DNA of 64,000 nucleotides from Rivularia sp. MS3 (lineage in GTDB: Bacteria > Cyanobacteriota > Cyanobacteriia > Cyanobacteriales > Nostocaceae), in the NCBI GenBank assembly GCA_019192545.1, contig JAHCMI010000016.1:1-64000 (forward strand), read 5' to 3'. Of this stretch, positions 1-64,000 are shown piece after piece. The stretch's first letter is position 1; the number at the start of each line of letters is the position of its first letter. The translations under genes were made by a program, and so were the position numbers. The notes beneath the pieces were generated by a model. That model ran no database searches. It saw nothing but the letters and a program-made list of their open reading frames with translations, and was not told where the DNA came from.

Positions 1-38
1 ATATTTTTTATATTTACGATATGCCCATCAAAACTAAC

Positions 39-166
39 GGGACAGACTACTAGTTCATTTCATTAGTTTTGACGGGTTCATGGAAGAGGGTTTTATTATT
101 TTCTCCCCCTGCTTCCCCTAAACCGTCATATTTAATGAAAACGAGTACTAATGAGTGGTCTGTCCC
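39..166. mobile_element. Possible small MITE-like element
   Basis: A roughly 128-bp segment is bounded by near-perfect inverted 12-mers: GGGACAGACTAC at 39-50 and GTGGTCTGTCCC at 155-166, which differ at one position when paired. There is no coding potential between them. I cannot see a clear target-site duplication, so this is only a candidate non-autonomous element. A second inverted pair (TCAAAACTAA near 28 and TTAGTTTTGA near 63) overlaps its left end. Confidence 0.35.
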
Positions 167-268
167 ATAAGTAATAAGAGAGTAACGATTCTTACACGTG
201 ATATACAATTTAATTGCACCTATAGGCGATCGCTCTATTTTTTGTCAGATTAAAATTTCAAATTATTG

Positions 269-598
269 TTATCGATTGTCACCGTTACCTTTCAAAGTTC
301 CTTTGGCTCTACGATTTTCCAATTTTTGAATATTTGCTTCTAGCACGTCGTTAAAACTTAATCCTAATTCTTTAGCTAAAACAGCAACATACCAAGCGAC
401 ATCACCCAATTCTAGCTTCAGCTTTTCACGAGATTCTTCATCTAAAATAGAATTACCATCGCGAATCAGTCGCTTGATTAATTCTGAAACTTCTCCCGTT
501 TCACCTGCTAACCCTATACATGGATATATCCAGTTGTTTCCTTTGTTAGGATATATGCCAAATTCAAAAACCCGTTCCTGGTATTTGTCAGCATCCAT
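269..598 (-). CDS. MazG-like nucleotide pyrophosphohydrolase
   Basis: Small all-alpha NTP pyrophosphohydrolase of the MazG superfamily, which hydrolyses (d)NTPs or modified nucleotides to monophosphates plus pyrophosphate in the cytosol. The diagnostic metal-binding acidic motifs are present: GLAGETGEVSE near residue 30 and ELGDVAWYVA near residue 65, giving the E-x(2-3)-E and E-x2-D ligands. At about 109 residues it is a single-domain form, much shorter than E. coli MazG. I start it at the ATG at 598; a TTG ten codons upstream would also be in frame but has no better ribosome site. It stands alone, with its 5' end facing the EAL-domain gene but on the same strand. The exact substrate is unknown. 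Confidence 0.8.
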   Translation of the reverse strand: MDADKYQERVFEFGIYPNKGNNWIYPCIGLAGETGEVSELIKRLIRDGNSILDEESREKLKLELGDVAWYVAVLAKELGLSFNDVLEANIQKLENRRAKGTLKGNGDNR

Positions 599-680
599 AG
601 TAGAATTGCATTGGTTTTTCTGTAACAACTTTGAATTATAGACTAAATTTTAACTAATAACGATGCACTTCTGTTTGTTT

Positions 681-3017
681 TCAGCAAGCAGCTTTCAAAA
701 TGGGAAAGGTAGAGCAATCAATTAAACTCGGCTTACCAAAGAAATAACCCTGAGCATAATCAATCTTTAAATCTTGTAAAATATTGACAATTTCTTGATT
801 CTCTGCAAATTCTGCAATTGTTTTAACTTTGATTGCATCAGCTAAATAATTGATAGCCTGCACCATTGCTTTGGTAACGGCTTCTGTATGAATTTCTCTA
901 ATAAATGAACCGTCAATTTTCAAATAGTCTACAGGAAGATTTTTCAAATATGTTAGCGATGACATTCCTTTACCAAAGTCATCAAGAGCAAAGCAACATC
1001 CTAAAGATTTAAGAGACTTGATAAATTTAGAAGCTTGAGATAAATTATTAATCGCGATAGTTTCCGTAATTTCAAAGCAGAATATATCCGGAGGAAAACT
1101 ACATTCTAAAAACTTTTGATACAAGTATTTAAGAAACTGGTTGTCGTTAAGAGATGCTCCAGAAATATTCACAGAGAAACAGATATTATCCCAATTTGTT
1201 AATTTTGCATTGCTCAAATATTTGAATAAATTATCTATTACCCATAAATCAATTCTAGGCATCATTGAATAAAGGTTTGCAACTTCTAGAAATTCTTCTG
1301 GTAAGATAACTGCACCGCTATCATCTATCAGCCTAATCAGCACTTCATAATGTATTTTCCTGTTGTCTTTGTTTAAAGGAACAATGGGCTGAGTGTATAA
1401 ACAAAATTTGTTCTCGTCTAATGCTTTACGCAATTTTTTAACCCATAATAGCTGGGAATTCTTCCTCGATTTTTCTCTTGCTATGTCATGAATATATATT
1501 TGTTCCCTATTACGCCCTTGTGCTTTCGCTAAATATAAAGCATGGTCCGCAGCTTCTACTAATAATATGGGATTATCATCGCTATTAGGAATAGAACCAG
1601 CAATCCCCATACTTACTGTCACTGCTGAAGATACCGAAGAACTAGTGTGGGAAATGTTTAATTGCTGAATTTTATTTCTGATCGCTTCTGCAACCTTGAG
1701 GGCACCTCTAGCTGGAGTATAAGGTAAAATAATTACGAATGCCCCACCTGCATATCTAGCAACACAATCAGCTGGACGTTTTGCAGTATTTGCAATCGCA
1801 TCTGCAATCATTCGCAAACATTTATCACCTGCGTGATGTCCGTAAGTATCGTTATAAGATTTAAAACAGTCAACGTCGCACATAATTATAGATAATGGTG
1901 AAGGAATGCGACGTAAACGATTCCACTCTTGAATTAACTTTTCATCGAAAAAGCGACGATTATAAACTTTTGTCAAGGAATCACACAAAGCAAGCTGTTT
2001 TAGTTCTTTATTCGCCGTACTAAGCTGATTGCATAGCCTTGCTTGCTGAATTCCAATTGCTAATTGGTTTACCAAACGCTGAATGAATTGAATTTCTTCT
2101 GATTTCCATTGCCTGGTTGCACTACATTGATGTACTGTAAGAAATCCCCATAAGAAAAAATTTCGAGATGCTAATACTCCCTCAAATTCATCACTTTTGA
2201 AAAGTATTGGTATTGTTAAAGCAGCTTTCACTTGAAAGTGCTGTAAATTCTTTAAAGATAAACTATCTAGATTCGATTGTTCAATATCATCTATTGCTTT
2301 AATATCACCCCGGAGAAATAGAGCTTTTTCTTCTCTATCTTTGATAAAATATTTATGAGCAATGTTATCTTGCGGTATTTCTGATATCCCAGGCTGAACA
2401 ACTTGCTCCTCTATATAGCTATAAAGATTATCTAAGCGACTGATCAGAACGCGATCGCACTTTAAGTATTGTAAAATTTCTTTAGCAGCAGTTCTAATTA
2501 CGAAACTAACGTCTAAGGAATCACGAATGCGCTCGGAAAGTTGAGATAAAAGTTTTTCCTGCTGTGCTTGCTGCTGTAATATCCCGTTTTGCTCTACCAA
2601 ACTGTTACGCAATTTTTCCATATTAATATGGGTTTGAATGCGAGCAATCAATTCTTCTTTCTGAATTGGTTTGGTTACGTAGTCAACTGCTCCTAATTCA
2701 AATCCACGCACTTTGTTAATACTATCTGACAAGCCAGTCATAAATATCACGGGAATGTCTTTGGTAACAGAATTAATTTTCAACTGTCGGCAGATTTCAA
2801 AACCATCTATACCAGACATCAAAATATCCAGCAAAATTAAATCTGGTTTACTATATTCCGCACTTTTAAGGGCATTATTTCCGGTTTGAGCGACTAATAC
2901 TTTAAATCCAGCCGCACGTAAATAACTAAATAAAACGTTTAAATTATTAGGAGTATCATCAACGACTAAAATAACTCCTTTATATTCATCCACTACATCA
3001 TCTGACTTATCGAGCAT
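681..3017 (-). CDS. Response regulator with GAF, degenerate GGDEF and EAL domains (probable c-di-GMP phosphodiesterase)
   Basis: A 778-residue soluble signalling protein. Domains in order: receiver (about 14-130, DD at 20-21, phospho-acceptor D64, TGL and K motifs), short coiled coil, GAF (about 165-330), GGDEF-like (about 345-500) and EAL (about 525-770). The GGDEF signature reads AGGAF (423-427), so both catalytic acids are lost, but an RxxD inhibitory-site motif (RPAD, 414-417) is still five residues upstream. The EAL domain looks active: EVL (E558), NISG, FEITET, DDFG, KIDGSF and QGYFFGKP are all present. The likely job is phosphorylation- and GAF-controlled c-di-GMP breakdown, with the dead cyclase acting as a c-di-GMP or GTP sensor. 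No kinase is directly adjacent; the next gene upstream is a hybrid kinase in the same orientation, separated by 600 bp. Confidence 0.9.
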   Translation of the reverse strand: MLDKSDDVVDEYKGVILVVDDTPNNLNVLFSYLRAAGFKVLVAQTGNNALKSAEYSKPDLILLDILMSGIDGFEICRQLKINSVTKDIPVIFMTGLSDSINKVRGFELGAVDYVTKPIQKEELIARIQTHINMEKLRNSLVEQNGILQQQAQQEKLLSQLSERIRDSLDVSFVIRTAAKEILQYLKCDRVLISRLDNLYSYIEEQVVQPGISEIPQDNIAHKYFIKDREEKALFLRGDIKAIDDIEQSNLDSLSLKNLQHFQVKAALTIPILFKSDEFEGVLASRNFFLWGFLTVHQCSATRQWKSEEIQFIQRLVNQLAIGIQQARLCNQLSTANKELKQLALCDSLTKVYNRRFFDEKLIQEWNRLRRIPSPLSIIMCDVDCFKSYNDTYGHHAGDKCLRMIADAIANTAKRPADCVARYAGGAFVIILPYTPARGALKVAEAIRNKIQQLNISHTSSSVSSAVTVSMGIAGSIPNSDDNPILLVEAADHALYLAKAQGRNREQIYIHDIAREKSRKNSQLLWVKKLRKALDENKFCLYTQPIVPLNKDNRKIHYEVLIRLIDDSGAVILPEEFLEVANLYSMMPRIDLWVIDNLFKYLSNAKLTNWDNICFSVNISGASLNDNQFLKYLYQKFLECSFPPDIFCFEITETIAINNLSQASKFIKSLKSLGCCFALDDFGKGMSSLTYLKNLPVDYLKIDGSFIREIHTEAVTKAMVQAINYLADAIKVKTIAEFAENQEIVNILQDLKIDYAQGYFFGKPSLIDCSTFPILKAAC

Positions 3018-3045
3018 AATACTTTAGATAGATATACATTACTAA

Positions 3046-3090
3046 TTAGCTGTCAATTCTGAATCGGTTTAATTAAGAATTAACAGCTAA
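3046..3090. promoter_or_regulatory. 15-bp inverted repeat upstream of the EAL-domain gene
   Basis: Arms 3046-3060 (TTAGCTGTCAATTCT) and 3076-3090 (AGAATTAACAGCTAA) pair with one mismatch around a 15-base loop, starting 29 bases upstream of the minus-strand start codon at 3017. No T-run follows, so a terminator is unlikely. It could be an operator or a structured 5' leader. This is inference from the sequence alone. Confidence 0.4.
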
Positions 3091-3623
3091 ACATGTGAAT
3101 GATTTCATTAGGCAAAAAGTAAATTAGTTAGAGTCGGTTCTGAACTTTACATAACATTTATTGTATAGCTTTAATAGAAGAATTAAAGTATAACAATAAT
3201 TCGGTTCAGAGCTTATTAATTAATATAATATAGCTACATCTAAGAACTTAAATCAATGTCAATCTCTGGCTTATAGCAATTTTTTGGAACTGATAATCAA
3301 GTCTTCCAAAAATGGCACTATAAGTCAGCTAAATTTGATTGATATCAATACTAGTTGATTATATATGCAGCAACATTTCACTTTCAGGCAGTTAATTTAT
3401 TCGGCTTAAGCACGCTTGTACAAACAAAAGTAAGTGAATAAATAGCTTTTAGTACAAAAGTACTAAACTAGTAGTGCTATTGTTCCATTCTCCTAATTTC
3501 AAATCATATATTTAAGCAGTTCAACTATTTACAGACGAAATGTAAGGTATATTACATTTTTATGTTCACAGTAATTTTACAGATATTCAATAGTGAAAAT
3601 ACTGAATTACACTTAAGAGGATA
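3091..3623. other. Intergenic region, no gene seen
   Basis: AT-rich spacer between two minus-strand signalling genes. I see no open frame with a ribosome site on either strand. It contains a short perfect palindrome-like stretch around AGTACAAAAGTACT near 3451. It presumably holds the promoter of the EAL-domain gene. Confidence 0.5.
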
Positions 3624-6600
3624 TTATTTAAGGAAATTTTCCAAAAATTTTTGTAGTTTATGCTGCTGAAAGCTTTGAGCAAGTTCGCAAGCTTTCTTAA
3701 CGAATGGCAGATACTTAGTATCCAGATTTTCTAAATACTCTACTTGCTGAATAATCGCTTCAATGTCTCCAATTTGAGTTAAGTGTATGAGTTGGTTTAG
3801 TTGCTCGTTTGATGGGGGTATTAGAGCTTCATTTGTATTTATATCTTGGCTAACAGCGATTTGCTGTGACTGGTTTTTATCAGTTAATGACAGTGATTTG
3901 GGCGATTCGGGATAAACCCACTCGATTTCGATAAATTGGGCTATGGATTTTATGAGTATCTTTAAATCTACAGGTTTAGATAAAAAAGCATTACATCCGA
4001 TGCGGTAGCTAGAAAGTTGAGCATCAAACATTGCGTTGGCAGAAATAGCGATAATCGGTAAATCTTTAAACTGAGGATTGTTTTTTAAAGCTTTAGTTGT
4101 TTCAAAACCATCCATGATTGGCATGACTAAATCTAATAAAATCAAATCAGGTTTGAGATTTTCAACTTTTTCTAAAGCTTGTTTACCGTTAGTCGCCTCG
4201 CTAATTTCAAAACCTAACTGTTGTAAATAGCTGACGACTACAGCACGATTAATTTTGTTATCATCTACAACCAGAATTTTCGGCTGTTTGCCTTTGATAC
4301 CAATGGGATGCACTTCCAAGTTAAAATCGGTAAAATTCTGAGTATTCTCTATTTGTGAGAAATGCAGATCGAAATAAAATGTACTGCCTTTTTGAGCGGT
4401 GCTTTCGACTTCGATTTCTCCACCCATAAGATTTACAATTTTTTTACTAATGCTCAAACCCAATCCACTACCTTCGTTTAAAGAGTCATCAGTTTTTAAT
4501 TGGTGGAATGGTAAAAATATTTCTTTAATTTTATCTTCGGGTATACCAATTCCTGTATCTTCAATTTGAAATCGAATTAAACAGCTATTATTATCTTGCT
4601 CTTGGCAATCTTCGAGTTTGCTAACGTAAAAATTAACTTCGCCATTGTGAGTAAATTTAACGGCATTACCTAGTAAGTTCAGTAAAACTTGCCTTAAACG
4701 AGTTTCATCGCCTCGAATTACCGCAGGCAACGGGGATAATGCTTGATAATTAAAAATAATATTCTTTTGCTGAGCGCGAACATTAATAATTGAGTTTATT
4801 TTTTCTAAAAATAAAGGGAAGGAGATGTCTTTTAGCTCTAATTCTAACTGTTCGGCTTCAATTTTTGATAAATTTAAAATATCATTAAGCAAAGTAAGCA
4901 AATGTTCGCCAGATTGATGAATTATATCTATTTTATTATGCTGCTCTCTGCTTAAAGTCTCATCAGCTTGAAGAATTTGAGCAAAACCTAAAATACCATT
5001 TAAAGGAGTTCTTAATTCATGACTCATATGAGCAATAAAAGAACTTTTTGCTTGATTGGTGGTTTCTGCAGCTTCTTTAGCACGAGATAGCTGTATGGTA
5101 TTTTTTTCTAGCTGATAGTTAGCTCGATAAAGCTGTTCTTTAGCGTTTCTAATTTCGGTAATATCAATGCAAGAACCAATATAGCCAATTACTTTACCTT
5201 GCTCGTCAAAGCGAGGAACTTCTTTGCCTAACATCCAATAATATTGTCCGTCACTTCCTCGGATGCGGAACTGTATTTCAACTGGTTGACTATTCTTTTT
5301 GACATTAGATAAATCTTTGCACCATGAATCTTGCTGTAAATCTTCTTCATGAATATTTTCAAGCCAAGCATCACCAAGTTGCTGCTCTAAACTAATATCA
5401 GTCAATTCCAACCATGCTTTGTTAAGAAATATTGCTTTACCGTCAGCATCACTCATCCATATAAGTACGGGAGCGCTATCAGCCATAGTTTTAAACCGAG
5501 CTTCGCTTTCTCGTAAAGCAGCTTCGGCTTTTTTACGCTCGGTAATATCAATCATTACCGCTAAAGTACGTATTATCTCTCCAGCTTCATTTTTGTCAGC
5601 AACTGCGCTTAAAAGCGTCTCCATTACCTCTCCGGTTTTGGGTACAAATTGATAATTAATATCCCAACAGCTACCTTTACGGAAAAATTCAGGTAGAACA
5701 GCTCGTGCATAATTGCGCGATTCTGAGGTAAGGAATTGAAAAAATCTTTTACCGATAACTTCTTGGCGTTGATAGCCTAATTTATCAAGCCAATAATTAC
5801 TTACGTCGAGAATTCTACCATCTTTATCGATAGAATGTAGCATCACTGGCGTTCTTAAGTATAAGCTACGAAATCTTTCTTCGCTATCGCGTAAATCAGC
5901 TTCAGCTTGTTTGCGATAGCTGATATCTCGAATCAATTTTAAAAAGCCGAATATATTACCTTGCTTGTCTCTTACGGGAGTTTTTAAAGTTTCGCTGACA
6001 AAAATTTCTTGATTGCTGCGACGAAACTTAACTTCTAAGGGTGTTATTTTGTCAAATGTAGTTTGACTATCGTAGTTTTCATTATTTTCAATTAAATCTA
6101 TTTTGTTTTTATGATAATCTTCTACGTTAGCATATAGATTCTTGGGGCTTTGTCCGATTAATTCTTGCGGTTGATAACCAAACAAATTGGTAAAGCCGGG
6201 ATTGAGCATTCTGATTTTACGAGCCTTATCTGTGAAAATTAAGGCATCGGGTAAAGAGTTAAAAATTGCTTCAAATTCAGCTTGTTTTTGATTTAATTGA
6301 TAGTTGACATCTTGTAGCGTGTTTAAAGTTTTTTGTAGCTGATTTTGAGCAGTTTTGATGTCGTTAATATCAATAAAACTCAGAACTACACCATCAAATG
6401 TACCGTTATCTTTTATATAAGGATTCACCCGCATCAGCAAGTATTTATCAAAAGCTGCAAGCTTTACTTCTAAATCAAGCGACTTCTCATTTTGAGTTAC
6501 TTCCTCAATAATTTTCAGAAAATCAGCACAGTCAAGATTATGGCTGAGATGTTTTAAGGGACGATTAATATCAGTTTCTATCAGATTTATGGCAATAGTG

Positions 6601-8867
6601 GCAGCAGGAGTAAATTTGCGAATTCTTAGCTGTTTATCTAAAAATACTACTCCAATATTTGTGCTTCGGAGCAAATTATTAATATCTTCGTTAAGTTCAA
6701 TTAATTCGTGTATCTTTAATTGATATTCAGAATTAACCGTATATAGTTCTTGGTTTACTGAATGTAATTCTTCATTAGTACTTTGTAATTCTTCATTAGA
6801 AGCAGTTAACTCTTCGTTAGCAGCTTGATGTTCTTCATCAATAGATTCTAATTCTTCTACCAAGGTTTGGAAACTTTCTTCAGCCTGCTTTAATTGGTAT
6901 TCTAAATGGTTAATTCGTTCAGAAGCTTGAGAATCTGGCTGAAAATTTTCTTCTGGTGTAAAGTGAACTGATGTATGTTGCTCTTGAAAATTTATCATTA
7001 ATAAATCATCGGCAACTTTACTATCCTCATAAAAATCTACTGTTAATTGTATTGTACGAATGTAATCGTCTTCTATTAGTTTTATACCTTTATAAACAAC
7101 AGTTGTTTTTTCTTTTCTTATTCTGTATAAAGCTGTATTCAAAGGTAATTTTAATGATGGCGATACAAGTTGAGTGATATCGCTAGTTAATTTTCCTACA
7201 GGTATTCTTAAAACTTGTGCTAAATCTTCAAATATTTCTACTACCTGATTATTTTTATCTACAATCAGACAAGTTGATTTATTTTTATTCAAAAAGGTTT
7301 TTAACACCTTTTCTAACATTATTTCTCTTTTTGTCGATTTTTTCTTTACAGAAGATAGGGCTTGATTGGAATATTTACCATATTTTTCCGTTTTATCTAC
7401 GGAGAATATCGGCATATTTAAAGTTACATCTCTTCGCTTATAATATATTTTATGCTTTCTTATTATCGGAACAAATTCATCTTCTAAATCACCTAAATGT
7501 TCGGAATCTCCTAGAAATAAAATGCCTTGATTTTTGAGCGAAAAATGTATGCTTTGCAGCACTTTACGCTGTAGTTCTGGCTGCAAATAAATTAGCATGT
7601 TGCGGCAAGTAACTAAATTTATCCGAGTAAAACCGACATCCTTGGTTAAATCGTGAGTCGCGAAAATCAACATATCTCGCAGTTTTCGCGTTACTTGAAA
7701 TGAATCTTGCCTCGGAATAAAGTATTTTTCTAACCTTTGAGTATTAATATGCTCTGCAATATCTTGAGGATAAATACCAATCGCAGCTTTTTCTAAAGCT
7801 TCCTCATTAATATCTGTAGTAAATATTTTCACCCTCAGCCGCTTTTGCGATTTTTCTAAAGCTTCATCTACCAAAATAGCTAGAGAATATGCTTCTTCTC
7901 CCGTAGCACATCCGCTTACCCAAAATCTTAATTCTTCATCCGACTGAGTTTTCTCAATTAAATCGGGAATTACTTTCCGGGATAAATATTCCCAAGCACC
8001 TGTATCTCTAAAAAAACTGGTAACGGTAATAGATAAATCTTGAAACAAAGCCTGCTTTTCCTTGTCAGACTTTTGCAGAATTTTAATGTATTCTTCAATT
8101 TTATTGCAGTAATGAGCAGCACAACGACGATGTATGCGTCTCGATAATGTACTGCGTTTATAAAACGAGAAATTAACTTCTTGGTATTGAGATAATATCT
8201 CAGTAATTTGAAAGAGTTTTTGATCGTTTAAACCTAAATAAGAATTAATATATTCCTGCTTTATAGATATAGGTGAAATCAGAAAGGTATAGACTAACTG
8301 CGCTAGTTCAGCCGGAGCAGCAACTTGACTGATGCCATTAAGGTTTCTTTGAGGCACATTTTGCAAATTTAATGTTGCGATCGCGCTTAAAGGCATACCA
8401 TCGAATTCAGCAGTAGAAGGTTCTTGAACTAAAACAATACCCTTAGCTTCATTGATTGCTTTTAAACCAATGGAACCATCACTTCCCGTACCCGATAAAA
8501 CCACCCCAATTGCGTATTCTGGATAATTTTGCGCTAAAGACTTAAAAAATAAGTCAATCGGAAAATTAGGTTTTACATGCTTTTGATCTTCTCGCTTAAC
8601 TAAATGCAAGCTGCCGTCTTCTATAATCAAATTTTTATCTGCTGGAATTAAATAGATAGAATTAGGAGCTAACTCCATACCATCGGTAACTCTGTAAATA
8701 TCCATCCGGGTATGTCGCTGCAATATCTCCTTCATCAAACTTTTGAAGTTAGGAGAAAGATGTTGCACAATGACAAACGCAGCACCACTATCATTAGGCA
8801 TATTTTGAAAAAATTCTTCAATTGCCTGTAAACCACCAGCAGATGCACCAATCCCTACGACAAACAA
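3624..8867 (-). CDS. CheB-CheR-PAS-histidine kinase-receiver fusion protein
   Basis: A 1747-residue hybrid sensor. It opens with a CheB methylesterase domain (triad S9, H36, D130 with spacing like classical CheB), then CheR methyltransferase (about 215-480; SAM-binding SGCATGEEAYS and TCRNMLIYL motifs). A heptad coiled coil rich in NEEL repeats (about 645-720), four PAS domains (about 725-1240), HisKA with H1283 in SHELRTPLNG, an HATPase with intact N and G boxes, and a receiver with D1579 follow. The tail after 1645 is the helical extension common in cyanobacterial hybrid kinases. The gene starts at TTG (8867), chosen because GGAG lies eight bases upstream and the CheB glycine-rich loop begins at residue 5. 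No separate chemoreceptor gene is nearby, so the esterase and methyltransferase may act on an unlinked or atypical partner. Confidence 0.92.
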   Translation of the reverse strand: MFVVGIGASAGGLQAIEEFFQNMPNDSGAAFVIVQHLSPNFKSLMKEILQRHTRMDIYRVTDGMELAPNSIYLIPADKNLIIEDGSLHLVKREDQKHVKPNFPIDLFFKSLAQNYPEYAIGVVLSGTGSDGSIGLKAINEAKGIVLVQEPSTAEFDGMPLSAIATLNLQNVPQRNLNGISQVAAPAELAQLVYTFLISPISIKQEYINSYLGLNDQKLFQITEILSQYQEVNFSFYKRSTLSRRIHRRCAAHYCNKIEEYIKILQKSDKEKQALFQDLSITVTSFFRDTGAWEYLSRKVIPDLIEKTQSDEELRFWVSGCATGEEAYSLAILVDEALEKSQKRLRVKIFTTDINEEALEKAAIGIYPQDIAEHINTQRLEKYFIPRQDSFQVTRKLRDMLIFATHDLTKDVGFTRINLVTCRNMLIYLQPELQRKVLQSIHFSLKNQGILFLGDSEHLGDLEDEFVPIIRKHKIYYKRRDVTLNMPIFSVDKTEKYGKYSNQALSSVKKKSTKREIMLEKVLKTFLNKNKSTCLIVDKNNQVVEIFEDLAQVLRIPVGKLTSDITQLVSPSLKLPLNTALYRIRKEKTTVVYKGIKLIEDDYIRTIQLTVDFYEDSKVADDLLMINFQEQHTSVHFTPEENFQPDSQASERINHLEYQLKQAEESFQTLVEELESIDEEHQAANEELTASNEELQSTNEELHSVNQELYTVNSEYQLKIHELIELNEDINNLLRSTNIGVVFLDKQLRIRKFTPAATIAINLIETDINRPLKHLSHNLDCADFLKIIEEVTQNEKSLDLEVKLAAFDKYLLMRVNPYIKDNGTFDGVVLSFIDINDIKTAQNQLQKTLNTLQDVNYQLNQKQAEFEAIFNSLPDALIFTDKARKIRMLNPGFTNLFGYQPQELIGQSPKNLYANVEDYHKNKIDLIENNENYDSQTTFDKITPLEVKFRRSNQEIFVSETLKTPVRDKQGNIFGFLKLIRDISYRKQAEADLRDSEERFRSLYLRTPVMLHSIDKDGRILDVSNYWLDKLGYQRQEVIGKRFFQFLTSESRNYARAVLPEFFRKGSCWDINYQFVPKTGEVMETLLSAVADKNEAGEIIRTLAVMIDITERKKAEAALRESEARFKTMADSAPVLIWMSDADGKAIFLNKAWLELTDISLEQQLGDAWLENIHEEDLQQDSWCKDLSNVKKNSQPVEIQFRIRGSDGQYYWMLGKEVPRFDEQGKVIGYIGSCIDITEIRNAKEQLYRANYQLEKNTIQLSRAKEAAETTNQAKSSFIAHMSHELRTPLNGILGFAQILQADETLSREQHNKIDIIHQSGEHLLTLLNDILNLSKIEAEQLELELKDISFPLFLEKINSIINVRAQQKNIIFNYQALSPLPAVIRGDETRLRQVLLNLLGNAVKFTHNGEVNFYVSKLEDCQEQDNNSCLIRFQIEDTGIGIPEDKIKEIFLPFHQLKTDDSLNEGSGLGLSISKKIVNLMGGEIEVESTAQKGSTFYFDLHFSQIENTQNFTDFNLEVHPIGIKGKQPKILVVDDNKINRAVVVSYLQQLGFEISEATNGKQALEKVENLKPDLILLDLVMPIMDGFETTKALKNNPQFKDLPIIAISANAMFDAQLSSYRIGCNAFLSKPVDLKILIKSIAQFIEIEWVYPESPKSLSLTDKNQSQQIAVSQDINTNEALIPPSNEQLNQLIHLTQIGDIEAIIQQVEYLENLDTKYLPFVKKACELAQSFQQHKLQKFLENFLK

Positions 8868-9189
8868 TTTGCTATTCTCCTTATCAAATAACTATCTAAA
8901 TATTCGACTTTTCCGCAAAATATACTGATAAAGCAATTTGCACTTTATATAATATTAAATTTTGTAAGTAATTATACATATCTTTAGAAAGAGATAATTA
9001 GGGTTTGTTGATTGCTAATAGTTATCAGTTATCAGGAATTAAATAATTTTAGATTTTGCATGGAAAGTAAGTATTGCATTGATAAAAAGTCCGCGATACT
9101 TTCTAATTGTTGCTAAGTGGCTACTGTTAACTCTCCTCATCCCCTCCACTTTGCAGTAAGCTGATAAACTATGCGCTCATCTAACTCAT
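8868..9189. other. Divergent intergenic region
   Basis: 322 bp between the divergently transcribed fusion kinase and dapL, holding both promoters. The GGAG ribosome site of the kinase lies at its left edge. I see no hairpin or conserved operator that I can name. Confidence 0.5.
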
Positions 9190-10425
9190 ATGGCAACTAT
9201 TAACGACAATTATTTGAAACTGAAAGCAGGTTATTTATTTCCTGAAATTGCTCGCAGAGTCAATGCTTTTGCACAAGCTAATCCCGATGCTAAAATCATT
9301 AAGCTGGGAATTGGTGACGTTACCGAACCATTACCGCAAGCTTGCCGCACTGCGATGATGAAAGCCACCGAAGAAATGGGCAACCGCGAAACCTTTAAAG
9401 GTTATGGCCCCGAACAAGGTTATGGCTGGTTGCGTGAAAAAATTGCACAGCATGACTTTCAATCGCGAGGATGTGAAATTGATGCCTCAGAAATCTTTAT
9501 TTCTGATGGTTCTAAATGCGATACGGGTAATATTCTTGATATTTTTGGCAAAAATAATACTATCGCCGTTACAGATCCAGTTTATCCTGTTTATGTTGAT
9601 ACTAACGTCATGGCAGGTCATACAGGGGATGCAAAGAAAAGTGGTGAATATGAAGGCTTAGTATATTTACCTGTAACTGCTGACAATGATTTTACCGCTC
9701 AGATTCCCGATCGCAAAGTAGATTTAATCTACCTTTGTTTCCCTAACAATCCCACGGGAGCCACAGCTACTAAAGAAGATTTAAAAGCCTGGGTGGATTA
9801 TGCCAAAGCAAACAACTCAATCATCTTCTTTGACTCAGCTTACGAAGCCTACATCACCGATTCAGAGCTTCCTCATTCGATTTACGAAATAGAAGGTGCC
9901 AGAGATTGCGCCATCGAATTCCGTTCCTTTTCTAAAAATGCAGGCTTTACCGGAACCCGTTGCGCGTTTACAGTAGTACCCAAAACACTTACAGCAAAAG
10001 CCTCTGACGGTTCTGATGTCGAGTTGTGGAAACTGTGGAATCGTCGTCAATCTACCAAATTTAACGGCGTATCTTATATAGTACAGCGCGGCGCAGAAGC
10101 AGTTTATTCTAAAGAAGGGCAGGAACAAATCAAGCAGCTTGTCAGCTTCTATTTAGAAAATGCCAAAATAATCCGCGAAAAACTTACAGCAGCAGGATTG
10201 CAAGTTTACGGAGGAGTCAACGCTCCTTATGTCTGGGTTAAAACTCCAAACGGACTTACCAGTTGGGATTTCTTTGATAAATTAGTCAATACCTGTAACG
10301 TAGTAGGTACGCCAGGTTCTGGTTTTGGTGCTGCCGGTGAAGGATATTTCCGTATTTCAGCTTTTAACAGTAGAGAAAATGTAGAAGAAGCAATGAAGCG
10401 GATTACCGAAAAATTTAAAGTTTAA
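9190..10425 (+). CDS. dapL: LL-diaminopimelate aminotransferase
   Basis: 411-residue PLP enzyme that converts tetrahydrodipicolinate plus glutamate to LL-diaminopimelate in one step, feeding lysine and peptidoglycan synthesis; this DapL route is the one used by cyanobacteria and plants. The N-terminal [12 protein letters not shown] motif, the [10 protein letters not shown] loop and the PLP lysine K249 in [15 protein letters not shown] are clear, and the length matches the family. The ATG at 9190 aligns with the family start. It is a single-gene unit facing a small convergent gene. Confidence 0.96.
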
Positions 10426-10446
10426 ACTTTGTACTTGATAAATCAT

Positions 10447-10467
10447 AGTCAGGCAAAATGCCTGACT
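10447..10467. terminator. Hairpin between convergent genes (possible terminator)
   Basis: AGTCAGGC (10447-10454) and GCCTGACT (10460-10467) form a perfect 8-bp stem with a five-base loop, 22 bases after the dapL stop. It lacks a T-run on either strand, so its role as a terminator is probable only from its position. Confidence 0.5.
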
Positions 10468-10538
10468 GTAATCGAGGCAAAAAGTTTAGCAAGTAATTGA
10501 TGTATAAATAAAAATGATAATTTTCGTTGCAATAAACA

Positions 10539-10754
10539 CTATTTATCCAATTCATCCATAATTTCAGAAACTGTACCACGAAAAACTTCCCCTTTTGCGT
10601 ATTCAAATTGTGCTTGAGCAATATTAACTGCTATTTCATCGCGGCGTTTTTCAACAAGTCGTTGTCGTACAACTTGAATGAGCGCTTCCTGTTCGCTTAG
10701 GGATAATGTTTCTATACTTTCCAAAACCTGGTTAAATCTAGAAAATTTTGCCAT
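10539..10754 (-). CDS. Small antitoxin-like protein without an adjacent toxin
   Basis: 71-residue, highly helical protein (LSLSEQEALIQVVRQRLVE followed by RRDEIAVNIAQ and a C-terminal RGTVSEIMDEL segment). It resembles a small cyanobacterial family usually found just before a RelE/ParE-type toxin gene and thought to be its antitoxin. Here the roughly 115 bases downstream on the minus strand, up to dapL, have no toxin frame, so the gene is an orphan or a remnant of a pair. The family assignment is from memory of sequence style and should be treated as moderate. Confidence 0.55.
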   Translation of the reverse strand: MAKFSRFNQVLESIETLSLSEQEALIQVVRQRLVEKRRDEIAVNIAQAQFEYAKGEVFRGTVSEIMDELDK

Positions 10755-10912
10755 TATCTCTGCCTATTTTCCCACATTTACATTGCAATTTTAACCCAAT
10801 CCCCAATCCCCCATTCCCGATTACCTACTTCAAATATGTAAGCACCGCTCCTTGAAACTCCATCGTTACAATCTGTAGGATAATCCCAGCAACAAAAGGA
10901 TTGAACTGAAAA

Positions 10913-11089
10913 ATGCCTACGGAAGAACAATTAAAATGTTTGTACACGATAACTTGTCAGTTAACTTTCGTGATGCTTCAGCCAATTCACCTTGTTTACT
11001 TAGACCAGCGCACGTTAAATTTATACATCTTAGCAGGCGAACAAGAAGATATCGAGTTTGAAGTAACTATTGATGGAGAGGTATTTTAA
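10913..11089 (+). CDS. DUF6888-like small protein
   Basis: A 58-residue frame that begins MPTEEQLKCLYTITCQLTF and contains QPIHLVYLDQRTLNLYILAGE, the pattern I associate with the cyanobacterial DUF6888 family. Its stop TAA (11087-11089) overlaps the ATG of the next gene (11089-11091), a translationally coupled arrangement. DUF6888 and DUF6887 genes usually occur as such a pair; their function is unknown. It is probably the first gene of a three-gene operon with the DUF6887 gene and the broken nucleotidyltransferase. No good ribosome site precedes the ATG. Confidence 0.7.
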   Translation: MPTEEQLKCLYTITCQLTFVMLQPIHLVYLDQRTLNLYILAGEQEDIEFEVTIDGEVF

Positions 11090-11292
11090 TGAATCCTATA
11101 AACTATACTCAAATGTCCGATAAGCAGTTAAAAAAGTATTTAGCTACCAATCGCAATGACAAAGCAGCGCTTCAAGTATATTTAAATCGCCGCCATCAAA
11201 ATTCAAATCCAATTATTGCAACTCTCAACGATTCCGATTTTGATGACAAAATTCTGGCTGCAATTCGCGATCGCATGAGCAAGAATGCCTAA
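11089..11292 (+). CDS. DUF6887-like small protein
   Basis: 67-residue protein of the form NPINYTQMSDKQLKKYLATN, then DKAALQVYLNRRH, and a C-terminal DFDDKILAAIRDRM segment, matching the cyanobacterial DUF6887 family as I know it. It overlaps the stop of the DUF6888-like gene by one base and its own 3' end overlaps the start of the nucleotidyltransferase by eight bases, so the three are very likely cotranscribed. Role unknown; the paired small-protein layout recalls toxin-antitoxin modules, but that is inference. Confidence 0.7.
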   Translation: MNPINYTQMSDKQLKKYLATNRNDKAALQVYLNRRHQNSNPIIATLNDSDFDDKILAAIRDRMSKNA

Positions 11293-11885
11293 TTCTCAAG
11301 CTTTAGAAAATGATTTACTCAAGGTAATTTTAGAAAAAGTGGCTAATTGGGCACAAGCACGCTCAGAAATTTTAGCATTGGCTTTAGTAGGTTCCCATGC
11401 CCGAGGTGAAGCAAAACCAGAATCCGATATTGATTTAATGTTCGTTACTTCTGATACAGAATTTTTTCGCCAAGATTGTGATTGGTTGCACGAAATCAGT
11501 TGGGAAAATATTAACTATAAAATTCTCAAATGGAATGACGCTCAATATGGTGTAGTTTGGTCTAGGCATGTATATTTAGCTAATTTAACCAACGAATTTA
11601 ACAAGGAACTCAAAATAGAATTTAGTTTTGGGTTACCTTCATGGGCATCTATTAATCCCATAGGACTTACGCAAACGACATATCTTGTTGTAGGGTGCTG
11701 TGACACTTTAACTAATTTTCAACGTAGTAATAATGTTTTTAGTGTCACGCACCACCTGAGTGTTGTGACAATTGCGTAAGTCCTGTCCCATTGATTCGGG
11801 AACATTTAAAGTAATTAAAGGCGGTTGTAAGATTATATACGACCCATACAGTTTTTTAACTAAATTGATATCTAAAATAGATTAA
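11285..11885 (+). pseudogene. Nucleotidyltransferase gene interrupted by a MITE
   Basis: The first 125 residues are a Pol-beta-like nucleotidyltransferase domain with the signature GSHARGEAKPESDIDL (GS at 36-37, D48 and D50 as metal ligands). After residue 125 the frame runs into a 125-bp inverted-repeat element and stops at 11777-11779 as a 164-residue chimera. Removing the element and one copy of its TCCCA duplication restores the frame at 11791 and adds 31 residues (beginning IDSGTFKVIKGGCK) to a stop at 11883-11885, giving a 156-residue ancestor. The active-site motif is intact, so the truncated product could still fold, but loss of the C-terminus probably inactivates it. The gene overlaps the DUF6887-like gene by eight bases. 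It could belong to the minimal-nucleotidyltransferase antitoxin or antibiotic adenylyltransferase relatives; I cannot say which. Confidence 0.8.
11661..11785. mobile_element. MITE with CAGGACTTACGCAA-type ends, inserted in a gene
   Basis: 125-bp element with 14-bp terminal inverted repeats that match at 13 positions (TAGGACTTACGCAA at the left end, TTGCGTAAGTCCTG at the right). It is flanked by direct repeats TCCCA at 11656-11660 and 11786-11790. The interior is also partly self-complementary (GTGACACT and AGTGTCAC). It encodes no transposase, so it must be moved in trans. A relative with the same ends is at 21065-21159. Confidence 0.85.
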
Positions 11886-11994
11886 ATTAAAGGATAATTC
11901 TAAAAGTAAAAGAAAATCCTAAATCTGTCTTGGACAGTTTGGGGGAAGAGTATCTTCCTCCGAACTTTCCGCAAAATCTAAAATCCTAAATCTA

Positions 11995-12489
11995 ATGACG
12001 CTTCCGAAGCCAGACATTGCCTACATACCCTGTCAGCAAGAGATTGTTGAAGCCATACTCGAACTAGCTCAAATCAACTCTAAAGATATTTTCTACGATT
12101 TGGGCAGTGGCGACGGGCGCATTTTGATTACTGCGGCAGAGAAATACGGAACTCGCGGTATAGGTATCGATATTGACCCCGTCAGAATTAAACAGGCTAG
12201 ACAAAAAGCTCTGAAAAGCTCTGTTGGTAAAAAAATAGAGTTTTATCAACAAAATTTATTTGACAGTAATTTCGCTGATGCAACAGTTATATTTATCTAC
12301 TTACTGCCTCATTTAAACTTAAGATTGCGTCCCCAATTATGGCAGCAGTTAAAACCAGGTACGCGAATCGTATCTCGCGACTTTGACATGGGAAACTGGG
12401 AACCATTAAAACAACTAAACCTCAAGGTGATAGAAGAGGGAGAAGAAGAACAAGTTACCTTATACTATTGGGAAATTGGGAATCAGTGA
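11995..12489 (+). CDS. Class I SAM-dependent methyltransferase
   Basis: 164-residue Rossmann-fold methyltransferase. Motif I is YDLGSGDGRI (D35 to R42) and the acidic end of strand 2 is GIGIDIDP near residue 60; an aromatic-rich IYLLPH motif follows at the usual post-IV position. The N-terminal PDIAYIPCQQEIVEAIL segment is typical of the short class that resembles the Dot1/KMT4 methyltransferase fold. The substrate cannot be told. The stop codon TGA (12487-12489) is provided by the first unit of a heptamer repeat array, so the present C-terminus may be a secondary one. Confidence 0.8.
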   Translation: MTLPKPDIAYIPCQQEIVEAILELAQINSKDIFYDLGSGDGRILITAAEKYGTRGIGIDIDPVRIKQARQKALKSSVGKKIEFYQQNLFDSNFADATVIFIYLLPHLNLRLRPQLWQQLKPGTRIVSRDFDMGNWEPLKQLNLKVIEEGEEEQVTLYYWEIGNQ

Positions 12490-12587
12490 ACAGTGAACAG
12501 TGAACAGTGAGCAGTGAGCAGTGAACAGTTAACAGTGAGCAGTAAGCAGTGAGCAGTGAACAGTTAACAGTTAACAGCGAACAGTTA
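12484..12587. repeat. Heptamer STRR array (CAGTGAA / CAGTTAA variants)
   Basis: About fifteen contiguous heptamers with variants CAGTGAA, CAGTGAG, CAGTTAA, CAGTAAG and CAGCGAA. The array starts within the last sense codon of the methyltransferase gene and supplies its stop. Confidence 0.9.
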
Positions 12588-12604
12588 TCAAGTTTTAATT
12601 ATGT

Positions 12605-12726
12605 AAGTCGGCACAAATAAACCGGGGGCATGTTAAAGGATGTAAAGTTTATTCAAAACCTTATTCTTATTGCCTATTGCCTATTGCCTATTCCCTTGTC
12701 CTAATTATTATTTTTTACGCCGACTT
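12605..12726. repeat. Inverted-repeat element with AAGTCGGC ends and internal TTGCCTA heptamers
   Basis: AAGTCGGC (12605-12612) and GCCGACTT (12719-12726) bound a 122-bp non-coding segment whose edges also match in their AT-rich flanks. Inside are three TTGCCTA heptamers (12670-12690). It may be a MITE-like element, but no target duplication is evident. Confidence 0.45.
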
Positions 12727-12805
12727 ATTTATGCATTGTCCGTTGATAATTGATAAACCGCACCAACAGAGGTGATAATTGATAGATTGTTCATTGATAT
12801 TAAAA

Positions 12806-13054
12806 ATGTCTATTTCAAAAACCGAGGCAAGACAACTTTTAGAAAGAATGATTTTTGAAGAAACTCATCCTCAAGACTGGGTAGAAGATGTTTGGGGATT
12901 AAGCCCATTTTTAGGAGATAGCGCTGCTAAGTTATATGAGGTTTTTGAGGCATTGATTGAATGTTGTCCCGAAGCACAATTAGAAAATTTATTACAAAGC
13001 TATTATCAAGAAAAATTGATGATGAATGAACCTCTTTCCCAGGAAGATAATTGA
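12806..13054 (+). CDS. Small conserved-looking protein of unknown function
   Basis: 82-residue acidic, helical protein starting MSISKTEARQLLERMIFEE and containing HPQDWVEDVWGLSPFLG. I do not recognise the family. I use the ATG at 12806 rather than a TTG nine codons upstream, since the upstream codons look like spacer. It lies 43 bases before the tautomerase-like gene on the same strand, and the two could form a small operon. Confidence 0.6.
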   Translation: MSISKTEARQLLERMIFEETHPQDWVEDVWGLSPFLGDSAAKLYEVFEALIECCPEAQLENLLQSYYQEKLMMNEPLSQEDN

Positions 13055-13097
13055 AATATAAATGCACTTAGTATTAATGCCAGTAAATAATTGAACT

Positions 13098-13469
13098 ATG
13101 CCCCAAACTAAAATTTTCGGTATCCAAGAATATTTAAATCCAATTAAAAATCAACTAAGTGTAGTGATTCACAGTTGCTTTGTTGATGTACTGCAATATC
13201 CTCCCGATAAGCGTTTTCATCGCTTCTTTGCAATGGATAAATCAGATTTTATCTTTCCACCGGATAAAAGCCAAAGCTATCTAATTATTGAAATTAGCAT
13301 GTTTGAAGGGCGTTCGGTTGAAGTCAAAAAAAACTTAATCCGCTTACTTCTTAAACGTATTAATGAAAAGTTTCGCATTTCTTACAACGATATCGAAATT
13401 ACTATTTTTGAAACACCAAGATATAACTGGGGCTTGAAAGGTGTTTGCGGTGATGAGTTAGATGTGTAA
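13098..13469 (+). CDS. Tautomerase-family protein
   Basis: 123-residue protein resembling the tautomerase superfamily members with an extended N-terminus. The core SYLIIEISMFEGRSVEVKKN, followed by a helix and NDIEITIFETPRYNWGLKG, is the beta-alpha-beta pattern of that family. The catalytic N-terminal proline is at position 2 after the initiator Met (MPQTK), as required if Met is removed. The physiological substrate is unknown. It follows a small unknown gene by 43 bases. Confidence 0.72.
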   Translation: MPQTKIFGIQEYLNPIKNQLSVVIHSCFVDVLQYPPDKRFHRFFAMDKSDFIFPPDKSQSYLIIEISMFEGRSVEVKKNLIRLLLKRINEKFRISYNDIEITIFETPRYNWGLKGVCGDELDV

Positions 13470-13663
13470 ATTAGATGTATTAGGCTCTACATACAATTAG
13501 GCGAGGGTTTAATAATCGTAGGTTTTATTTTTATTAACGTCAATTTAACCGAAATAGCTTATGAAAACTTAACTTATTTTAATCAAAAAAAAATCTATTT
13601 AATCCTGGCTATTATAACTGTCTAAAGTAACAATGATTGACCGTACAGCTTTTTAGTTAGTGT

Positions 13664-13885
13664 ATGACTCAGCATAAATTTTTAGATAGACGTTTACAAG
13701 AATATAATGCAATTTTAACTACAGCATTACAAAATTTGGCTACTTCGTTACCGACCGAAAACTGCTCTCACCAAAGTAAACTGATAAAGATAATGCTGGA
13801 AATATTATCGGAAGTAAATCTTAGGAATGAACAATTTGTAGCTGCAATCGAAGAAGATATTAAAAACTCACTTCTATTAGACTAA
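13664..13885 (+). CDS. Small hypothetical protein
   Basis: 73-residue, mostly helical protein (MTQHKFLDRRLQEYNAIL and a C-terminal NEQFVAAIEEDIKNSLLLD). No family recognised. Its last nine bases overlap the 3' end of the convergent coiled-coil gene. The coding case rests on the clean ATG and amphipathic helices, so confidence is modest. Confidence 0.5.
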   Translation: MTQHKFLDRRLQEYNAILTTALQNLATSLPTENCSHQSKLIKIMLEILSEVNLRNEQFVAAIEEDIKNSLLLD

Positions 13886-14734
13886 AACGTTCATAATGTA
13901 GTCAATTAGATAGTCTAAATAACCTTTTAATTCTTCAACTGCTTTATCTGAAATCGCGCCATCTTTTTGCCAATAGTTGATATATTTACTTTTGATTAGC
14001 TCGAATGCTCTTAAATATATTTCTACCGGTGGCTCGTAATGGCTGACTACTCCTTTGTAAAGTAAGCGAGGTTCAATTTCATTTTCCATGCAGCTACCGA
14101 TCAATTTCAGATATTTGCTGATAACACGACGAAATTCTTCTATATGAGGATGCTCTTGAGTTAATAATTCCCGTGCGACTGTCTGCGCTAATTCAATTCT
14201 ATTGGCTAATAACCATCTTCCTCCTTCTATACATCCAGCCCTTTGTGATTCTAACTCGGGAAGCGATGCTGTTAATTCTCGCTCGATACATTCTAACGAA
14301 TAACGCAGCTTGTTTTGACGTTCTTGTATATCTTTGAGACTAATTACTCCACCGTTATGCAGTTTTTTGTCTTCTAACTCTTTTAATAAAATTTCTACCG
14401 TTGGTTTAATAATTTGAGTTAGCACACCTATCTGTTTTTGAATTGCCTCCGAAACTTCATGATGTACTTCATCATTGGCCATTTTTTCTAAACGATTGCT
14501 GGTACTTTCTTCTAACAAGTCAAGCTGTCGTTGCAAAGAGGAGATCATCTTTTCTTGAGATGATACTCTTTGGGATGAATTTCTGTATAACTTTTGCTCT
14601 AAATCTTCTACTCTTCTTTGCATTTTTCTCATAAGAGATGCATTTACCCAAGGGCTGAAAATAAACCCTGTAAAATCGTGCAAAGTTTTCCCCATTTTTT
14701 CTATAACTCCGTCGTTATTAACTTTCTGAGCCAT
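13877..14734 (-). CDS. Coiled-coil protein of unknown function
   Basis: 285-residue soluble protein. Residues about 35-90 form a heptad-rich coiled coil, followed by helical segments (GVISLKDIQERQNKLRYSLE and beyond) to the C-terminus. The N-terminal GKTLHDFTGFIFSPWVNASL stretch is hydrophobic and could contact a membrane or partner. No enzymatic motif is visible. It is a single gene with an 842-bp upstream gap. Its 3' end overlaps the convergent small gene by nine bases. Confidence 0.65.
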   Translation of the reverse strand: MAQKVNNDGVIEKMGKTLHDFTGFIFSPWVNASLMRKMQRRVEDLEQKLYRNSSQRVSSQEKMISSLQRQLDLLEESTSNRLEKMANDEVHHEVSEAIQKQIGVLTQIIKPTVEILLKELEDKKLHNGGVISLKDIQERQNKLRYSLECIERELTASLPELESQRAGCIEGGRWLLANRIELAQTVARELLTQEHPHIEEFRRVISKYLKLIGSCMENEIEPRLLYKGVVSHYEPPVEIYLRAFELIKSKYINYWQKDGAISDKAVEELKGYLDYLIDYIMNVLV

Positions 14735-15576
14735 GCTATTTATCCCTAAAATTCATTTGTATAAGAGTTTTGAACTTGATTAGATAGATTTTTAATCTGT
14801 TTTCGAGAGACTTAAGTCACCGTTACTCCACCGTGCAACGACGGAAGGGTTTTAGCAGCAATTGTCTTTCATAGGTTAAAAACTATTACTTTACCTTCCC
14901 AATAAAAAGTTGTATGAGAGTATCAATTTGTTTTGAACTTGCTGAAAAACTGTACGTATTTAAAATATATTTACCTTCTCTATTTTGACAGCCAATAGTT
15001 ACTCCAAGCAATAACCAGCTTCAAAGCAGTGAAGTTATTTTCAAACTACTTTGTTATCATGGTTAATCTAGTAAATTATCCTGTAAATACGTTAAATCCA
15101 GCCGATAACTTTTATAAAGTGCAACCATACGGTTACTAAATGAATATTTCTTATGTTTATAACGTCTATTCTAGCAATTTAATTGTTGAACAAGATTTAA
15201 ATATACGTAATTTTAGTTGTCGGCTTGATTATTAAACTAAATCTTCGCATTTTTCAAAATTTTGATTTACTAAACTCTTCTAAAAATTTTATCAAAACTT
15301 GTCGATATTTAATTGCAAATATTACTCTAGATAGATGTATAAATAAATAATAAATGATACTTGATAGAGATTTTATTAAATAGACTTTCAATTCATAAAG
15401 ATTATTTAAATTCCCTGCGATTAGATTGGGGTATTAGTAGGTAAAACCGTACTAGAGTATTAGCGTTTTCTACACAAAAATCATAGTCACGGTAGATACA
15501 ATCAATATATAGCTTGAGTAATGCTGTTATTAATTTACAAATACAATTAGAACGCGGCATACTTTAGGAGAAAAAT
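14735..15576. other. Long divergent intergenic region
   Basis: 842 bp without a convincing gene between the coiled-coil gene and htpX. AT-rich; no STRR array. A ribosome site AGGAG at 15566-15570 belongs to htpX. Promoters of both neighbours are expected here, but I cannot place them with confidence. Confidence 0.5.
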
Positions 15577-16443
15577 ATGAACAATCAGTTAAAAACAGCT
15601 GCTTTGCTAGCCGCCTTGAGCGCTCTTTTAATAGGTATTAGTTATTGGGCAATCGGTGGTAGTGCAGGTTTAATAATAGGTATTGGCATTGCAGCAGTTA
15701 CTAATCTTGTGTCTTGGTATCAATCGGATAAAATTGCTTTAACGGCTTATCGGGCACAGCCAGTTTCGCCGAGCGATGCACCAGGGCTTTATCGCATGGT
15801 TGAAAAACTATCAGCTAAAGCAAATATTCCCACACCAAGACTGTATATAGTTCCCGGTGCCAATGCCAATGCTTTCGCTACCGGAAGAGACCCCGAAAAT
15901 GCAGCCGTGGCGGTTACCGAAGGGATTTTAAACATCCTCCCAGAGGAAGAACTTGAAGCAGTAATCGCTCATGAATTGACTCATATAATCAATCGCGATA
16001 CTTTAACTCAAGCTGTTAGTGCCACCATCGCAGGTGCAATTTCCTTTTTGGCACAAATGGTAAGTTACAGTTTGTGGTTTGGGGGAAATTCGCGAGACGG
16101 TAACAGGAATGCCAATCCTTTAGGAATGTTACTAACAGTTACTTTGGCTCCTTTTGCTGCCAGCGTGATTCAGTTAGCAATTTCCCGCACCCGAGAATTT
16201 TCCGCCGATGCTGGTGCTGCTAAATTAACTGGTAATCCTCGTGCTTTAGCTCAAGCTTTGCAAAGGCTAGATGCTACAGCCAGACAAATGCCCATGCAGG
16301 CAAATCCGGCTTTTGAACCTTTGTTAATTATCAATCCCTTGAGCGGTAAATTTTTAGGTAATTTATTTAGAACCCATCCCAGCACTGAAGACAGAATTGA
16401 AGCATTACTAAAGATAGAACAACAATTGCTGACATCAGTGTGA
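15577..16443 (+). CDS. htpX: HtpX-like M48 zinc metalloprotease
   Basis: 288-residue membrane protease of family M48B, acting in quality control of membrane proteins. The zinc motif HELTH is at 132-136, with the third-ligand region SRTREFSADAGAAKLTG around 207-223. Hydrophobic segments lie at about 8-45 (two N-terminal helices) and around 147-170 and 187-200. Length and layout match bacterial HtpX (about 285-295). AGGAG precedes the ATG by seven bases. Single-gene unit with its own long upstream region. Confidence 0.93.
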   Translation: MNNQLKTAALLAALSALLIGISYWAIGGSAGLIIGIGIAAVTNLVSWYQSDKIALTAYRAQPVSPSDAPGLYRMVEKLSAKANIPTPRLYIVPGANANAFATGRDPENAAVAVTEGILNILPEEELEAVIAHELTHIINRDTLTQAVSATIAGAISFLAQMVSYSLWFGGNSRDGNRNANPLGMLLTVTLAPFAASVIQLAISRTREFSADAGAAKLTGNPRALAQALQRLDATARQMPMQANPAFEPLLIINPLSGKFLGNLFRTHPSTEDRIEALLKIEQQLLTSV

Positions 16444-16641
16444 ATGCGAAAATTGCAGAACAATAGAGAATAGTTATCAATCGGTTTCGATACGGTGGAT
16501 TGCGAACTAATAAATCATCAATAAATTGTCATTTAGTTCTAATTCATGTATCCTGAGCCATTGGAAACCGTTCCTACTTCAATTTTCACCTCTGATAATT
16601 CATAATTCATAATTTTCTAATCCTTAACAGTATCTAGAATC

Positions 16642-17040
16642 ATGACAGATAAAAACGTACAGCCCGAAGTAACAGTAGAAATTAGTCCTCAAACCACCGA
16701 AATGGTAGAAAGCCAAATGCCTGGTGAAACCAAAGAGGTTAAAGATGAAACCGCAGCTTTGATTGAAGCTATCAAAAGACGCGCTCAGGTAGAAGCACAG
16801 TCTGCCGGTACCCTTACCCGCGAAACTTACTTGAGTGCAGTACGTCAAGCCCGAGAAACAATCGAACAAAACCAGCTAATCGAACGCGCTCGGATTGAAA
16901 ATGCTTTCGAGATGGTGCAAAATGAAGCAACAAAAAACTTTGAATCGATTATTGCAGAAGTTCAAGAACTTGGCGATCGACTGCAAGCCGCAGCGCAAGC
17001 AGCTTGGGATGTACTAACAGCACCTCGTCCTAAACCTTAA
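16642..17040 (+). CDS. Helical protein of unknown function upstream of aspS
   Basis: 132-residue acidic protein. The first 40 residues are Glu/Thr-rich and probably disordered; residues about 40-125 form long helices with heptad character (ETYLSAVRQARETIEQ, then FESIIAEVQELGDRLQ). No signal peptide, membrane segment or recognised domain. It lies 275 bases before aspS in the same direction, with two heptamer repeat arrays in between, so cotranscription is uncertain. Confidence 0.65.
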   Translation: MTDKNVQPEVTVEISPQTTEMVESQMPGETKEVKDETAALIEAIKRRAQVEAQSAGTLTRETYLSAVRQARETIEQNQLIERARIENAFEMVQNEATKNFESIIAEVQELGDRLQAAAQAAWDVLTAPRPKP

Positions 17041-17117
17041 TATTAACAATCAACTGATTTTTTCCAGGCGTTGCATTCTTTGCAGCGTCTTTATTATTTT
17101 GGGGCAACCATAGAGGA

Positions 17118-17237
17118 AGTAGTAAGTAGTGAGTAGCGAGTAGCAAGTAGAAAGTAGCGATAAGGGTTTAAGGTTAATTTACCTGCACCAATGCCCAATT
17201 ACCAATTACCAATGCCCGATACCCAATACCCAATAAC
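17118..17237. repeat. Two heptamer STRR arrays upstream of aspS
   Basis: 17118-17160 holds AGTAGYR-type heptamers (GTAGTAA, GTAGTGA, GTAGCGA, GTAGCAA, GTAGAAA). 17188-17237 holds CCAATTA/CCAATGC/CCCGATA heptamers. Both are contiguous head-to-tail repeats. Confidence 0.85.
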
Positions 17238-17314
17238 TAGCCGCGAACTCATATAATATTAAAGTTTTCAAAAAAACTTGAAAATCCCTGCTCGAATACC
17301 AAGAAGTAATACTT

Positions 17315-19102
17315 ATGCGAACTTACTATTGCGGCGAAATCCGTTCATCTAATATTGGAGAAACTGTCACATTATATGGATGGGTTGACCGTCGCCGCGA
17401 TCATGGGGGTGTGATATTTTTAGACTTACGCGATCGCACTGGCATTGTCCAAATCGTTAGCGATCCACAACGGACTCCAGATTCTTACGAACAAGCAAAT
17501 GCCCTACGTAATGAGTATGTTGTCAAAGTCACGGGGCGAGTATCGCAACGTCCGGATGATTCTCTTAATCCCCGCTTGCCTACCGGTGAAGTCGAGATTT
17601 ATATTGATAAGATTGAACTTTTGAATGCAGTGCGATCGCAACTACCATTCCAAGTTTCTACTGCCGACACGGAACCGGTGCGGGAAGATTTACGTTTAAA
17701 ATATCGGTATTTAGATTTGCGTCGAGAACGCATGGCTCGTAACCTACAGTTACGACATCAAGTTGTCAAAGCTATCCGCCGCTACCTTGAAGATGAAGAA
17801 AACTTTATTGAAGTCGAAACTCCTATATTGACTCGTTCAACTCCTGAAGGCGCAAGGGATTTTCTGTTACCAAGTCGTGTAAATGCTGGCGATTGGTTTG
17901 CCTTACCTCAGTCGCCGCAGCTATTTAAACAAATTCTCATGGTATCGGGTACGGATCGATATTACCAAATTGCCCGTTGTTTCCGCGATGAAGATTTGCG
18001 CGCTGATAGACAACCAGAATTTACTCAATTGGATATGGAGATGAGCTTCATGTCTGTTGAGGAGATTATTGCCCTCAATGAAAAGTTGGTTTGTCATGTG
18101 TTCAAAGCTGTTAAAAATATCGATTTACCAACGCCTTTCCCGCGTCTTACCTACAATGAAGCGATGGAGCGGTACGGCAGCGATAAACCAGATACACGCT
18201 ACGGCTTAGAATTAGTTAATGTCTCGGATTTACTTAAAGACTGCGGTTTTAAAGTATTCCGCGATGCTGTCGCCAAAGGTGGTATTATCAAAATTCTTCC
18301 CATACCGAAGGGCGATACCATTTCTAATGTTCGTATTAAGCCAGGTGGCGACATCTTTAAGGAAGCTAGCGAAGCAGGTGCCAAAGGTTTAGCTTATATC
18401 CGCGTCAAAGAAAACGGAGAAATTGACACTATAGGTGCAATTAAAGACAACTTGAGCGACGAACAAAAACAGGAAATTTTGCAGCGTACCGATGCAAAAC
18501 CCGGACATTTACTACTGTTCGCTGCTGCTGATTCTAATACAGTTAATAAAACTTTAGATAGACTGCGTCAATTTGTAGCTAAAGAATTTAAATTGATTGA
18601 ACCAGATAAAGTTAATTTACTCTGGATTACAGATTTCCCTATGTTTGAATGGAATGCAGATCAAAAACGTCTTGAAGCATTGCATCACCCATTCACCGCA
18701 CCCCATCCCGATGATTTAGAAGATTTAAAAACCGCTCGCGCCCAAGCTTACGACTTGGTATTTAACGGCTTTGAAATTGGCGGCGGTAGTTTGCGAATTT
18801 ATCAGCGAGAAGTTCAAGAACAAGTATTTGAAACAATCGGCTTATCACCTGATGAAGCATACAATAAATTCGGCTTTTTGTTAGAAGCTTTTGAATATGG
18901 GACTCCTCCCCACGGTGGCATAGCCTACGGTTTGGATCGATTGGTTATGCTATTAGCAGGGGAAGAATCAATTCGAGATGTAATTGCTTTTCCTAAAACT
19001 CAACAAGCTAGTTGCTTGCTAACAGATGCACCTTCTAGTGTGGATGCTATGCAATTAAAAGAATTGCATGTTGCTTCCACATACAAGCCAAAATCAAAAT
19101 AA
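17315..19102 (+). CDS. aspS: Aspartyl-tRNA synthetase
   Basis: 595-residue class II aminoacyl-tRNA synthetase that charges tRNA-Asp in the cytosol. The N-terminal OB-fold anticodon-binding domain (about 1-105), motif 2 ([18 protein letters not shown]), the bacterial GAD insertion (about 280-420) and motif 3 ([16 protein letters not shown]) are in order and the length is standard for the bacterial type. Such enzymes in many cyanobacteria also charge tRNA-Asn (non-discriminating); that cannot be settled here. A strong terminator follows. Confidence 0.97.
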
Positions 19103-19146
19103 TATTTGGTAGTTGCAAACTTTATTGGCGAGGAGTAATCTTCTCC

Positions 19147-19174
19147 GGGGGAACTAAAACCCCCCTCTTTTTTT
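19147..19174 (+). terminator. Rho-independent terminator of aspS
   Basis: GGGGG (19147-19151) pairs with CCCCC (19160-19165 region) around AACTAAAA, followed directly by TCTTTTTTT. It lies 45 bases after the aspS stop. Confidence 0.85.
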
Positions 19175-21064
19175 ATATTGCCAATTCGTAACTGCTACAA
19201 GTGATTTTAGTTTTTTAGTTATTATATAGTGCCGATTAATCTAAACACTCTGATAATAGCTTGATATTTGATTAAGATAATGCCCCTGAAAGTTATTCAT
19301 TAATATATTTGTTTATTGATAAAATTAGGTATTATATCTTATTGAGTTAAGATATTTTGTATCCTAAATATCAAATTGTTATATTGCTATTCTTATTGAT
19401 AACATCAACAAGAAAATATTTTTATTTGAAGATTCCGATCTTAAGTCTGAGGTTTATTTCTCTACTTTGTACTTACACCTTACCAAAACAAGATATGATG
19501 CTTAAAACCTTGTTTACTTTAAGCTAAATACCATATTTATTGGGTAATCGAAATCAGAAAAGTAAGAGGAATAATCATAAATTACAGACATCCACTGCAA
19601 AGCACCTAATACTTTGTTTAATAATCTGACTAATACTACTTCGTGCGAATACAAATATGTCAATAGTTATATTGAAAATAGTTCTTTAGTCTATTGCTTG
19701 CTAAAAAATCAAAACTAAATAAAATCTATTTGAAAGAAAATATCAAGATAATGTATAATTACCGATAAGAATATAAATAATTTTCTCGACATTAAGAACA
19801 ATATGCATTCAAGTCTCCTTTGAGGCTTGGTTTTGATTGAGGAAACTATCTATAAAGCTAATATCAAGATATTGTGAAGGTAATATCAAGATATTGTGAA
19901 GTATAAAGCTAAGGTATTGTTCGCGGTAACAAGCATTGTTAGCATTTCAAAATGTTAAAAAGCATACAAAGGAGGATGTATGTTCTAATAGTTTATAACC
20001 TGTTGAACTACTGCTCTTAACCTTCTGATAACCTATGACGGAAAGGAATCGTGTTTGTTTCCGATGATTCTTTGGCAATTTAATAGTGCCAATGTATATA
20101 GATAATTTCTAGTTTGGTTGCAGTAGTTATATATGGACTGTGTTTCTAGGCGATTGTTTGCGCTTGAAATTACATGTCATGTCTTTTTCGGAGATGCTTA
20201 ACAACATGTTTCGCTGACGCAAAGCTTAATTTTATGTTTTTTGCAGGACGCGAGGTTAAAGTCATGAGTAAGTAATTTCTAGATAGTTTTAAGTGCATTA
20301 GAAAAAGCTAATGTTCTAGAGAATCAATATGTTTTGTAGGTTAAAAGCTTTAAATTTTAAATTTTGCTTGATAGCTAGAAAAACTGATAGCTAATTTACG
20401 AAGCCTGCATATTTCCCAAAAGATTAATTAAATTCGATTGCAATTCATGTAAGCGTCTATTACTGAGTTGGGCTTTGATGGTCTATTCGATCTCGGTCCC
20501 TCTGAAGCTGCCTTTTGTCGTTACTGTAGGTAAATTACTTGCAGTCTAAAAAGGTATAATGTTGCATGAATAATATGATTGTAGATTAAAGTCAATAATG
20601 CTCAAGTATAGCTATCTCTAATTATTTTCTTGCAAATACATATAGGATGACTCTAAGGTCGCAATCGTGAAATTAGTATAGATTGAGAGTGGTAGATAAA
20701 AGAACTAGGAAGTGAAAGTTATGCCGGAATAGCGGTTTGAGGAACTAAAAAAAATTTGAATACAAAGTCAATGGCATCTATCGGTAGGTAAGTAGATAGA
20801 TGAGACAAGATTAAATTTGCGTGCGAACGCCAAAGCTAAAAACAGGTAGTATCAATTAATTTATTACGGCTACGTTCGGAATAGCCAAATGTATCAATTG
20901 CAATAGTTGCGTTAATTTTGAGCGATAGTAAAGCTGCGAATATTTTCTGATTCTCAGTCTTTCAGACTAGCTTAACTGTGTTTTTTCTGACATAAAAGGT
21001 TGAATAATATCCTCTATGTAGAGTATAAATTATAAAATCGCGTGCATCTAATTTCCATCTTAGT
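19175..21064. other. About 1.9 kb without a recognisable gene
   Basis: AT-rich stretch before the exopolysaccharide locus; no frame looks coding by length, start signal or composition. It contains: a small hairpin CAAGTCTCCTTTGAGGCTTG at about 19810; a duplicated 20-mer at 19860-19901; a perfect AAAGGAGG at 19968-19975 followed by the two-codon frame ATG TTC TAA (19980-19988); and a MITE at its right end. It may carry a long leader, a non-coding RNA or decayed genes. Confidence 0.5.
19851..19911. repeat. Doubled 20-mer flanked by a direct 10-mer
   Basis: AATATCAAGATATTGTGAAG occurs at 19860-19879 and again at 19882-19901 (period 22). The 10-mer TATAAAGCTA precedes the first copy (19851-19860) and follows the second (19902-19911). 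A partial copy of the core, AATATCAAGATA, is at about 19739. The core contains the palindrome ATATCaaGATAT-like half-sites, which would suit a regulatory protein. Confidence 0.7.
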
Positions 21065-21159
21065 CAGGACTTACGCAACTGCAACGAGACAATTTAAGTA
21101 TTCTAAACCTTAAGCTGCCCTCCCCAGTGTCTTTGAGACTGGGCTTTGCGTAAATCCTG
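21065..21159. mobile_element. Second MITE with CAGGACTTACGCAA-type ends
   Basis: 95-bp element: CAGGACTTACGCAA at 21065-21078 and TTGCGTAAATCCTG at 21146-21159, which match at 13 of 14 positions as inverted repeats. The interior has a CCCAGTGTC/GAGACTGGG hairpin. Same end sequence as the element at 11661-11785 but a shorter, different centre. No clear target duplication. Confidence 0.75.
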
Positions 21160-21278
21160 TAAATGAAAAGTCTGGTTTGATAAATTCTTAACCTAAGTAC
21201 TATCAGTGCTAATTGTTAAGGCTTCTTCAAATAGTGATTTTATTTATAAGGCTCTATAGTTATCGGAAGTGTACGTGT

Positions 21279-21725
21279 ATGAAAGATTTAAAATTGCTCA
21301 AAAGATGCGAACGCAATCGCAAACGTTCCAAGAGAAGGGCTATTTACTGTCCGATACATGGATGTTATTTACATAGCGTCAGCCAGAAATACAAACTATT
21401 TGCTTCCCATCCGGGGCAACTTCAACGAAAAGGAATCGGACGACAGAATGCCAAAATACTCATAGCAAGCCAAACAGCAGTACTTTTAGAGAATGAATGG
21501 TTAGAAGCATTTTGGTGCGATGAATGCCAGCAAACCAAATGGTACCATGTCGAAAAACTTGCTAAAAGCACCGACAAAAATGTTGGACGTGCCTCATATT
21601 CGATATCTTTAGCACCTAGTTATTTATGGAAACAAGCTGTAGGAGTTGATGAAGCTAGAGGCAATCCCAGTGTCAGCGAGTTTACTCGCAGACATGCACG
21701 AATGGCTAAATATAAGAACTTTTAG
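21279..21725 (+). CDS. Small Cys-rich, putative zinc-binding protein at the head of the polysaccharide locus
   Basis: 148 residues from the ATG at 21279 (an upstream in-frame start adds 22 hydrophobic residues that look like leader). The first 20 residues are strongly basic (CERNRKRSKRR). Cysteine and histidine pairs occur as C24-x2-H27-x-C29 and C80-x2-C83, with H90 nearby, consistent with one structural zinc site. A basic tail (RRHARMAKYKNF) ends the protein. No named family comes to mind. Position just before the chain-length regulator suggests a regulatory or structural role in polysaccharide production; this is inference. Confidence 0.65.
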   Translation: MKDLKLLKRCERNRKRSKRRAIYCPIHGCYLHSVSQKYKLFASHPGQLQRKGIGRQNAKILIASQTAVLLENEWLEAFWCDECQQTKWYHVEKLAKSTDKNVGRASYSISLAPSYLWKQAVGVDEARGNPSVSEFTRRHARMAKYKNF

Positions 21726-21936
21726 AGACGGAGGAAATTGCAGCAGCACCCTCATAAATTCAAAAGCTCAGTGAAGCCGAAGTAAAGAAATACGATCGTC
21801 AGGGTTTAATTCAGTAACTGAATTGATATATGCTAATTTCATCAAACTTCTCGAATTTTTCTCGAATTTTAGAATATTCCAATTGTTTTCATCTGAATTT
21901 AGATAAATAGGGCTTAAAGCAATAAGAGGTGTTACT

Positions 21937-23448
21937 TTGAACAGGAATCCGTTTGTAAAGTCAAAAAACGGCAAAATAGTCAGCGTTGAGCATTCATCAA
22001 CAGCTTATGCAGATGAAACCCCAGCTAATACCAGCAAAACAGCAGTAGCACCAAAAGCAACCGGTTTATTTTATATACTGCTTTTATTATTCGTAAATGC
22101 CGGTATTTGGAGCGGAGCTTTGATGTATTTAGCTACAGCTAAATCCAAATATGTTAGCGAATGGGCAGTAAATATTCCTGGTAGCGGCTCAACTTCTAAC
22201 ATTAACCTTCCCGATATTGGGCAGGCCACTTCTCAAAACTATTCAGCCTATGCCGGAGCTAATTACGATCCTAGAGAAAATTACAAGGCGATCGCTACTA
22301 GCGAGCAAGTATTAGATACAGCCGCCAGAATCGTCAATATGCCACCAAAAAAGTTTGGCAAGCCGCGAATTAAGATAGTTGACAATACGTCTTTGATGAA
22401 GTTCGAGTTCAAAGGCTCTACTCCCCGGCTGGCAAGAAGGAAATCTATAGCTTTACAAAGTGCATTTGAAGCAAAATTAGACCAGTTGAGAAACGCAGAA
22501 ATCGCCCAGCAAAAAGCACGTTTAGAGAACGGTATGGATGCCTCGCGGCGTAAATTGAAAGTAGCTCAAAAACGGCTGAGTCAATTCAAAGCTAATTCTG
22601 GGTTAAATTCAGATGAACAACTGAAAAACTTGGCAGTAAATATAGAAGACTTGCGGCGGCAGCGTAGCGAACTAACAGCCCAGCAGCAACAGTCCCAAGC
22701 TCGACTTTCAGAATTAGCAGGCAACTTGAATCTATCTTCCAATCAAGCTTCCGATGCTTTTGTTTTGCAGGCAGATCCGCTGTTTCAGAATTATTTGAAA
22801 ACCTATAGCGAAGCAAATAGCGAACTACTCAAAGCTACAGCAAAATTAACCAAGGCTCATCCAACAGTTATCAATCTCAGAGCAGAACAACAGGCAGCCC
22901 AAAATGCTCTTTTGAATAGAGCGCAATCTCTTTTAAATCGTCCTGTCAGTATGGCTTTAGTCAATCGACTTAACTTCAGCAATAACGAATCATCCGGTTC
23001 TAAGCGTGCCATATTATCAGAACAATTGGTAACCACCAGCGTTGAGAAGCAGGGAATAAAAGCCCAAGTCAGTGCTTTAAATTCAGAAATTCCCCAATTA
23101 GAAGAAAGATTAAAAAAATTATCTCAACAGCAATCGGTAATGGAAGACTTGAGACGAGACGTACAGGTTGCCGAAGCCGTATTTTCATCTACCATAGCCA
23201 AATTAGACTTAGCTAAAACTAGCGTATCTTCTTCTTATCCAGAAATTCAGCCTTTAGCTAGACCTAGTTTACCAACTGAGGAAGCTGGGGTGAAAAAACC
23301 TTTGGTATTACTCGGTGCAGCATTAGGCTCTTTGTTATTTAGTAGTGGAATTATTGGATTATGGAAAGCTAAATTGCAGCAGCGACAGCAAGAACGCCAT
23401 CTTCAAGAATACATCGAATATCCAGAATTTGTAGAAGACTACTACTAA
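21937..23448 (+). CDS. Polysaccharide chain-length regulator (GumC/Wzz type)
   Basis: 503-residue inner-membrane polysaccharide co-polymerase. Transmembrane helices at about 41-66 and 459-480 enclose a periplasmic part with long coiled coils (about 170-250 and 370-420), the usual PCP layout. The C-terminal cytoplasmic tail is about 25 residues and has no Walker motifs or Tyr cluster, so there is no fused BY-kinase. It would set chain length of the polymer made by the next gene product, and interact with an outer-membrane exporter that is not encoded here. A TTG-type start with MNRNPF is used. Eleven bases separate it from the polymerase gene, suggesting cotranscription. Confidence 0.85.
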   Translation: MNRNPFVKSKNGKIVSVEHSSTAYADETPANTSKTAVAPKATGLFYILLLLFVNAGIWSGALMYLATAKSKYVSEWAVNIPGSGSTSNINLPDIGQATSQNYSAYAGANYDPRENYKAIATSEQVLDTAARIVNMPPKKFGKPRIKIVDNTSLMKFEFKGSTPRLARRKSIALQSAFEAKLDQLRNAEIAQQKARLENGMDASRRKLKVAQKRLSQFKANSGLNSDEQLKNLAVNIEDLRRQRSELTAQQQQSQARLSELAGNLNLSSNQASDAFVLQADPLFQNYLKTYSEANSELLKATAKLTKAHPTVINLRAEQQAAQNALLNRAQSLLNRPVSMALVNRLNFSNNESSGSKRAILSEQLVTTSVEKQGIKAQVSALNSEIPQLEERLKKLSQQQSVMEDLRRDVQVAEAVFSSTIAKLDLAKTSVSSSYPEIQPLARPSLPTEEAGVKKPLVLLGAALGSLLFSSGIIGLWKAKLQQRQQERHLQEYIEYPEFVEDYY

Positions 23449-23459
23449 AGTATTTAACT

Positions 23460-24725
23460 ATGAGACCCCAAAACTTTGAAGAAAGTTTAATTTGGTACGT
23501 AATTATCGGCACCTACGCTATTTATGCATTGGGGCTGGTGTTTCCCGTTTATTCTTCACTAGCTTGGATATTAGGCGGGTATTTGGTTTTTAAACTTTTG
23601 CTGCAAACCAAAACAACTCCATTACAAGAGAAAATTACCGTTCCCTGGCTAACCTGGCTGTGGGGAATTTGCTCGTTAATTACTTTAGTTGCTACTTATG
23701 TCGCTATCACAGATTTTAATTTAGGAACAACCGTTCTTTTGAGGTCTATTTTAGGCTGGTTGAGCAGTACGGCAATCATTCCGTTATTTTTACTAAGTGG
23801 ATGTTTAAATATTAGACCCCAATTAATTTATCGAGCCGTATGTATATTGTGTTTGCAAAGTTTGATCGCAATTCCGATTGCTTATGCAGCTTACGCAGCC
23901 AATTTACCGGATATTATTTATACATCTCCGATTGAAAGATTGATTCAAAATGGCCCTATTTTCCACAACGTAGGGTTTTATACTTCAGATTATGGAGTCG
24001 ATAACGTTCGCTTATTTCTATTTACTCCTTGGTGTCCGGCTTTAGGTCTTGTTAGCAACATATACTTTTTTATGGTGCTTCAAGAATCCAATAAAAAATG
24101 GAAATATATCGGCATAATTGGAGCGATCGCCATGAATGTTGTGTCACTTTCCCGAGCGGCTTTAATTTCTTTACCGTTAGTGTTAATAGTTCTTTGGGGC
24201 TTAAAAAACTTTACTCGTCCTTTGGTGCAAATTGTTGGTGGACTTATTTGTTTTACTGCTGGAATTTTTAGTACTCCTCTAACTAATGCTGCTACAGAAT
24301 TTGTCGATTCGTTTCACAAATCCAGAGCAGATTCTTCGAGAGTTCGCGCTGCCTTACAAAGGGTAGGAATCGAGGCTTGGAAAGAAGCTCCTATATGGGG
24401 GCATGGAGTTCAAAAACCAGGGCCGCCAGTTTTAGCAAATTTGCCCATTGGTTCCCATCATACCTGGATCGGACTGTTATATACGAAAGGATTGGTTGGT
24501 TTTATGGCTTTATTGGTGCCCGTACTATTAACTTTATTCGATTTATTAATTAAGGCAGAACATAGTGAAATAGCCGAAGCATCTTTGGGCATGTTATTAA
24601 TATTGATTTTATTCTCGTTTGGAGAACAAATAGATATTTTGGGCTATATTATTTGGCCGGGTTTGATAATTATGGGTATTGCTTTTAAACAAAAAGTGAG
24701 AAAACCAGTTTTTGCCTTGACTTAA
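23460..24725 (+). CDS. O-antigen ligase/polymerase family protein (Wzy-like)
   Basis: 421-residue multi-spanning membrane protein with about ten to eleven hydrophobic segments and a large periplasmic loop (about 270-330) containing WKEAPIWGHGVQKPGPP and GSHHTWIGLLYTKG, typical of the Wzy_C/ligase fold. The conserved SLSRAALISLP segment near residue 230 fits the family. It likely polymerises lipid-linked repeat units in the periplasm. It starts 11 bases after the chain-length regulator, its functional partner. Confidence 0.85.
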   Translation: MRPQNFEESLIWYVIIGTYAIYALGLVFPVYSSLAWILGGYLVFKLLLQTKTTPLQEKITVPWLTWLWGICSLITLVATYVAITDFNLGTTVLLRSILGWLSSTAIIPLFLLSGCLNIRPQLIYRAVCILCLQSLIAIPIAYAAYAANLPDIIYTSPIERLIQNGPIFHNVGFYTSDYGVDNVRLFLFTPWCPALGLVSNIYFFMVLQESNKKWKYIGIIGAIAMNVVSLSRAALISLPLVLIVLWGLKNFTRPLVQIVGGLICFTAGIFSTPLTNAATEFVDSFHKSRADSSRVRAALQRVGIEAWKEAPIWGHGVQKPGPPVLANLPIGSHHTWIGLLYTKGLVGFMALLVPVLLTLFDLLIKAEHSEIAEASLGMLLILILFSFGEQIDILGYIIWPGLIIMGIAFKQKVRKPVFALT

Positions 24726-25036
24726 TATTTTTTTACATAAAATTAAATGAATTTAAATCAACTAAATTAAACATTTTTGTCGGTATTTGTTATTACATGT
24801 TGTTATTATATGCTGATTTATATTATAAAATTAAATATTTGTGTTTTGAATTAATTCATCTTTGATAAAAGTAAAAGTCAAATAAACTTAATTACATATA
24901 GGTAAAAAAGACCTGTATTTTATCTTTACCAATTATCTATTTAAATCTCGACTATTTTTCATCAAAATAACAAACAATAGTGTTATTATTTCTTTCTAAT
25001 CAATTAAAAAAAGATACAGGAAGTGTCTACAAATAA
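24726..25036. other. Spacer between polymerase and flippase genes
   Basis: 311 AT-rich bases with no coding frame. A purine-rich AGGAAG lies about 15 bases before the flippase ATG. Probably contains an internal promoter, but none is clear. Confidence 0.45.
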
Positions 25037-26335
25037 ATGATAATTGAAAAAATTAAACAACAGTTATCAAATCAGTTCATCCGTAATATTGGCTGGCTTG
25101 GAGGTGCCGAACTAATAAATCGCGTATTTCGTTTAGGGGCAACAGTAATATTAGCTCGTGCCTTAACTCGCGAAGATTATGGACTAGCAGCAATTGTTTT
25201 AACCATTAATGAATTTACAACAGTTTTTACCCTTAGAGCCGGAATTGGAGGTAAGATTGTTCAAGCTGATGAACAAGACGTAGAAGTATTTTGCAATACA
25301 GCCTATTGGTTAAATTGGATATTATGCATTTCCCTATTTGTCATTCAGTGTATTGCTGCTTTTCCTATAGCTTGGTGGTATAACGAAGATAAATTAATCT
25401 TGCCGCTGTGCGTATACAGTTTAGTCTATTTAATGCTACCGTTTTTTGCCGTTCATAATGCACTAATTGATAGAGCCAATAGACTCAAAGTGACAGCCAT
25501 CAGTACGGCAATTCAATCGATGCTCAATAACATCTTAATTCCAGTATTTGCACTTTCTGGTATGGGAATGTGGGCTTTAGTATTACCCGGACTTTTAACT
25601 ACCCCAGTATGGATTGTAGTCACTCATATCAACGAACCTTGGCGACCGAAAATGCATTTTACCCTCAAAAGGTGGAAAGAAATTGTTAATTTCGGTAAAG
25701 ACGTACTTGGCTATGAGCTATTAGAAAAGCTGCGAGCAAATATTGATTATTTATTAGTAGGAAGATTATTAGGAGTAGAGGCGTTAGGAGTTTACTTTTT
25801 TGCTTTTAATGCAGGTTTGGGCATCAGTTTAAATGTCATTAATATAATGGTATGGCCTCTTTATCCCCATTTATGTGCTGCCAGACAAAATTTTGCCGAA
25901 TTCAAACAAAAATATTTTCATAGCTTGAAAACCATTAGCTTGGTTATAGTACCTTTAGTTCTTCTTCAATCAAGTTTAGCTCCGTTTTATGTACCTATTG
26001 TATTTGGTGAGAAGTGGACAACGGCGGTACCTATATTAGTACTGATTTGCCTTTCCGCCATACCCCGCCCATTCGGTACCGCAGCAGCTTTACTATTACA
26101 GTCTTTGGATAAAGCTTGGATAAATCTACGCTGGAGTGTAATTTTTACCGGGATATTTATCGCTTCAATATTTGTTGGTATGCAGTGGGGAATTCTTGGG
26201 GTAGCAGTATCAGTATTAATTTCTCACGTAATCGCAATGCCAATATTTACAGTCTGGGCAACAAAGTTAGTGTTTGCAAAAAACTCAACAGAATTTACAG
26301 AAACAAAACCAAAAATAAACTCTTCTAAACATTAA
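25037..26335 (+). CDS. Oligosaccharide flippase (Wzx-like)
   Basis: 432-residue polytopic protein of the polysaccharide transporter branch of the MOP superfamily, which moves undecaprenyl-linked repeat units across the inner membrane. About twelve hydrophobic segments are spread along the whole length; the N-terminal GGAELINRVFRLGATVILARALTREDYG region is the characteristic first helix pair (shown here in part). Together with the Wzy-like and GumC-like genes it defines a Wzx/Wzy-dependent pathway. Confidence 0.88.
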   Translation: MIIEKIKQQLSNQFIRNIGWLGGAELINRVFRLGATVILARALTREDYGLAAIVLTINEFTTVFTLRAGIGGKIVQADEQDVEVFCNTAYWLNWILCISLFVIQCIAAFPIAWWYNEDKLILPLCVYSLVYLMLPFFAVHNALIDRANRLKVTAISTAIQSMLNNILIPVFALSGMGMWALVLPGLLTTPVWIVVTHINEPWRPKMHFTLKRWKEIVNFGKDVLGYELLEKLRANIDYLLVGRLLGVEALGVYFFAFNAGLGISLNVINIMVWPLYPHLCAARQNFAEFKQKYFHSLKTISLVIVPLVLLQSSLAPFYVPIVFGEKWTTAVPILVLICLSAIPRPFGTAAALLLQSLDKAWINLRWSVIFTGIFIASIFVGMQWGILGVAVSVLISHVIAMPIFTVWATKLVFAKNSTEFTETKPKINSSKH

Positions 26336-26388
26336 AATTTCGCAAATCTCAAAGCTTATTTCAAATTTATTAAATTGACCAAATTATC

Positions 26389-27330
26389 ATGAGTGCTGCA
26401 TTTACTGTTGTTATGCCAGCCTACAACGCTGCTGCATATCTTCCACAAACAATTGAATCGGTTTTAAATCAAAGCTTTACCGACTTTGAATTCATAATTA
26501 TCGATGATGGCTCTACTGATAATACCCCAGCAATAGCCTATCACTATAAGAAAAAAGACCAAAGAATTAAACTTTTATTTCAAGCGAATCAAGGAGTTTC
26601 TATAACTCGTAATAATGGAATAAATCATTCTAATTCCAAATACATTGCTTTTATAGATGCTGACGATAGATGGTTACCCAATCATTTGAAGCTACATTTT
26701 GAGCATTTGGAGAAAAATCACAGTTTAGGAGTTAGCTATGCAAAAGTAGAATTTTTACATCCTGATGGTAAGCATACCGGAAAAATTGCTAGGGGACGCT
26801 TAAATAAGCTACAGCCCCAACATTTTTTATATGAAAATCCGACGATGACTGTGTCAAATCTTGTAGTACGCAGCCAGGTATTTCAAGATATTGGTTACTT
26901 CGATTGTGACATGAACTACTCAGAAGATATGGATTTACTGTTTCGAGTAGCCTGTAGTCAATGGAAAATTCAAGGTATCAACCGCGTATTAATAGAGTAT
27001 AGAACGACACAAGGAGGACTATCTTCTCAACTTTACAAAATGGAAGAAGGCTGGGAAACTTTGATGGCAAAAGCCAGATTACAGGCACCCAAGCTAATCA
27101 ACCAACATTATTCCAAAGCTAGAAGCAACCATCTACGCTATCTAGCTCGTAGAGCTTTTCGCTTAAACCTTTCCCCTCAAGTTGCAGTCGATTTTTTAAA
27201 TCGAGCATTAAATTCAGATTGGCAACTAGTAATAAGGGAACCGGGTACTACTTTAGTTACAATGCTCGCAGTTTACGGCTCTCTTGCCCTAAAGTATGTA
27301 AACTTACGTAAATTTGCTCAATCTTCATGA
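26389..27330 (+). CDS. Family 2 glycosyltransferase
   Basis: 313-residue GT-A fold enzyme adding a sugar to the growing lipid-linked unit at the cytoplasmic face. N-terminal VVMPAYNAAAYLPQTIESVL, nucleotide-binding DDGSTDNT and the metal-binding FIDADDRW (DxD) are all present; SEDMDLLFRVA is the likely catalytic-base (ED) region. The C-terminal 80 residues are helical and basic. One of three similar GT2 proteins in this locus, probably paralogues. Confidence 0.9.
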   Translation: MSAAFTVVMPAYNAAAYLPQTIESVLNQSFTDFEFIIIDDGSTDNTPAIAYHYKKKDQRIKLLFQANQGVSITRNNGINHSNSKYIAFIDADDRWLPNHLKLHFEHLEKNHSLGVSYAKVEFLHPDGKHTGKIARGRLNKLQPQHFLYENPTMTVSNLVVRSQVFQDIGYFDCDMNYSEDMDLLFRVACSQWKIQGINRVLIEYRTTQGGLSSQLYKMEEGWETLMAKARLQAPKLINQHYSKARSNHLRYLARRAFRLNLSPQVAVDFLNRALNSDWQLVIREPGTTLVTMLAVYGSLALKYVNLRKFAQSS

Positions 27331-27433
27331 AAATAAGATTAAAACTTTACTTTCTTTACATATGTTTGCTGCATTACATCTAATTTTCTTGTATTATTTG
27401 TAACAGTATGACTGATAAATAAGATTAGCCGAT

Positions 27434-28432
27434 ATGAAAGTATGTTATTTAATTCAGACTTATAAGAATCCGGAGCAGATTTATAGACTTGTTAAATTGA
27501 TAAAAACTACTTCCTCAAATTCATTTATAATTATTAGTCATAATTTTAAAAGTTGCAGTTTAAATACTAGCGTGTTTAAGAGACTTAAGAATGTAGAAGT
27601 TATTCCTAATAATGGGGTAATGATGGGAAGTTTTGCAATTATTCAAGGCTTTTTTGATGCAATTAACTGGTTGGTGAATCATCAAATTAAGTTTGACTGG
27701 TTGATAAATTTAACTGGTCAAGATTATCCTACACAGCCTCTTTATCAAATCGAAAATTTCTTGTCAAAGACAGACTACGACGGTTTCGTCGAATATTTTG
27801 ATGTTTATTCCCAACAAAGTCCTTGGGGTAAAAAAGTTGCAAATATAAGATACTTGTATCGTTACAAGCATTTTCAAGAATACTTATCTTATCGACAAAG
27901 ATATGTATTAAAGCCCATCAAACATATAGTTAATAGTTGTCAGCCATTTATTCGATTAGACTATTCTTATGGATTAATTATTGGAGTCAAAAACTTCTAT
28001 AATTTATTCAATAAAAATTTTATTTGTTATGGAGGTTCTTTTTTTGTCACAATCTCCCAGAAGTGCGCTATGTATTTAAATAATTTCATTCGCGAACAAC
28101 CGAGAATTTTAGACTATTATAAAAAGACTTTTATCCCAGAAGAGTCTTTAATACAAACTGTTCTAGTAAATAGTAAAAAATTCAATTTATGCAATAACAA
28201 CTACCGATATGCTGATTTTAAAGATAGTCGTCACGGACATCCCCGTATTCTTACCAGTAAAGATTTTTCGACTTTGAGCGACGATAATATTCATTTTGCT
28301 CGTAAATTTGACCCCAAAGTTGATAGTGAAATTCTCAACAAACTTGACCGTAGAATACTTACGAATAAAGACATTAATGTCAATTTCAAGTCCAATCAAA
28401 TGATGCCAGCTAGTCAATATCTAAAAGTATAA
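27434..28432 (+). CDS. Core-2/I-branching-type glycosyltransferase (GT14)
   Basis: 332-residue protein of the GT14 branching-enzyme family, whose eukaryotic members are beta-1,6-N-acetylglucosaminyltransferases or xylosyltransferases. Diagnostic features are the N-terminal CYLIQTYKNPEQIYRLVK, the FDWLINLTGQDYPTQPL segment and the later FIPEESLIQTVLVN motif with the family's catalytic-region Glu. No membrane anchor. In bacteria these occur in polysaccharide clusters and are thought to add branch sugars. Codon use is more AT-rich than its neighbours, and Asn/Lys/Ile are common, hinting at separate acquisition. Confidence 0.85.
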   Translation: MKVCYLIQTYKNPEQIYRLVKLIKTTSSNSFIIISHNFKSCSLNTSVFKRLKNVEVIPNNGVMMGSFAIIQGFFDAINWLVNHQIKFDWLINLTGQDYPTQPLYQIENFLSKTDYDGFVEYFDVYSQQSPWGKKVANIRYLYRYKHFQEYLSYRQRYVLKPIKHIVNSCQPFIRLDYSYGLIIGVKNFYNLFNKNFICYGGSFFVTISQKCAMYLNNFIREQPRILDYYKKTFIPEESLIQTVLVNSKKFNLCNNNYRYADFKDSRHGHPRILTSKDFSTLSDDNIHFARKFDPKVDSEILNKLDRRILTNKDINVNFKSNQMMPASQYLKV

Positions 28433-28506
28433 AATCATCATGGGTAACTGAATAAATCAAGGTCTAACTTAACTTAGCATTAAACATTTTTTAATCGAAA
28501 AATGGC

Positions 28507-28562
28507 AATTGCGAGTGAAGCGTTTAGTAAATAAAAACGTTTCGCTCGCAATTAACTTTTTA
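28507..28562 (+). terminator. Long stem-loop between the GT14 and GT2 genes
   Basis: Two 19-nt arms (28507-28525 and 28535-28553) pair with two mismatches around a nine-base loop, then AACTTTTTAT follows. This is a strong hairpin with a short T-run, 75 bases after the GT14 stop, so a rho-independent terminator or an attenuator splitting the cluster is likely. Confidence 0.65.
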
Positions 28563-28631
28563 TGCCTAACACATTGTATAATCGTTAATGAAAAAATATT
28601 TCGTACAGGTATTTTATATCGGTAAATTATA

Positions 28632-29621
28632 ATGCCTATAATTTCTGTTGTCGTACCGGCTTATAATTCTCAAAGTACAATTCTAGAAACAATTAACTCA
28701 GTTTTAGAACAAACTTTTTCCGATTTTGAGCTAATAGTTATTAATGATGGTTCTACTGACAAAACTCTGGAGATTTTAGCAACTGTAAAAGACGCGAGAT
28801 TAAAAGTTTATTCCTATCCAAATGGAGGTTTACCAGCAGCTAGGAATCGAGGTATTGCTAGAGCTTCAGGAGAATTTATATCTTTTATTGATGCAGATGA
28901 TTTATGGACTCCTGATAAATTAGAATTGCAACTTCAAGCTTTACAAAAAAGTCCTTCGGCAGGAGTCGCCTATAGCTGGACAATTTGTATGGGTAATAAT
29001 GGCGAGTCATTCCATCCTGGTGTATCCGAAAGTTATCAAGGCAATGTTTATCAGTATTTATTGATAGGTAACTTTATTGCCAGCGGTTCAAACGTACTTC
29101 TTCGCCAACAAGCCATTGAATCAGTAGGCTATTTTGACGAAAGCTTGAAATCTTCCGAAGACTGGGATTATTGGTTGCGATTAGCGCCGAAGTGGGATTT
29201 TGTAGTTGTCCCCAAACCGCAAATTATTTATCGACTGTCTTCTGGGGCTATGTCTAGCAAACTCGATGTAATGGAGAAATATCAAACTATAGTTTTAGAA
29301 AAAGCCTTTGCATCAGCACCTCCACAGCTACATAATTTAGAAAATCGGGGTTTTGCTTATATATATTTATTTATGACACGACTTTATTTAAGTCGTGCCA
29401 ATAATGCCAAAGTTCTGAACAAAGCGACTGAAAAATTATCGCAGGCAATTCGTTTCTCTCCAAAAATATTAATGAGTAAAGAAGCTTTGTTGTTGGCAGT
29501 CAAGATTATTATATTGCGAATTCTATCTCCAAAAATTGCTTCTAATATTTTAAGTAAAACTGTTAGAATTCGTAAAGCTGCCGACCCCAGATTGCAAACT
29601 AATTCACTCAGAAGTTATTAA
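28632..29621 (+). CDS. Family 2 glycosyltransferase
   Basis: 329-residue GT-A enzyme. VVVPAYNSQSTILETINSVL, INDGSTDKTLEIL and the DxD motif in FIDADDLWTPDKLE are clear, with SSEDWDYWLRLA as the acceptor-side base region. It resembles the GT2 proteins at 26389 and 29756 in both the catalytic domain and the short helical C-terminus. It follows a strong hairpin, so it may be transcribed from its own promoter. Confidence 0.9.
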   Translation: MPIISVVVPAYNSQSTILETINSVLEQTFSDFELIVINDGSTDKTLEILATVKDARLKVYSYPNGGLPAARNRGIARASGEFISFIDADDLWTPDKLELQLQALQKSPSAGVAYSWTICMGNNGESFHPGVSESYQGNVYQYLLIGNFIASGSNVLLRQQAIESVGYFDESLKSSEDWDYWLRLAPKWDFVVVPKPQIIYRLSSGAMSSKLDVMEKYQTIVLEKAFASAPPQLHNLENRGFAYIYLFMTRLYLSRANNAKVLNKATEKLSQAIRFSPKILMSKEALLLAVKIIILRILSPKIASNILSKTVRIRKAADPRLQTNSLRSY

Positions 29622-29755
29622 TATTGCTAGGAAGAAGTTTGTTTTGTTTATTTAGGAGCAATCAAATTAGCAATAATCAGAAACAATATGATTAGCTGCT
29701 GTTAATATTTTACTTGTTACCGATTTTTTGCTGTCGTTACATCTACCAATTAATT

Positions 29756-30805
29756 ATGAATCAGGAAACCATCGATAGAAAAGCATCTGTAATTATACCG
29801 CTATACAATGCAGAAAAATATATCAAAAAAACTTTACAGTCTATTTTAGACCAAACATATAGAAATTTAGAAGTCATCATTGTTGATGATGAATCTCCCG
29901 ACAATAGCGTCGAAGTTTGTCAGCAGTTTACCGATTCTAGAATTAAAATTGTTCATCAAAAAAATCGAGGTTTAGCAGGCTCTAGAAATACAGGTATCCG
30001 TCATGCCCAAGGTGAATATATCGCCTTTATGGATGCCGACGATATTTGGCTACCAGAAAAGTTAGAAAAGCATATAAATCATTTAGAAACCAATCGGGAA
30101 ATAGGAGTTAGTTTTAGTCGTTCTGCTTTCATAGATGAACAAGATACACCTTTAGGAATATACCAAATTACCAAGCTCAAAGATATTACTCCCCTCGATA
30201 TTCTTTGTCGTAGTCCTATTGGCAATGGTTCGGCAGCGGTTTTCAAAAAAGCTGTTTTTGAAGATATCAAGTTTCAAGACAATCTTTATGGATATGTCGA
30301 ATATTACTATTTTGACGATACTTTTGCACTTTCAGAAGATATTGAATGCTGGGTCAGAATTGCCCTTACCACTAACTGGAAATTTGCCGGTTTGGCTCAA
30401 CCATTAACTCTTTATCGAGTCCACTCGCAAGGATTATCAACAAATCTCAAAGTCATGTTAGATACGAGAGAAAAACTATTTGAAAAAACTAGCTCTTATG
30501 CTCCAGTACAGATGAAAAGTTGGACAAAACCAGCAAGAGCTTATCATCAAAGATATGTAGCTAGAAGAGCAGTTACTATTAATAAAGGATTTTTAGCTTT
30601 ACAGTTAATGTGTCGCTCGATTATCAACTATTGGCGCATTATCATAGAAGATTTTCAGCGTACTTTTGAAACTATTGCTGCTGCGGTTTTACTTTGTATA
30701 GTACCGAAGCCTTTATACGATAAAACTAAATCGGTAGCTTTAAAAATAGTTGGGAATTTGCAACAGAGAAGCATTGATAAAGACAAGTTAAGAGAAGCAT
30801 CGTAA
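29756..30805 (+). CDS. Family 2 glycosyltransferase
   Basis: 349 residues from the ATG at 29756; a TTG 14 codons upstream would add a hydrophobic Cys-rich stretch and is less likely. ASVIIPLYNAEKYIKKTLQS, VDDESPDNSVEV and FMDADDIWLPEKLE (DxD) mark the GT-A fold, and LSEDIECWVRIA the base region. The C-terminus has a hydrophobic helix around residues 300-320 that may dock to the membrane. Third GT2 of the locus. Confidence 0.9.
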   Translation: MNQETIDRKASVIIPLYNAEKYIKKTLQSILDQTYRNLEVIIVDDESPDNSVEVCQQFTDSRIKIVHQKNRGLAGSRNTGIRHAQGEYIAFMDADDIWLPEKLEKHINHLETNREIGVSFSRSAFIDEQDTPLGIYQITKLKDITPLDILCRSPIGNGSAAVFKKAVFEDIKFQDNLYGYVEYYYFDDTFALSEDIECWVRIALTTNWKFAGLAQPLTLYRVHSQGLSTNLKVMLDTREKLFEKTSSYAPVQMKSWTKPARAYHQRYVARRAVTINKGFLALQLMCRSIINYWRIIIEDFQRTFETIAAAVLLCIVPKPLYDKTKSVALKIVGNLQQRSIDKDKLREAS

Positions 30806-30914
30806 AAAAGTTAATCAAGGCTACATTCTCTTTCTTAGTGTAGATATATCAGATGACTAAATATTGTTTACTAGTAATCATCCGTGACTTATCAAAAATT
30901 ACCAGTAACCTAAC

Positions 30915-31247
30915 ATGCAAACTATACTTGAAAGCCAACAGTTCACAATTATAAAACCTCAAAATTCAATTACAGCCGCTAATGCTTACCTGCTGGAAAA
31001 AAAACTAACTACTGCATTAAGACAAAACTCGCATTTAAATATATTAGTTGATATGCAGCAAGTCGAATTTATGGATAGCTCTGGATTGATGGCATTAATA
31101 TCAAGCTGCAAATTAGCTCAAAGTTTACAAAAACGCTTTAGTCTTTGTTCGATTTCTAATGGTTTGAAAATAATCATTGAACTAACTCAACTCGATAACG
31201 CATTCGAGATATTTGCATCTGAAGCCGCATATAAAGAAACGCTGTAA
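30915..31247 (+). CDS. STAS-domain protein (anti-sigma factor antagonist type)
   Basis: 110-residue single STAS domain, the fold of SpoIIAA-like proteins that release a partner by being phosphorylated or dephosphorylated on a conserved Ser. The switch motif FMDSSGLMAL (D54, S55, S56, G57) is intact, so it is likely phosphorylatable by an HPK-like kinase and reset by a PP2C phosphatase; neither is encoded in this window. It sits inside the polysaccharide cluster, 16 bases before the GH74-like gene, suggesting it controls synthesis or release of this polymer. Partner-switching control of polysaccharide is known in Nostoc hormogonia; applying it here is inference. Confidence 0.88.
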   Translation: MQTILESQQFTIIKPQNSITAANAYLLEKKLTTALRQNSHLNILVDMQQVEFMDSSGLMALISSCKLAQSLQKRFSLCSISNGLKIIIELTQLDNAFEIFASEAAYKETL

Positions 31248-31275
31248 TCAACACAGATAATTATTGCTTAAAACA

Positions 31276-33438
31276 ATGCGTTTCCTTAGTTTATTTAATT
31301 TTCGCCAGCGCAAAATATTTGGCTTAATCTTTATTGCTTTATTAACTGCATTTGCCGTTCAATTTTTCTTTAGTTCTCATCAAGCTGTTCGCAGCTTATC
31401 CCATCAAGTTACTATCGCCAAAACTTTTTATCGGCATTATCCTTCTTTAGGTAGTCGCAATGTTGCTATAGGCGGGGGAGGCTATGTAACCGGGATATAT
31501 CTTCATCCACAACAGCGCAATTTGGTTTATATTAAAACCGATATTGGTGGCTTTTATCGCTGGAATCCTGTTAATTCAACTTGGATACCGCTCAACGAAC
31601 AACTGTCTTTAGCTAATAGCAATTATTATGGAGGTGAAGCTTTAGCACTTGACCCAAACGACCCTAATATTATATACATTGCTGTAGGCAAATATACTGC
31701 CGATTGGTGGCAGCATCAAGGAACAATCCTTAAGTCTTTAGATAGGGGGAGAACTTGGATTAAACTGAATATTGACCTGAAAATGGGCGGCAATGAACCG
31801 CAAAGATGGACGGGTGAAAGATTAGCGGTGAATCCTTTCAACTCTCAAAATCTATTTTTTGGTTCCCGTCAAGATGGTTTATGGAAATCGGAGAATGGTG
31901 GGGATAGTTGGGTAAAAGTCAAGTCGTTTCCTAACCTTAAAGATGATATCGGCATCAATGCCATTGCTTTTGATAAATACAACAAAGGCATCATTTACGC
32001 TCTTGCTCACAAACACGGAGTATATAAATCCACTGATGCGGGCAATACCTGGGCACAAATGTCTGGTACCCCTGCTCAAGTTAACCGGATTGCCATCGCT
32101 AGTAACAGTTCTTTGTACCTGACTCATTCTGGTGGTGTAAGTAAGTTTGTCGAATGTTGCTGGCAAGATATTACCCCTCTTGCAAACAAAATGGCTTTCA
32201 ATGCAGTTACCGTTAACCCTAACAACCAGGATGACGTGATAGTTGCTACTTATAGCGATTCTTATACAGAGATTTTTCGTTCTCAAGATGGTGGCAGCAA
32301 ATGGACTCCAGTTAAGCGACAGGCGAATAATACGGTATCTTGGTGGTCTGACTATATGAAATCAAAACCTTCTATAGCAAGTATCGAATTTGACCCTTGG
32401 TTGCAAAACAGAGTTTGGTTAACTGATTGGTATGGAATATGGCGAACAGATAATATTAATCGCAATCGGGTTGTATGGACAAATTATCAGAAAGGGCATG
32501 AAGAAGTAGTAACCTTTACCTTGGTTTCCACACCTTCAGGAGCATTAATCAGCGGTTTAGCAGATGTGGAGGGATTTTATCATGACAGGGGATTGCAGGA
32601 ATATCCTTCCAAAATGTTAAGCAGCAAACCCCATGAATTTCAAGATACCTACAGCATCGCTTATAGCCAAAAAAAACCTTTGAGAATGGTGCGTGTTGGC
32701 GGGAGTCGTCATAACAATACCTATAGCGGTGCGACTTCAAGCGATGGTGGGAAAACCTGGAAGAAATTTCCTAACTTTCCTGCGAAACAAATGGCAACGC
32801 GAGTTGCGATGTCTGCAAGCAATCCGAATTTATTCGTTGTTACTCTAAGTGGCAATCAACCTCTGCGAACTATAAACGGTGGTGCTTCCTGGCTTCCGGT
32901 TACTGGCTTACCGAATGGTTTTGAGGGTAATTGGAATTGGACGCAACCTTTAGTTGCAGACAAAGTTGACGGCAGCTTATTTTACTACTACGCCGATGGC
33001 AAAGTTTATCGTAGCGACAACGGCGGTAAATCTTTTGCAGTTGTTTCTACATCGCTGCCTTCTTCAGACTGGCACTCTCTTAAAACTGGCTCTGGAGTCA
33101 AGGGGGAATTATGGCTGAGCTTAGACAAACAAGGGCTTTACCATTCAAAAGATGGAGGCGATCGCTTTACTAAAATTGCAGGGGTAAACAGGGCATATTT
33201 GATTGCACTTGGTAAACCGAAAATTGGCAATGCCGGTAACGCAGTTTATTTATATGGAGAAATTACTGACAAAGGCAAAGGCATATTTCGTTCTTTAAAT
33301 AACGGTAAAAGTTGGCAAAGAATAGGCAATAAAAATAAACCCATCGGTAACGATCCAAATGTAATGGAAGCTAGCTCTACAGAGTTTGGTTTAGTTTTTA
33401 TTGGTACTAACGGAAGAGGAATTTACTACGGTAAATAA
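31276..33438 (+). CDS. GH74-like beta-propeller glycoside hydrolase, membrane-anchored or secreted
   Basis: 720 residues from the ATG at 31276 (a TTG four codons upstream is possible). One hydrophobic helix near residues 14-34 is a signal anchor or uncleaved signal. The rest is a tandem of BNR/sortilin-like blades (repeated S.DGG..W and S.NGG.SW motifs), the two-propeller layout of GH74 endo-glucanases/xyloglucanases. Both residues expected for catalysis are present: D89 in KTDIGGFYRW and D430 in SGLADVEGFYHD. It follows the STAS gene by 28 bases and precedes the GT26 gene by 20, so it belongs to the operon. It may trim, release or remodel the exopolysaccharide outside the cytoplasm; true substrate unknown. 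Confidence 0.82.
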   Translation: MRFLSLFNFRQRKIFGLIFIALLTAFAVQFFFSSHQAVRSLSHQVTIAKTFYRHYPSLGSRNVAIGGGGYVTGIYLHPQQRNLVYIKTDIGGFYRWNPVNSTWIPLNEQLSLANSNYYGGEALALDPNDPNIIYIAVGKYTADWWQHQGTILKSLDRGRTWIKLNIDLKMGGNEPQRWTGERLAVNPFNSQNLFFGSRQDGLWKSENGGDSWVKVKSFPNLKDDIGINAIAFDKYNKGIIYALAHKHGVYKSTDAGNTWAQMSGTPAQVNRIAIASNSSLYLTHSGGVSKFVECCWQDITPLANKMAFNAVTVNPNNQDDVIVATYSDSYTEIFRSQDGGSKWTPVKRQANNTVSWWSDYMKSKPSIASIEFDPWLQNRVWLTDWYGIWRTDNINRNRVVWTNYQKGHEEVVTFTLVSTPSGALISGLADVEGFYHDRGLQEYPSKMLSSKPHEFQDTYSIAYSQKKPLRMVRVGGSRHNNTYSGATSSDGGKTWKKFPNFPAKQMATRVAMSASNPNLFVVTLSGNQPLRTINGGASWLPVTGLPNGFEGNWNWTQPLVADKVDGSLFYYYADGKVYRSDNGGKSFAVVSTSLPSSDWHSLKTGSGVKGELWLSLDKQGLYHSKDGGDRFTKIAGVNRAYLIALGKPKIGNAGNAVYLYGEITDKGKGIFRSLNNGKSWQRIGNKNKPIGNDPNVMEASSTEFGLVFIGTNGRGIYYGK

Positions 33439-33458
33439 TTCAAATTTAATACAAAAAA

Positions 33459-34268
33459 ATGGCTACAAACAAAATTGGTATTAACCACTTCGATGAAATA
33501 GAATTACTCGGAACTAAATTTCATAAAGTTAGAGTTCAAGAATTAATTAATTTCATAGTTAAATCAGCAAGTATAGATAAAAAGACACTAGTAGGAAACG
33601 TAAATGTTAGAGCAATGAATTTTGCCTGCGAAATGTCCTGGTACAAAGATTTTATTAATCGGTCAGATTTAGTATTTTGTGATGGTTTTGGGGTACTATT
33701 AGGTGCAAAAATGTGCGGTTGCCCTGTAAATTCGGAACACCGCATGACTTGTCCTGACTATATAGAAGAATTAGCGAAGCAATGCGAAAGAGACAATGTT
33801 TCTCTGTATCTGTTAGCAGGTAAACCAGGTGTAGTTGATAAAGCAATAGATAAATTGAAATTTATTGCTCCGGATTTGAAAGTAAAAGGGCATCACGGTT
33901 ACTTTCACAAATCTGGGACTGAAAATGAATATGTTGTGAATGAAATCAATCAATTTAAGCCCGGTATACTTTATGTTGGGTTCGGAATGCCACTGCAAGA
34001 ACGCTGGATTATCGATAATTTTGACCGAATAAATGCTAGGGTTTTCCTACCTTTAGGTGCTTGCTTAGATTTTTATACGGGTGCAGTATATCGAGGCCCC
34101 CGGTGGATGACTAATAGCGGGCTAGAATGGTTATCAAGAATGTTTACCGAACCGCAAAGATTGTGGCAACGTTATATTGTTGGCAATCCTCTATTTTTCT
34201 ATCGTCTTCTCAAAGAACGGTTTACAAAACGTTTCAAAAATAATAGTAAACCATCCTCAACATATTAA
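33459..34268 (+). CDS. WecG/TagA/CpsF-family glycosyltransferase (GT26)
   Basis: 269-residue GT26 enzyme, which typically transfers a second sugar to the polyprenyl-pyrophosphate-linked primer. Family marks: LVGNVNVRAMNFA (N-terminal binding loop), FCDGFGVLLGAKM, LLAGKPGVVDKAI, then GFGMPLQERWI and GACLDFYTGAVYRGPRWM. The C-terminal basic helix (about 225-265) is the membrane-docking appendage seen in TagA. It acts straight after the priming transferase, whose gene lies next. Confidence 0.92.
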   Translation: MATNKIGINHFDEIELLGTKFHKVRVQELINFIVKSASIDKKTLVGNVNVRAMNFACEMSWYKDFINRSDLVFCDGFGVLLGAKMCGCPVNSEHRMTCPDYIEELAKQCERDNVSLYLLAGKPGVVDKAIDKLKFIAPDLKVKGHHGYFHKSGTENEYVVNEINQFKPGILYVGFGMPLQERWIIDNFDRINARVFLPLGACLDFYTGAVYRGPRWMTNSGLEWLSRMFTEPQRLWQRYIVGNPLFFYRLLKERFTKRFKNNSKPSSTY

Positions 34269-34472
34269 GGAAAATTAAATTTTTTCTTAAACTGAATCAA
34301 AGCATTCTATTTAATTAGATATTAGAGCTATCAACATTAAAACCTCTACTTTTTGCTTTAACTGCAAAATAAATAATTGAGAAGTATTCCTATGATACGG
34401 CTATTTCTTTGAGTTTAATCAATGATTAGACTTTGAAGAGAGTTCAAAATTGTTTGTCAAATAAATATTTAC

Positions 34473-34496
34473 TTTGCTCCATTTTTTTGGAGCAAA
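34473..34496. terminator. Short stem-loop before the priming transferase gene
   Basis: TTTGCTCC (34473-34480) and GGAGCAAA (34489-34496) form a perfect 8-bp stem with a T-rich loop. It lies about 200 bases after the GT26 stop; weak terminator or structured leader of the next gene. Confidence 0.4.
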
Positions 34497-34567
34497 CTTT
34501 GGTGACTTAATATCTACCAACTTTCAACAATGCAGCTAACAATATTAATACAGGTGTAATACAGGCT

Positions 34568-35995
34568 ATGGCTTATCGTTCTCTACCGGTAGTAAATTTT
34601 CAACCCGATCTGAGATCGGCGAAAGGTACAAATTTAAGAAGAGGAATTGCAATTAGGTTTCTGCGAGTTATAACCCTGATTTCAATCGATATGATTGCTT
34701 TAAGTTTGGCTTGGACTTTAGCAATTAATTTTGGAACTTTTGTAGAATCTCCTTGGACTAGAAAAGCTTCGTTTATTTCATTGATACTTGTAGTCGGAAT
34801 TGGCATGATAGCCAGTAAAGGGCTATATTCACCCGGTTTCTATCGTCGTAACTATACTGCTTTAATCAAAGCAGTAACTCTATCAGAGATTTTTTTACTA
34901 TTAATTGCTTTTCTTTACGAACCAGATGCTTATGTTTCTCGTTCTAGCTTTTTAATATTTTGGTTTTTGTCAATCGCTTTTACCTGTATCGGACGCTTTG
35001 TTTTCGATTTTTCAACTAAATTGTTGCGTAAAAAAGGAGCTATCCGCTATCCGATTTTTGTAATTACCGATTCTCAAGACCAAGATGATTATCTAAAATT
35101 TATTCAGAAAGAAAACTGCTACAACCTTGAAGGTATTGCTGACTCAAAAAGTTTAGATAGAGACAATCGAGAAGCAACATTTGAATTTCTGAAACAGCAA
35201 AGTGTAGTTGAAGCTTTTGTTTCTTGGAATGCGATTAAAAATCGTCTATATATATGCTGGCATTTTCAGACAGCCGGTATTACTTTACGCATACTTCCGA
35301 CTAGCAACCGTATTTATCATCCAAAGTCAACGCTATGGACAATCGGTAACGTTCCATGTTTAACAATTCCAGCCCCAATCATTGCAGGTAGCGATTTTTG
35401 GATTAAACGATGCTTCGACTTGTTTTGTGCGACTATTTTATTAATTCTGTTTTCCCCTTTGTATCTATTAATTGCTTTACTAATTAAATTAGATTCTCCC
35501 GGTCCAATATTTTTTAGACAAGAGCGAATTGGTTTGCACTGTAAAAAGTTTAAAATCTGGAAATTCCGTACTATGGTGACAAATGCGGAGAAATTACAGG
35601 CTAATTTAGAAGCGAAAAATGAAATTAAAGATGGGGTTCTTTTTAAGATGAAAGATGACCCCCGGATTACAACAATTGGTAAATTTCTGCGCCTTTACAG
35701 CTTGGATGAATTACCACAATTGTTTAATGTATTATTGGGGGATATGAGCTTAGTGGGGCCTCGTCCTCTTCCTATAAGAGATGTGGAAAAATTTCAAACC
35801 CCGCATTTTATTAGACAAGAAGTTTTACCTGGAATTACAGGTTTATGGCAAGTTTCCGGTCGCTCGGATATCGAAAAGTTTGAAGATGCGGTTAAACTTG
35901 ATATCAATTATATTGAAAACTGGTCTATTCTTCTGGACTTGAGAATTTTATTGCAAACTGTAAGAGTTGTCTTGCACAAAACTGGTGCTTATTAA
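34568..35995 (+). CDS. Polyprenyl glycosylphosphotransferase (priming sugar transferase)
   Basis: 475-residue membrane enzyme that starts repeat-unit synthesis by moving a sugar-1-phosphate onto undecaprenyl phosphate. The N-terminal half has four transmembrane helices and a CoA-binding-like middle domain; a fifth helix (about 280-305) leads to the catalytic domain with DSPGPIFFRQERIG, KIWKFRTM, DELPQLFNVLLGDMSLVGPR and LPGITGLWQVSGR. Length matches WbaP/WcaJ-type proteins. The stop codon TAA overlaps the first unit of an AAGTAGC heptamer array. Confidence 0.93.
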   Translation: MAYRSLPVVNFQPDLRSAKGTNLRRGIAIRFLRVITLISIDMIALSLAWTLAINFGTFVESPWTRKASFISLILVVGIGMIASKGLYSPGFYRRNYTALIKAVTLSEIFLLLIAFLYEPDAYVSRSSFLIFWFLSIAFTCIGRFVFDFSTKLLRKKGAIRYPIFVITDSQDQDDYLKFIQKENCYNLEGIADSKSLDRDNREATFEFLKQQSVVEAFVSWNAIKNRLYICWHFQTAGITLRILPTSNRIYHPKSTLWTIGNVPCLTIPAPIIAGSDFWIKRCFDLFCATILLILFSPLYLLIALLIKLDSPGPIFFRQERIGLHCKKFKIWKFRTMVTNAEKLQANLEAKNEIKDGVLFKMKDDPRITTIGKFLRLYSLDELPQLFNVLLGDMSLVGPRPLPIRDVEKFQTPHFIRQEVLPGITGLWQVSGRSDIEKFEDAVKLDINYIENWSILLDLRILLQTVRVVLHKTGAY

Positions 35996-36042
35996 GTAGC
36001 GAGTAGCAAGTAGCAAATAGCAAGTAGCAAAAAGCGATAAGG
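35994..36042. repeat. Heptamer STRR array (AAGTAGC type)
   Basis: Seven head-to-tail heptamers AAGTAGC, GAGTAGC, AAGTAGC, AAATAGC, AAGTAGC, AAAAAGC and so on. The first AA is part of the TAA stop of the priming transferase. Confidence 0.88.
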
Positions 36043-36252
36043 ATTTAAGGGTGATTTACCTGCATGTTGCATAGCTTAGTTTGTTTGTGCCTACTTACTT
36101 AATAAATGTGTTTGCTGGCAAGAAGAAGTTAAAAATTTATTCTTCTCCTTACCAGCAATAACTAAAATATTTTTTAATTAGATAGCGATTGGTTTTAACT
36201 CACCTGCACAATAATTTATATTAACTATAAAGGTCATCGGGGTAGGGTAAAT

Positions 36253-36957
36253 ATGAACTTTGATAAAATCTCTTTCTTTGAAAGATTTATTACTACTATT
36301 TTTGGAGGAGTTCCAAATATTTTATTTGGAAAAAAAATTAGAAACTTCGTATATCGAAGTCTTCTACATAAAATCGGTAAATCGGTTAATATTCAACATT
36401 TCGTTGAACTAATTGGAACTTCTTATATTGAAATTGGTAATCAAGCCAGTCTTTTGAAAGGAGTCCAGATTAATGCTTTAGGGCACCCTAATAATAAAGT
36501 CAGTATTAAAGATAAAGTTCGATTAGAGCGGGGTGTAGATATTCGCTCGTTACACAATACGCATATTATCATTGACGAAAATGCATATATTGGTCCTTAT
36601 GTAGTTATTGCCGGTACAGGAAATATAAAAATTGGCAAGAATTGTTTAATTGCACCCCACTGCGGCATATTTGCTAACAACCACCTGTTTGCAGATCCGA
36701 CTCAAACGATTGAAGCGCAAGGTATCACCAGTCAAGGCATTGTAATTGAAAATGACTGTTGGTTAGGGCATAACGTAACAGTCTTAGATGGAGTAGTAAT
36801 TGGCGAAGGAAGTATTATTGGTGCGGGTTCAGTTGTAAATAAGAGCATCCCTGCTTTCTCGATTGCAGTAGGTACACCTGCAAGAGTGATTAAAAATCGT
36901 CTTGATGTGCAAACAGCGAACTTACCGTCACAATTACCATCGAAAATACAACACTGA
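36253..36957 (+). CDS. Left-handed beta-helix acyltransferase (WcaF/NodL-like)
   Basis: 234-residue hexapeptide-repeat transferase, probably O-acetylating a sugar of the polymer with acetyl-CoA. Residues about 55-215 contain the repeats (for example VSIKDKVRLERGVDI and IVIENDCWLGHNVTVLDGVV), with the catalytic His in the ANNHLF region and the C-terminal AGSVVNKSIPAFSIAVGTPA signature. The N-terminal 40 residues include a basic amphipathic segment. Last plus-strand gene of the locus. Confidence 0.88.
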   Translation: MNFDKISFFERFITTIFGGVPNILFGKKIRNFVYRSLLHKIGKSVNIQHFVELIGTSYIEIGNQASLLKGVQINALGHPNNKVSIKDKVRLERGVDIRSLHNTHIIIDENAYIGPYVVIAGTGNIKIGKNCLIAPHCGIFANNHLFADPTQTIEAQGITSQGIVIENDCWLGHNVTVLDGVVIGEGSIIGAGSVVNKSIPAFSIAVGTPARVIKNRLDVQTANLPSQLPSKIQH

Positions 36958-37072
36958 TATTATCTAACCCGCAACCAAGACAATTTTAATAAAAACAGAT
37001 ATTAGATAGATGCACGTCTAGATTAATAAAGCGGATGAGTTTAAGTAAATATTAAAATCATCCACTACGGGT

Positions 37073-38152
37073 TTATCTCATTAAGAGATTTGATAAAAAA
37101 CCGGAATAGCCGTTTCTTTCAAATTTCTTACCCATTACCTTGCGATAAACGCCTAAATAACCATCTACCATGCTCTTGATGCTGAAATTATCTTCAACGT
37201 GAGAGCGACATGCTTTTCTGTCTATTTCTCCTAAACGCTTAACAGCAGCAACAAACTCGTCAACGCTGTCGCACAAGAAGCCTGTTTTACCATGTGCAAT
37301 TACTTCTGGAACCGAACCCATTGGCTTAGCAAGCACTGGTGTTCCCGCAGCCATTGATTCTGTCATTACTAATCCAAAAGGTTCTCTCCAAGTTATGGGG
37401 AACAGCATCGCGATCGCGTTACCTAAAAGCTCGTTCTTTTGGAAGTGATTAGCTTCACCCAAATATTCTATATGCTTGCCATCAATATGAGGCTTAATCT
37501 TGCTCTCAAAATAGTCAACATCAACTCTATCGACTTTACCAGCCATCTTCAAAGGTATGCCAGATTTCTGAGCAATTTCGATAGCGATATGAGTTCCTTT
37601 CTCCGGAGAAATACGCCCTAAGAATGCCAGATAAGGAGGATTTTGCGGTTCTTTATAAAAACGGTGGCTTTCTGTATCTATACCGTTGTACACCGTTGCA
37701 GCATAATTTAAATCTTTTAACGGCTCTCTTTGAGCATCTGAAATGCTGATGTAGGGCTGTTCGCAGGCTTCAGTATAAATCTGCTTAGTGTCTGAATTGA
37801 AAGCTCCATGTAGGGTGTGAACCGTTGGAGTTTCAACAAAGCCAGCATGGAAAAGAGAGGTATAACCAACGTGAGAATGAATAATGTCGAAATTTCCAGC
37901 TTGCTTATAAACTCGGCTTAGCTGTAAAGCTTCATAAGCAGAATACTCAGTTATAGAGGGTTCTAAACGAAAAGCGCGGGGATAAACAGACTCTAACTTG
38001 GCTAAAGTTAGCGAATCACCCGAAGCGAACAAAGTTACCTCATGTCCTCGACGGACTAATTCATCGGTCAATAATCCTACGACCAACTCAACACCACCAT
38101 AACCGGGGGGAGGAACTCTCTCCCACAGAGGCGCAATTTGAGCTATTCGCAT
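37073..38152 (-). CDS. Family 4 glycosyltransferase
   Basis: 359-residue GT-B fold retaining transferase. N-terminal acceptor loop PPPGYGGVELVV, donor-site FLGRISPEKGTHIAIE, and the E-x7-E motif in EPFGLVMTE followed by SMAAGTPV are all present. It faces the polysaccharide genes from the opposite strand, 115 bases from the acyltransferase stop, and may belong to the same pathway or to general glycolipid synthesis. An ATG with AGGAGAT about seven bases upstream supports the start. Confidence 0.9.
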   Translation of the reverse strand: MRIAQIAPLWERVPPPGYGGVELVVGLLTDELVRRGHEVTLFASGDSLTLAKLESVYPRAFRLEPSITEYSAYEALQLSRVYKQAGNFDIIHSHVGYTSLFHAGFVETPTVHTLHGAFNSDTKQIYTEACEQPYISISDAQREPLKDLNYAATVYNGIDTESHRFYKEPQNPPYLAFLGRISPEKGTHIAIEIAQKSGIPLKMAGKVDRVDVDYFESKIKPHIDGKHIEYLGEANHFQKNELLGNAIAMLFPITWREPFGLVMTESMAAGTPVLAKPMGSVPEVIAHGKTGFLCDSVDEFVAAVKRLGEIDRKACRSHVEDNFSIKSMVDGYLGVYRKVMGKKFERNGYSGFLSNLLMR

Positions 38153-38337
38153 ATAAATCTCCTAAAGTTTTGTAATCAACTGTAACGAAGCGAGCTAGAT
38201 ACACTCAACTATCTTTAGATAGGAATAAATATTTATACTCAAAGGCATGAAATATAATAAACCGTTTCAACAGTTAGCATCTAGCGAATTGAAATCAGTT
38301 GTTGAACATAGTATTGCTGGATGAGAAATTTAATCAA

Positions 38338-38430
38338 TCAAACATAGCATTGACGGACATACCCTGATAAACCTGAAATTGAGTCGGCTTTTCGTCTAGC
38401 TTTGATGATCCCTCTAAAGTGTTTCCGCAT
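38338..38430 (-). CDS. Possible 30-residue small protein or leader peptide
   Basis: A short frame reading MRKHFRGIIKARRKADSISG and ten further residues, preceded by AAGGAGAATTGT directly upstream of ATG, a good ribosome site. It is basic, lies 185 bases upstream of the GT4 gene on the same strand, and could be a leader peptide or a chance frame. No family recognised. Confidence 0.3.
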   Translation of the reverse strand: MRKHFRGIIKARRKADSISGLSGYVRQCYV

Positions 38431-39276
38431 ACAATTCTCCTTGATTATACGCGAAATTCTCGAAAAAGTTTTGCTAGTTTCATTACATTATTTTCCACAA
38501 CACCCTCTCTAAGCCCAATACAAAGGTTTCTAAATTTCATCTTAAATCTAAATTTTGGAAACTTTTATGTAAATAGTTATAAATACTACTAATACAGTAG
38601 TGTAAACCGCACTTTAAATAACTTAAGAAAAATTTAATATTGTTCGTTGATGAAAATGCTTTAATGTTAGGGGCGCTGTAGAAATTTTCGAGTGAAGATT
38701 GAAGAGGTTTTTCCACTGGAATAATTGATTTATCTGGATTTATGCATTTATATTTAGCAGCAAAAAACAATGCCTCCAGAGCTTAAAAATATATATACAC
38801 CTGGTAAAACAAATCATTGTTTTGAAAATAAAAATCGATTTGCTCCCGTCAAGATTTAACTAATTGGTCTAATTAATACATATTAATAATTTTAATATAA
38901 AAACATAGTTTAATAAGAAATACTGTACGGTGTCTGATTAATGTTATTGGATTGATAAAAACATTAGATACTAAGCTAAAAATGTAAGAAATACCTATTA
39001 AGAAGACAAATAGTTGTATTGCTTGTGTAAAATGCAAATTAGACGAAAACCCGCTTTGAGCGGGTATTAACACAACAAAACTATGAACTATAAAGACTAT
39101 TTCTACATAAATATCACTGGATTTCTGCTTTGATTTTTACAAAGATAGGGCTTTGTCGCAGAAATATTTATTATAGTTTTACTCAATTGTTTATTAAATT
39201 GCATTGTTAATATAGCACAATAATAGTAGTGATTGATACAGAATTTATCATTAAAATAATTTAATAGTCTTTGTTC
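38431..39276. other. Intergenic region without a firm gene
   Basis: AT-rich spacer. It holds a perfect hairpin ACCCGCT-TTG-AGCGGGT at 39050-39066 whose minus strand is followed by TTTTCG, so it could end a short minus-strand RNA. No plausible protein frame. Confidence 0.45.
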
Positions 39277-40074
39277 ATGTCTGATAAATCAACAAAAGAA
39301 TCGCTGGTGACATTGCTTAGCGACTTTGGAATTAGCGATGAATATGTCGCCGTAATGAAAGGTGCGATCGCGCAAATAAACCCGATGCTGAGGGTTATCG
39401 ATATAACGCATCAAATACCATCACAAAATATAGAAAAGGCAAGATTTTGTTTGATGAATGCCTTTGCTTATTTTCCACAAGGTACCGTACATGTAGCCGT
39501 AGTCGATCCAGGTGTAGGCGGAAAACGTAGAGCAGTTGCTGTTGAATTATTGCAAGGATTTTTAGTAGCTCCAGATAATGGCTTACTTAGTGGAGTATTA
39601 AGCCAAAATTCTGCGATTGCCGCAGTAGAATTGACAAATCCAAAATATTGGCTGACATCTAACCCGAGCATTACCTTTCACGGAAGAGATATTTTTGCAC
39701 CCGTGGGAGCGCATCTAGCTAATGGCGTATGTTTAAACGAACTAGGAAGAGAAATAGATCTCGAAAGTTTAGTCAAGTTGAATCTACCTAATTGCTATCA
39801 ACAAGATGATTTTATTCTAGGCTGCATTCAGTATATAGATAATTTTGGCAACTTAGTAACTAACATTCCTCAGAGTTATGTAGAAGGTAGTAGTTGGAGT
39901 TTAGAGATAAAAGAAAATATTATCAAGTCCCAAAAGACTTATTCTGATGCTAATGAAGGAGAATTGATTGCGCTTATTGGCAGTCATGGTTGGGTGGAAA
40001 TTGCTGTAAATTGTGGCAGCGCACAATTAAGATTGGGGGTAGACAATGGCGCTCAAGTGCGAATTTTTCGATAA
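39277..40074 (+). CDS. SAM hydroxide adenosyltransferase (DUF62 family)
   Basis: 265-residue protein of the SAM hydrolase/fluorinase-like family, which uses hydroxide to split S-adenosylmethionine into adenosine and methionine. Motifs: LLSDFGISDEYVAVMKG, VAVVDPGVGG, APDNGLLSG, the Asp-Arg-His region FHGRDIFAPVGAHLA, and the C-terminal beta-barrel segment NFGNLVTNIP with GSHGWVEIAVN. Length is standard. I start at the ATG at 39277 rather than a TTG two codons upstream. Single-gene unit. Confidence 0.9.
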   Translation: MSDKSTKESLVTLLSDFGISDEYVAVMKGAIAQINPMLRVIDITHQIPSQNIEKARFCLMNAFAYFPQGTVHVAVVDPGVGGKRRAVAVELLQGFLVAPDNGLLSGVLSQNSAIAAVELTNPKYWLTSNPSITFHGRDIFAPVGAHLANGVCLNELGREIDLESLVKLNLPNCYQQDDFILGCIQYIDNFGNLVTNIPQSYVEGSSWSLEIKENIIKSQKTYSDANEGELIALIGSHGWVEIAVNCGSAQLRLGVDNGAQVRIFR

Positions 40075-40345
40075 TTTAATTTAATGTTTTCGTATGCAGA
40101 TTTTTTCTGTAAAGTGCGTTTGTATCGAATATATTACCTTCATCTATTTCTGAGGATAGATGTATATTTATCAAATATTATAGTCTCTATCTATTGTTCT
40201 AAAGATTGCCGATGATACTTTCTATCCGAATGGAAGATTCATATATCTAATAATTTTGATATTAATAATTAATAGATAAACATTAGATAAAAATTTTATC
40301 TGCCACCGATTAGATAGATCGTAGATAACTCTTGCAATCAATATT

Positions 40346-41239
40346 ATGAAGATTACTAATTTATTAAAATATTCAGCTTTAGGATTTCTAGGACTATTAA
40401 GTATTTTAATTGTATGGGGATTAATTGAACCTAAGTTTATTGACGTAGAAGAAGAGACTGCCATTATTCCCAATCTTCCGCCTGCTTGGGAAGGAAAACG
40501 AATTGGTCAAGTTAGTGATTTTCAGGTCGGAATGTGGTGGGATAATACAGGAACAATGCGCGATAGCATTAAAAAACTTGTTGAAGAAAAACCCGCAGCA
40601 GTATTAATCAGCGGTGATTTTTTATATCATTCACTGCCAAATCCGTCGGAAGAACTGAGTAAAGTCAAGACGGCAATTCAACCATTAATTGAAGCCAATA
40701 TTCCTACTTATGCCGTATTAGGAAATCATGACTACAGTCATAAGCCTCCAAAACCAGAATTAGGGGAAAAGGTGAAAGCATCTTTAGAAGAAATAGGAGT
40801 TAAAGTATTACAAAATCAAGCAGTTAAGATTAATTCACCTTTGGTGAAAGCAGACGCTCAACCGCTTTATATAGTAGGAATAGGTGCTTATATTGCAAAT
40901 AGATCCAACGTTGGGCAAGCCTTAGCAGAACTTCCGTCGGATAGCCCTCGCGTAGTAATGATGCATAATCCAGCATCCTTTGCAGCATTTCCACCTCAAA
41001 CAGCGCCTCTTGCTGTTGCAGGGCATACTCATGGAGGTCAAATTCGCTTACCCTTTACACCACAATGGTCTTGGATATCATTAGTTAAAGGTGAAGAGGT
41101 TTATGGTGATGCTTGGATTAAAAACTATGGCGAAGAAGGTAATAATCTTTATGTGAATCGCGGTATTGGATTTAGCGATATTCCGATCAGAATTAATTGC
41201 GCTCCGGAAGTGACTCTGTTTACGCTGCGTTCTCAGTAA
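40346..41239 (+). CDS. Membrane-anchored metallophosphoesterase
   Basis: 297-residue calcineurin-like phosphoesterase with an N-terminal transmembrane helix (about 9-27). Metal-binding motifs: QVSDFQVG (D58, but Q60 where the family normally has His), LISGDFLYH, GNHDYSH and GHTHGGQIRLP. The His-to-Gln change removes one canonical ligand yet the other motifs are intact, so activity may be altered. Relatives such as YkuE act on membrane lipids or UDP-sugars; the substrate here is unknown. Confidence 0.85.
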   Translation: MKITNLLKYSALGFLGLLSILIVWGLIEPKFIDVEEETAIIPNLPPAWEGKRIGQVSDFQVGMWWDNTGTMRDSIKKLVEEKPAAVLISGDFLYHSLPNPSEELSKVKTAIQPLIEANIPTYAVLGNHDYSHKPPKPELGEKVKASLEEIGVKVLQNQAVKINSPLVKADAQPLYIVGIGAYIANRSNVGQALAELPSDSPRVVMMHNPASFAAFPPQTAPLAVAGHTHGGQIRLPFTPQWSWISLVKGEEVYGDAWIKNYGEEGNNLYVNRGIGFSDIPIRINCAPEVTLFTLRSQ

Positions 41240-41342
41240 TATAAGGCATATTAGTTTGGTATAAATGTTACTCAGTTAAAATAGAGATTTGCAACTAAAA
41301 TATTTCTAAGCCTTTTATAGCAGCTTCTGGAACTATTTTTGT

Positions 41343-42008
41343 ATGTCACTAACCCGCGCTGATTTAGAATCGAGTCGCTTGCACAATATGATTTCGCAAT
41401 CTGGCTTAGGAATGCAGTTGTTAAGCGAAAGTCAGTTGCAAGAGTCGATTCGTCTGACTTTAAACTCCCACAAATCAAGTTCAGATGTTTGGTTGTTCGC
41501 TTACGGCTCTTTAATTTGGAATCCTATATTTAAATATACCGAGCGGCGAGTTGGAACAATCTACGGTTGGCATCGCCGTTTTTGTTTGCGGGCACCTGTA
41601 GGAAGAGGCACTCCAGAAAATCCCGGTTTGGTATTAGGGTTAGATTGCGGGGGTAGTTGTCGCGGTGTTGTTTATCGCATTGCCGAGAAAGATGTACGTT
41701 CGGAATTATCGCTGCTATGGCGGCGAGAAATGGTAATCGGCTCTTATATTCCTAAATGGGTGAAGGTAGTTGATGGTACTGATGAGGTAATGGCGATCGC
41801 CTTTATTATCAACCGTCATCATCCAGATTATGCAGGAAAAATTACTTTTGAAAAAACGGTTAATATAATTGCTACTGCCGCAGGAGAATTAGGTTCGAGT
41901 GCTGAGTATTTAATACAAACCGTCGAAGGTTTAAAAACGGTAGGGATAGAAGATAAGCAACTGCTGCAATTGCGTTCTAGTGTATTAGAACAGCAACAAA
42001 GTAATTAA
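41343..42008 (+). CDS. ChaC-like gamma-glutamylcyclotransferase
   Basis: 221-residue cytosolic enzyme of the ChaC type, expected to cleave glutathione (or gamma-glutamyl peptides) to 5-oxoproline. The substrate loop AYGSLIWNP, YGWHRRFCLRAPVGRG, and the region LLWRREMVIGSYIPKW with the likely catalytic Glu are typical, as is CRGVVYRI. The N-terminal 45 residues are an extension. The stop codon TAA lies within TAATTGG heptamers. Confidence 0.88.
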   Translation: MSLTRADLESSRLHNMISQSGLGMQLLSESQLQESIRLTLNSHKSSSDVWLFAYGSLIWNPIFKYTERRVGTIYGWHRRFCLRAPVGRGTPENPGLVLGLDCGGSCRGVVYRIAEKDVRSELSLLWRREMVIGSYIPKWVKVVDGTDEVMAIAFIINRHHPDYAGKITFEKTVNIIATAAGELGSSAEYLIQTVEGLKTVGIEDKQLLQLRSSVLEQQQSN

Positions 42009-42029
42009 TTGGTAATTGGTAATTGGTCA
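42003..42029. repeat. Heptamer STRR (TAATTGG) at a stop codon
   Basis: AATTAATTGGTAATTGGTAATTGGTCATT: three to four TAATTGG heptamers that contain the TAA stop of the cyclotransferase gene. A 9-mer TCCTCTGCG repeat (about 42106-42137) lies 80 bases on. Confidence 0.75.
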
Positions 42030-42189
42030 TTAACTAGTAGTTAACCACATAATTTATGAAGGATAATACCAATTTTACTTTTAATAGATTAATCCTCTAA
42101 ATTTTCTTCCTCTACGTCCTCTGCGTCCTCTGCGGTTTTGTTCAAAATATTTTATAACCCCTCAAAATTAATGTAGCGAAGTACGATAA

Positions 42190-42471
42190 TTATTGAGAAT
42201 TACTCATTATTTTACTTTTTTGATTGAGCAATTCTTGGACATCATTTGTTAAACTTGTAAAAGTTGAATTATCGATTGCGTTTTTAGCAAGCTCTACCTG
42301 TATTTCAATAGCAATATCTTCATATTTTAGTTCTTCATGATGGTACATTTCTGTATTGGGAACCCACCATTCGTAAATTACAGTTAAATCAGAATATAGT
42401 CGGCATTTAATAATTTTTTCGTATTCCTCACCAACTTTTCCTAAATATCTAGCTATTTCAATTTTTGTCAT
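42190..42471 (-). CDS. Small hypothetical protein
   Basis: 93-residue protein beginning MTKIEIARYLGKVGEEYEK, with a Trp/Tyr-rich IYEWWVPNTEMYHHEEL segment and a helical end. AAGGAT about nine bases before the ATG is a fair ribosome site. No family recognised; could be an immunity-like or regulatory protein, but nothing shows it. Confidence 0.55.
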   Translation of the reverse strand: MTKIEIARYLGKVGEEYEKIIKCRLYSDLTVIYEWWVPNTEMYHHEELKYEDIAIEIQVELAKNAIDNSTFTSLTNDVQELLNQKSKIMSNSQ

Positions 42472-42538
42472 CTTGATTATCCTTTGTAGTTATTTCTTAT
42501 AGTAACCCGGTTTAATTTTGGAATGAAATTAATTATTC

Positions 42539-42572
42539 GTAGGGTGCGTTATGACTCTAGCCTAACGCACCG
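42539..42572. repeat. Short palindromic repeat (GTAGGGTGCGTTA / TAACGCACC)
   Basis: GTAGGGTGCGTTA and CTAACGCACCG are inverted around a dozen bases. The same sequence core occurs in the two larger elements at 50191-50320 and 50610-50743. Confidence 0.65.
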
Positions 42573-42628
42573 AAACTTATATATAGCTATTTCGTGTTGA
42601 ACATAATACAAATATTGCTATTTACATG

Positions 42629-42781
42629 TTGCACGAACAAGGATGCCCGTACCACAAGAGTTTTTAAATTTGCACGAGCAAGGATGCCCGTATCACAAGA
42701 GTTTTTAAATTTGTACGAACAAAGATGCCCGTACCACAAGAGTTTTTAAATTTGCACGAACAAAGATGCCCGTATCATAAT
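42629..42781. repeat. Four tandem copies of a 41-bp repeat
   Basis: Units begin at about 42631, 42672, 42713 and 42754, each about 41 bp: GCACGAACAAGGATGCCCGT then ACCACAAGAGTTTTTAAATTT, with a few substitutions. The copies are contiguous with no spacers, so this is not CRISPR. Ends 28 bases before the stop of the ppx gene. A related sequence with CACAAGAG is at 58361-58389. Confidence 0.88.
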
Positions 42782-42808
42782 AATTTTTTCAAAAGCGAAA
42801 AAGCTAAA

Positions 42809-44443
42809 TTAATCCTTTGCTAAACTAGCCGTTAACTTAATACCAAATTGCTCTTCAAAGACTAATTTACTATAACCAAAACTCCAAAGTTCGATAGCAC
42901 AATCATCATCTTCATTACTGGGGAATAGCTTTATATGTAATTCTTTATTATCTTTAGAGTAATCGCATTCAATTTTAGATATTGCTCCTATTTGTCTTCT
43001 ATCTAGAGAAGTTGCCAATCTCAACATCGGACTTAGTTGTTCTACAATCGCTCTTTGATATTTAGTTGTCAAATTCTGATAATTTTCATGTTTTTTCTTG
43101 GGCTGCGATTTGCGATGATAGCGGGCTAAATTAGCAATGATTTCAATTTCCGTTTCGTTATAACCCAGCAATCCGCTATTACGAATTAAATAATATGAAT
43201 GTTTATGATGGGAAGAATGACTTATATAATGCCCGCAGTTATGTAACTCCGAAGCAGCCCATAGTAAAAATCTTTCTTGATTGCCCCATTCGTGTAAATA
43301 ACCTTTAGTTTGATCGAATAATGAGAGAGCCAGCGTTGCTATTCGTTCGCTATATTTCAAATCAACTTTGTATTTCTTCGCAATTTTGAAGACGCTTCGC
43401 TGTCTTATCGTACTTTGAAAGCGAAGACGATTGTCTATAAAATCGTGGGCTAACATCCAGTTGACAATTAATCCTTCTCGTAAAGCCCGCTCGCAGGTGA
43501 TTATCGATTCTACACCTAAAAGTGACATTGCTTCTTGTAAAATTACAGCACCTGCAAGTATAACTTCTGACCGCTTCTCTGACATACCTGGTATCTCTGC
43601 TCGCTCGGAATTAGTCATTTTCCGCAAATTCGAGACTATTTCCTGCAAGTCTTTGAAGTTAAAGCTGTAACCATTTAATGTCGAAGGAGTAGAATCCGAT
43701 GCTTGCTTGGCATGAATATTAGCTAGAGTTTCAATTGTCCCAGAAGTTCCTACTAAACGTATTTTTTCCCCGAATTGAACGTTTGACAAAACTTCTTCTA
43801 CCGCACGCTCGAGCATTCCTCTGGCATAAGCTTTTAAATAGTTAAATTCGCGATCGCTAATTGGATCGGTGGTAATTAATTCACTGGTTAATCTGACAGC
43901 GCCAACTTTAGTACTATTTAAACAGCGTTCTTCATGAGAATCACCTAAAATTAATTCCGTAGAGCCACCGCCAATATCAATAATTGTATGTGGTTCGTTG
44001 TTAAATTCCATTCCCGAAAGCACGCCTAAATAAATCCGTCGTGCTTCTTCTTGTCCAGAAATTAAATCAACATCTAAATTCAACTCTTGACTTATACGAT
44101 ATAAAAAATCTCTACCATTAGGTGCTTCTCTTATGGCGCTAGTTGCTACGGCAATTACAGCTTGGGCATCCAAAGTTTTAGCAATCTCTTGAAAACGCCC
44201 CAAAGCATTTATTGTTCTTTCCATTATTTTGGGCTTGAGATTACCAGTATTGGCATCGCGATCGCCTAGTCTAACAGTTTCTTTTTCTTTACCGATAATG
44301 CTAAAAGATGGTAGTGATGGTTCTATTCTTACAATAACCATGTGTACCGAGTTCGTACCTAAGTCGATAGCGGCAATTATACGCTCGGGTTCAAAGTTTG
44401 GGATAGGAACATTTTCTGCTGTTATCATCGGTGAATTAATCAT
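42809..44443 (-). CDS. ppx: Exopolyphosphatase (Ppx/GppA family)
   Basis: 544-residue ASKHA-fold phosphatase that removes phosphate from polyphosphate chains or hydrolyses pppGpp to ppGpp. Phosphate-binding loops: AAIDLGTNSVHMVIVRIE (about 25-42), ISGQEEARRIYLG, DIGGGSTELILG and VGTSGTIETLA; a C-terminal HD-like domain (about 320-500) contains HNCGHYI and a HHKHSYYLI His cluster. Length matches the full two-domain family. Divergent from ubiA with a 300-bp shared upstream region. Confidence 0.92.
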   Translation of the reverse strand: MINSPMITAENVPIPNFEPERIIAAIDLGTNSVHMVIVRIEPSLPSFSIIGKEKETVRLGDRDANTGNLKPKIMERTINALGRFQEIAKTLDAQAVIAVATSAIREAPNGRDFLYRISQELNLDVDLISGQEEARRIYLGVLSGMEFNNEPHTIIDIGGGSTELILGDSHEERCLNSTKVGAVRLTSELITTDPISDREFNYLKAYARGMLERAVEEVLSNVQFGEKIRLVGTSGTIETLANIHAKQASDSTPSTLNGYSFNFKDLQEIVSNLRKMTNSERAEIPGMSEKRSEVILAGAVILQEAMSLLGVESIITCERALREGLIVNWMLAHDFIDNRLRFQSTIRQRSVFKIAKKYKVDLKYSERIATLALSLFDQTKGYLHEWGNQERFLLWAASELHNCGHYISHSSHHKHSYYLIRNSGLLGYNETEIEIIANLARYHRKSQPKKKHENYQNLTTKYQRAIVEQLSPMLRLATSLDRRQIGAISKIECDYSKDNKELHIKLFPSNEDDDCAIELWSFGYSKLVFEEQFGIKLTASLAKD

Positions 44444-44743
44444 TGAGCTTTATATATTAAACGTTGCAATAGAATTTTCTTGGGGTTTCTATGGGTACAA
44501 TAATTGGATTTAGCTACATTCAACAAATCTTCTATGAATCAATATTGTTGAAAGTTAAAAACTATCGCTTTAGTTTGCACCAAAAAGTCAAACCAACGTG
44601 TTTTTATCGGATGTCCCCGTAAACTATCCAAATACAGTTTAGTTTTTTTGAGGCATTATATTTTGTTTTATAGATATCAAATAAAGTTATTCTATATTTG
44701 TTAAGAAGTGTGAACTTAATCCTGTTATTTATTTTGCGATCCT
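44444..44743. other. Divergent promoter region of ppx and ubiA
   Basis: 300 bp between two divergent genes. I see no named operator or hairpin; both promoters must lie here. Confidence 0.5.
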
Positions 44744-45631
44744 ATGGTTACTCAACCAGAACAAAAAATTGAATCTAGTTTTAGCAAGATAATCCGACTT
44801 CTACGATGGAATAAGCCAGAAGGAAGATTAATTTTAATGATTCCGGGTTTGTGGGCAGTATTTCTAGCCGCACAAGGAAAACCGCCTTTACCATTAGTAG
44901 GAGTAATCATTTTAGGTACTCTTGCTACAAGTGCTGCTGGCTGTGTTGTTAATGATTTATGGGATAAAGATATAGATCCAGAAGTCGAAAGAACTAAAAA
45001 CCGCCCTTTGGCTTCTCGTGCATTATCTGTAAAAGTCGGAATAGTCGTAGCGATAGTATCCTTACTCTGTGCTGCCATTCTTGCTTTTTATCTTAATCCT
45101 CTTTCTTTTTGGTTGTGCGTTGCGGCTGTACCGGTAATTGTGCTTTATCCCGGAGCAAAGCGAGTGTTTCCCGTACCTCAGCTAGTGCTTTCTATTGCTT
45201 GGGGTTTTGCCGTACTAATTAGTTGGAGTGCAGTTACCCAGAATCTTTCACAACCAACTTGGCTGCTGTGGGGTGCTACAGTATTGTGGACTTTAGGTTT
45301 TGATACAGTTTACGCCATGAGCGATAGAGAAGACGATAAACGTATCGGTGTAAATTCCAGCGCCTTATTTTTTGGTAACTATGTAGCTTTAGCAATCGGT
45401 GTATTTTTTATTGGCACTGTCGGCTTACTAATTTGGCTGGGAATAGTTACCAATCTTCATATTGCTTTTTGGATAAGCCTTATAATTGCTTCTGCCGGTT
45501 GGGTGTGGCAGTATCTACGTTTACAAAAAACAGATTTACCCACAGATGCTTACGGCGAAATGTTCCGACAAAATGTTTGGATTGGCTTTATTCTGCTTGC
45601 TGGAATGGTAGCGGAAAGTTTTTACAGTTAA
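44744..45631 (+). CDS. ubiA: 4-hydroxybenzoate polyprenyltransferase (UbiA family, plastoquinone type)
   Basis: 295-residue integral membrane prenyltransferase with about eight to nine helices. The first Asp-rich motif NDLWDKDIDPEVERTKNRPL and the second DREDDKRIGVNS bind the prenyl diphosphate through magnesium. In cyanobacteria the corresponding enzyme attaches a solanesyl chain to 4-hydroxybenzoate for plastoquinone, in the plasma or thylakoid membrane. The stop codon TAA (45629-45631) lies inside a CAGTTAA heptamer array. Confidence 0.9.
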   Translation: MVTQPEQKIESSFSKIIRLLRWNKPEGRLILMIPGLWAVFLAAQGKPPLPLVGVIILGTLATSAAGCVVNDLWDKDIDPEVERTKNRPLASRALSVKVGIVVAIVSLLCAAILAFYLNPLSFWLCVAAVPVIVLYPGAKRVFPVPQLVLSIAWGFAVLISWSAVTQNLSQPTWLLWGATVLWTLGFDTVYAMSDREDDKRIGVNSSALFFGNYVALAIGVFFIGTVGLLIWLGIVTNLHIAFWISLIIASAGWVWQYLRLQKTDLPTDAYGEMFRQNVWIGFILLAGMVAESFYS

Positions 45632-45803
45632 CAGCTATCAGCGAACAGTTACCAGTTAGGAGTTAGGAGTTAAGAGTTAAGAGTTGACAAATAACTAATA
45701 ATAATCTTCTCACCATCTCTCCCTTTTCCACCCTACTGCTATCACTTGTTAACTACTCACTACCTACTGCTCACTGTTAACTGTTAACTGTTAACTGTTA
45801 ACC
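45625..45803. repeat. Heptamer STRR arrays after ubiA
   Basis: Array one (45625-45686) has CAGTTAA/CAGTTAG then AGTTAGG and AGTTAAG units. Array two (about 45745-45802) is in the opposite sense, ending CTGTTAACTGTTAACTGTTAAC. Together they could form long hairpins. The spacer between them is pyrimidine-rich. Confidence 0.85.
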
Positions 45804-45922
45804 GCAATCCGGATTTATACTGATTTTGGATTAAAATTAAGTAGATATATCTAAGGCTAGATGCGTAAATTTACGATAAGTATTACTAGTTGAATATATA
45901 TCTATTTAATTTAAACAAGTTG

Positions 45923-46501
45923 ATGAAGCAAGCACATACATTGAAACTTGCCACGATAACTTTACTGTCTTTAGTAAGTGTAGGGGTTGTCGGGGGAGGT
46001 TTCTTTTTGACACGGGCTTTTAATAATAAACAAGAAGCTGAGGTAGTAGTAGATAAATCGAATTACCAAGATATTCGTCAGCAGACATGGTCTAATAAAG
46101 CACAAATAAATCATTTTCCCGCCGTCATTCCTACTGAAGCTAAAGATGCGCGGGTTCTTTTTTATCCAGGTTCTTTAGAATACGGTAAAATTTTTCAGCT
46201 TAGGATGAAGCTACCACAACAACAAATAACAAAGGCGCTGAATGAGTATAGAAGCATAGCGAAATACAAGTATCAAGGTGGCGATACAAACGATCATGCC
46301 AATCAAAAAAATGGCGTGCCTACTACTTTTTTATATACTAGCGATTTGCAAGCTCAAAGTTTTCCATCAACTTACGAAATATTGGTATTAAATGCAAACA
46401 ATCGCGGTAGCTCCGATTTTCCCTGGAATCATGGGGATAGTTATGGAGTAGCAATCAATAACACGACTTCAGAAATTGTTTATTGGGCTGAAGAATGGTA
46501 A
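45923..46501 (+). CDS. Secreted or membrane-anchored hypothetical protein
   Basis: 192 residues from the ATG at 45923 (a TTG eleven codons upstream is less likely). A basic N-terminus and a hydrophobic helix (about 6-28, LATITLLSLVSVGVVGGGFFL) act as signal anchor. The rest is a soluble domain with DARVLFYPGSLEYGKIFQLR and a C-terminal NRGSSDFPWNHGDSYGVAIN segment. I do not recognise the family. Confidence 0.65.
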   Translation: MKQAHTLKLATITLLSLVSVGVVGGGFFLTRAFNNKQEAEVVVDKSNYQDIRQQTWSNKAQINHFPAVIPTEAKDARVLFYPGSLEYGKIFQLRMKLPQQQITKALNEYRSIAKYKYQGGDTNDHANQKNGVPTTFLYTSDLQAQSFPSTYEILVLNANNRGSSDFPWNHGDSYGVAINNTTSEIVYWAEEW

Positions 46502-46597
46502 GCCTATAATAACTTTAATTCGGGTTAAGAGATTCGCTATTAATAAGTAGTAAGTAATGAGTAGCAAGTCAAAACAGGAGCATAAATACTAAATATA

Positions 46598-47086
46598 ATG
46601 CGAAAAATCATCATCGGGGTGATGGGAGTTGGAGCAAAAGCAACTTCTAATGATTTGCAAAATGCTTATAAATTAGGAAAAATGATAGCTCAACAAGGTT
46701 GGGTATTATTAACTGGTGGTAGAAAAGCAGGAGTTATGGATGCTGCTTGTGAAGGTGCAAAATCTGCCGGTGGTTTAACTATTGGAATTTTACCGGGTAA
46801 AGATGACAAAGGAATTTCTGAAGCAGTAGATATTGCAATTTTTACTGATATGGGAAATGCCAGAAATAATATTAACGTACTGTCTTCCGATGTCATAATA
46901 GCTTGTGGAATGGGTGCGGGTACGGCTTCAGAAGTTGCTTTAGCTTTGAAAAATAACAAAGAAGTAATTTTATTGACTGAAGATGAAGAAAGTAAAATAT
47001 TTTTCAAAAAACTTTCGCCAAATAGTATTTACATTGTTGAAAATGCAGAAGCTGCAATATCAAAAGTTAGGTTAATTGTTTCTTAA
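46598..47086 (+). CDS. SLOG/LOG-like Rossmann protein (TIGR00725 type)
   Basis: 162-residue nucleotide-binding protein related to the lysine-decarboxylase-like LOG superfamily. Motifs IGVMGVGAKATSNDLQ, LLTGGRKAGVMDAACEGAKS and ACGMGAGTASEVALAL are the SLOG phosphate-binding loops; the classical LOG catalytic PGGxGTxxE is represented by GMGAGTASE. Function of this subgroup is unclear. AGGAG lies 20 bases upstream of the ATG. It stands between two unrelated genes. Confidence 0.8.
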   Translation: MRKIIIGVMGVGAKATSNDLQNAYKLGKMIAQQGWVLLTGGRKAGVMDAACEGAKSAGGLTIGILPGKDDKGISEAVDIAIFTDMGNARNNINVLSSDVIIACGMGAGTASEVALALKNNKEVILLTEDEESKIFFKKLSPNSIYIVENAEAAISKVRLIVS

Positions 47087-47265
47087 CTAACTTGTGTGCT
47101 GCTTTATTCAGTAAAATTATCATCTTTCATTTGTTATCAATAGTATTAAATTGTACTTACTATCGAGACATGGCTAATTTATCGATTAATTATCCTAATA
47201 CTTTAACTGCTCAGTCTTGCACATGTTAACTGATAATAAAAGCATAAAGACTAGAGTTGAAAGAT

Positions 47266-47748
47266 ATGGCTATCAAAGTAGGCGATAAGATTCCTTCGGT
47301 GACTTTAAAGCACATGCAAGAATCGGGAGCGAAAGAAGTATCTACAGACGAATTATTTAAAGGTAAAAAAGTACTGTTATTTGCCGTACCCGGTGCATTT
47401 ACACCGGCTTGCTCCAATCAACATCTTCCCGGTTATATCCAAAATGCCGAGCAAATTAAAGCTAAAGGAATTGATACAATTGCCTGTATTTCCGTTAACG
47501 ATGTTTTCGTAATGGATGCTTGGGGTAAAAGCCAAAATGCAGGAGAAAAAGTCTTGATGTTAGCCGATGGTGACGGTGAATTTGCTAAGGCTGCTGGTTT
47601 GGAATTAGACTTGAATGGAAAAGGTTTGGGAATGCGTTCTCAACGTTATGCGATGGTAGTAGAAGACGGAACAGTCAAGGAATTAGAACTAGAAGACGGT
47701 GGAAAATTAGAAAACAGTACTGCTGAAAAATTATTAGCTAAATTGTAA
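47266..47748 (+). CDS. Type II (Prx5-like) peroxiredoxin
   Basis: 160-residue thiol peroxidase reducing hydrogen and alkyl peroxides with glutathione/glutaredoxin or thioredoxin. The peroxidatic cysteine is C49 in PGAFTPACSNQHLPGY, and the conserved Arg lies in MRSQRYAMVVEDG. Start at the ATG at 47266 (MAIKVGDKIP), which matches the family. It is a stand-alone gene with a hairpin terminator about 130 bases downstream. Confidence 0.92.
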   Translation: MAIKVGDKIPSVTLKHMQESGAKEVSTDELFKGKKVLLFAVPGAFTPACSNQHLPGYIQNAEQIKAKGIDTIACISVNDVFVMDAWGKSQNAGEKVLMLADGDGEFAKAAGLELDLNGKGLGMRSQRYAMVVEDGTVKELELEDGGKLENSTAEKLLAKL

Positions 47749-47881
47749 CCTCAATACGCTTCAATCAAGCCTTTCTTTTCAAATAGAGTTGGGGGAATTT
47801 GAATTTGTGAGAATCCCAAATTTTCCCTAACCTTACTTAAAGGTTCAGCCCAATGTTCTTCAAAACGATTTTCAGAGTAGC

Positions 47882-47910
47882 AAACTCACCTAAATTTTGT
47901 GAGTTTTTAT
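47882..47910 (+). terminator. Rho-independent terminator candidate
   Basis: AAACTCAC (47882-47889) and GTGAGTTT (47899-47906) form a perfect 8-bp stem with a nine-base loop, then the T-run continues. Probably ends the peroxiredoxin transcript. Confidence 0.65.
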
Positions 47911-48029
47911 AAGCTAATGCAGTTTTAATTTGTTTCATAAAATTGAACATATAATATCAATCTATAATAATTTTTATAAGATTACATAGTAAGGTTAAAA
48001 CATTAATGAATGTTGAAATTTATAATTAT

Positions 48030-48066
48030 TAAACCTTTACCCTTTAACCTTTAACCTTTGACCTTT
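48030..48066. repeat. Heptamer STRR array (AACCTTT)
   Basis: Five head-to-tail heptamers AACCTTT, ACCCTTT, AACCTTT, AACCTTT, GACCTTT. It lies 40 bases downstream of the KGK-domain gene's stop. Confidence 0.8.
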
Positions 48067-48103
48067 CTTTAGCCTTCAACCTTCGGTTAACGCTATATTA
48101 TAT

Positions 48104-48538
48104 CTATTTACATTCGCCGATAGGATTATCATAAACGATTTGAAAAATCTCATCTAAAAAAGCTTCGCACTCCATATGTTCATCTGGAATAAATTTTACA
48201 TATACTTGCTTATCAGAATTATTTGTAGGTAATATGATTATTTCTATTTTTAGCTTTCCTTTCTCCCAACCTCGTCCGTTGATTCTTAAAACTTGACAAT
48301 TTTGAATATATTCGTGTTTGATTTCAGCCAAATCTATGTTCGTTTTGCCAATAGGTATACTGTTGAAAAATTCCAGCATTGAAGCACCAGGATGAAAGCT
48401 GTTATATTCGTAAATATGTCTTTGTAATTTCTCTTTAATGTTTTTTTGAATTAACTGCTCAATTTGACTAACTTTAAAAGTATCTTCTCCTAAAAGTACA
48501 ACATCGTCGGATTCTAAAAGTATAAAATTATCATTCAT
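48104..48538 (-). CDS. KGK-domain protein
   Basis: 144-residue protein of the cyanobacterial KGK family, named after its motif; here GRGWEKGKLKIEIIILP near residues 90-105 is the match. The N-terminal half has DVVLLGEDTFKVSQIEQLIQ, also typical. The family's function is unknown. It is a single gene on the minus strand. Confidence 0.75.
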   Translation of the reverse strand: MNDNFILLESDDVVLLGEDTFKVSQIEQLIQKNIKEKLQRHIYEYNSFHPGASMLEFFNSIPIGKTNIDLAEIKHEYIQNCQVLRINGRGWEKGKLKIEIIILPTNNSDKQVYVKFIPDEHMECEAFLDEIFQIVYDNPIGECK

Positions 48539-48726
48539 GTTTATAACAATAAAAATAAACCAGATACAAAAACTATTATCCTGATAATTTAAACTAATTT
48601 ACTCAAAGAATCTGCCAATTTGTTGACAACAACTTAGTTACAATATTGATATTGAAGTTACGGAATCACCAAAAATATTTCTAAAGGCTCTGCGTTGCTC
48701 TCCGTTTACCTCAGCGCGACTTTACG

Positions 48727-50163
48727 TTAAAGAATACAAGCATCAGGAAAACATAAACCTTGAAACTGCATAGTTCCCACAGCCAAAGTATCTAAATTCA
48801 CTTTTCTGATTGCATGATTGTTTGTATCAGCTATATACAAATAACCATCAAGAATACTTATCCCCGAAGGCTCATTTAAACTATTTCCTAAAATACTTTT
48901 ACAATCACCTGTAACAGGATTTACTAACTTAATTTTATGATTATAAGTATCGGCAACCCACAAAAAACTATCGGCGTATTCTATTCCCAAACAGTGCTGC
49001 AACCTGACATCAAAACCTTGCCCATCAACATCACCAAAAGCATTTAAATCGCCGCTTCCGCAAATTGTTCTTACTTGCTGCTTTTCTAAATTAATACCGC
49101 GAATCGAGCTAACCTCACTATCAGCAATATATAATTCCTTTCCATTAGTCGTAATACCGCTCGGTTGAGCAAAAGCAGATTCAGAAAGCAAAGCATCAAA
49201 GCAAGATTCTGCACCTCTACCAGCAAAAACTTTTACAAAATAGGTTGCTAAATCTAATTCCCAAATTTGATGACAACCAGCCATTGCAATAAATAGCTGG
49301 TTTCCCAACTTAACCAAATCCCAAGGAGAATTAAGATTTTCGTTAATACCGGCTATAGTTTTAACTTTTTGATTTTGAAAATCAACTTTTCTTATAGCAT
49401 GATTTTCCGTATCCGCTACATACAAAATATTATCTACTTTATCAAAAGCCATTCCTTGAGGAGAAAAAAATTGTGCTTCATCAAAGCTGCCATCTTTTAA
49501 ACCATTACCCCTACCAATTACATATAAAACTTTCCCATTTAAATCACTTACAACAATCCGATGATGCCCCGAATCAGCGATGAATAATTTTGAATCGGCA
49601 GCTAAAACTTTACCGGGGAAAGCTAAAGGTGTAATTAAAGGTGTTTTGTGTTTTTCTAAAATTAAATCTATTTCTTGAAAATCAATTGTACCCTTATCTT
49701 GATGCAGTTGAATTAACTTGGCGATCGCTTCATCCAAAATTTCACGTTTACCTTCACCGGTTAAGGTTGCAACAATATAACCTTGAGGATTTATGACAAC
49801 AAAAGTCGGATAAGCACGTACAGCATATTCTTGCCAAATCCGAAAATCCCTATCAACTAAAACAGGATGTTCGATATCATAACGTAAAATAGCCTGACGA
49901 ATATTTTCGGTTTCTTTCTCATTATCAAATTTAGCCGAATGCACCCCAATAACCGTTACGCTATCCTTATATTTTTGTTCGAGATATTTTAAATCCGGTA
50001 AAACATGCAGACAATTAATACAGCAGTATGTCCAAAAATCAAGAATTACAATTCTTCCCCTAAGTTGTTTTAAAGAAAAAGGTTTATGGGTATTTAACCA
50101 AGGATAATTTTGTGGTAATTCCGGTGCGCGAATGCGTCTGGTTGCAAATGGGGAATTGGGCAT
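48727..50163 (-). CDS. Thioredoxin-like and NHL-repeat protein (NHLRC2-like)
   Basis: 478-residue protein joining an N-terminal thioredoxin fold (about 20-160; active-site FWTYCCINCLHVLPDL with a CCINC motif and cis-Pro in AYPTFVV) to a six-bladed NHL propeller (about 170-475), as in NHLRC2. Repeated blades read YVADTENHAIRKV, FVADTYNHKIKLV-like and YIADTNNHAIRKVN. No signal peptide is seen, so a cytosolic redox role is likely. Function in bacteria is unknown. Confidence 0.88.
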   Translation of the reverse strand: MPNSPFATRRIRAPELPQNYPWLNTHKPFSLKQLRGRIVILDFWTYCCINCLHVLPDLKYLEQKYKDSVTVIGVHSAKFDNEKETENIRQAILRYDIEHPVLVDRDFRIWQEYAVRAYPTFVVINPQGYIVATLTGEGKREILDEAIAKLIQLHQDKGTIDFQEIDLILEKHKTPLITPLAFPGKVLAADSKLFIADSGHHRIVVSDLNGKVLYVIGRGNGLKDGSFDEAQFFSPQGMAFDKVDNILYVADTENHAIRKVDFQNQKVKTIAGINENLNSPWDLVKLGNQLFIAMAGCHQIWELDLATYFVKVFAGRGAESCFDALLSESAFAQPSGITTNGKELYIADSEVSSIRGINLEKQQVRTICGSGDLNAFGDVDGQGFDVRLQHCLGIEYADSFLWVADTYNHKIKLVNPVTGDCKSILGNSLNEPSGISILDGYLYIADTNNHAIRKVNLDTLAVGTMQFQGLCFPDACIL

Positions 50164-50190
50164 AGGGGATTGGGCATTGGTATTTTTTGT

Positions 50191-50320
50191 GTAGGGTGCC
50201 CTGCGGCGCGACGGGTAATTAAGATTGTGACAAAATAATCATCTTTTCGCGCCTAACGCACCGTTTTAACTGAAAACTGACGTTGGCGATGCGTTGCGCT
50301 GTCGCGACAACACACCCTAC
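50191..50320. mobile_element. MITE-like element with GTAGGGTG ends, copy 1
   Basis: 130-bp non-coding segment running from GTAGGGTGCC to CACACCCTAC, with internal GCGCCTAACGCACCGTTTTA and GGCGATGCGTTGCG segments. It shares ends and internal blocks with the element at 50610-50743, so both belong to one repeat family. No transposase. Confidence 0.7.
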
Positions 50321-50425
50321 TTTTTTACAAAGATTTAATCATCAACAAACACGGATTATCACCCCAAATTTGAGAAAATTCTTCAATTGACTTAAATCCC
50401 ATTTTGAATTAAAAGCTCCACCGCT

Positions 50426-50545
50426 ATTAGTTATTAGTTATTAGCTGGCAATTGCATAAGGATTTAAACCCCAACCAATTGCTTGCACGCCCATTGACGG
50501 TGGGGTATTTAACCCATCTTAGCTAAAAGCTAAAAGCTAAAAGCT
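50426..50545. repeat. Two short heptamer STRRs
   Basis: ATTAGTT repeated almost three times (50426-50444) and AGCTAAA repeated three times (50521-50545). Confidence 0.7.
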
Positions 50546-50609
50546 CGATAATCAAATTTACACCTTTACTTTTCAATTAATTCTACATTTGGTTGTTAAA
50601 TTACAGCTT

Positions 50610-50743
50610 GTAGGGTGTGTTATGGCGCGATAAGGGATTTAAATTATTGACACATACTTAATAAGCGCCTAACGCACCGTTTTACTATTAAGATTGAAAA
50701 TCAAATTTATGGTGCGTTGCGTCTTGACGACAACACACCCTAC
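50610..50743. mobile_element. MITE-like element with GTAGGGTG ends, copy 2
   Basis: 134-bp segment with perfect inverted ends GTAGGGTGTGTT and AACACACCCTAC, and internal GCGCCTAACGCACCGTTTTA shared with copy 1. It lies just downstream of the lipoprotein gene. Confidence 0.75.
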
Positions 50744-50800
50744 AACTACTAATGTGTAAGAAAACCTCTGATATTTAATATGCTTAAATACCAGTTGAAT

Positions 50801-52795
50801 CTATTGAACAATTTCCGTTGTATTAGGTATTTCGGGAATTGTAGTTTCTTGTTGTGGTATAGGCTTTATTTCTTCTTCAACTTCCGTAGTCACTTCTGGT
50901 GTAATTACAGGAATTGTACGTCGAGGTAGATTGAAATATTCTCCCAATTTTTTAGTTTTAGGCTGTTTTGTTTCTGGAATTATTTCTATTTCAGCTTGTG
51001 GTATTTCCGGTTTAGTTACTGGGATTTCGTTTTCTAAAGGTTCGACAATTTCCGGTAATGTGGTGGTTGGTAATTTGGGAGTTGTTTCAATTTTTGTTTC
51101 TACATCAGTATTCGTTTCATTGATTTGAGATTCCGGTGTGGGAGTTTTAATTATTTCTGGGGTTTTACCTTCTTTACTACGTTTAAATCGATTAAAAAAT
51201 CCATCTGGTTCAGATTCTGGCTGCGGTGTTGGTTGGATTTCCACTTCCGGCGTTGTTTCTACTGTTGGTGTTTCAATTACTTCGGGAATTATTTCTTCTA
51301 ATTTTGTTTCAGCTTTTGGTGTTTCGATTACTTCGGGAATTATTTCTTCTAATTTTGTTTCAGCTTTTGGTTGTGGTGTCTCGATTACTTCTGGAATTGA
51401 TGTTTTCTTTTCTCTACGTTTGAATTGATTAAAAAATGCACCTGGTTTTGTTTCTCCACCACGTTTGAATCTATTAAAAAATCCACCGGGCTCTGATTCT
51501 TCTGCTTGAGGTGCAATTGGAATTGGTGTTACTTCTGGAATTGTTTCCTCTAACTTCTCTTCAGCTTCTGGTGTTTCAATTACTTGAGGAATTGTTTCTT
51601 CTAATTTTTCTTCTGTTTCTAGTTGTGGTGTTTCAATTACTTCGGGAATTGTTTCTTCTAATTTTTCTTCTGTTTGTGGTTGTGGTGTTTCAATTACTTC
51701 TGGAATTGTTTCTAAAGTCGGTTGTGGAGTCGGTGTTTTATCTTCTTTACCGCGCTTGAATCTATCAAAAAATCCACCTTTATCTGACTTTTCTTCTAAT
51801 TGTGTTTCGGGAATTAATTCTGTTGGTATTTCAACTGCATAATTTGCGTCTACAATTCCCCGTAATTCTTCGGCAGAAAGCTCTCCTCTAACCATTTTCG
51901 CAAGAGTATCGTTGCCTTGAGGTTCGTAATTAATAACTTTTACAGTACTGTTATAAACGTTTTTAACCGGATTACCTTGATTATCAAGAAATTCTAGCTT
52001 TACCCAGTTCTTACCTTCATCAAATCCTTTCAAATACAAAGATTGCCATCTATCAATAATAAAACTTTCACCGTTAATCGTGCAGCGAATTCGCCAATCT
52101 GCAATCGGATTATCGGGATTATCTTTTGCAAGTATATGCAGTGGAGCGTTAGTTAAATAAAAATCAAGTAAAATCGGTTCTGCACCATAACTACCCTCTG
52201 GACTGTTGTAAGTTAATATTGGCAGATTCTCATCCGGATTGTTATCATCGCTCTTGGTAAATACGTGAAATTTTACTTGAGTGTAAGCTCCTTCATTTTT
52301 AAAGCTTTCATTCCAAGCCCGAGAAGCAAAAACACGTAAAGTATGAGTACCCGGAGATAAATCTGATAACTCTAATGGTTTGTCTAAGTCGTAAATTTCT
52401 AATACTTCGGCTTGATTGTCTAAAATTACATCTAAATGCGAGCCTAATTCATACCGCGCATCTTTAAATATCGGTAAATCTTTAACTTGCAAGCGAACTG
52501 TTAATTTATCTTTTTGCAATACTTCATCGGGCTTTGGATTGAGTATTTGTACCTGTGGTTGATAATTTTCTAAACTTTGACGCAATTCTTGAATTACTTC
52601 GGGAGGAGCAACTTCGGAGATTTTTCGGGAAAGTTGAGCGTTTTTCTCTTTTACTGGCTTGTCAGCTAGCTGAATAGATATATCTTGACTTACCGCTTTA
52701 CTCCCACAAGCAGTTAAATTCAATATCAGTACACCGATTATCAAAACCTTAAATAGCGCATATCTCTTCCGAATCAATTTAGTCAAAGCCGTCAT
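50801..52795 (-). CDS. Repeat-rich lipoprotein of unknown function
   Basis: About 664 residues from the ATG at 52795 (an ATG five codons upstream is also possible). A basic N-terminus and hydrophobic helix end in a lipobox LTAC, so it is a predicted lipoprotein. Residues about 60-330 form a folded domain with beta-rich segments (for example SPGTHTLRVFASRAWNESF). The C-terminal half is low-complexity: Pro/Glu/Thr units of the form IPEVIETP...EEKLEE, punctuated by FFxRFKR modules (FFDRFKRG, FFNRFKRG, FFNQFKRR, FFNRFKRS). The folded part resembles cyanobacterial hypothetical proteins; the tail could bind the cell wall or a partner. Confidence 0.7.
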   Translation of the reverse strand: MTALTKLIRKRYALFKVLIIGVLILNLTACGSKAVSQDISIQLADKPVKEKNAQLSRKISEVAPPEVIQELRQSLENYQPQVQILNPKPDEVLQKDKLTVRLQVKDLPIFKDARYELGSHLDVILDNQAEVLEIYDLDKPLELSDLSPGTHTLRVFASRAWNESFKNEGAYTQVKFHVFTKSDDNNPDENLPILTYNSPEGSYGAEPILLDFYLTNAPLHILAKDNPDNPIADWRIRCTINGESFIIDRWQSLYLKGFDEGKNWVKLEFLDNQGNPVKNVYNSTVKVINYEPQGNDTLAKMVRGELSAEELRGIVDANYAVEIPTELIPETQLEEKSDKGGFFDRFKRGKEDKTPTPQPTLETIPEVIETPQPQTEEKLEETIPEVIETPQLETEEKLEETIPQVIETPEAEEKLEETIPEVTPIPIAPQAEESEPGGFFNRFKRGGETKPGAFFNQFKRREKKTSIPEVIETPQPKAETKLEEIIPEVIETPKAETKLEEIIPEVIETPTVETTPEVEIQPTPQPESEPDGFFNRFKRSKEGKTPEIIKTPTPESQINETNTDVETKIETTPKLPTTTLPEIVEPLENEIPVTKPEIPQAEIEIIPETKQPKTKKLGEYFNLPRRTIPVITPEVTTEVEEEIKPIPQQETTIPEIPNTTEIVQ

Positions 52796-53495
52796 CAACC
52801 AAAAATCCATCTTTTTCTACCCGGTATAATCAACAATTTATGTAACCTTTGTTCAAGTACCTATATTACCTTTGGCATTAATAACCAAAATAAAAATTAT
52901 TAGTTATTTTCATGCTTATCTATCGAGTTGATGATAAAAAATTTTCGATTAATCTATTTTTTTTTAACTTACAAGGCATAAAATCTGTAACCCAAAACAG
53001 ATATTTACAAAAATTTACATAGATAGTTTTACTGGTATCTATATCTTTAGCAAAAGCATTTATTTTTACAGATGAATTTGAGTTGACTTCTGTGCCAACC
53101 TTCTAGCTGATAGCAGCTTCAGACATTGAAACTATAACAAAAAACAATAATATGCGGTGGCACATACTTTAACTTGTATGCTAAATGCGAAGGTTAATTG
53201 TACGAATTGTTGCTGTTTGTAACAAAATATATAAACTATTGACTTTTTGACCAACGTCTTAAGCCCAAAGGCTGATAAGAGAAAAATTATAGAAGTTTTA
53301 ATTATTGTTAATTAAAGGCTAACAATGTGGGATAGATGACTTTATAATTCAACGAGAAAGCAATATACCGTTGGTGAGTCTTTGCCAGCTTCAAAAAAAG
53401 CATATGAGTGGGAACGTTTTTATTGCGATGCCATTTTAATTGCAAAGACAACTAGCGGAGAAAATCCTCAGTCCTTTTTTTAGAGAGGAGGTCGA
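52796..53495. promoter_or_regulatory. psaA upstream region
   Basis: 700 bp between the divergent lipoprotein gene and psaA, with no protein frame. It holds an HLR1 match (53004-53021), a possible -10 around TATCTATAT (53036-53045), and AGAGAGGAGG (53480-53489) as ribosome site. A long leader is usual for cyanobacterial psaA, but the start sites here are not known. Confidence 0.6.
53004..53021 (+). promoter_or_regulatory. HLR1 element (RpaB-binding consensus)
   Basis: TTTACAAA-AA-TTTACATA fits the known HLR1 pattern, two (G/T)TTACA(A/T)(A/T) units two bases apart, at every position. In other cyanobacteria RpaB binds such sites to activate photosystem I genes in low light and releases them in high light. 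Confidence 0.7.
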
Positions 53496-55754
53496 ATGAC
53501 AATTAGTCCTCCGGAGCGAGAGGAAAAGAAAGCAAAAGTAGTTGTTGATAACGATCCGGTTCCAACCTCGTTTGAAAGATGGGGCAAACCCGGACACTTC
53601 GACAGAACTCTAGCTAAAGGTCCCAAAACCACCACTTGGATTTGGAACCTCCACGCACTCGCCCACGACTTTGATTCACATACAAGCGATTTAGAAGATA
53701 TATCCCGCAAGGTATTCGCAGCCCACTTCGGACATTTAGCCGTAGTGTTTATCTGGCTGAGCGGGATGATATTCCACGGTGCTCGTTTCTCCAACTACGA
53801 AGCTTGGTTGACCGACCCGTTAGCTATTAAGCCAAGCGCTCAAGTTGTTTGGCCTGTAGTTGGCCAACAAATATTAAATGGAGATGTAGGTGGTGGATTC
53901 CACGGAATTCAAATCACCTCTGGTTTATTCCAGGTATGGCGCGGTTGGGGTATAACTACCTCCACTCAGCTATATGCAACAGCCATTGGTGGCTTGGTAA
54001 TGGCAGGTTTAATGCTATTTGCCGGTTGGTTCCACTACCACAAGAAGGCTCCCAAATTGGAATGGTTCCAAAATGTGGAGTCCATGCTTAACCATCACTT
54101 ATCAGTGTTGTTAGGTTGTGGTTCCTTGGGCTGGGCTGGGCACTTAATTCACGTATCTAATCCAACTAATAAGTTATTAGATGCGGGAGTTCCCCTCAAA
54201 GATGTGCCGCTGCCTCACGAGTTCATTTTGAATAAAGACTTGTTAACAGAGCTTTATCCCGGCTTCGCCAGTGGATTAGCACCTTTCTTCACTTTGAACT
54301 GGGGTCAATATGCAGATATTTTGACCTTCAAAGGCGGTTTGAACCCAGTAACTGGCGGATTGTGGATGACTGACATTGCCCATCACCACTTGGCGATCGC
54401 GGTAGTGTTCATCGTTGCCGGTCACATGTACCGTACCAATTGGGGTATCGGTCACGATATTAAAACAATCTTGGAAAATCATAAGGGACCCTTTACTGGC
54501 GAAGGTCACAAAGGACTTTATGAGAACATGACCACATCTTGGCACGCTCAATTGGCAACAAACCTTGCCTTTTTGGGTTCGCTAACAATTATCATCGCGC
54601 ATCACATGTACGCGATGCCTCCTTATCCATATCTGGCAACTGACTATGCAACTCAGTTGTGTATCTTCACCCACCATATGTGGATTGGCGGTTTCATAAT
54701 TGTTGGTGCGGCGGCTCACGCAGCTATTTTCATGGTGCGTGATTACGACCCAGTAGTGAACCAAGATAACCTTTTGGATCGGGTAATTCGCCATAGAGAC
54801 GCGATTATCTCTCACTTGAACTGGGTATGTATATTCTTAGGCTTCCACAGCTTTGGACTATACATTCACAACGACACCATGCGGGCTTTAGGTCGTCCCC
54901 AAGATATGTTCTCGGATACGGCGATTCAATTGCAGCCAGTGTTTGCTCAGTGGGTACAAAATCTACACACCTTAGCACCTGGCGGAACAGCACCTAATGC
55001 ATTAGAACCCGTTAGTTATGCTTTTGGTGGCGGTGTTTTGGCTGTAGGCGGAAAAGTAGCAATGATGCCTATAGCTTTGGGTACTGCTGACTTTATGGTT
55101 CACCACATCCACGCCTTCACCATTCACGTTACCGTTTTAATTCTGTTGAAAGGCGTACTGTTTGCTCGCAGTTCTCGCTTAATTCCAGATAAAGCAAACC
55201 TCGGTTTCCGCTTCCCTTGCGACGGTCCCGGACGTGGTGGTACTTGTCAAGTATCCGGTTGGGATCACGTATTCCTTGGATTGTTCTGGATGTATAACTC
55301 CCTATCAATTGTAATTTTCCACTTTAGTTGGAAGATGCAGTCAGATGTATGGGGTACTGTAGACGCAGCAGGCAACGTATCGCACTTGACTGGTGGTAAC
55401 TTTGCTCAAAGTGCAATTACTATCAACGGTTGGTTGCGTGACTTCTTGTGGGCACAGGCTTCACAGGTAATTAACTCTTACGGAAGTGCGCTTTCCGCTT
55501 ACGGTTTAATGTTCTTAGCCGGTCACTTTGTATGGGCATTCAGCTTGATGTTCCTATTCAGCGGCAGAGGCTACTGGCAAGAATTAATTGAGTCTATTGT
55601 CTGGGCGCATAATAAACTGAAAGTAGCACCAGCAATTCAGCCTCGTGCTTTGAGCATCATTCAAGGTCGTGCTGTTGGAGTGGCTCACTATTTACTAGGT
55701 GGCATTGTTGTCACTTGGGCATTCTTCCATGCCAGAATTCTTTCGTTAGGCTAA
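53496..55754 (+). CDS. psaA: Photosystem I P700 chlorophyll a apoprotein A1
   Basis: 752-residue core subunit of photosystem I in the thylakoid membrane, with eleven transmembrane helices; with PsaB it binds P700, the chlorophyll antenna, phylloquinone and the FX cluster. The FX loop [19 protein letters not shown] supplies two cysteines, and C-terminal helices carry the P700 His region. Length equals the usual cyanobacterial PsaA (about 750). AGAGAGGAGG precedes the ATG. psaB follows after 272 bases. Confidence 0.99.
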
Positions 55755-55767
55755 CAAGCTTTGTAAA

Positions 55768-55971
55768 AGTTAAGAGTTAGGGGTTAGGAGTTAGGAGTTT
55801 AAAGTTAGCAGTTAAGAGTTAAGAATAAAAATCGGGATTATTATTCATCAAGCTCAATAGTTAAAAAGCGATTGCTGATAACTTGCAACTTGTGAATTAA
55901 CAGTCTCTTAGTTCATAGCTCATAGCTCATAACTCATAGCTCATAGCTCATAACTCATAACTCATAACTTA
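55768..55971. repeat. Two heptamer STRR arrays between psaA and psaB
   Basis: AGTTAGG/AGTTAAG units at 55768-55824 and CTCATAG/CTCATAA units at 55912-55971. Both are contiguous heptamers inserted into the normally short psaA-psaB spacer. Confidence 0.88.
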
Positions 55972-56026
55972 ATAACTCTCAACTTGATTTATTAATGGCT
56001 CTCATGTCAGAGGATTTATAAAACCT

Positions 56027-58243
56027 ATGGCAACAAAATTTCCAAAATTTAGCCAGGACCTCGCGCAAGATCCGACTACTCGTCGGATTTGGTACGCGAT
56101 CGCGATGGGTAATGATTTTGAAAGCCACGATGGGATGACCGAAGAGAATCTTTATCAAAAGATTTTCGCTACTCATTTCGGTCACCTGGCAATCATTTTC
56201 TTATGGGCATCCAGCCTGAATTTCCACGTAGCTTGGCAAGGTAACTTTGAACAGTGGATTAAAGATCCTCTTCATATCAGCCCTATCGCTCATGCGATTT
56301 GGGACCCCCATTTTGGTAAACCAGCGATAGACGCATTTACTCAAGGTGGCGTAGATTATCCGGTCAACATCGCTTACTCCGGTGTTTACCACTGGTGGTA
56401 CACCATTGGGATGCGGACAAACAACGACCTTTACTCTGGTGCGTTGTTACTCCTATTGTTAGCTGCTCTATTCCTGTTTGCAGGTTGGTTGCATTTACAA
56501 CCCAAGTTTCGCCCCAGTCTTTCATGGTTCAAGAGTGCTGAACCCCGTTTAAATCACCACTTAGCTGGATTATTCGGTGTAAGCTCCTTGGCTTGGACTG
56601 GTCACTTGGTACACGTAGCTATTCCCGAATCTCGCGGACAGCACGTAGGTTGGGATAACTTCCTCAGCACCTTACCGCACCCAGAAGGCTTACAACCCTT
56701 TTTCACTGGAAACTGGGGTGTATACGCAGCGAATCCAGATACAGCTAGCCATGTATTTGGTACATCTCAAGGGGCTGGTACGGCAATATTAACCTTCCTC
56801 GGTGGATTCCATCCCCAAACTGAATCGTTGTGGTTGACCGACATGGCTCACCACCACTTAGCGATCGCAGTAATATTCATTGTTGCCGGTCACATGTACC
56901 GGACAAACTTCGGAATTGGTCACAGCATCAAAGAAATGCTCAATGCTAAGCAATTCTTTGGCACCAAAACCGAAGGACAATTTAACTTACCCCACCAAGG
57001 GTTGTATGACACAATCAACAACTCTTTGCACTTCCAGTTGTCCTTAGCATTGGCAGCATTAGGAACTATCACTTCCTTGGTAGCGCAGCACATGTACGCA
57101 CTGCCTCCCTACGCATTTATTGCCAGGGATTACACAACACAGGCAGCACTGTACACTCACCACCAGTACATTGCAGTATTCTTAATGACTGGTGCCTTTG
57201 CCCACGCGGCTATCTTCTGGGTACGCGACTACGATCCAGAACAAAACAAAGGCAACGTATTAGACCGTGTATTGAAGCATAAAGAAGCGATTATCTCGCA
57301 CTTAAGCTGGGTATCCCTTTTCTTAGGCTTCCACACCTTGAGTCTATACGTACACAACGACGTAGTTGTTGCATTCGGTACACCTGAAAAGCAGATTTTG
57401 ATTGAGCCAGTATTTGCTCAATTCATTCAATCCGCTCACGGTAAAGTCTTGTACGGCATGGATACATTGCTATCCAACTCAGACAGTATTGCATCCACAG
57501 CAGGTGCTGCTTGGTTGCCTGGTTGGGTAGATGCCATCAACAACACCACAAATTCCCTATTCTTAACCATTGGTCCTGGGGACTTCTTGGTACACCATGC
57601 CTTCGCGTTAGCAATCCACACCACCGTATTAATCTTGGTTAAAGGTGCTTTGGATGCTCGTGGTTCCAAGTTGATGCCTGACAAGAAAGACTTTGGTTAT
57701 GCCTTCCCTTGCGACGGTCCCGGACGTGGCGGTACTTGTGATATCTCCGGTTGGGACTCCTTCTACCTAGCATTATTCTGGTCGTTAAATACAGTGGGAT
57801 GGGTAACGTTCTACTGGCACTGGAAGCATCTGGGTATATGGCAAGGAAACGTAGCGCAGTTTAATGAATCATCAACCTATCTGATGGGTTGGTTCCGAGA
57901 TTACTTGTGGAACTATTCAGCATCGCTAATTAATGGTTACAACCCCTACGGCATGAATAACCTGTCCGTCTGGGCTTGGATGTTCCTCTTCGGACACCTT
58001 GTTTGGGCAACCGGCTTCATGTTCCTTATCTCTTGGAGGGGTTACTGGCAAGAATTGATTGAAACACTTGTATGGGCGCACGAGCGTACACCTCTAGCGA
58101 ACCTAGTTCGTTGGAAAGACAAGCCCGTTGCAATGTCCATCGTTCAAGGTCGTTTAATTGGATTAGCTCACTTTACAGTAGGTTACATCCTGACGTATGG
58201 CGCGTTCCTGATAGCCTCAACGGCGAGTAGGGTAGGCGGTTAA
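56027..58243 (+). CDS. psaB: Photosystem I P700 chlorophyll a apoprotein A2
   Basis: 738-residue partner of PsaA in the photosystem I reaction centre, eleven helices. The FX loop [19 protein letters not shown] provides the other two ligands of the shared 4Fe-4S cluster. N-terminal [20 protein letters not shown] is the conserved PsaB start. Most likely cotranscribed with psaA despite the repeat-filled 272-base gap; a strong terminator follows. Confidence 0.99.
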
Positions 58244-58276
58244 CCTTTAACGCAGTAAGTAACTTGTTAAAAAATG

Positions 58277-58308
58277 AAAATCCCTCATCGAAAGGTGGGG
58301 GATTTTTT
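58277..58308 (+). terminator. Rho-independent terminator of psaB
   Basis: AAAATCCCTCA pairs with TGGGGGATTTT (one G-T pair) around TCGAAAGG, ending in a run of six T. It begins 33 bases after the psaB stop. Confidence 0.9.
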
Positions 58309-58360
58309 GTGTATGGGTTGGGGATGAATAGAAAATAAATTTTTAATTAATCAAAACAAA

Positions 58361-58389
58361 GGTGGGCATCCTTGCCCACCCCACAAGAG
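58361..58389. repeat. Palindromic GTGGGCATCCTTGCCCAC repeat
   Basis: GGTGGGCATCCTTGCCCACC followed by CCACAAGAG. It shares the GGATGCCC core (inverted) and CACAAGAG with the 41-bp tandem repeat at 42629-42781. Confidence 0.6.
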
Positions 58390-58427
58390 ATATTAGAATA
58401 ATATCTAATTCAAAGTATGAAATCTGT

Positions 58428-58936
58428 ATGCACAAGTCAGAAATAGAAATAAATTATCCACCCGAACTAAAAGCTATTAGCATTCATGCACCTCATGCTT
58501 ATCTATTTGCATGGGTATTAAAATAGCTGAATATCGCTCACAGCCGACAAAACGTAAAGGATGGGTTTTAATTCATGCTTCTCAATCAAAACAAAGTGAT
58601 GATTATTTTACTGATTATGGCATTGATAAAACCACTATCAAGCGCGGGGCGATTATTGGAGCTGCTTACCTAACGAATTGCATTTGGGATGTTGAATACG
58701 AATGCTATGCCTATTACATAGATCGCCCCATTCTTTTTAAGCAACCTATTGAAGGGATAAAGGGATGTCAAGCATTATTTTGGGGAGCTACGAGAGCGGA
58801 AAAGCAAGCAGCTTTTGCTAAAGCTTGGAAGATTATTCAAACTGCTACCACGCTAGGTGATGATACATCAATAGAATCAAACCATCAAATCACTAGATAC
58901 GACTTGAAACTGTTAGATGATCCTTGGCTTAGTTAA
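58428..58936 (+). pseudogene. ASCH-domain gene split by a frameshift
   Basis: Two overlapping frames together make one ASCH-domain protein. Frame one (58428-58526) ends with ELKAISIHAPHAYLFAW, the usual N-terminal ASCH strand-helix; frame two (58511-58936) continues with GIKIAEYRSQPTKRKGWVLIHAS, GAIIGAAYLTNC and the rest. The break is at the GGG of GCATGGGTATT; one extra G would join them into a protein of about 170 residues. ASCH domains bind RNA or modified nucleosides. The second frame has its own ATG, but this would delete the first core strand. It could be a real mutation, a sequencing error in a short G-run, or rarely programmed slippage. Confidence 0.78.
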
Positions 58937-58947
58937 TAAGTTAGTAA

Positions 58948-59184
58948 GTAGGTTGGGTTAAACACGTTTAGCCAATTTCGCTTGTGACAGAAAATTTATA
59001 CTATCGTGTCGTAACCCAACATCACATTAAGCGAAGCTCAACAAAGGTATCGCGAACAAACTGATATAGCGGTTTTCAATAATTTAGATCGTATAAAATA
59101 CTGATGATTGGAATGTTGGGTTACAGCGCTTTGATTAATGATTCGTGGGAAATCAAAACTTTTCCTGCGCCTAACCCAACCTAC
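58948..59184. mobile_element. Compound palindromic element with GTAGGTTGGGTTA ends
   Basis: 237 bp bounded by GTAGGTTGGGTTA and CTAACCCAACCTAC. A second inverted pair lies inside: GTAACCCAACA (59011-59021) and TGTTGGGTTAC (59114-59124). Non-coding. The layout looks like two palindromic units in head-to-tail or nested order. Resembles the GTAGGGTG elements in style but not in sequence. Confidence 0.65.
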
Positions 59185-59279
59185 AAGCTTCTAACTTATT
59201 TATAAACTGATAAACTTTTAATTTATAACCCGCGACGGCGGGTTTTGCCTGTGTAACAGCGGTTTTAACCGCCAAATAC

Positions 59280-60182
59280 TTGAAACCAAAACAATTAATC
59301 AACCTCTCCCCCTTCTATTCCACACAATACGGCGCAGCCTACTTAGGAGACAGTCTAAAATTAATAAAAACAATCCCAGAAAACAGCATAAATTTAATTG
59401 TTACTTCTCCTCCATTCGCATTGATTCGCCAAAAAGAATACGGCAACGAAAGCGCAGATAAATATATAGAATGGTTTTTACCTTTTGCCTATGAATTTAA
59501 AAGAGTTCTTGTAGAAAACGGCTCTTTCGTATTAGATGTAGGCGGCGCTTATCTTCGTGGTAATCCAATTCGCAGTATTTACCAATACGAGCTTTTAGTT
59601 CGACTATGTAAAGAAGTTAATTTTTACTTAGCTCAAGAATTTTATCATTACAATCCTTCCAGATTACCCAGCCCTGCTGAATGGGTAACTATCCGACGCA
59701 TACGAGTTAAAGATTCGGTTAATTCGGTTTGGTGGTTATCGAAAACTCCTCATCCCAAAGCTGACAATCGAAAAGTTTTGAAGCCTTATAGTCAAAGCAT
59801 GAAAAATTTGCTGAAAAAAGGCTATAAAGCAAAATTACGTCCTAGCGGACACGATATTTCCGATAAATTCCAGAAAGATAATAAAGGGGCAATTCCGCCA
59901 AACTTGTTAGAAATCGCTAACACCGAATCAAACAGTGTCTATATGCGACGCTGCAAACAGGCAGGAATCAAACCTCATCCAGCACGTTTCCCCCGTGGTT
60001 TTGCGGAGTTCTTTATTAAATTTTTGACAGATGAAAATGATATAGTGTTAGACCCCTTCGCTGGCTCTAATACTACAGGCTTTGTTGCGGAAACTTTACA
60101 GCGTCGTTGGATGTCTTTTGAAATTAATGAAAATTACTTGATAGGCAGTAAATATAGATTCAACGATGAAGGAAATAGTTAA
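59280..60182 (+). CDS. Solitary site-specific DNA methyltransferase (probable N4-cytosine type)
   Basis: 300-residue beta-class amino-methyltransferase. Motif IV is TSPPF (42-46), the form favoured by N4-cytosine enzymes, and the SAM-binding motif I is DPFAGSNTTG near residue 257, giving the beta order. The target-recognition region (about 120-220) contains LPSPAEWVTIRRIRVKDSVN. It resembles the solitary cyanobacterial methyltransferase reported to modify GGCC, but that is from memory. No restriction gene is adjacent. I use the TTG at 59280; the protein then starts MKPKQLINLSP. Confidence 0.85.
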   Translation: MKPKQLINLSPFYSTQYGAAYLGDSLKLIKTIPENSINLIVTSPPFALIRQKEYGNESADKYIEWFLPFAYEFKRVLVENGSFVLDVGGAYLRGNPIRSIYQYELLVRLCKEVNFYLAQEFYHYNPSRLPSPAEWVTIRRIRVKDSVNSVWWLSKTPHPKADNRKVLKPYSQSMKNLLKKGYKAKLRPSGHDISDKFQKDNKGAIPPNLLEIANTESNSVYMRRCKQAGIKPHPARFPRGFAEFFIKFLTDENDIVLDPFAGSNTTGFVAETLQRRWMSFEINENYLIGSKYRFNDEGNS

Positions 60183-60584
60183 ATATCATCGGTCTCAGTC
60201 AAAAATGACGTAGAATCGTATTGTTACAAATATTTATCTATCTTAAACCTGGAAAAAAATGGGCCTAAGTCACTCTTGTATTTATTCGCAGTTGCGTTGA
60301 CTGCGTTTTTTAATGGCAACTTTTAAAGTACAGTTAAATTTTTTCCGGGTATACTTATGTAGATTTGCTGAAGCAATACAGGTAAATGTAAAAACTTTGT
60401 CAAGTCTCCGAATATACCGAAATATCTTTGTAGAAAATTTAATGAATACAGTAAAAAGCCGCTTTACATGGCTATATGATGTATTTAAAAATAATAGAAA
60501 TAATAATTTAGTTTTCACCTAAATTTTAGTCAACTAAGCAAGCTCAAGCCGTTATTTGAATAATTCAGGGGGGAAGAAAAATAT
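60183..60584. other. Intergenic region, no secure gene
   Basis: 402 bp between the DNA methyltransferase and the SGNH hydrolase. Frames of about 70 codons exist on both strands over the same bases, so at most one can be real, and neither has a good ribosome site or recognised family. Confidence 0.5.
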
Positions 60585-61583
60585 ATGAGAAAATTTTATC
60601 TAGTGGCAGCAAGCTTGTTAATCGGATTGACGGTACCTACATCAGCTTTTACAAAGCTATCAACAATCAACCCAGAACACTATCAGCTTTTACTCAATCG
60701 GAAAAATGGCTGGCGCAGAACAAAGTTAGAAGATACCGCCTCTGCTAATAACTCTGTATCTCAGAACTTTTCACCACCAGCACAATCTTCTTATAATCCT
60801 CCTCCTCCTCAACCTGTAAGAAGAAGATTCATTTCTGGAAGCCAGCTTTATCATGAAAGGCTAGCTGCTCTCAAAGCTGGTTATATTTACACGCGCTTAG
60901 CCAAGGAAAAATTGCAGTCGTTGCTAATTACTAAAAGAAAGCCTAAATTAACATACCAAGATTGGAAAAGATTGTTAGCTCTTGAAGCAAGAGCCATGAC
61001 TAGAGGGCAAGGAAACAATCGCTTAAGCATTATGTTGGGAGATTCTCTAAGTCTATGGTTTCCCACCCACAGACTTCCTAGTGGAAAGCTATGGTTAAAT
61101 CAAGGCATATCCGGCGATACTTCCACTGGGATACTTAGAAGGATATCAGCGTTTTCTTCTACAAAGCCAGAAGTAATTTACATTATGGCTGGCATTAACG
61201 ATCTAAGAAAAGGTACCTCAGACAAAGTAATTTTGAGCAATCACCGTCGGATAGTTCGTCGTTTGAGAATTACTCATCCTAATAGCCATATTGTTATTCA
61301 GTCAATATTACCAACCCGTCGTCCCAAAATATCTAACAATCGCATTCGCAATCTCAATACGCAATTAGCGCGTATTGCTGAAGAGGAAAAAGTTAATTAT
61401 GTAAATATACATAAATGGTTTGCTGATTTCAAAGGCGATTTACGACAAGATTTGACTACTGATGGCTTGCACTTAAGTTTAAACGGTTATGAAGTTTGGC
61501 AAGCTGCTATAGAGCAAATAGAGAAAAAGCTGGCTATTTCTAAAGCAGTGAGCAGTAAGCAGCGAGCAGTTAACAGTTATTAG
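60585..61583 (+). CDS. Secreted SGNH/GDSL-family hydrolase
   Basis: 332-residue esterase/lipase-like protein with a signal peptide (about 1-21, ending PTSAF). A Pro-rich linker (about 60-80) precedes the catalytic domain: block I MLGDSLSLWFP (S154), block II NQGISGDTSTG, block III AGINDLRKG and block V DGLHLSLNGYEVW (Asp-His). It may deacetylate polysaccharide outside the cell. GGGGGGAAG lies upstream of the ATG. The last dozen residues (AVSSKQRAVNSY) and the stop are encoded by a heptamer repeat array, so the tail is repeat-derived. Confidence 0.85.
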   Translation: MRKFYLVAASLLIGLTVPTSAFTKLSTINPEHYQLLLNRKNGWRRTKLEDTASANNSVSQNFSPPAQSSYNPPPPQPVRRRFISGSQLYHERLAALKAGYIYTRLAKEKLQSLLITKRKPKLTYQDWKRLLALEARAMTRGQGNNRLSIMLGDSLSLWFPTHRLPSGKLWLNQGISGDTSTGILRRISAFSSTKPEVIYIMAGINDLRKGTSDKVILSNHRRIVRRLRITHPNSHIVIQSILPTRRPKISNNRIRNLNTQLARIAEEEKVNYVNIHKWFADFKGDLRQDLTTDGLHLSLNGYEVWQAAIEQIEKKLAISKAVSSKQRAVNSY

Positions 61584-61590
61584 TGAGTAG
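61545..61590. repeat. Heptamer STRR array overlapping the SGNH gene end
   Basis: GCAGTGA, GCAGTAA, GCAGCGA, GCAGTTA, ACAGTTA, TTAGTGA units. The array encodes the protein's C-terminal residues and contains its TAG stop (61581-61583). Confidence 0.82.
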
Positions 61591-61778
61591 GGAAGTCTCA
61601 GAAAGAAGCACTTTCTTTTCTACCAAACAATTAAAAAAGATTTTGCTTCATTTATATCGATTCTGGTTGCACCCGAATTATAAAAAAACCCTTCTAAACA
61701 AATAAAATACAGATATTCAAATTGAGATAAAATTTAAATCCTGCACCGATACAAACAAAGCGTAATACAACCTTTACT

Positions 61779-61818
61779 GCTCTTACTGTTAACTGCTAAC
61801 TGCTAACTGTTCACTGTT
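61779..61818. repeat. Heptamer STRR array at the kinase gene end
   Basis: ACTGCTC, TTACTGT, TAACTGC, TAACTGC, TAACTGT, TCACTGT heptamers, the reverse orientation of the array at 61545. It contains the TGA stop (61811-61813, minus strand) of the kinase. Confidence 0.82.
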
Positions 61819-63589
61819 GATTTGTTGGTACTACCACTGCTGGAGCATTGGAATTTCTAGATTGTGTTGCTGGTTTTACTGGTACTATCACGGGTTTGTT
61901 TGGTTTTTTAACGGGTTTCAATTTCACGCTATTTTTAGAAGATGAATTATTGCTACGAGAATCTCTGACTTTTCTAAGTCTTTCTACTAAAGACGGCGAA
62001 GGAACTACTTTTTTCGGCGGAGTCGAATTTCTTTTCGGTTTGCTTGTGGTGTTGCGTCGTCTTTGGGATGCACCTGAAGAGCTATTAGTTTTATTTGGAT
62101 AGCTACGCTTTGGTGATTGACGGGAAGTTGATTGACTTGAAGTTGATTTTTTGGAAGTTGTGGGAGTTGATTTCTTCTGGGTTGCTTTAGGAGGTGAAGA
62201 TGATTTTCTCGTGGAAGATTTTTTCTTAGAATTACTGCTTGAATTAGCAGTACTGCGTCTGCGGCGTTTTGGCGTATAACTTGCAGCCCCTCTAGTTTTA
62301 GTTCTAACTCTCCTTCTAACCCTTCTTGGTTTTGTAGTTTTATTTGCTGGAGGTGCCACTTCCTTGGCAGCTTCAGTTTCTTCAGGTGTAGGTGAAGTTG
62401 AAGGTGTAGCCGAAGATGAAGGAGTAGGTAATTCCACGCTTGGCAATATTTCTGCGGCAGTTTCGTTAACCGGTTTTTCTAAAGCAGGTGCCACTCTAGG
62501 CTGTCTTTGGGCAGTAGAAGCAATCTTAGTAAGGCCAAAACCCAAACTAACACCGAAAATAGCTACACCAGCGCCTATTAATACCCTAGGTGAAGGCATT
62601 TTTTTAAACCAGGGTTCTTTTGTGTCGTTATCGGGTGTTTCTGAATTCTCTCGTGTCGATGGGATATGAGGATTCATTACCGCTACTGCTTGAGGCGGTA
62701 CAGTTGGCTCGTATTCCTGGGTAGATAAATCAACAGTTGGTACGGCATGGGTTGCTACTGGCTGAATTACTGTTCTTCTTGTCATATCGGGCAACAAGTC
62801 CAACCATTCCGCCACAGTCTGCGGACGAAAACGCGCCTCTACAGCCATGCCGCGCATTACTGCTTGATTCACCGCAGCGCTCAAATGAGGTTGCAATTCG
62901 CGAGGAGAAGGCATTTTCTCCTTATCTCGCAACAATACCGGCATTGGTACCTGTGCCGTTAATAATGCGTACAGAGTAGATGCTAAACCGTATACATCCG
63001 TAGCTGGCGATCGCTTTGCCTTTGTTAAATATTGTTCCATTGGGGAATATCCTTCAGATACGATTCCCGTATGGTTTTGTCTCGCTCCAGCATTAAATTC
63101 CCGCGCAATACCAAAATCAATTAAAATCACTTCATTGGTGTTTTTACGGAGAATAATATTATCCGGCTTAATATCTCTATGCAACAAACCTTTTAAATGT
63201 ACTGCTCCCAAAGCCGCACCAATCTGACGAATATAATGAATTGCTTGGTCTTCAGGTAAAGGAATTCCGGGCATTACAAATGCTTCACCCAAGGTTTCAC
63301 CAGGAATATATTCCATAACCATGTAAGGAAAACCAGCTTCTACAAAAAAGTCGCTGACTCTAACAATATTGGGATGAACGCAACTGGCCAACCTTCTAGC
63401 TTCGTCCTGAAATTGACGTTCAAATTTAGCGAAATCCGGATGCTTTTGGAGTTTATGGTTAAGGGTTTTAATTACCACTTCCTGATGCAAGAAATGATGA
63501 GTTGCTTTGTAGGTAATACCAAAACCACCCCTTCCAATTTCCTGGTTGATAGTATATTTACCACCCTGTAAGGTTTTACCAGTTAGCAT
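61811..63589 (-). CDS. PknB-type Ser/Thr protein kinase with basic low-complexity tail
   Basis: 592-residue Hanks-type kinase. Kinase domain about 11-270: glycine loop [13 protein letters not shown]41 for [11 protein letters not shown] (D139), DFGIARE and the activation-segment GYSPMEQYL are all intact. A single transmembrane helix follows near residues 335-357, and the C-terminal about 220 residues are rich in Ser, Thr, Lys, Arg and Pro with no recognised fold, likely outside the membrane if PknB-like topology holds. The stop codon comes from a heptamer repeat. Substrates unknown. Confidence 0.93.
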
Positions 63590-64000
63590 AGTGATTTAAC
63601 TTTGGGATTTAACAGTTGGGCGCGGGCAATCTAATTTCTCATTTTAGACTAAGACTAGCTTGCTACCTAGGTAATCTCGAAAATAAAGCTGATTTTATGT
63701 TACAAATCATACATTTATATGATTTATTCTGATTTATTTATTGCTTTTTATAATTGCATATTAATCTTTAATATTCTATTTTCAGATAAGTATAAGTAAC
63801 CAGCGCTAAAAAATACCTTATAAGTAATAAAAATATTTACTTTTGTTTAATTAAATATAACTAATATTTTATATCTAATATTTTATATATGGCTCATATG
63901 CGGCTCTAAGTAAATGCGACACTAAATATACATTAAATGTTTTGAGAATAATTTTAAGAATAAATAAAATTAGAGCAATATTATACCATTCTAAGGTTGA
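63590..64000. other. Window end, no gene seen
   Basis: AT-rich non-coding sequence upstream of the kinase gene. No frame, hairpin or repeat array that I can support. Confidence 0.5.

Follow-up and report, generated by a model that had tools for sequence, protein, structure and literature searches.

A GH74 glycoside hydrolase is encoded with Wzx/Wzy exopolysaccharide genes in many cyanobacteria

Introduction

PslG and PelA of Pseudomonas aeruginosa are exopolysaccharide-associated hydrolases that belong to enzyme families other than the one described here and act on other polymers. The available portion of one report places PslG mainly at the inner membrane and describes it as shaping Psl (PMC9075953); that of another attributes the production of secreted low-mass Pel to PelA (PMC9894940). 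Two cellulose synthase operons employ unlike hydrolases, CcsZ (GH5) and BcsZ (GH8), for one role, and the hydrolase of a cellulose operon was taken by the authors as support for the identity of the polymer, as far as the accessible part of that paper goes (PMC7710045). Hydrolases that form part of exopolysaccharide pathways are thus a known kind. We found no report of a GH74 within an exopolysaccharide cluster in the open-licence literature searched, where the accessible part of one paper lists a GH74 putative endoglucanase among the heterotroph proteins of a cyanobacterial biofilm (PMC4937211).

Here we describe a GH74 protein encoded in the window, by which we mean the whole stretch of 64,000 nucleotides of Rivularia sp. 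MS3 that was analyzed (contig JAHCMI010000016.1), and its recurrence beside polysaccharide synthesis genes in other cyanobacteria.

Results

The polysaccharide cluster of the window runs from a co-polymerase-like protein to a hexapeptide-repeat protein, with all genes between 21937 and 36957 on the forward strand; this agrees with the preliminary description, which had placed the GH74 gene inside a Wzx/Wzy operon, although the setting proved to be widespread and not peculiar to Rivularia sp. MS3. The first gene (21937..23448) encodes a putative polysaccharide co-polymerase, a Wzz/Wzc-like chain-length protein recognized from its recurring position and from weak NCBIfam chain-length determinant matches far under the cut-off; it has no Pfam match. 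It is followed by a Wzy_C polymerase/ligase family protein (23460..24725; PF04932, E 3e-12), a Wzx flippase (25037..26335; PF13440, E 4.7e-54), a GT2 glycosyltransferase (26389..27330; Pfam), a Branch (GT14-like) glycosyltransferase (27434..28432; PF02485, E 2.9e-16), and two further GT2 glycosyltransferases (28632..29621 and 29714..30805; both Pfam). A stand-alone STAS domain protein (30915..31247; PF01740, E 7.3e-17) lies 28 bp ahead of the GH74 gene; 20 bp past it begins a WecG/TagA/CpsF glycosyltransferase (33459..34268; PF03808, E 4.5e-51; the TagA-type PDB entry 7mpk, E 6.2e-25), which we take to be a GT26 enzyme. An initiating sugar-phosphate transferase of the EPS_sugtrans type (34568..35995; TIGR03025, 403 bits against a cut-off of 295.55; PF02397) and a hexapeptide-repeat transferase (36253..36957; PF00132, E 1.9e-18) complete the cluster. 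The remaining gaps range from 11 to 311 bp, and such tight spacing on one strand makes it likely that the cluster genes form a single transcript.

Two closer assignments were considered for glycosyltransferases of the cluster. For the GT14-like protein, the sole PDB matches up to E 1 were to human xylosyltransferase 1 (E 0.0026), and a role as a xylosyltransferase, resting on this single weak match, is not claimed. For the WecG-type protein, a possible link to GumM of xanthan, which would imply a cellobiosyl start, was set aside; its nearest solved relative is TagA.

The GH74 gene (31276..33438, forward strand) encodes 720 amino acids from an ATG, with an alternative TTG start at 31264. The open reading frame, its GH74 identity, the BNR-type blades and the N-terminal hydrophobic helix had all been proposed in the preliminary description, and each was recovered here from the open reading frame list, Pfam, phmmer, alignments and a structural model; the family assignment in particular is backed by sequence, predicted fold and the catalytic aspartate pair. 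The Pfam scan detected a Sortilin-Vps10 domain (83.8 bits, cut-off 33) and a BNR repeat barely above its threshold (PF02012, 28.8 bits, cut-off 27), while BNR_2 stayed under its cut-off and no carbohydrate-binding module was found. phmmer matched 17 PDB sequences, the best being 6p2m_A (E 5.4e-105, residues 61-719 of the window protein), with 2cn2_A (E 1.1e-88) aligning over residues 62-720. The molecule names of the matched entries differ by depositor; their titles give GH74 or xyloglucanase.

The hydrophobic helix at the N terminus (residues 4-30 in the model, 31285..31365, forward strand; hydrophobic from residue 12 in a hydropathy scan) may serve as an export signal, as an inner-membrane anchor or as both. 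Basic residues (FRQRK) precede its hydrophobic core, which by the positive-inside rule would place the propeller outside. A crude scan of the N termini of 62 cyanobacterial rows, including the window and with fragments kept in, found one hydrophobic segment in 25, two in 9, a lipobox-like motif in 17 and none of these in 11, so that 51 rows carry a hydrophobic segment or lipobox-like motif. These segments suggest that GH74 is exported and, in many copies, tethered.

The window protein is, as modeled, a full-length GH74 with two tandem seven-bladed propellers, the 7+7 blade arrangement given for the GH74 fold in the available part of a published description (PMC2716378). The AlphaFold model, built on a 35-row alignment, reached a pLDDT of 91 and a pTM of 0.88, with pLDDT below 50 solely at residues 1-7 and 31-52. 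Foldseek ranks 1-25 were all GH74 structures (2cn3_A, E 3.8e-63, TM 0.85), and VIA-align superposed the model on ClGH74a 6p2m with Z 49.3 and 1.8 Å over 637 residues; Another 16 GH74 entries scored Z 45-49, after which Z fell to 29.5 for the ancestral GH74 6p2k and to 28.9 for the best-scoring structure that does not bear the GH74 name. The GH74 structures on which the model superposes include ligand complexes, and nothing in these comparisons pointed to a misplaced aspartate or a closed cleft: the aspartate pair is in register with that of GH74. Between profile positions 351 and 369, the window protein has 17 residues and the exo-acting 1sqj about 54, a long segment that we take to be the exo loop blocking one cleft end; its much shorter counterpart in the window protein may point to an open, endo-type groove.

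Both catalytic aspartates had been correctly named beforehand. D89 (31540..31542, forward strand) pairs with the D of RADIGG in 2cn2, where the 2cn3 variant has Ala, and D430 (32563..32565, forward strand) pairs with the D of VGDLVGF (the VGD motif) in the alignment to solved GH74; phmmer, profile and family alignments all identify this pair. Neither residue varies in any of the 18 rows of one alignment (A1) or of the 35 rows, cyanobacterial and other, of a second (A2), which comprises the window protein and 34 of the 79 named loci described below. This invariance speaks against a noncatalytic propeller that would bind the polymer and guide or hold the growing chain. In favor of such a role, some Asp-box propellers, e.g., Vps10 receptors, are not carbohydrate active according to the accessible part of the source (PMC2716378), and a missing pair of plus-subsite tryptophans would suit it, but we consider it very unlikely.

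That tryptophan pair, W347/W348 of PoGH74, occupies the +3/+5 subsites and is needed for processivity on xyloglucan, as reported in the available portion of a review (PMC10317168). It corresponds to residues 315-316 of the 6mgj chain (NAWWPDE), the same offset of +32 also giving Y372 and W406. In the alignment with 6mgj, the window protein has no WW counterpart; at this site, WW occurred in one of the 35 A2 rows, the proteobacterial L128. Since near non-cyanobacterial relatives also lack the pair, its absence is a mark of the branch and not of slime clusters, and we rejected the missing pair as a cyanobacterial speciality. It does mean that ordinary xyloglucanase behavior is not to be assumed. 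A separate cyanobacterial WW at 356-357 is present in 18 of 18 cyanobacterial A1 rows; it is not strict, with a single W in L094 and L099.

A scan of named genomes, which requires one of two exact motifs, retained 80 of 82 confirmed matches at 79 loci, 61 of them cyanobacterial and 18 others; a locus from a metagenome-assembled genome labeled Tatlockia (L079) was placed among the others, and its protein nests beside Chlorogloea. In the flanks examined, Wzy and Wzx were each present at 39 of the 61 cyanobacterial loci, at least one of the two at 43, and a WecG-type glycosyltransferase at 28; the 18 other loci had Wzx/Wzy in none and a WecG-type protein in one, L079. Wzy and Wzx were both upstream of and on the same strand as GH74 in 26 of the 61, and one of them was in a further 10. 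Six loci had Wzx/Wzy solely on the opposite strand or downstream, and one locus with Wzx/Wzy, L125, is a fragment. The remaining 18 loci lacked these Wzx/Wzy in the flank examined, about 6 of them on short contigs and the others not. In the GH74 tree, a quick one with long branches (74 rows; rows below 600 or above 1100 amino acids left out), the cyanobacterial rows and L079 formed a 59-row group with support of 95 that holds all 42 rows with Wzx/Wzy.

A survey of 291 genomes of the order to which the strain belongs gave a similar picture. Wzy of the window type (relatives to E 1e-60) occurred in 73 genomes, a close GH74 (above 600 bits) in 38 and both in 32, against 9.5 expected if the two were independent, a comparison uncorrected for species descent. 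Of 48 places with a close GH74, 27 were within 30 kb of a window-type Wzy and 25 had that Wzy upstream on the same strand, whereas among the 15 places scoring 357-600 bits a single one was near Wzy, and that was a broken close copy (G222). These 63 places reach down to 357 bits; lower matches, which include fragments of close copies, were omitted. A GH74 copy above 600 bits was present in 34 of 217 genomes of the strain's own family (hand count) and in 7 of 8 of its own genus; in the first sample, one further own-family genome (G240) had a close copy, which had raised the idea of horizontal transfer into a single strain. Patchy retention or transfer is a possible cause of this distribution. 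Distances among GH74 proteins correlated with those of Wzy (0.77), Wzx (0.75) and Wzc (0.88), and these values were not used as evidence because species descent alone could yield them. An odd stray gene was rejected as an explanation, since the arrangement recurs across families. Calothrix parasitica NIES-267 and Nostoc carneum NIES-2107 are examples of other strains that carry the cluster. With 18 of the 61 loci lacking Wzx/Wzy and 39 of 91 Wzy places lacking a hydrolase, the link is strong and not universal: GH74 is encoded and conserved with the synthesis genes, though not everywhere.

The same observations bear on whether the enzyme is instead a scavenging or remodeling enzyme, secreted against external glucans, xyloglucan or others, from plants, algae or microbes and located in the cluster by chance or through biofilm coregulation. 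Most solved GH74 entries are titled xyloglucan hydrolases, the 18 cyanobacterial copies without Wzx/Wzy in the flank examined would be at home in such a role, and proteins resembling LacI-type regulators, as in catabolic sets, are encoded near the Lentisphaerota loci L107 and L108 and the unclassified L110 (read from sequence starts). The tightly packed biosynthetic operon that recurs across families, the position of 25 of the 48 close copies, which follow the window-type Wzy on its own strand, the lipobox-like or membrane segments of 51 of 62 rows and the absence of the processivity tryptophans all argue against it, and we regard scavenging as unlikely.

A further line of evidence came from Wzy places without a close GH74. 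We inspected 14 of them and scanned ten proteins from these places, three of which were GH5. GH5 also lies directly ahead of GH74 in Laspinema, Oscillatoria and Phormidium loci, and a family search gave 136 GH5 places in the 291 genomes. Within 25 kb of the 91 Wzy places, GH74 only was found at 21, GH5 only at 24, both at 7 and neither at 39, so a hydrolase is not obligatory. At 18 of the 24 GH5-only places, GH5 and Wzy share a strand and are at most 15 kb apart; at the other six, GH5 is on the opposite strand, in four cases at a distance of 21-22 kb. The 24 represent 14 genomes from six families, with seven of the 14 genomes in one family. The distant, opposite-strand GH5s and the seven genomes of one family mean that the GH5 count overstates the number of independent cases.

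Of the 91 GH5 places in Wzy-bearing genomes, 30 were no more than 25 kb from Wzy, where random placement in genomes of 6.5 Mb would give 1.25; polysaccharide genes cluster generally, which makes random placement a lenient null. GH3 served as a partial control: among the matches listed, 45 places were judged by eye to belong to Wzy-bearing genomes, and none of these was near Wzy, the nearest being 52 kb away. Two cluster GH5s fall in unlike branches when compared with the PDB (CelC endoglucanase-like, E 2.7e-50; mannanase-like, E 5.9e-22), and the NEP motif and the second glutamate are kept in all four aligned cluster GH5 proteins. Retention of both catalytic glutamate motifs indicates a need for catalysis and counts further against a noncatalytic role for the hydrolase of these clusters; the presence of GH5 in the same cluster type likewise speaks against scavenging. 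Unlike glycanases, from families that largely cut beta-1,4 links, seem to fill one role in related clusters, and GH74 and GH5 appear, on sequence evidence, to be interchangeable in it.

GH5 is a broad family, and a cluster hydrolase may target a side chain or another polymer.

Genes downstream of GH74 bear on when the enzyme would be used. A c10 gene follows GH74 in ten named loci, and in seven of these ten a c18 gene is present too; the single c10 gene scanned encodes a CHASE3 histidine kinase and the single c18 gene scanned a LuxR-type response regulator, which suggests regulated deployment. Such deployment would suit a dispersal enzyme whose main target is the finished extracellular sheath, cut for instance at the departure of motile filaments or daughter cells and not while the polymer is being made. 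The linkage to Wzy, Wzx and glycosyltransferase genes and the likely membrane tether are better suited to work at the site of synthesis, and we consider dispersal as the main function improbable.

Discussion

Our results show that the arrangement found in Rivularia sp. MS3 is real and broader than first described, occurring in many cyanobacteria. We favor, as reasonably probable, the view that GH74 is an exported endo-beta-1,4-glycanase, probably held at the membrane, whose substrate is the product of its own cluster; by cutting this polymer it would set its length or release, and the polymer backbone would be beta-1,4-linked and glucan-like. A beta-glucan-like backbone and a role in release or length control had been suggested at the outset; both fit our findings and gain weight from the GH5 exchange, while still being inferred.

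In this model, the repeat unit would be assembled on a lipid by the glycosyltransferases, flipped by Wzx and then polymerized by Wzy. The GH74 propeller, exported via its N-terminal helix, would probably stay at the membrane and bind the chain in the open groove between its two propellers, where the D89/D430 pair would hydrolyze a beta-1,4 linkage of the backbone. The outcome could be that chain length is set, that stalled periplasmic chains are cleared or that cell-bound sheath is converted to released polymer. Export and location, the open groove, the chemistry of the polymer, the cutting of the cell's own product and the physiological effect are the parts of this model that we infer. If GH74 is a beta-1,4-glycanase of its own cluster, the backbone is expected to be beta-1,4-linked, glucan-like and branched.

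Published polymers can be compared with this expectation. The available part of one study describes the slime backbone of N. commune and others as a 1,4-linked xylogalactoglucan (PMC5635763); for N. sphaeroides slime, that of another reports Xyl, Glc and Gal in 1,4 linkage, along with a mannose content of 34.5% and an infrared band assigned to alpha linkages (PMC6017307). By linkage description alone, these Nostoc backbones agree in part with the predicted polymer.

We further speculate, as a possibility that we hold more doubtful than probable, that the branched product of a Wzx/Wzy pathway widespread in cyanobacteria resembles xyloglucan and has a beta-1,4-gluco(xylo/galacto) backbone, that the hydrolase slot of this pathway (GH74, GH5 or both) acts as a switch between bound sheath and released slime, that a GH74 lineage turned from the consumption of plant-type glucans to a self-made polymer, and that the hydrolase type would predict polymer chemistry from the genome.

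The polymers of cyanobacterial sheaths and slimes shape soil crusts and mats as well as the tolerance of desiccation, and to our knowledge few of them have been tied to a gene cluster. A recurring, exchangeable hydrolase offers a hint at the backbone linkage as well as a reagent for cleaving the polymer in structural studies, and it makes the conversion of sheath to released polymer a question testable via a single gene deletion. If our model holds, GH74 extends from the breakdown of plant glucans to exopolysaccharide synthesis.

Among known systems, the window protein is closest to the GH74 endo-xyloglucanases (ClGH74a 6p2m, Clostridium thermocellum 2cn2/2cn3 and PoGH74 6mgj), sharing with them full-length tandem propellers and the catalytic aspartate pair, with 38% identity to ClGH74a across the 637 superposed residues. 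Unlike these solved enzymes, it is encoded in an exopolysaccharide cluster and has no detected carbohydrate-binding module, an N-terminal hydrophobic or lipobox-like segment is present in 51 of the 62 cyanobacterial rows by the crude scan, and, unlike PoGH74, the window protein lacks the W347/W348 pair. In its genetic setting, it resembles CcsZ and BcsZ, where, in the part of the report available, a beta-1,4-glucanase is encoded with the synthesis machinery and unrelated families fill one role (PMC7710045); those enzymes, however, serve synthase-dependent cellulose, whereas the cluster described here is a Wzx/Wzy system with GH74 or GH5. With PslG and PelA of P. aeruginosa, finally, it shares the coding of a hydrolase together with exopolysaccharide genes.

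Between the GT2 gene and the GH74 gene of the exopolysaccharide cluster lies a gene for a stand-alone STAS protein (window positions 30915 to 31247). Apart from the window, just three of the named loci showed a member of the same cluster of alike neighbor proteins: L056, L057, and L085. At a further locus, L146, a STAS domain is fused to an initiating transferase. The GH74 gene itself is broken or split in near relatives of the window's strain, one such copy lying in genome G456 (contig C177, positions 13310 to 15453) and the other at locus L085 (positions 10001 to 11677).

Downstream from GH74, seven loci (L070, L073, L075, L077, L084, L088, and L123) carry genes of two neighbor clusters, c10 and c18; the one member scanned from each was a CHASE3 histidine kinase (c10, from L084) and a LuxR-type response regulator (c18, from L123). 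The presence of these genes after GH74 hints at regulated expression. In Laspinema, Oscillatoria, and Phormidium (L091 to L096), the GH74 gene is adjoined by a GH5 gene (cluster c22, one member scanned). After these, on the opposite strand, comes a series of small proteins (cluster c7), for which the one member scanned had no Pfam match.

The genome of Rivularia sp. MS3 also encodes a second, more distant GH74-like protein of 847 amino acids (locus L142 on contig C118, positions 8090 to 10633, minus strand); many Nostocaceae genomes contain long-frame relatives, mostly with 840 to 890 amino acids and approximately 220 to 380 bits. Judged from sequence starts, the gene neighbors at L142 resemble allophycocyanin genes.

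The GH74 of a metagenome-assembled genome labeled Tatlockia (Legionellaceae; L079) nests in the tree beside that of Chlorogloea CCALA 695; this contig is likely cyanobacterial and misbinned. In two Lentisphaerota loci (L107 and L108), relatives of the cyanobacterial GH74 lie near genes whose starts resemble those of LacI-type regulators, pseudopilins, and other secreted proteins. These Lentisphaerota may be consumers of such polymers.
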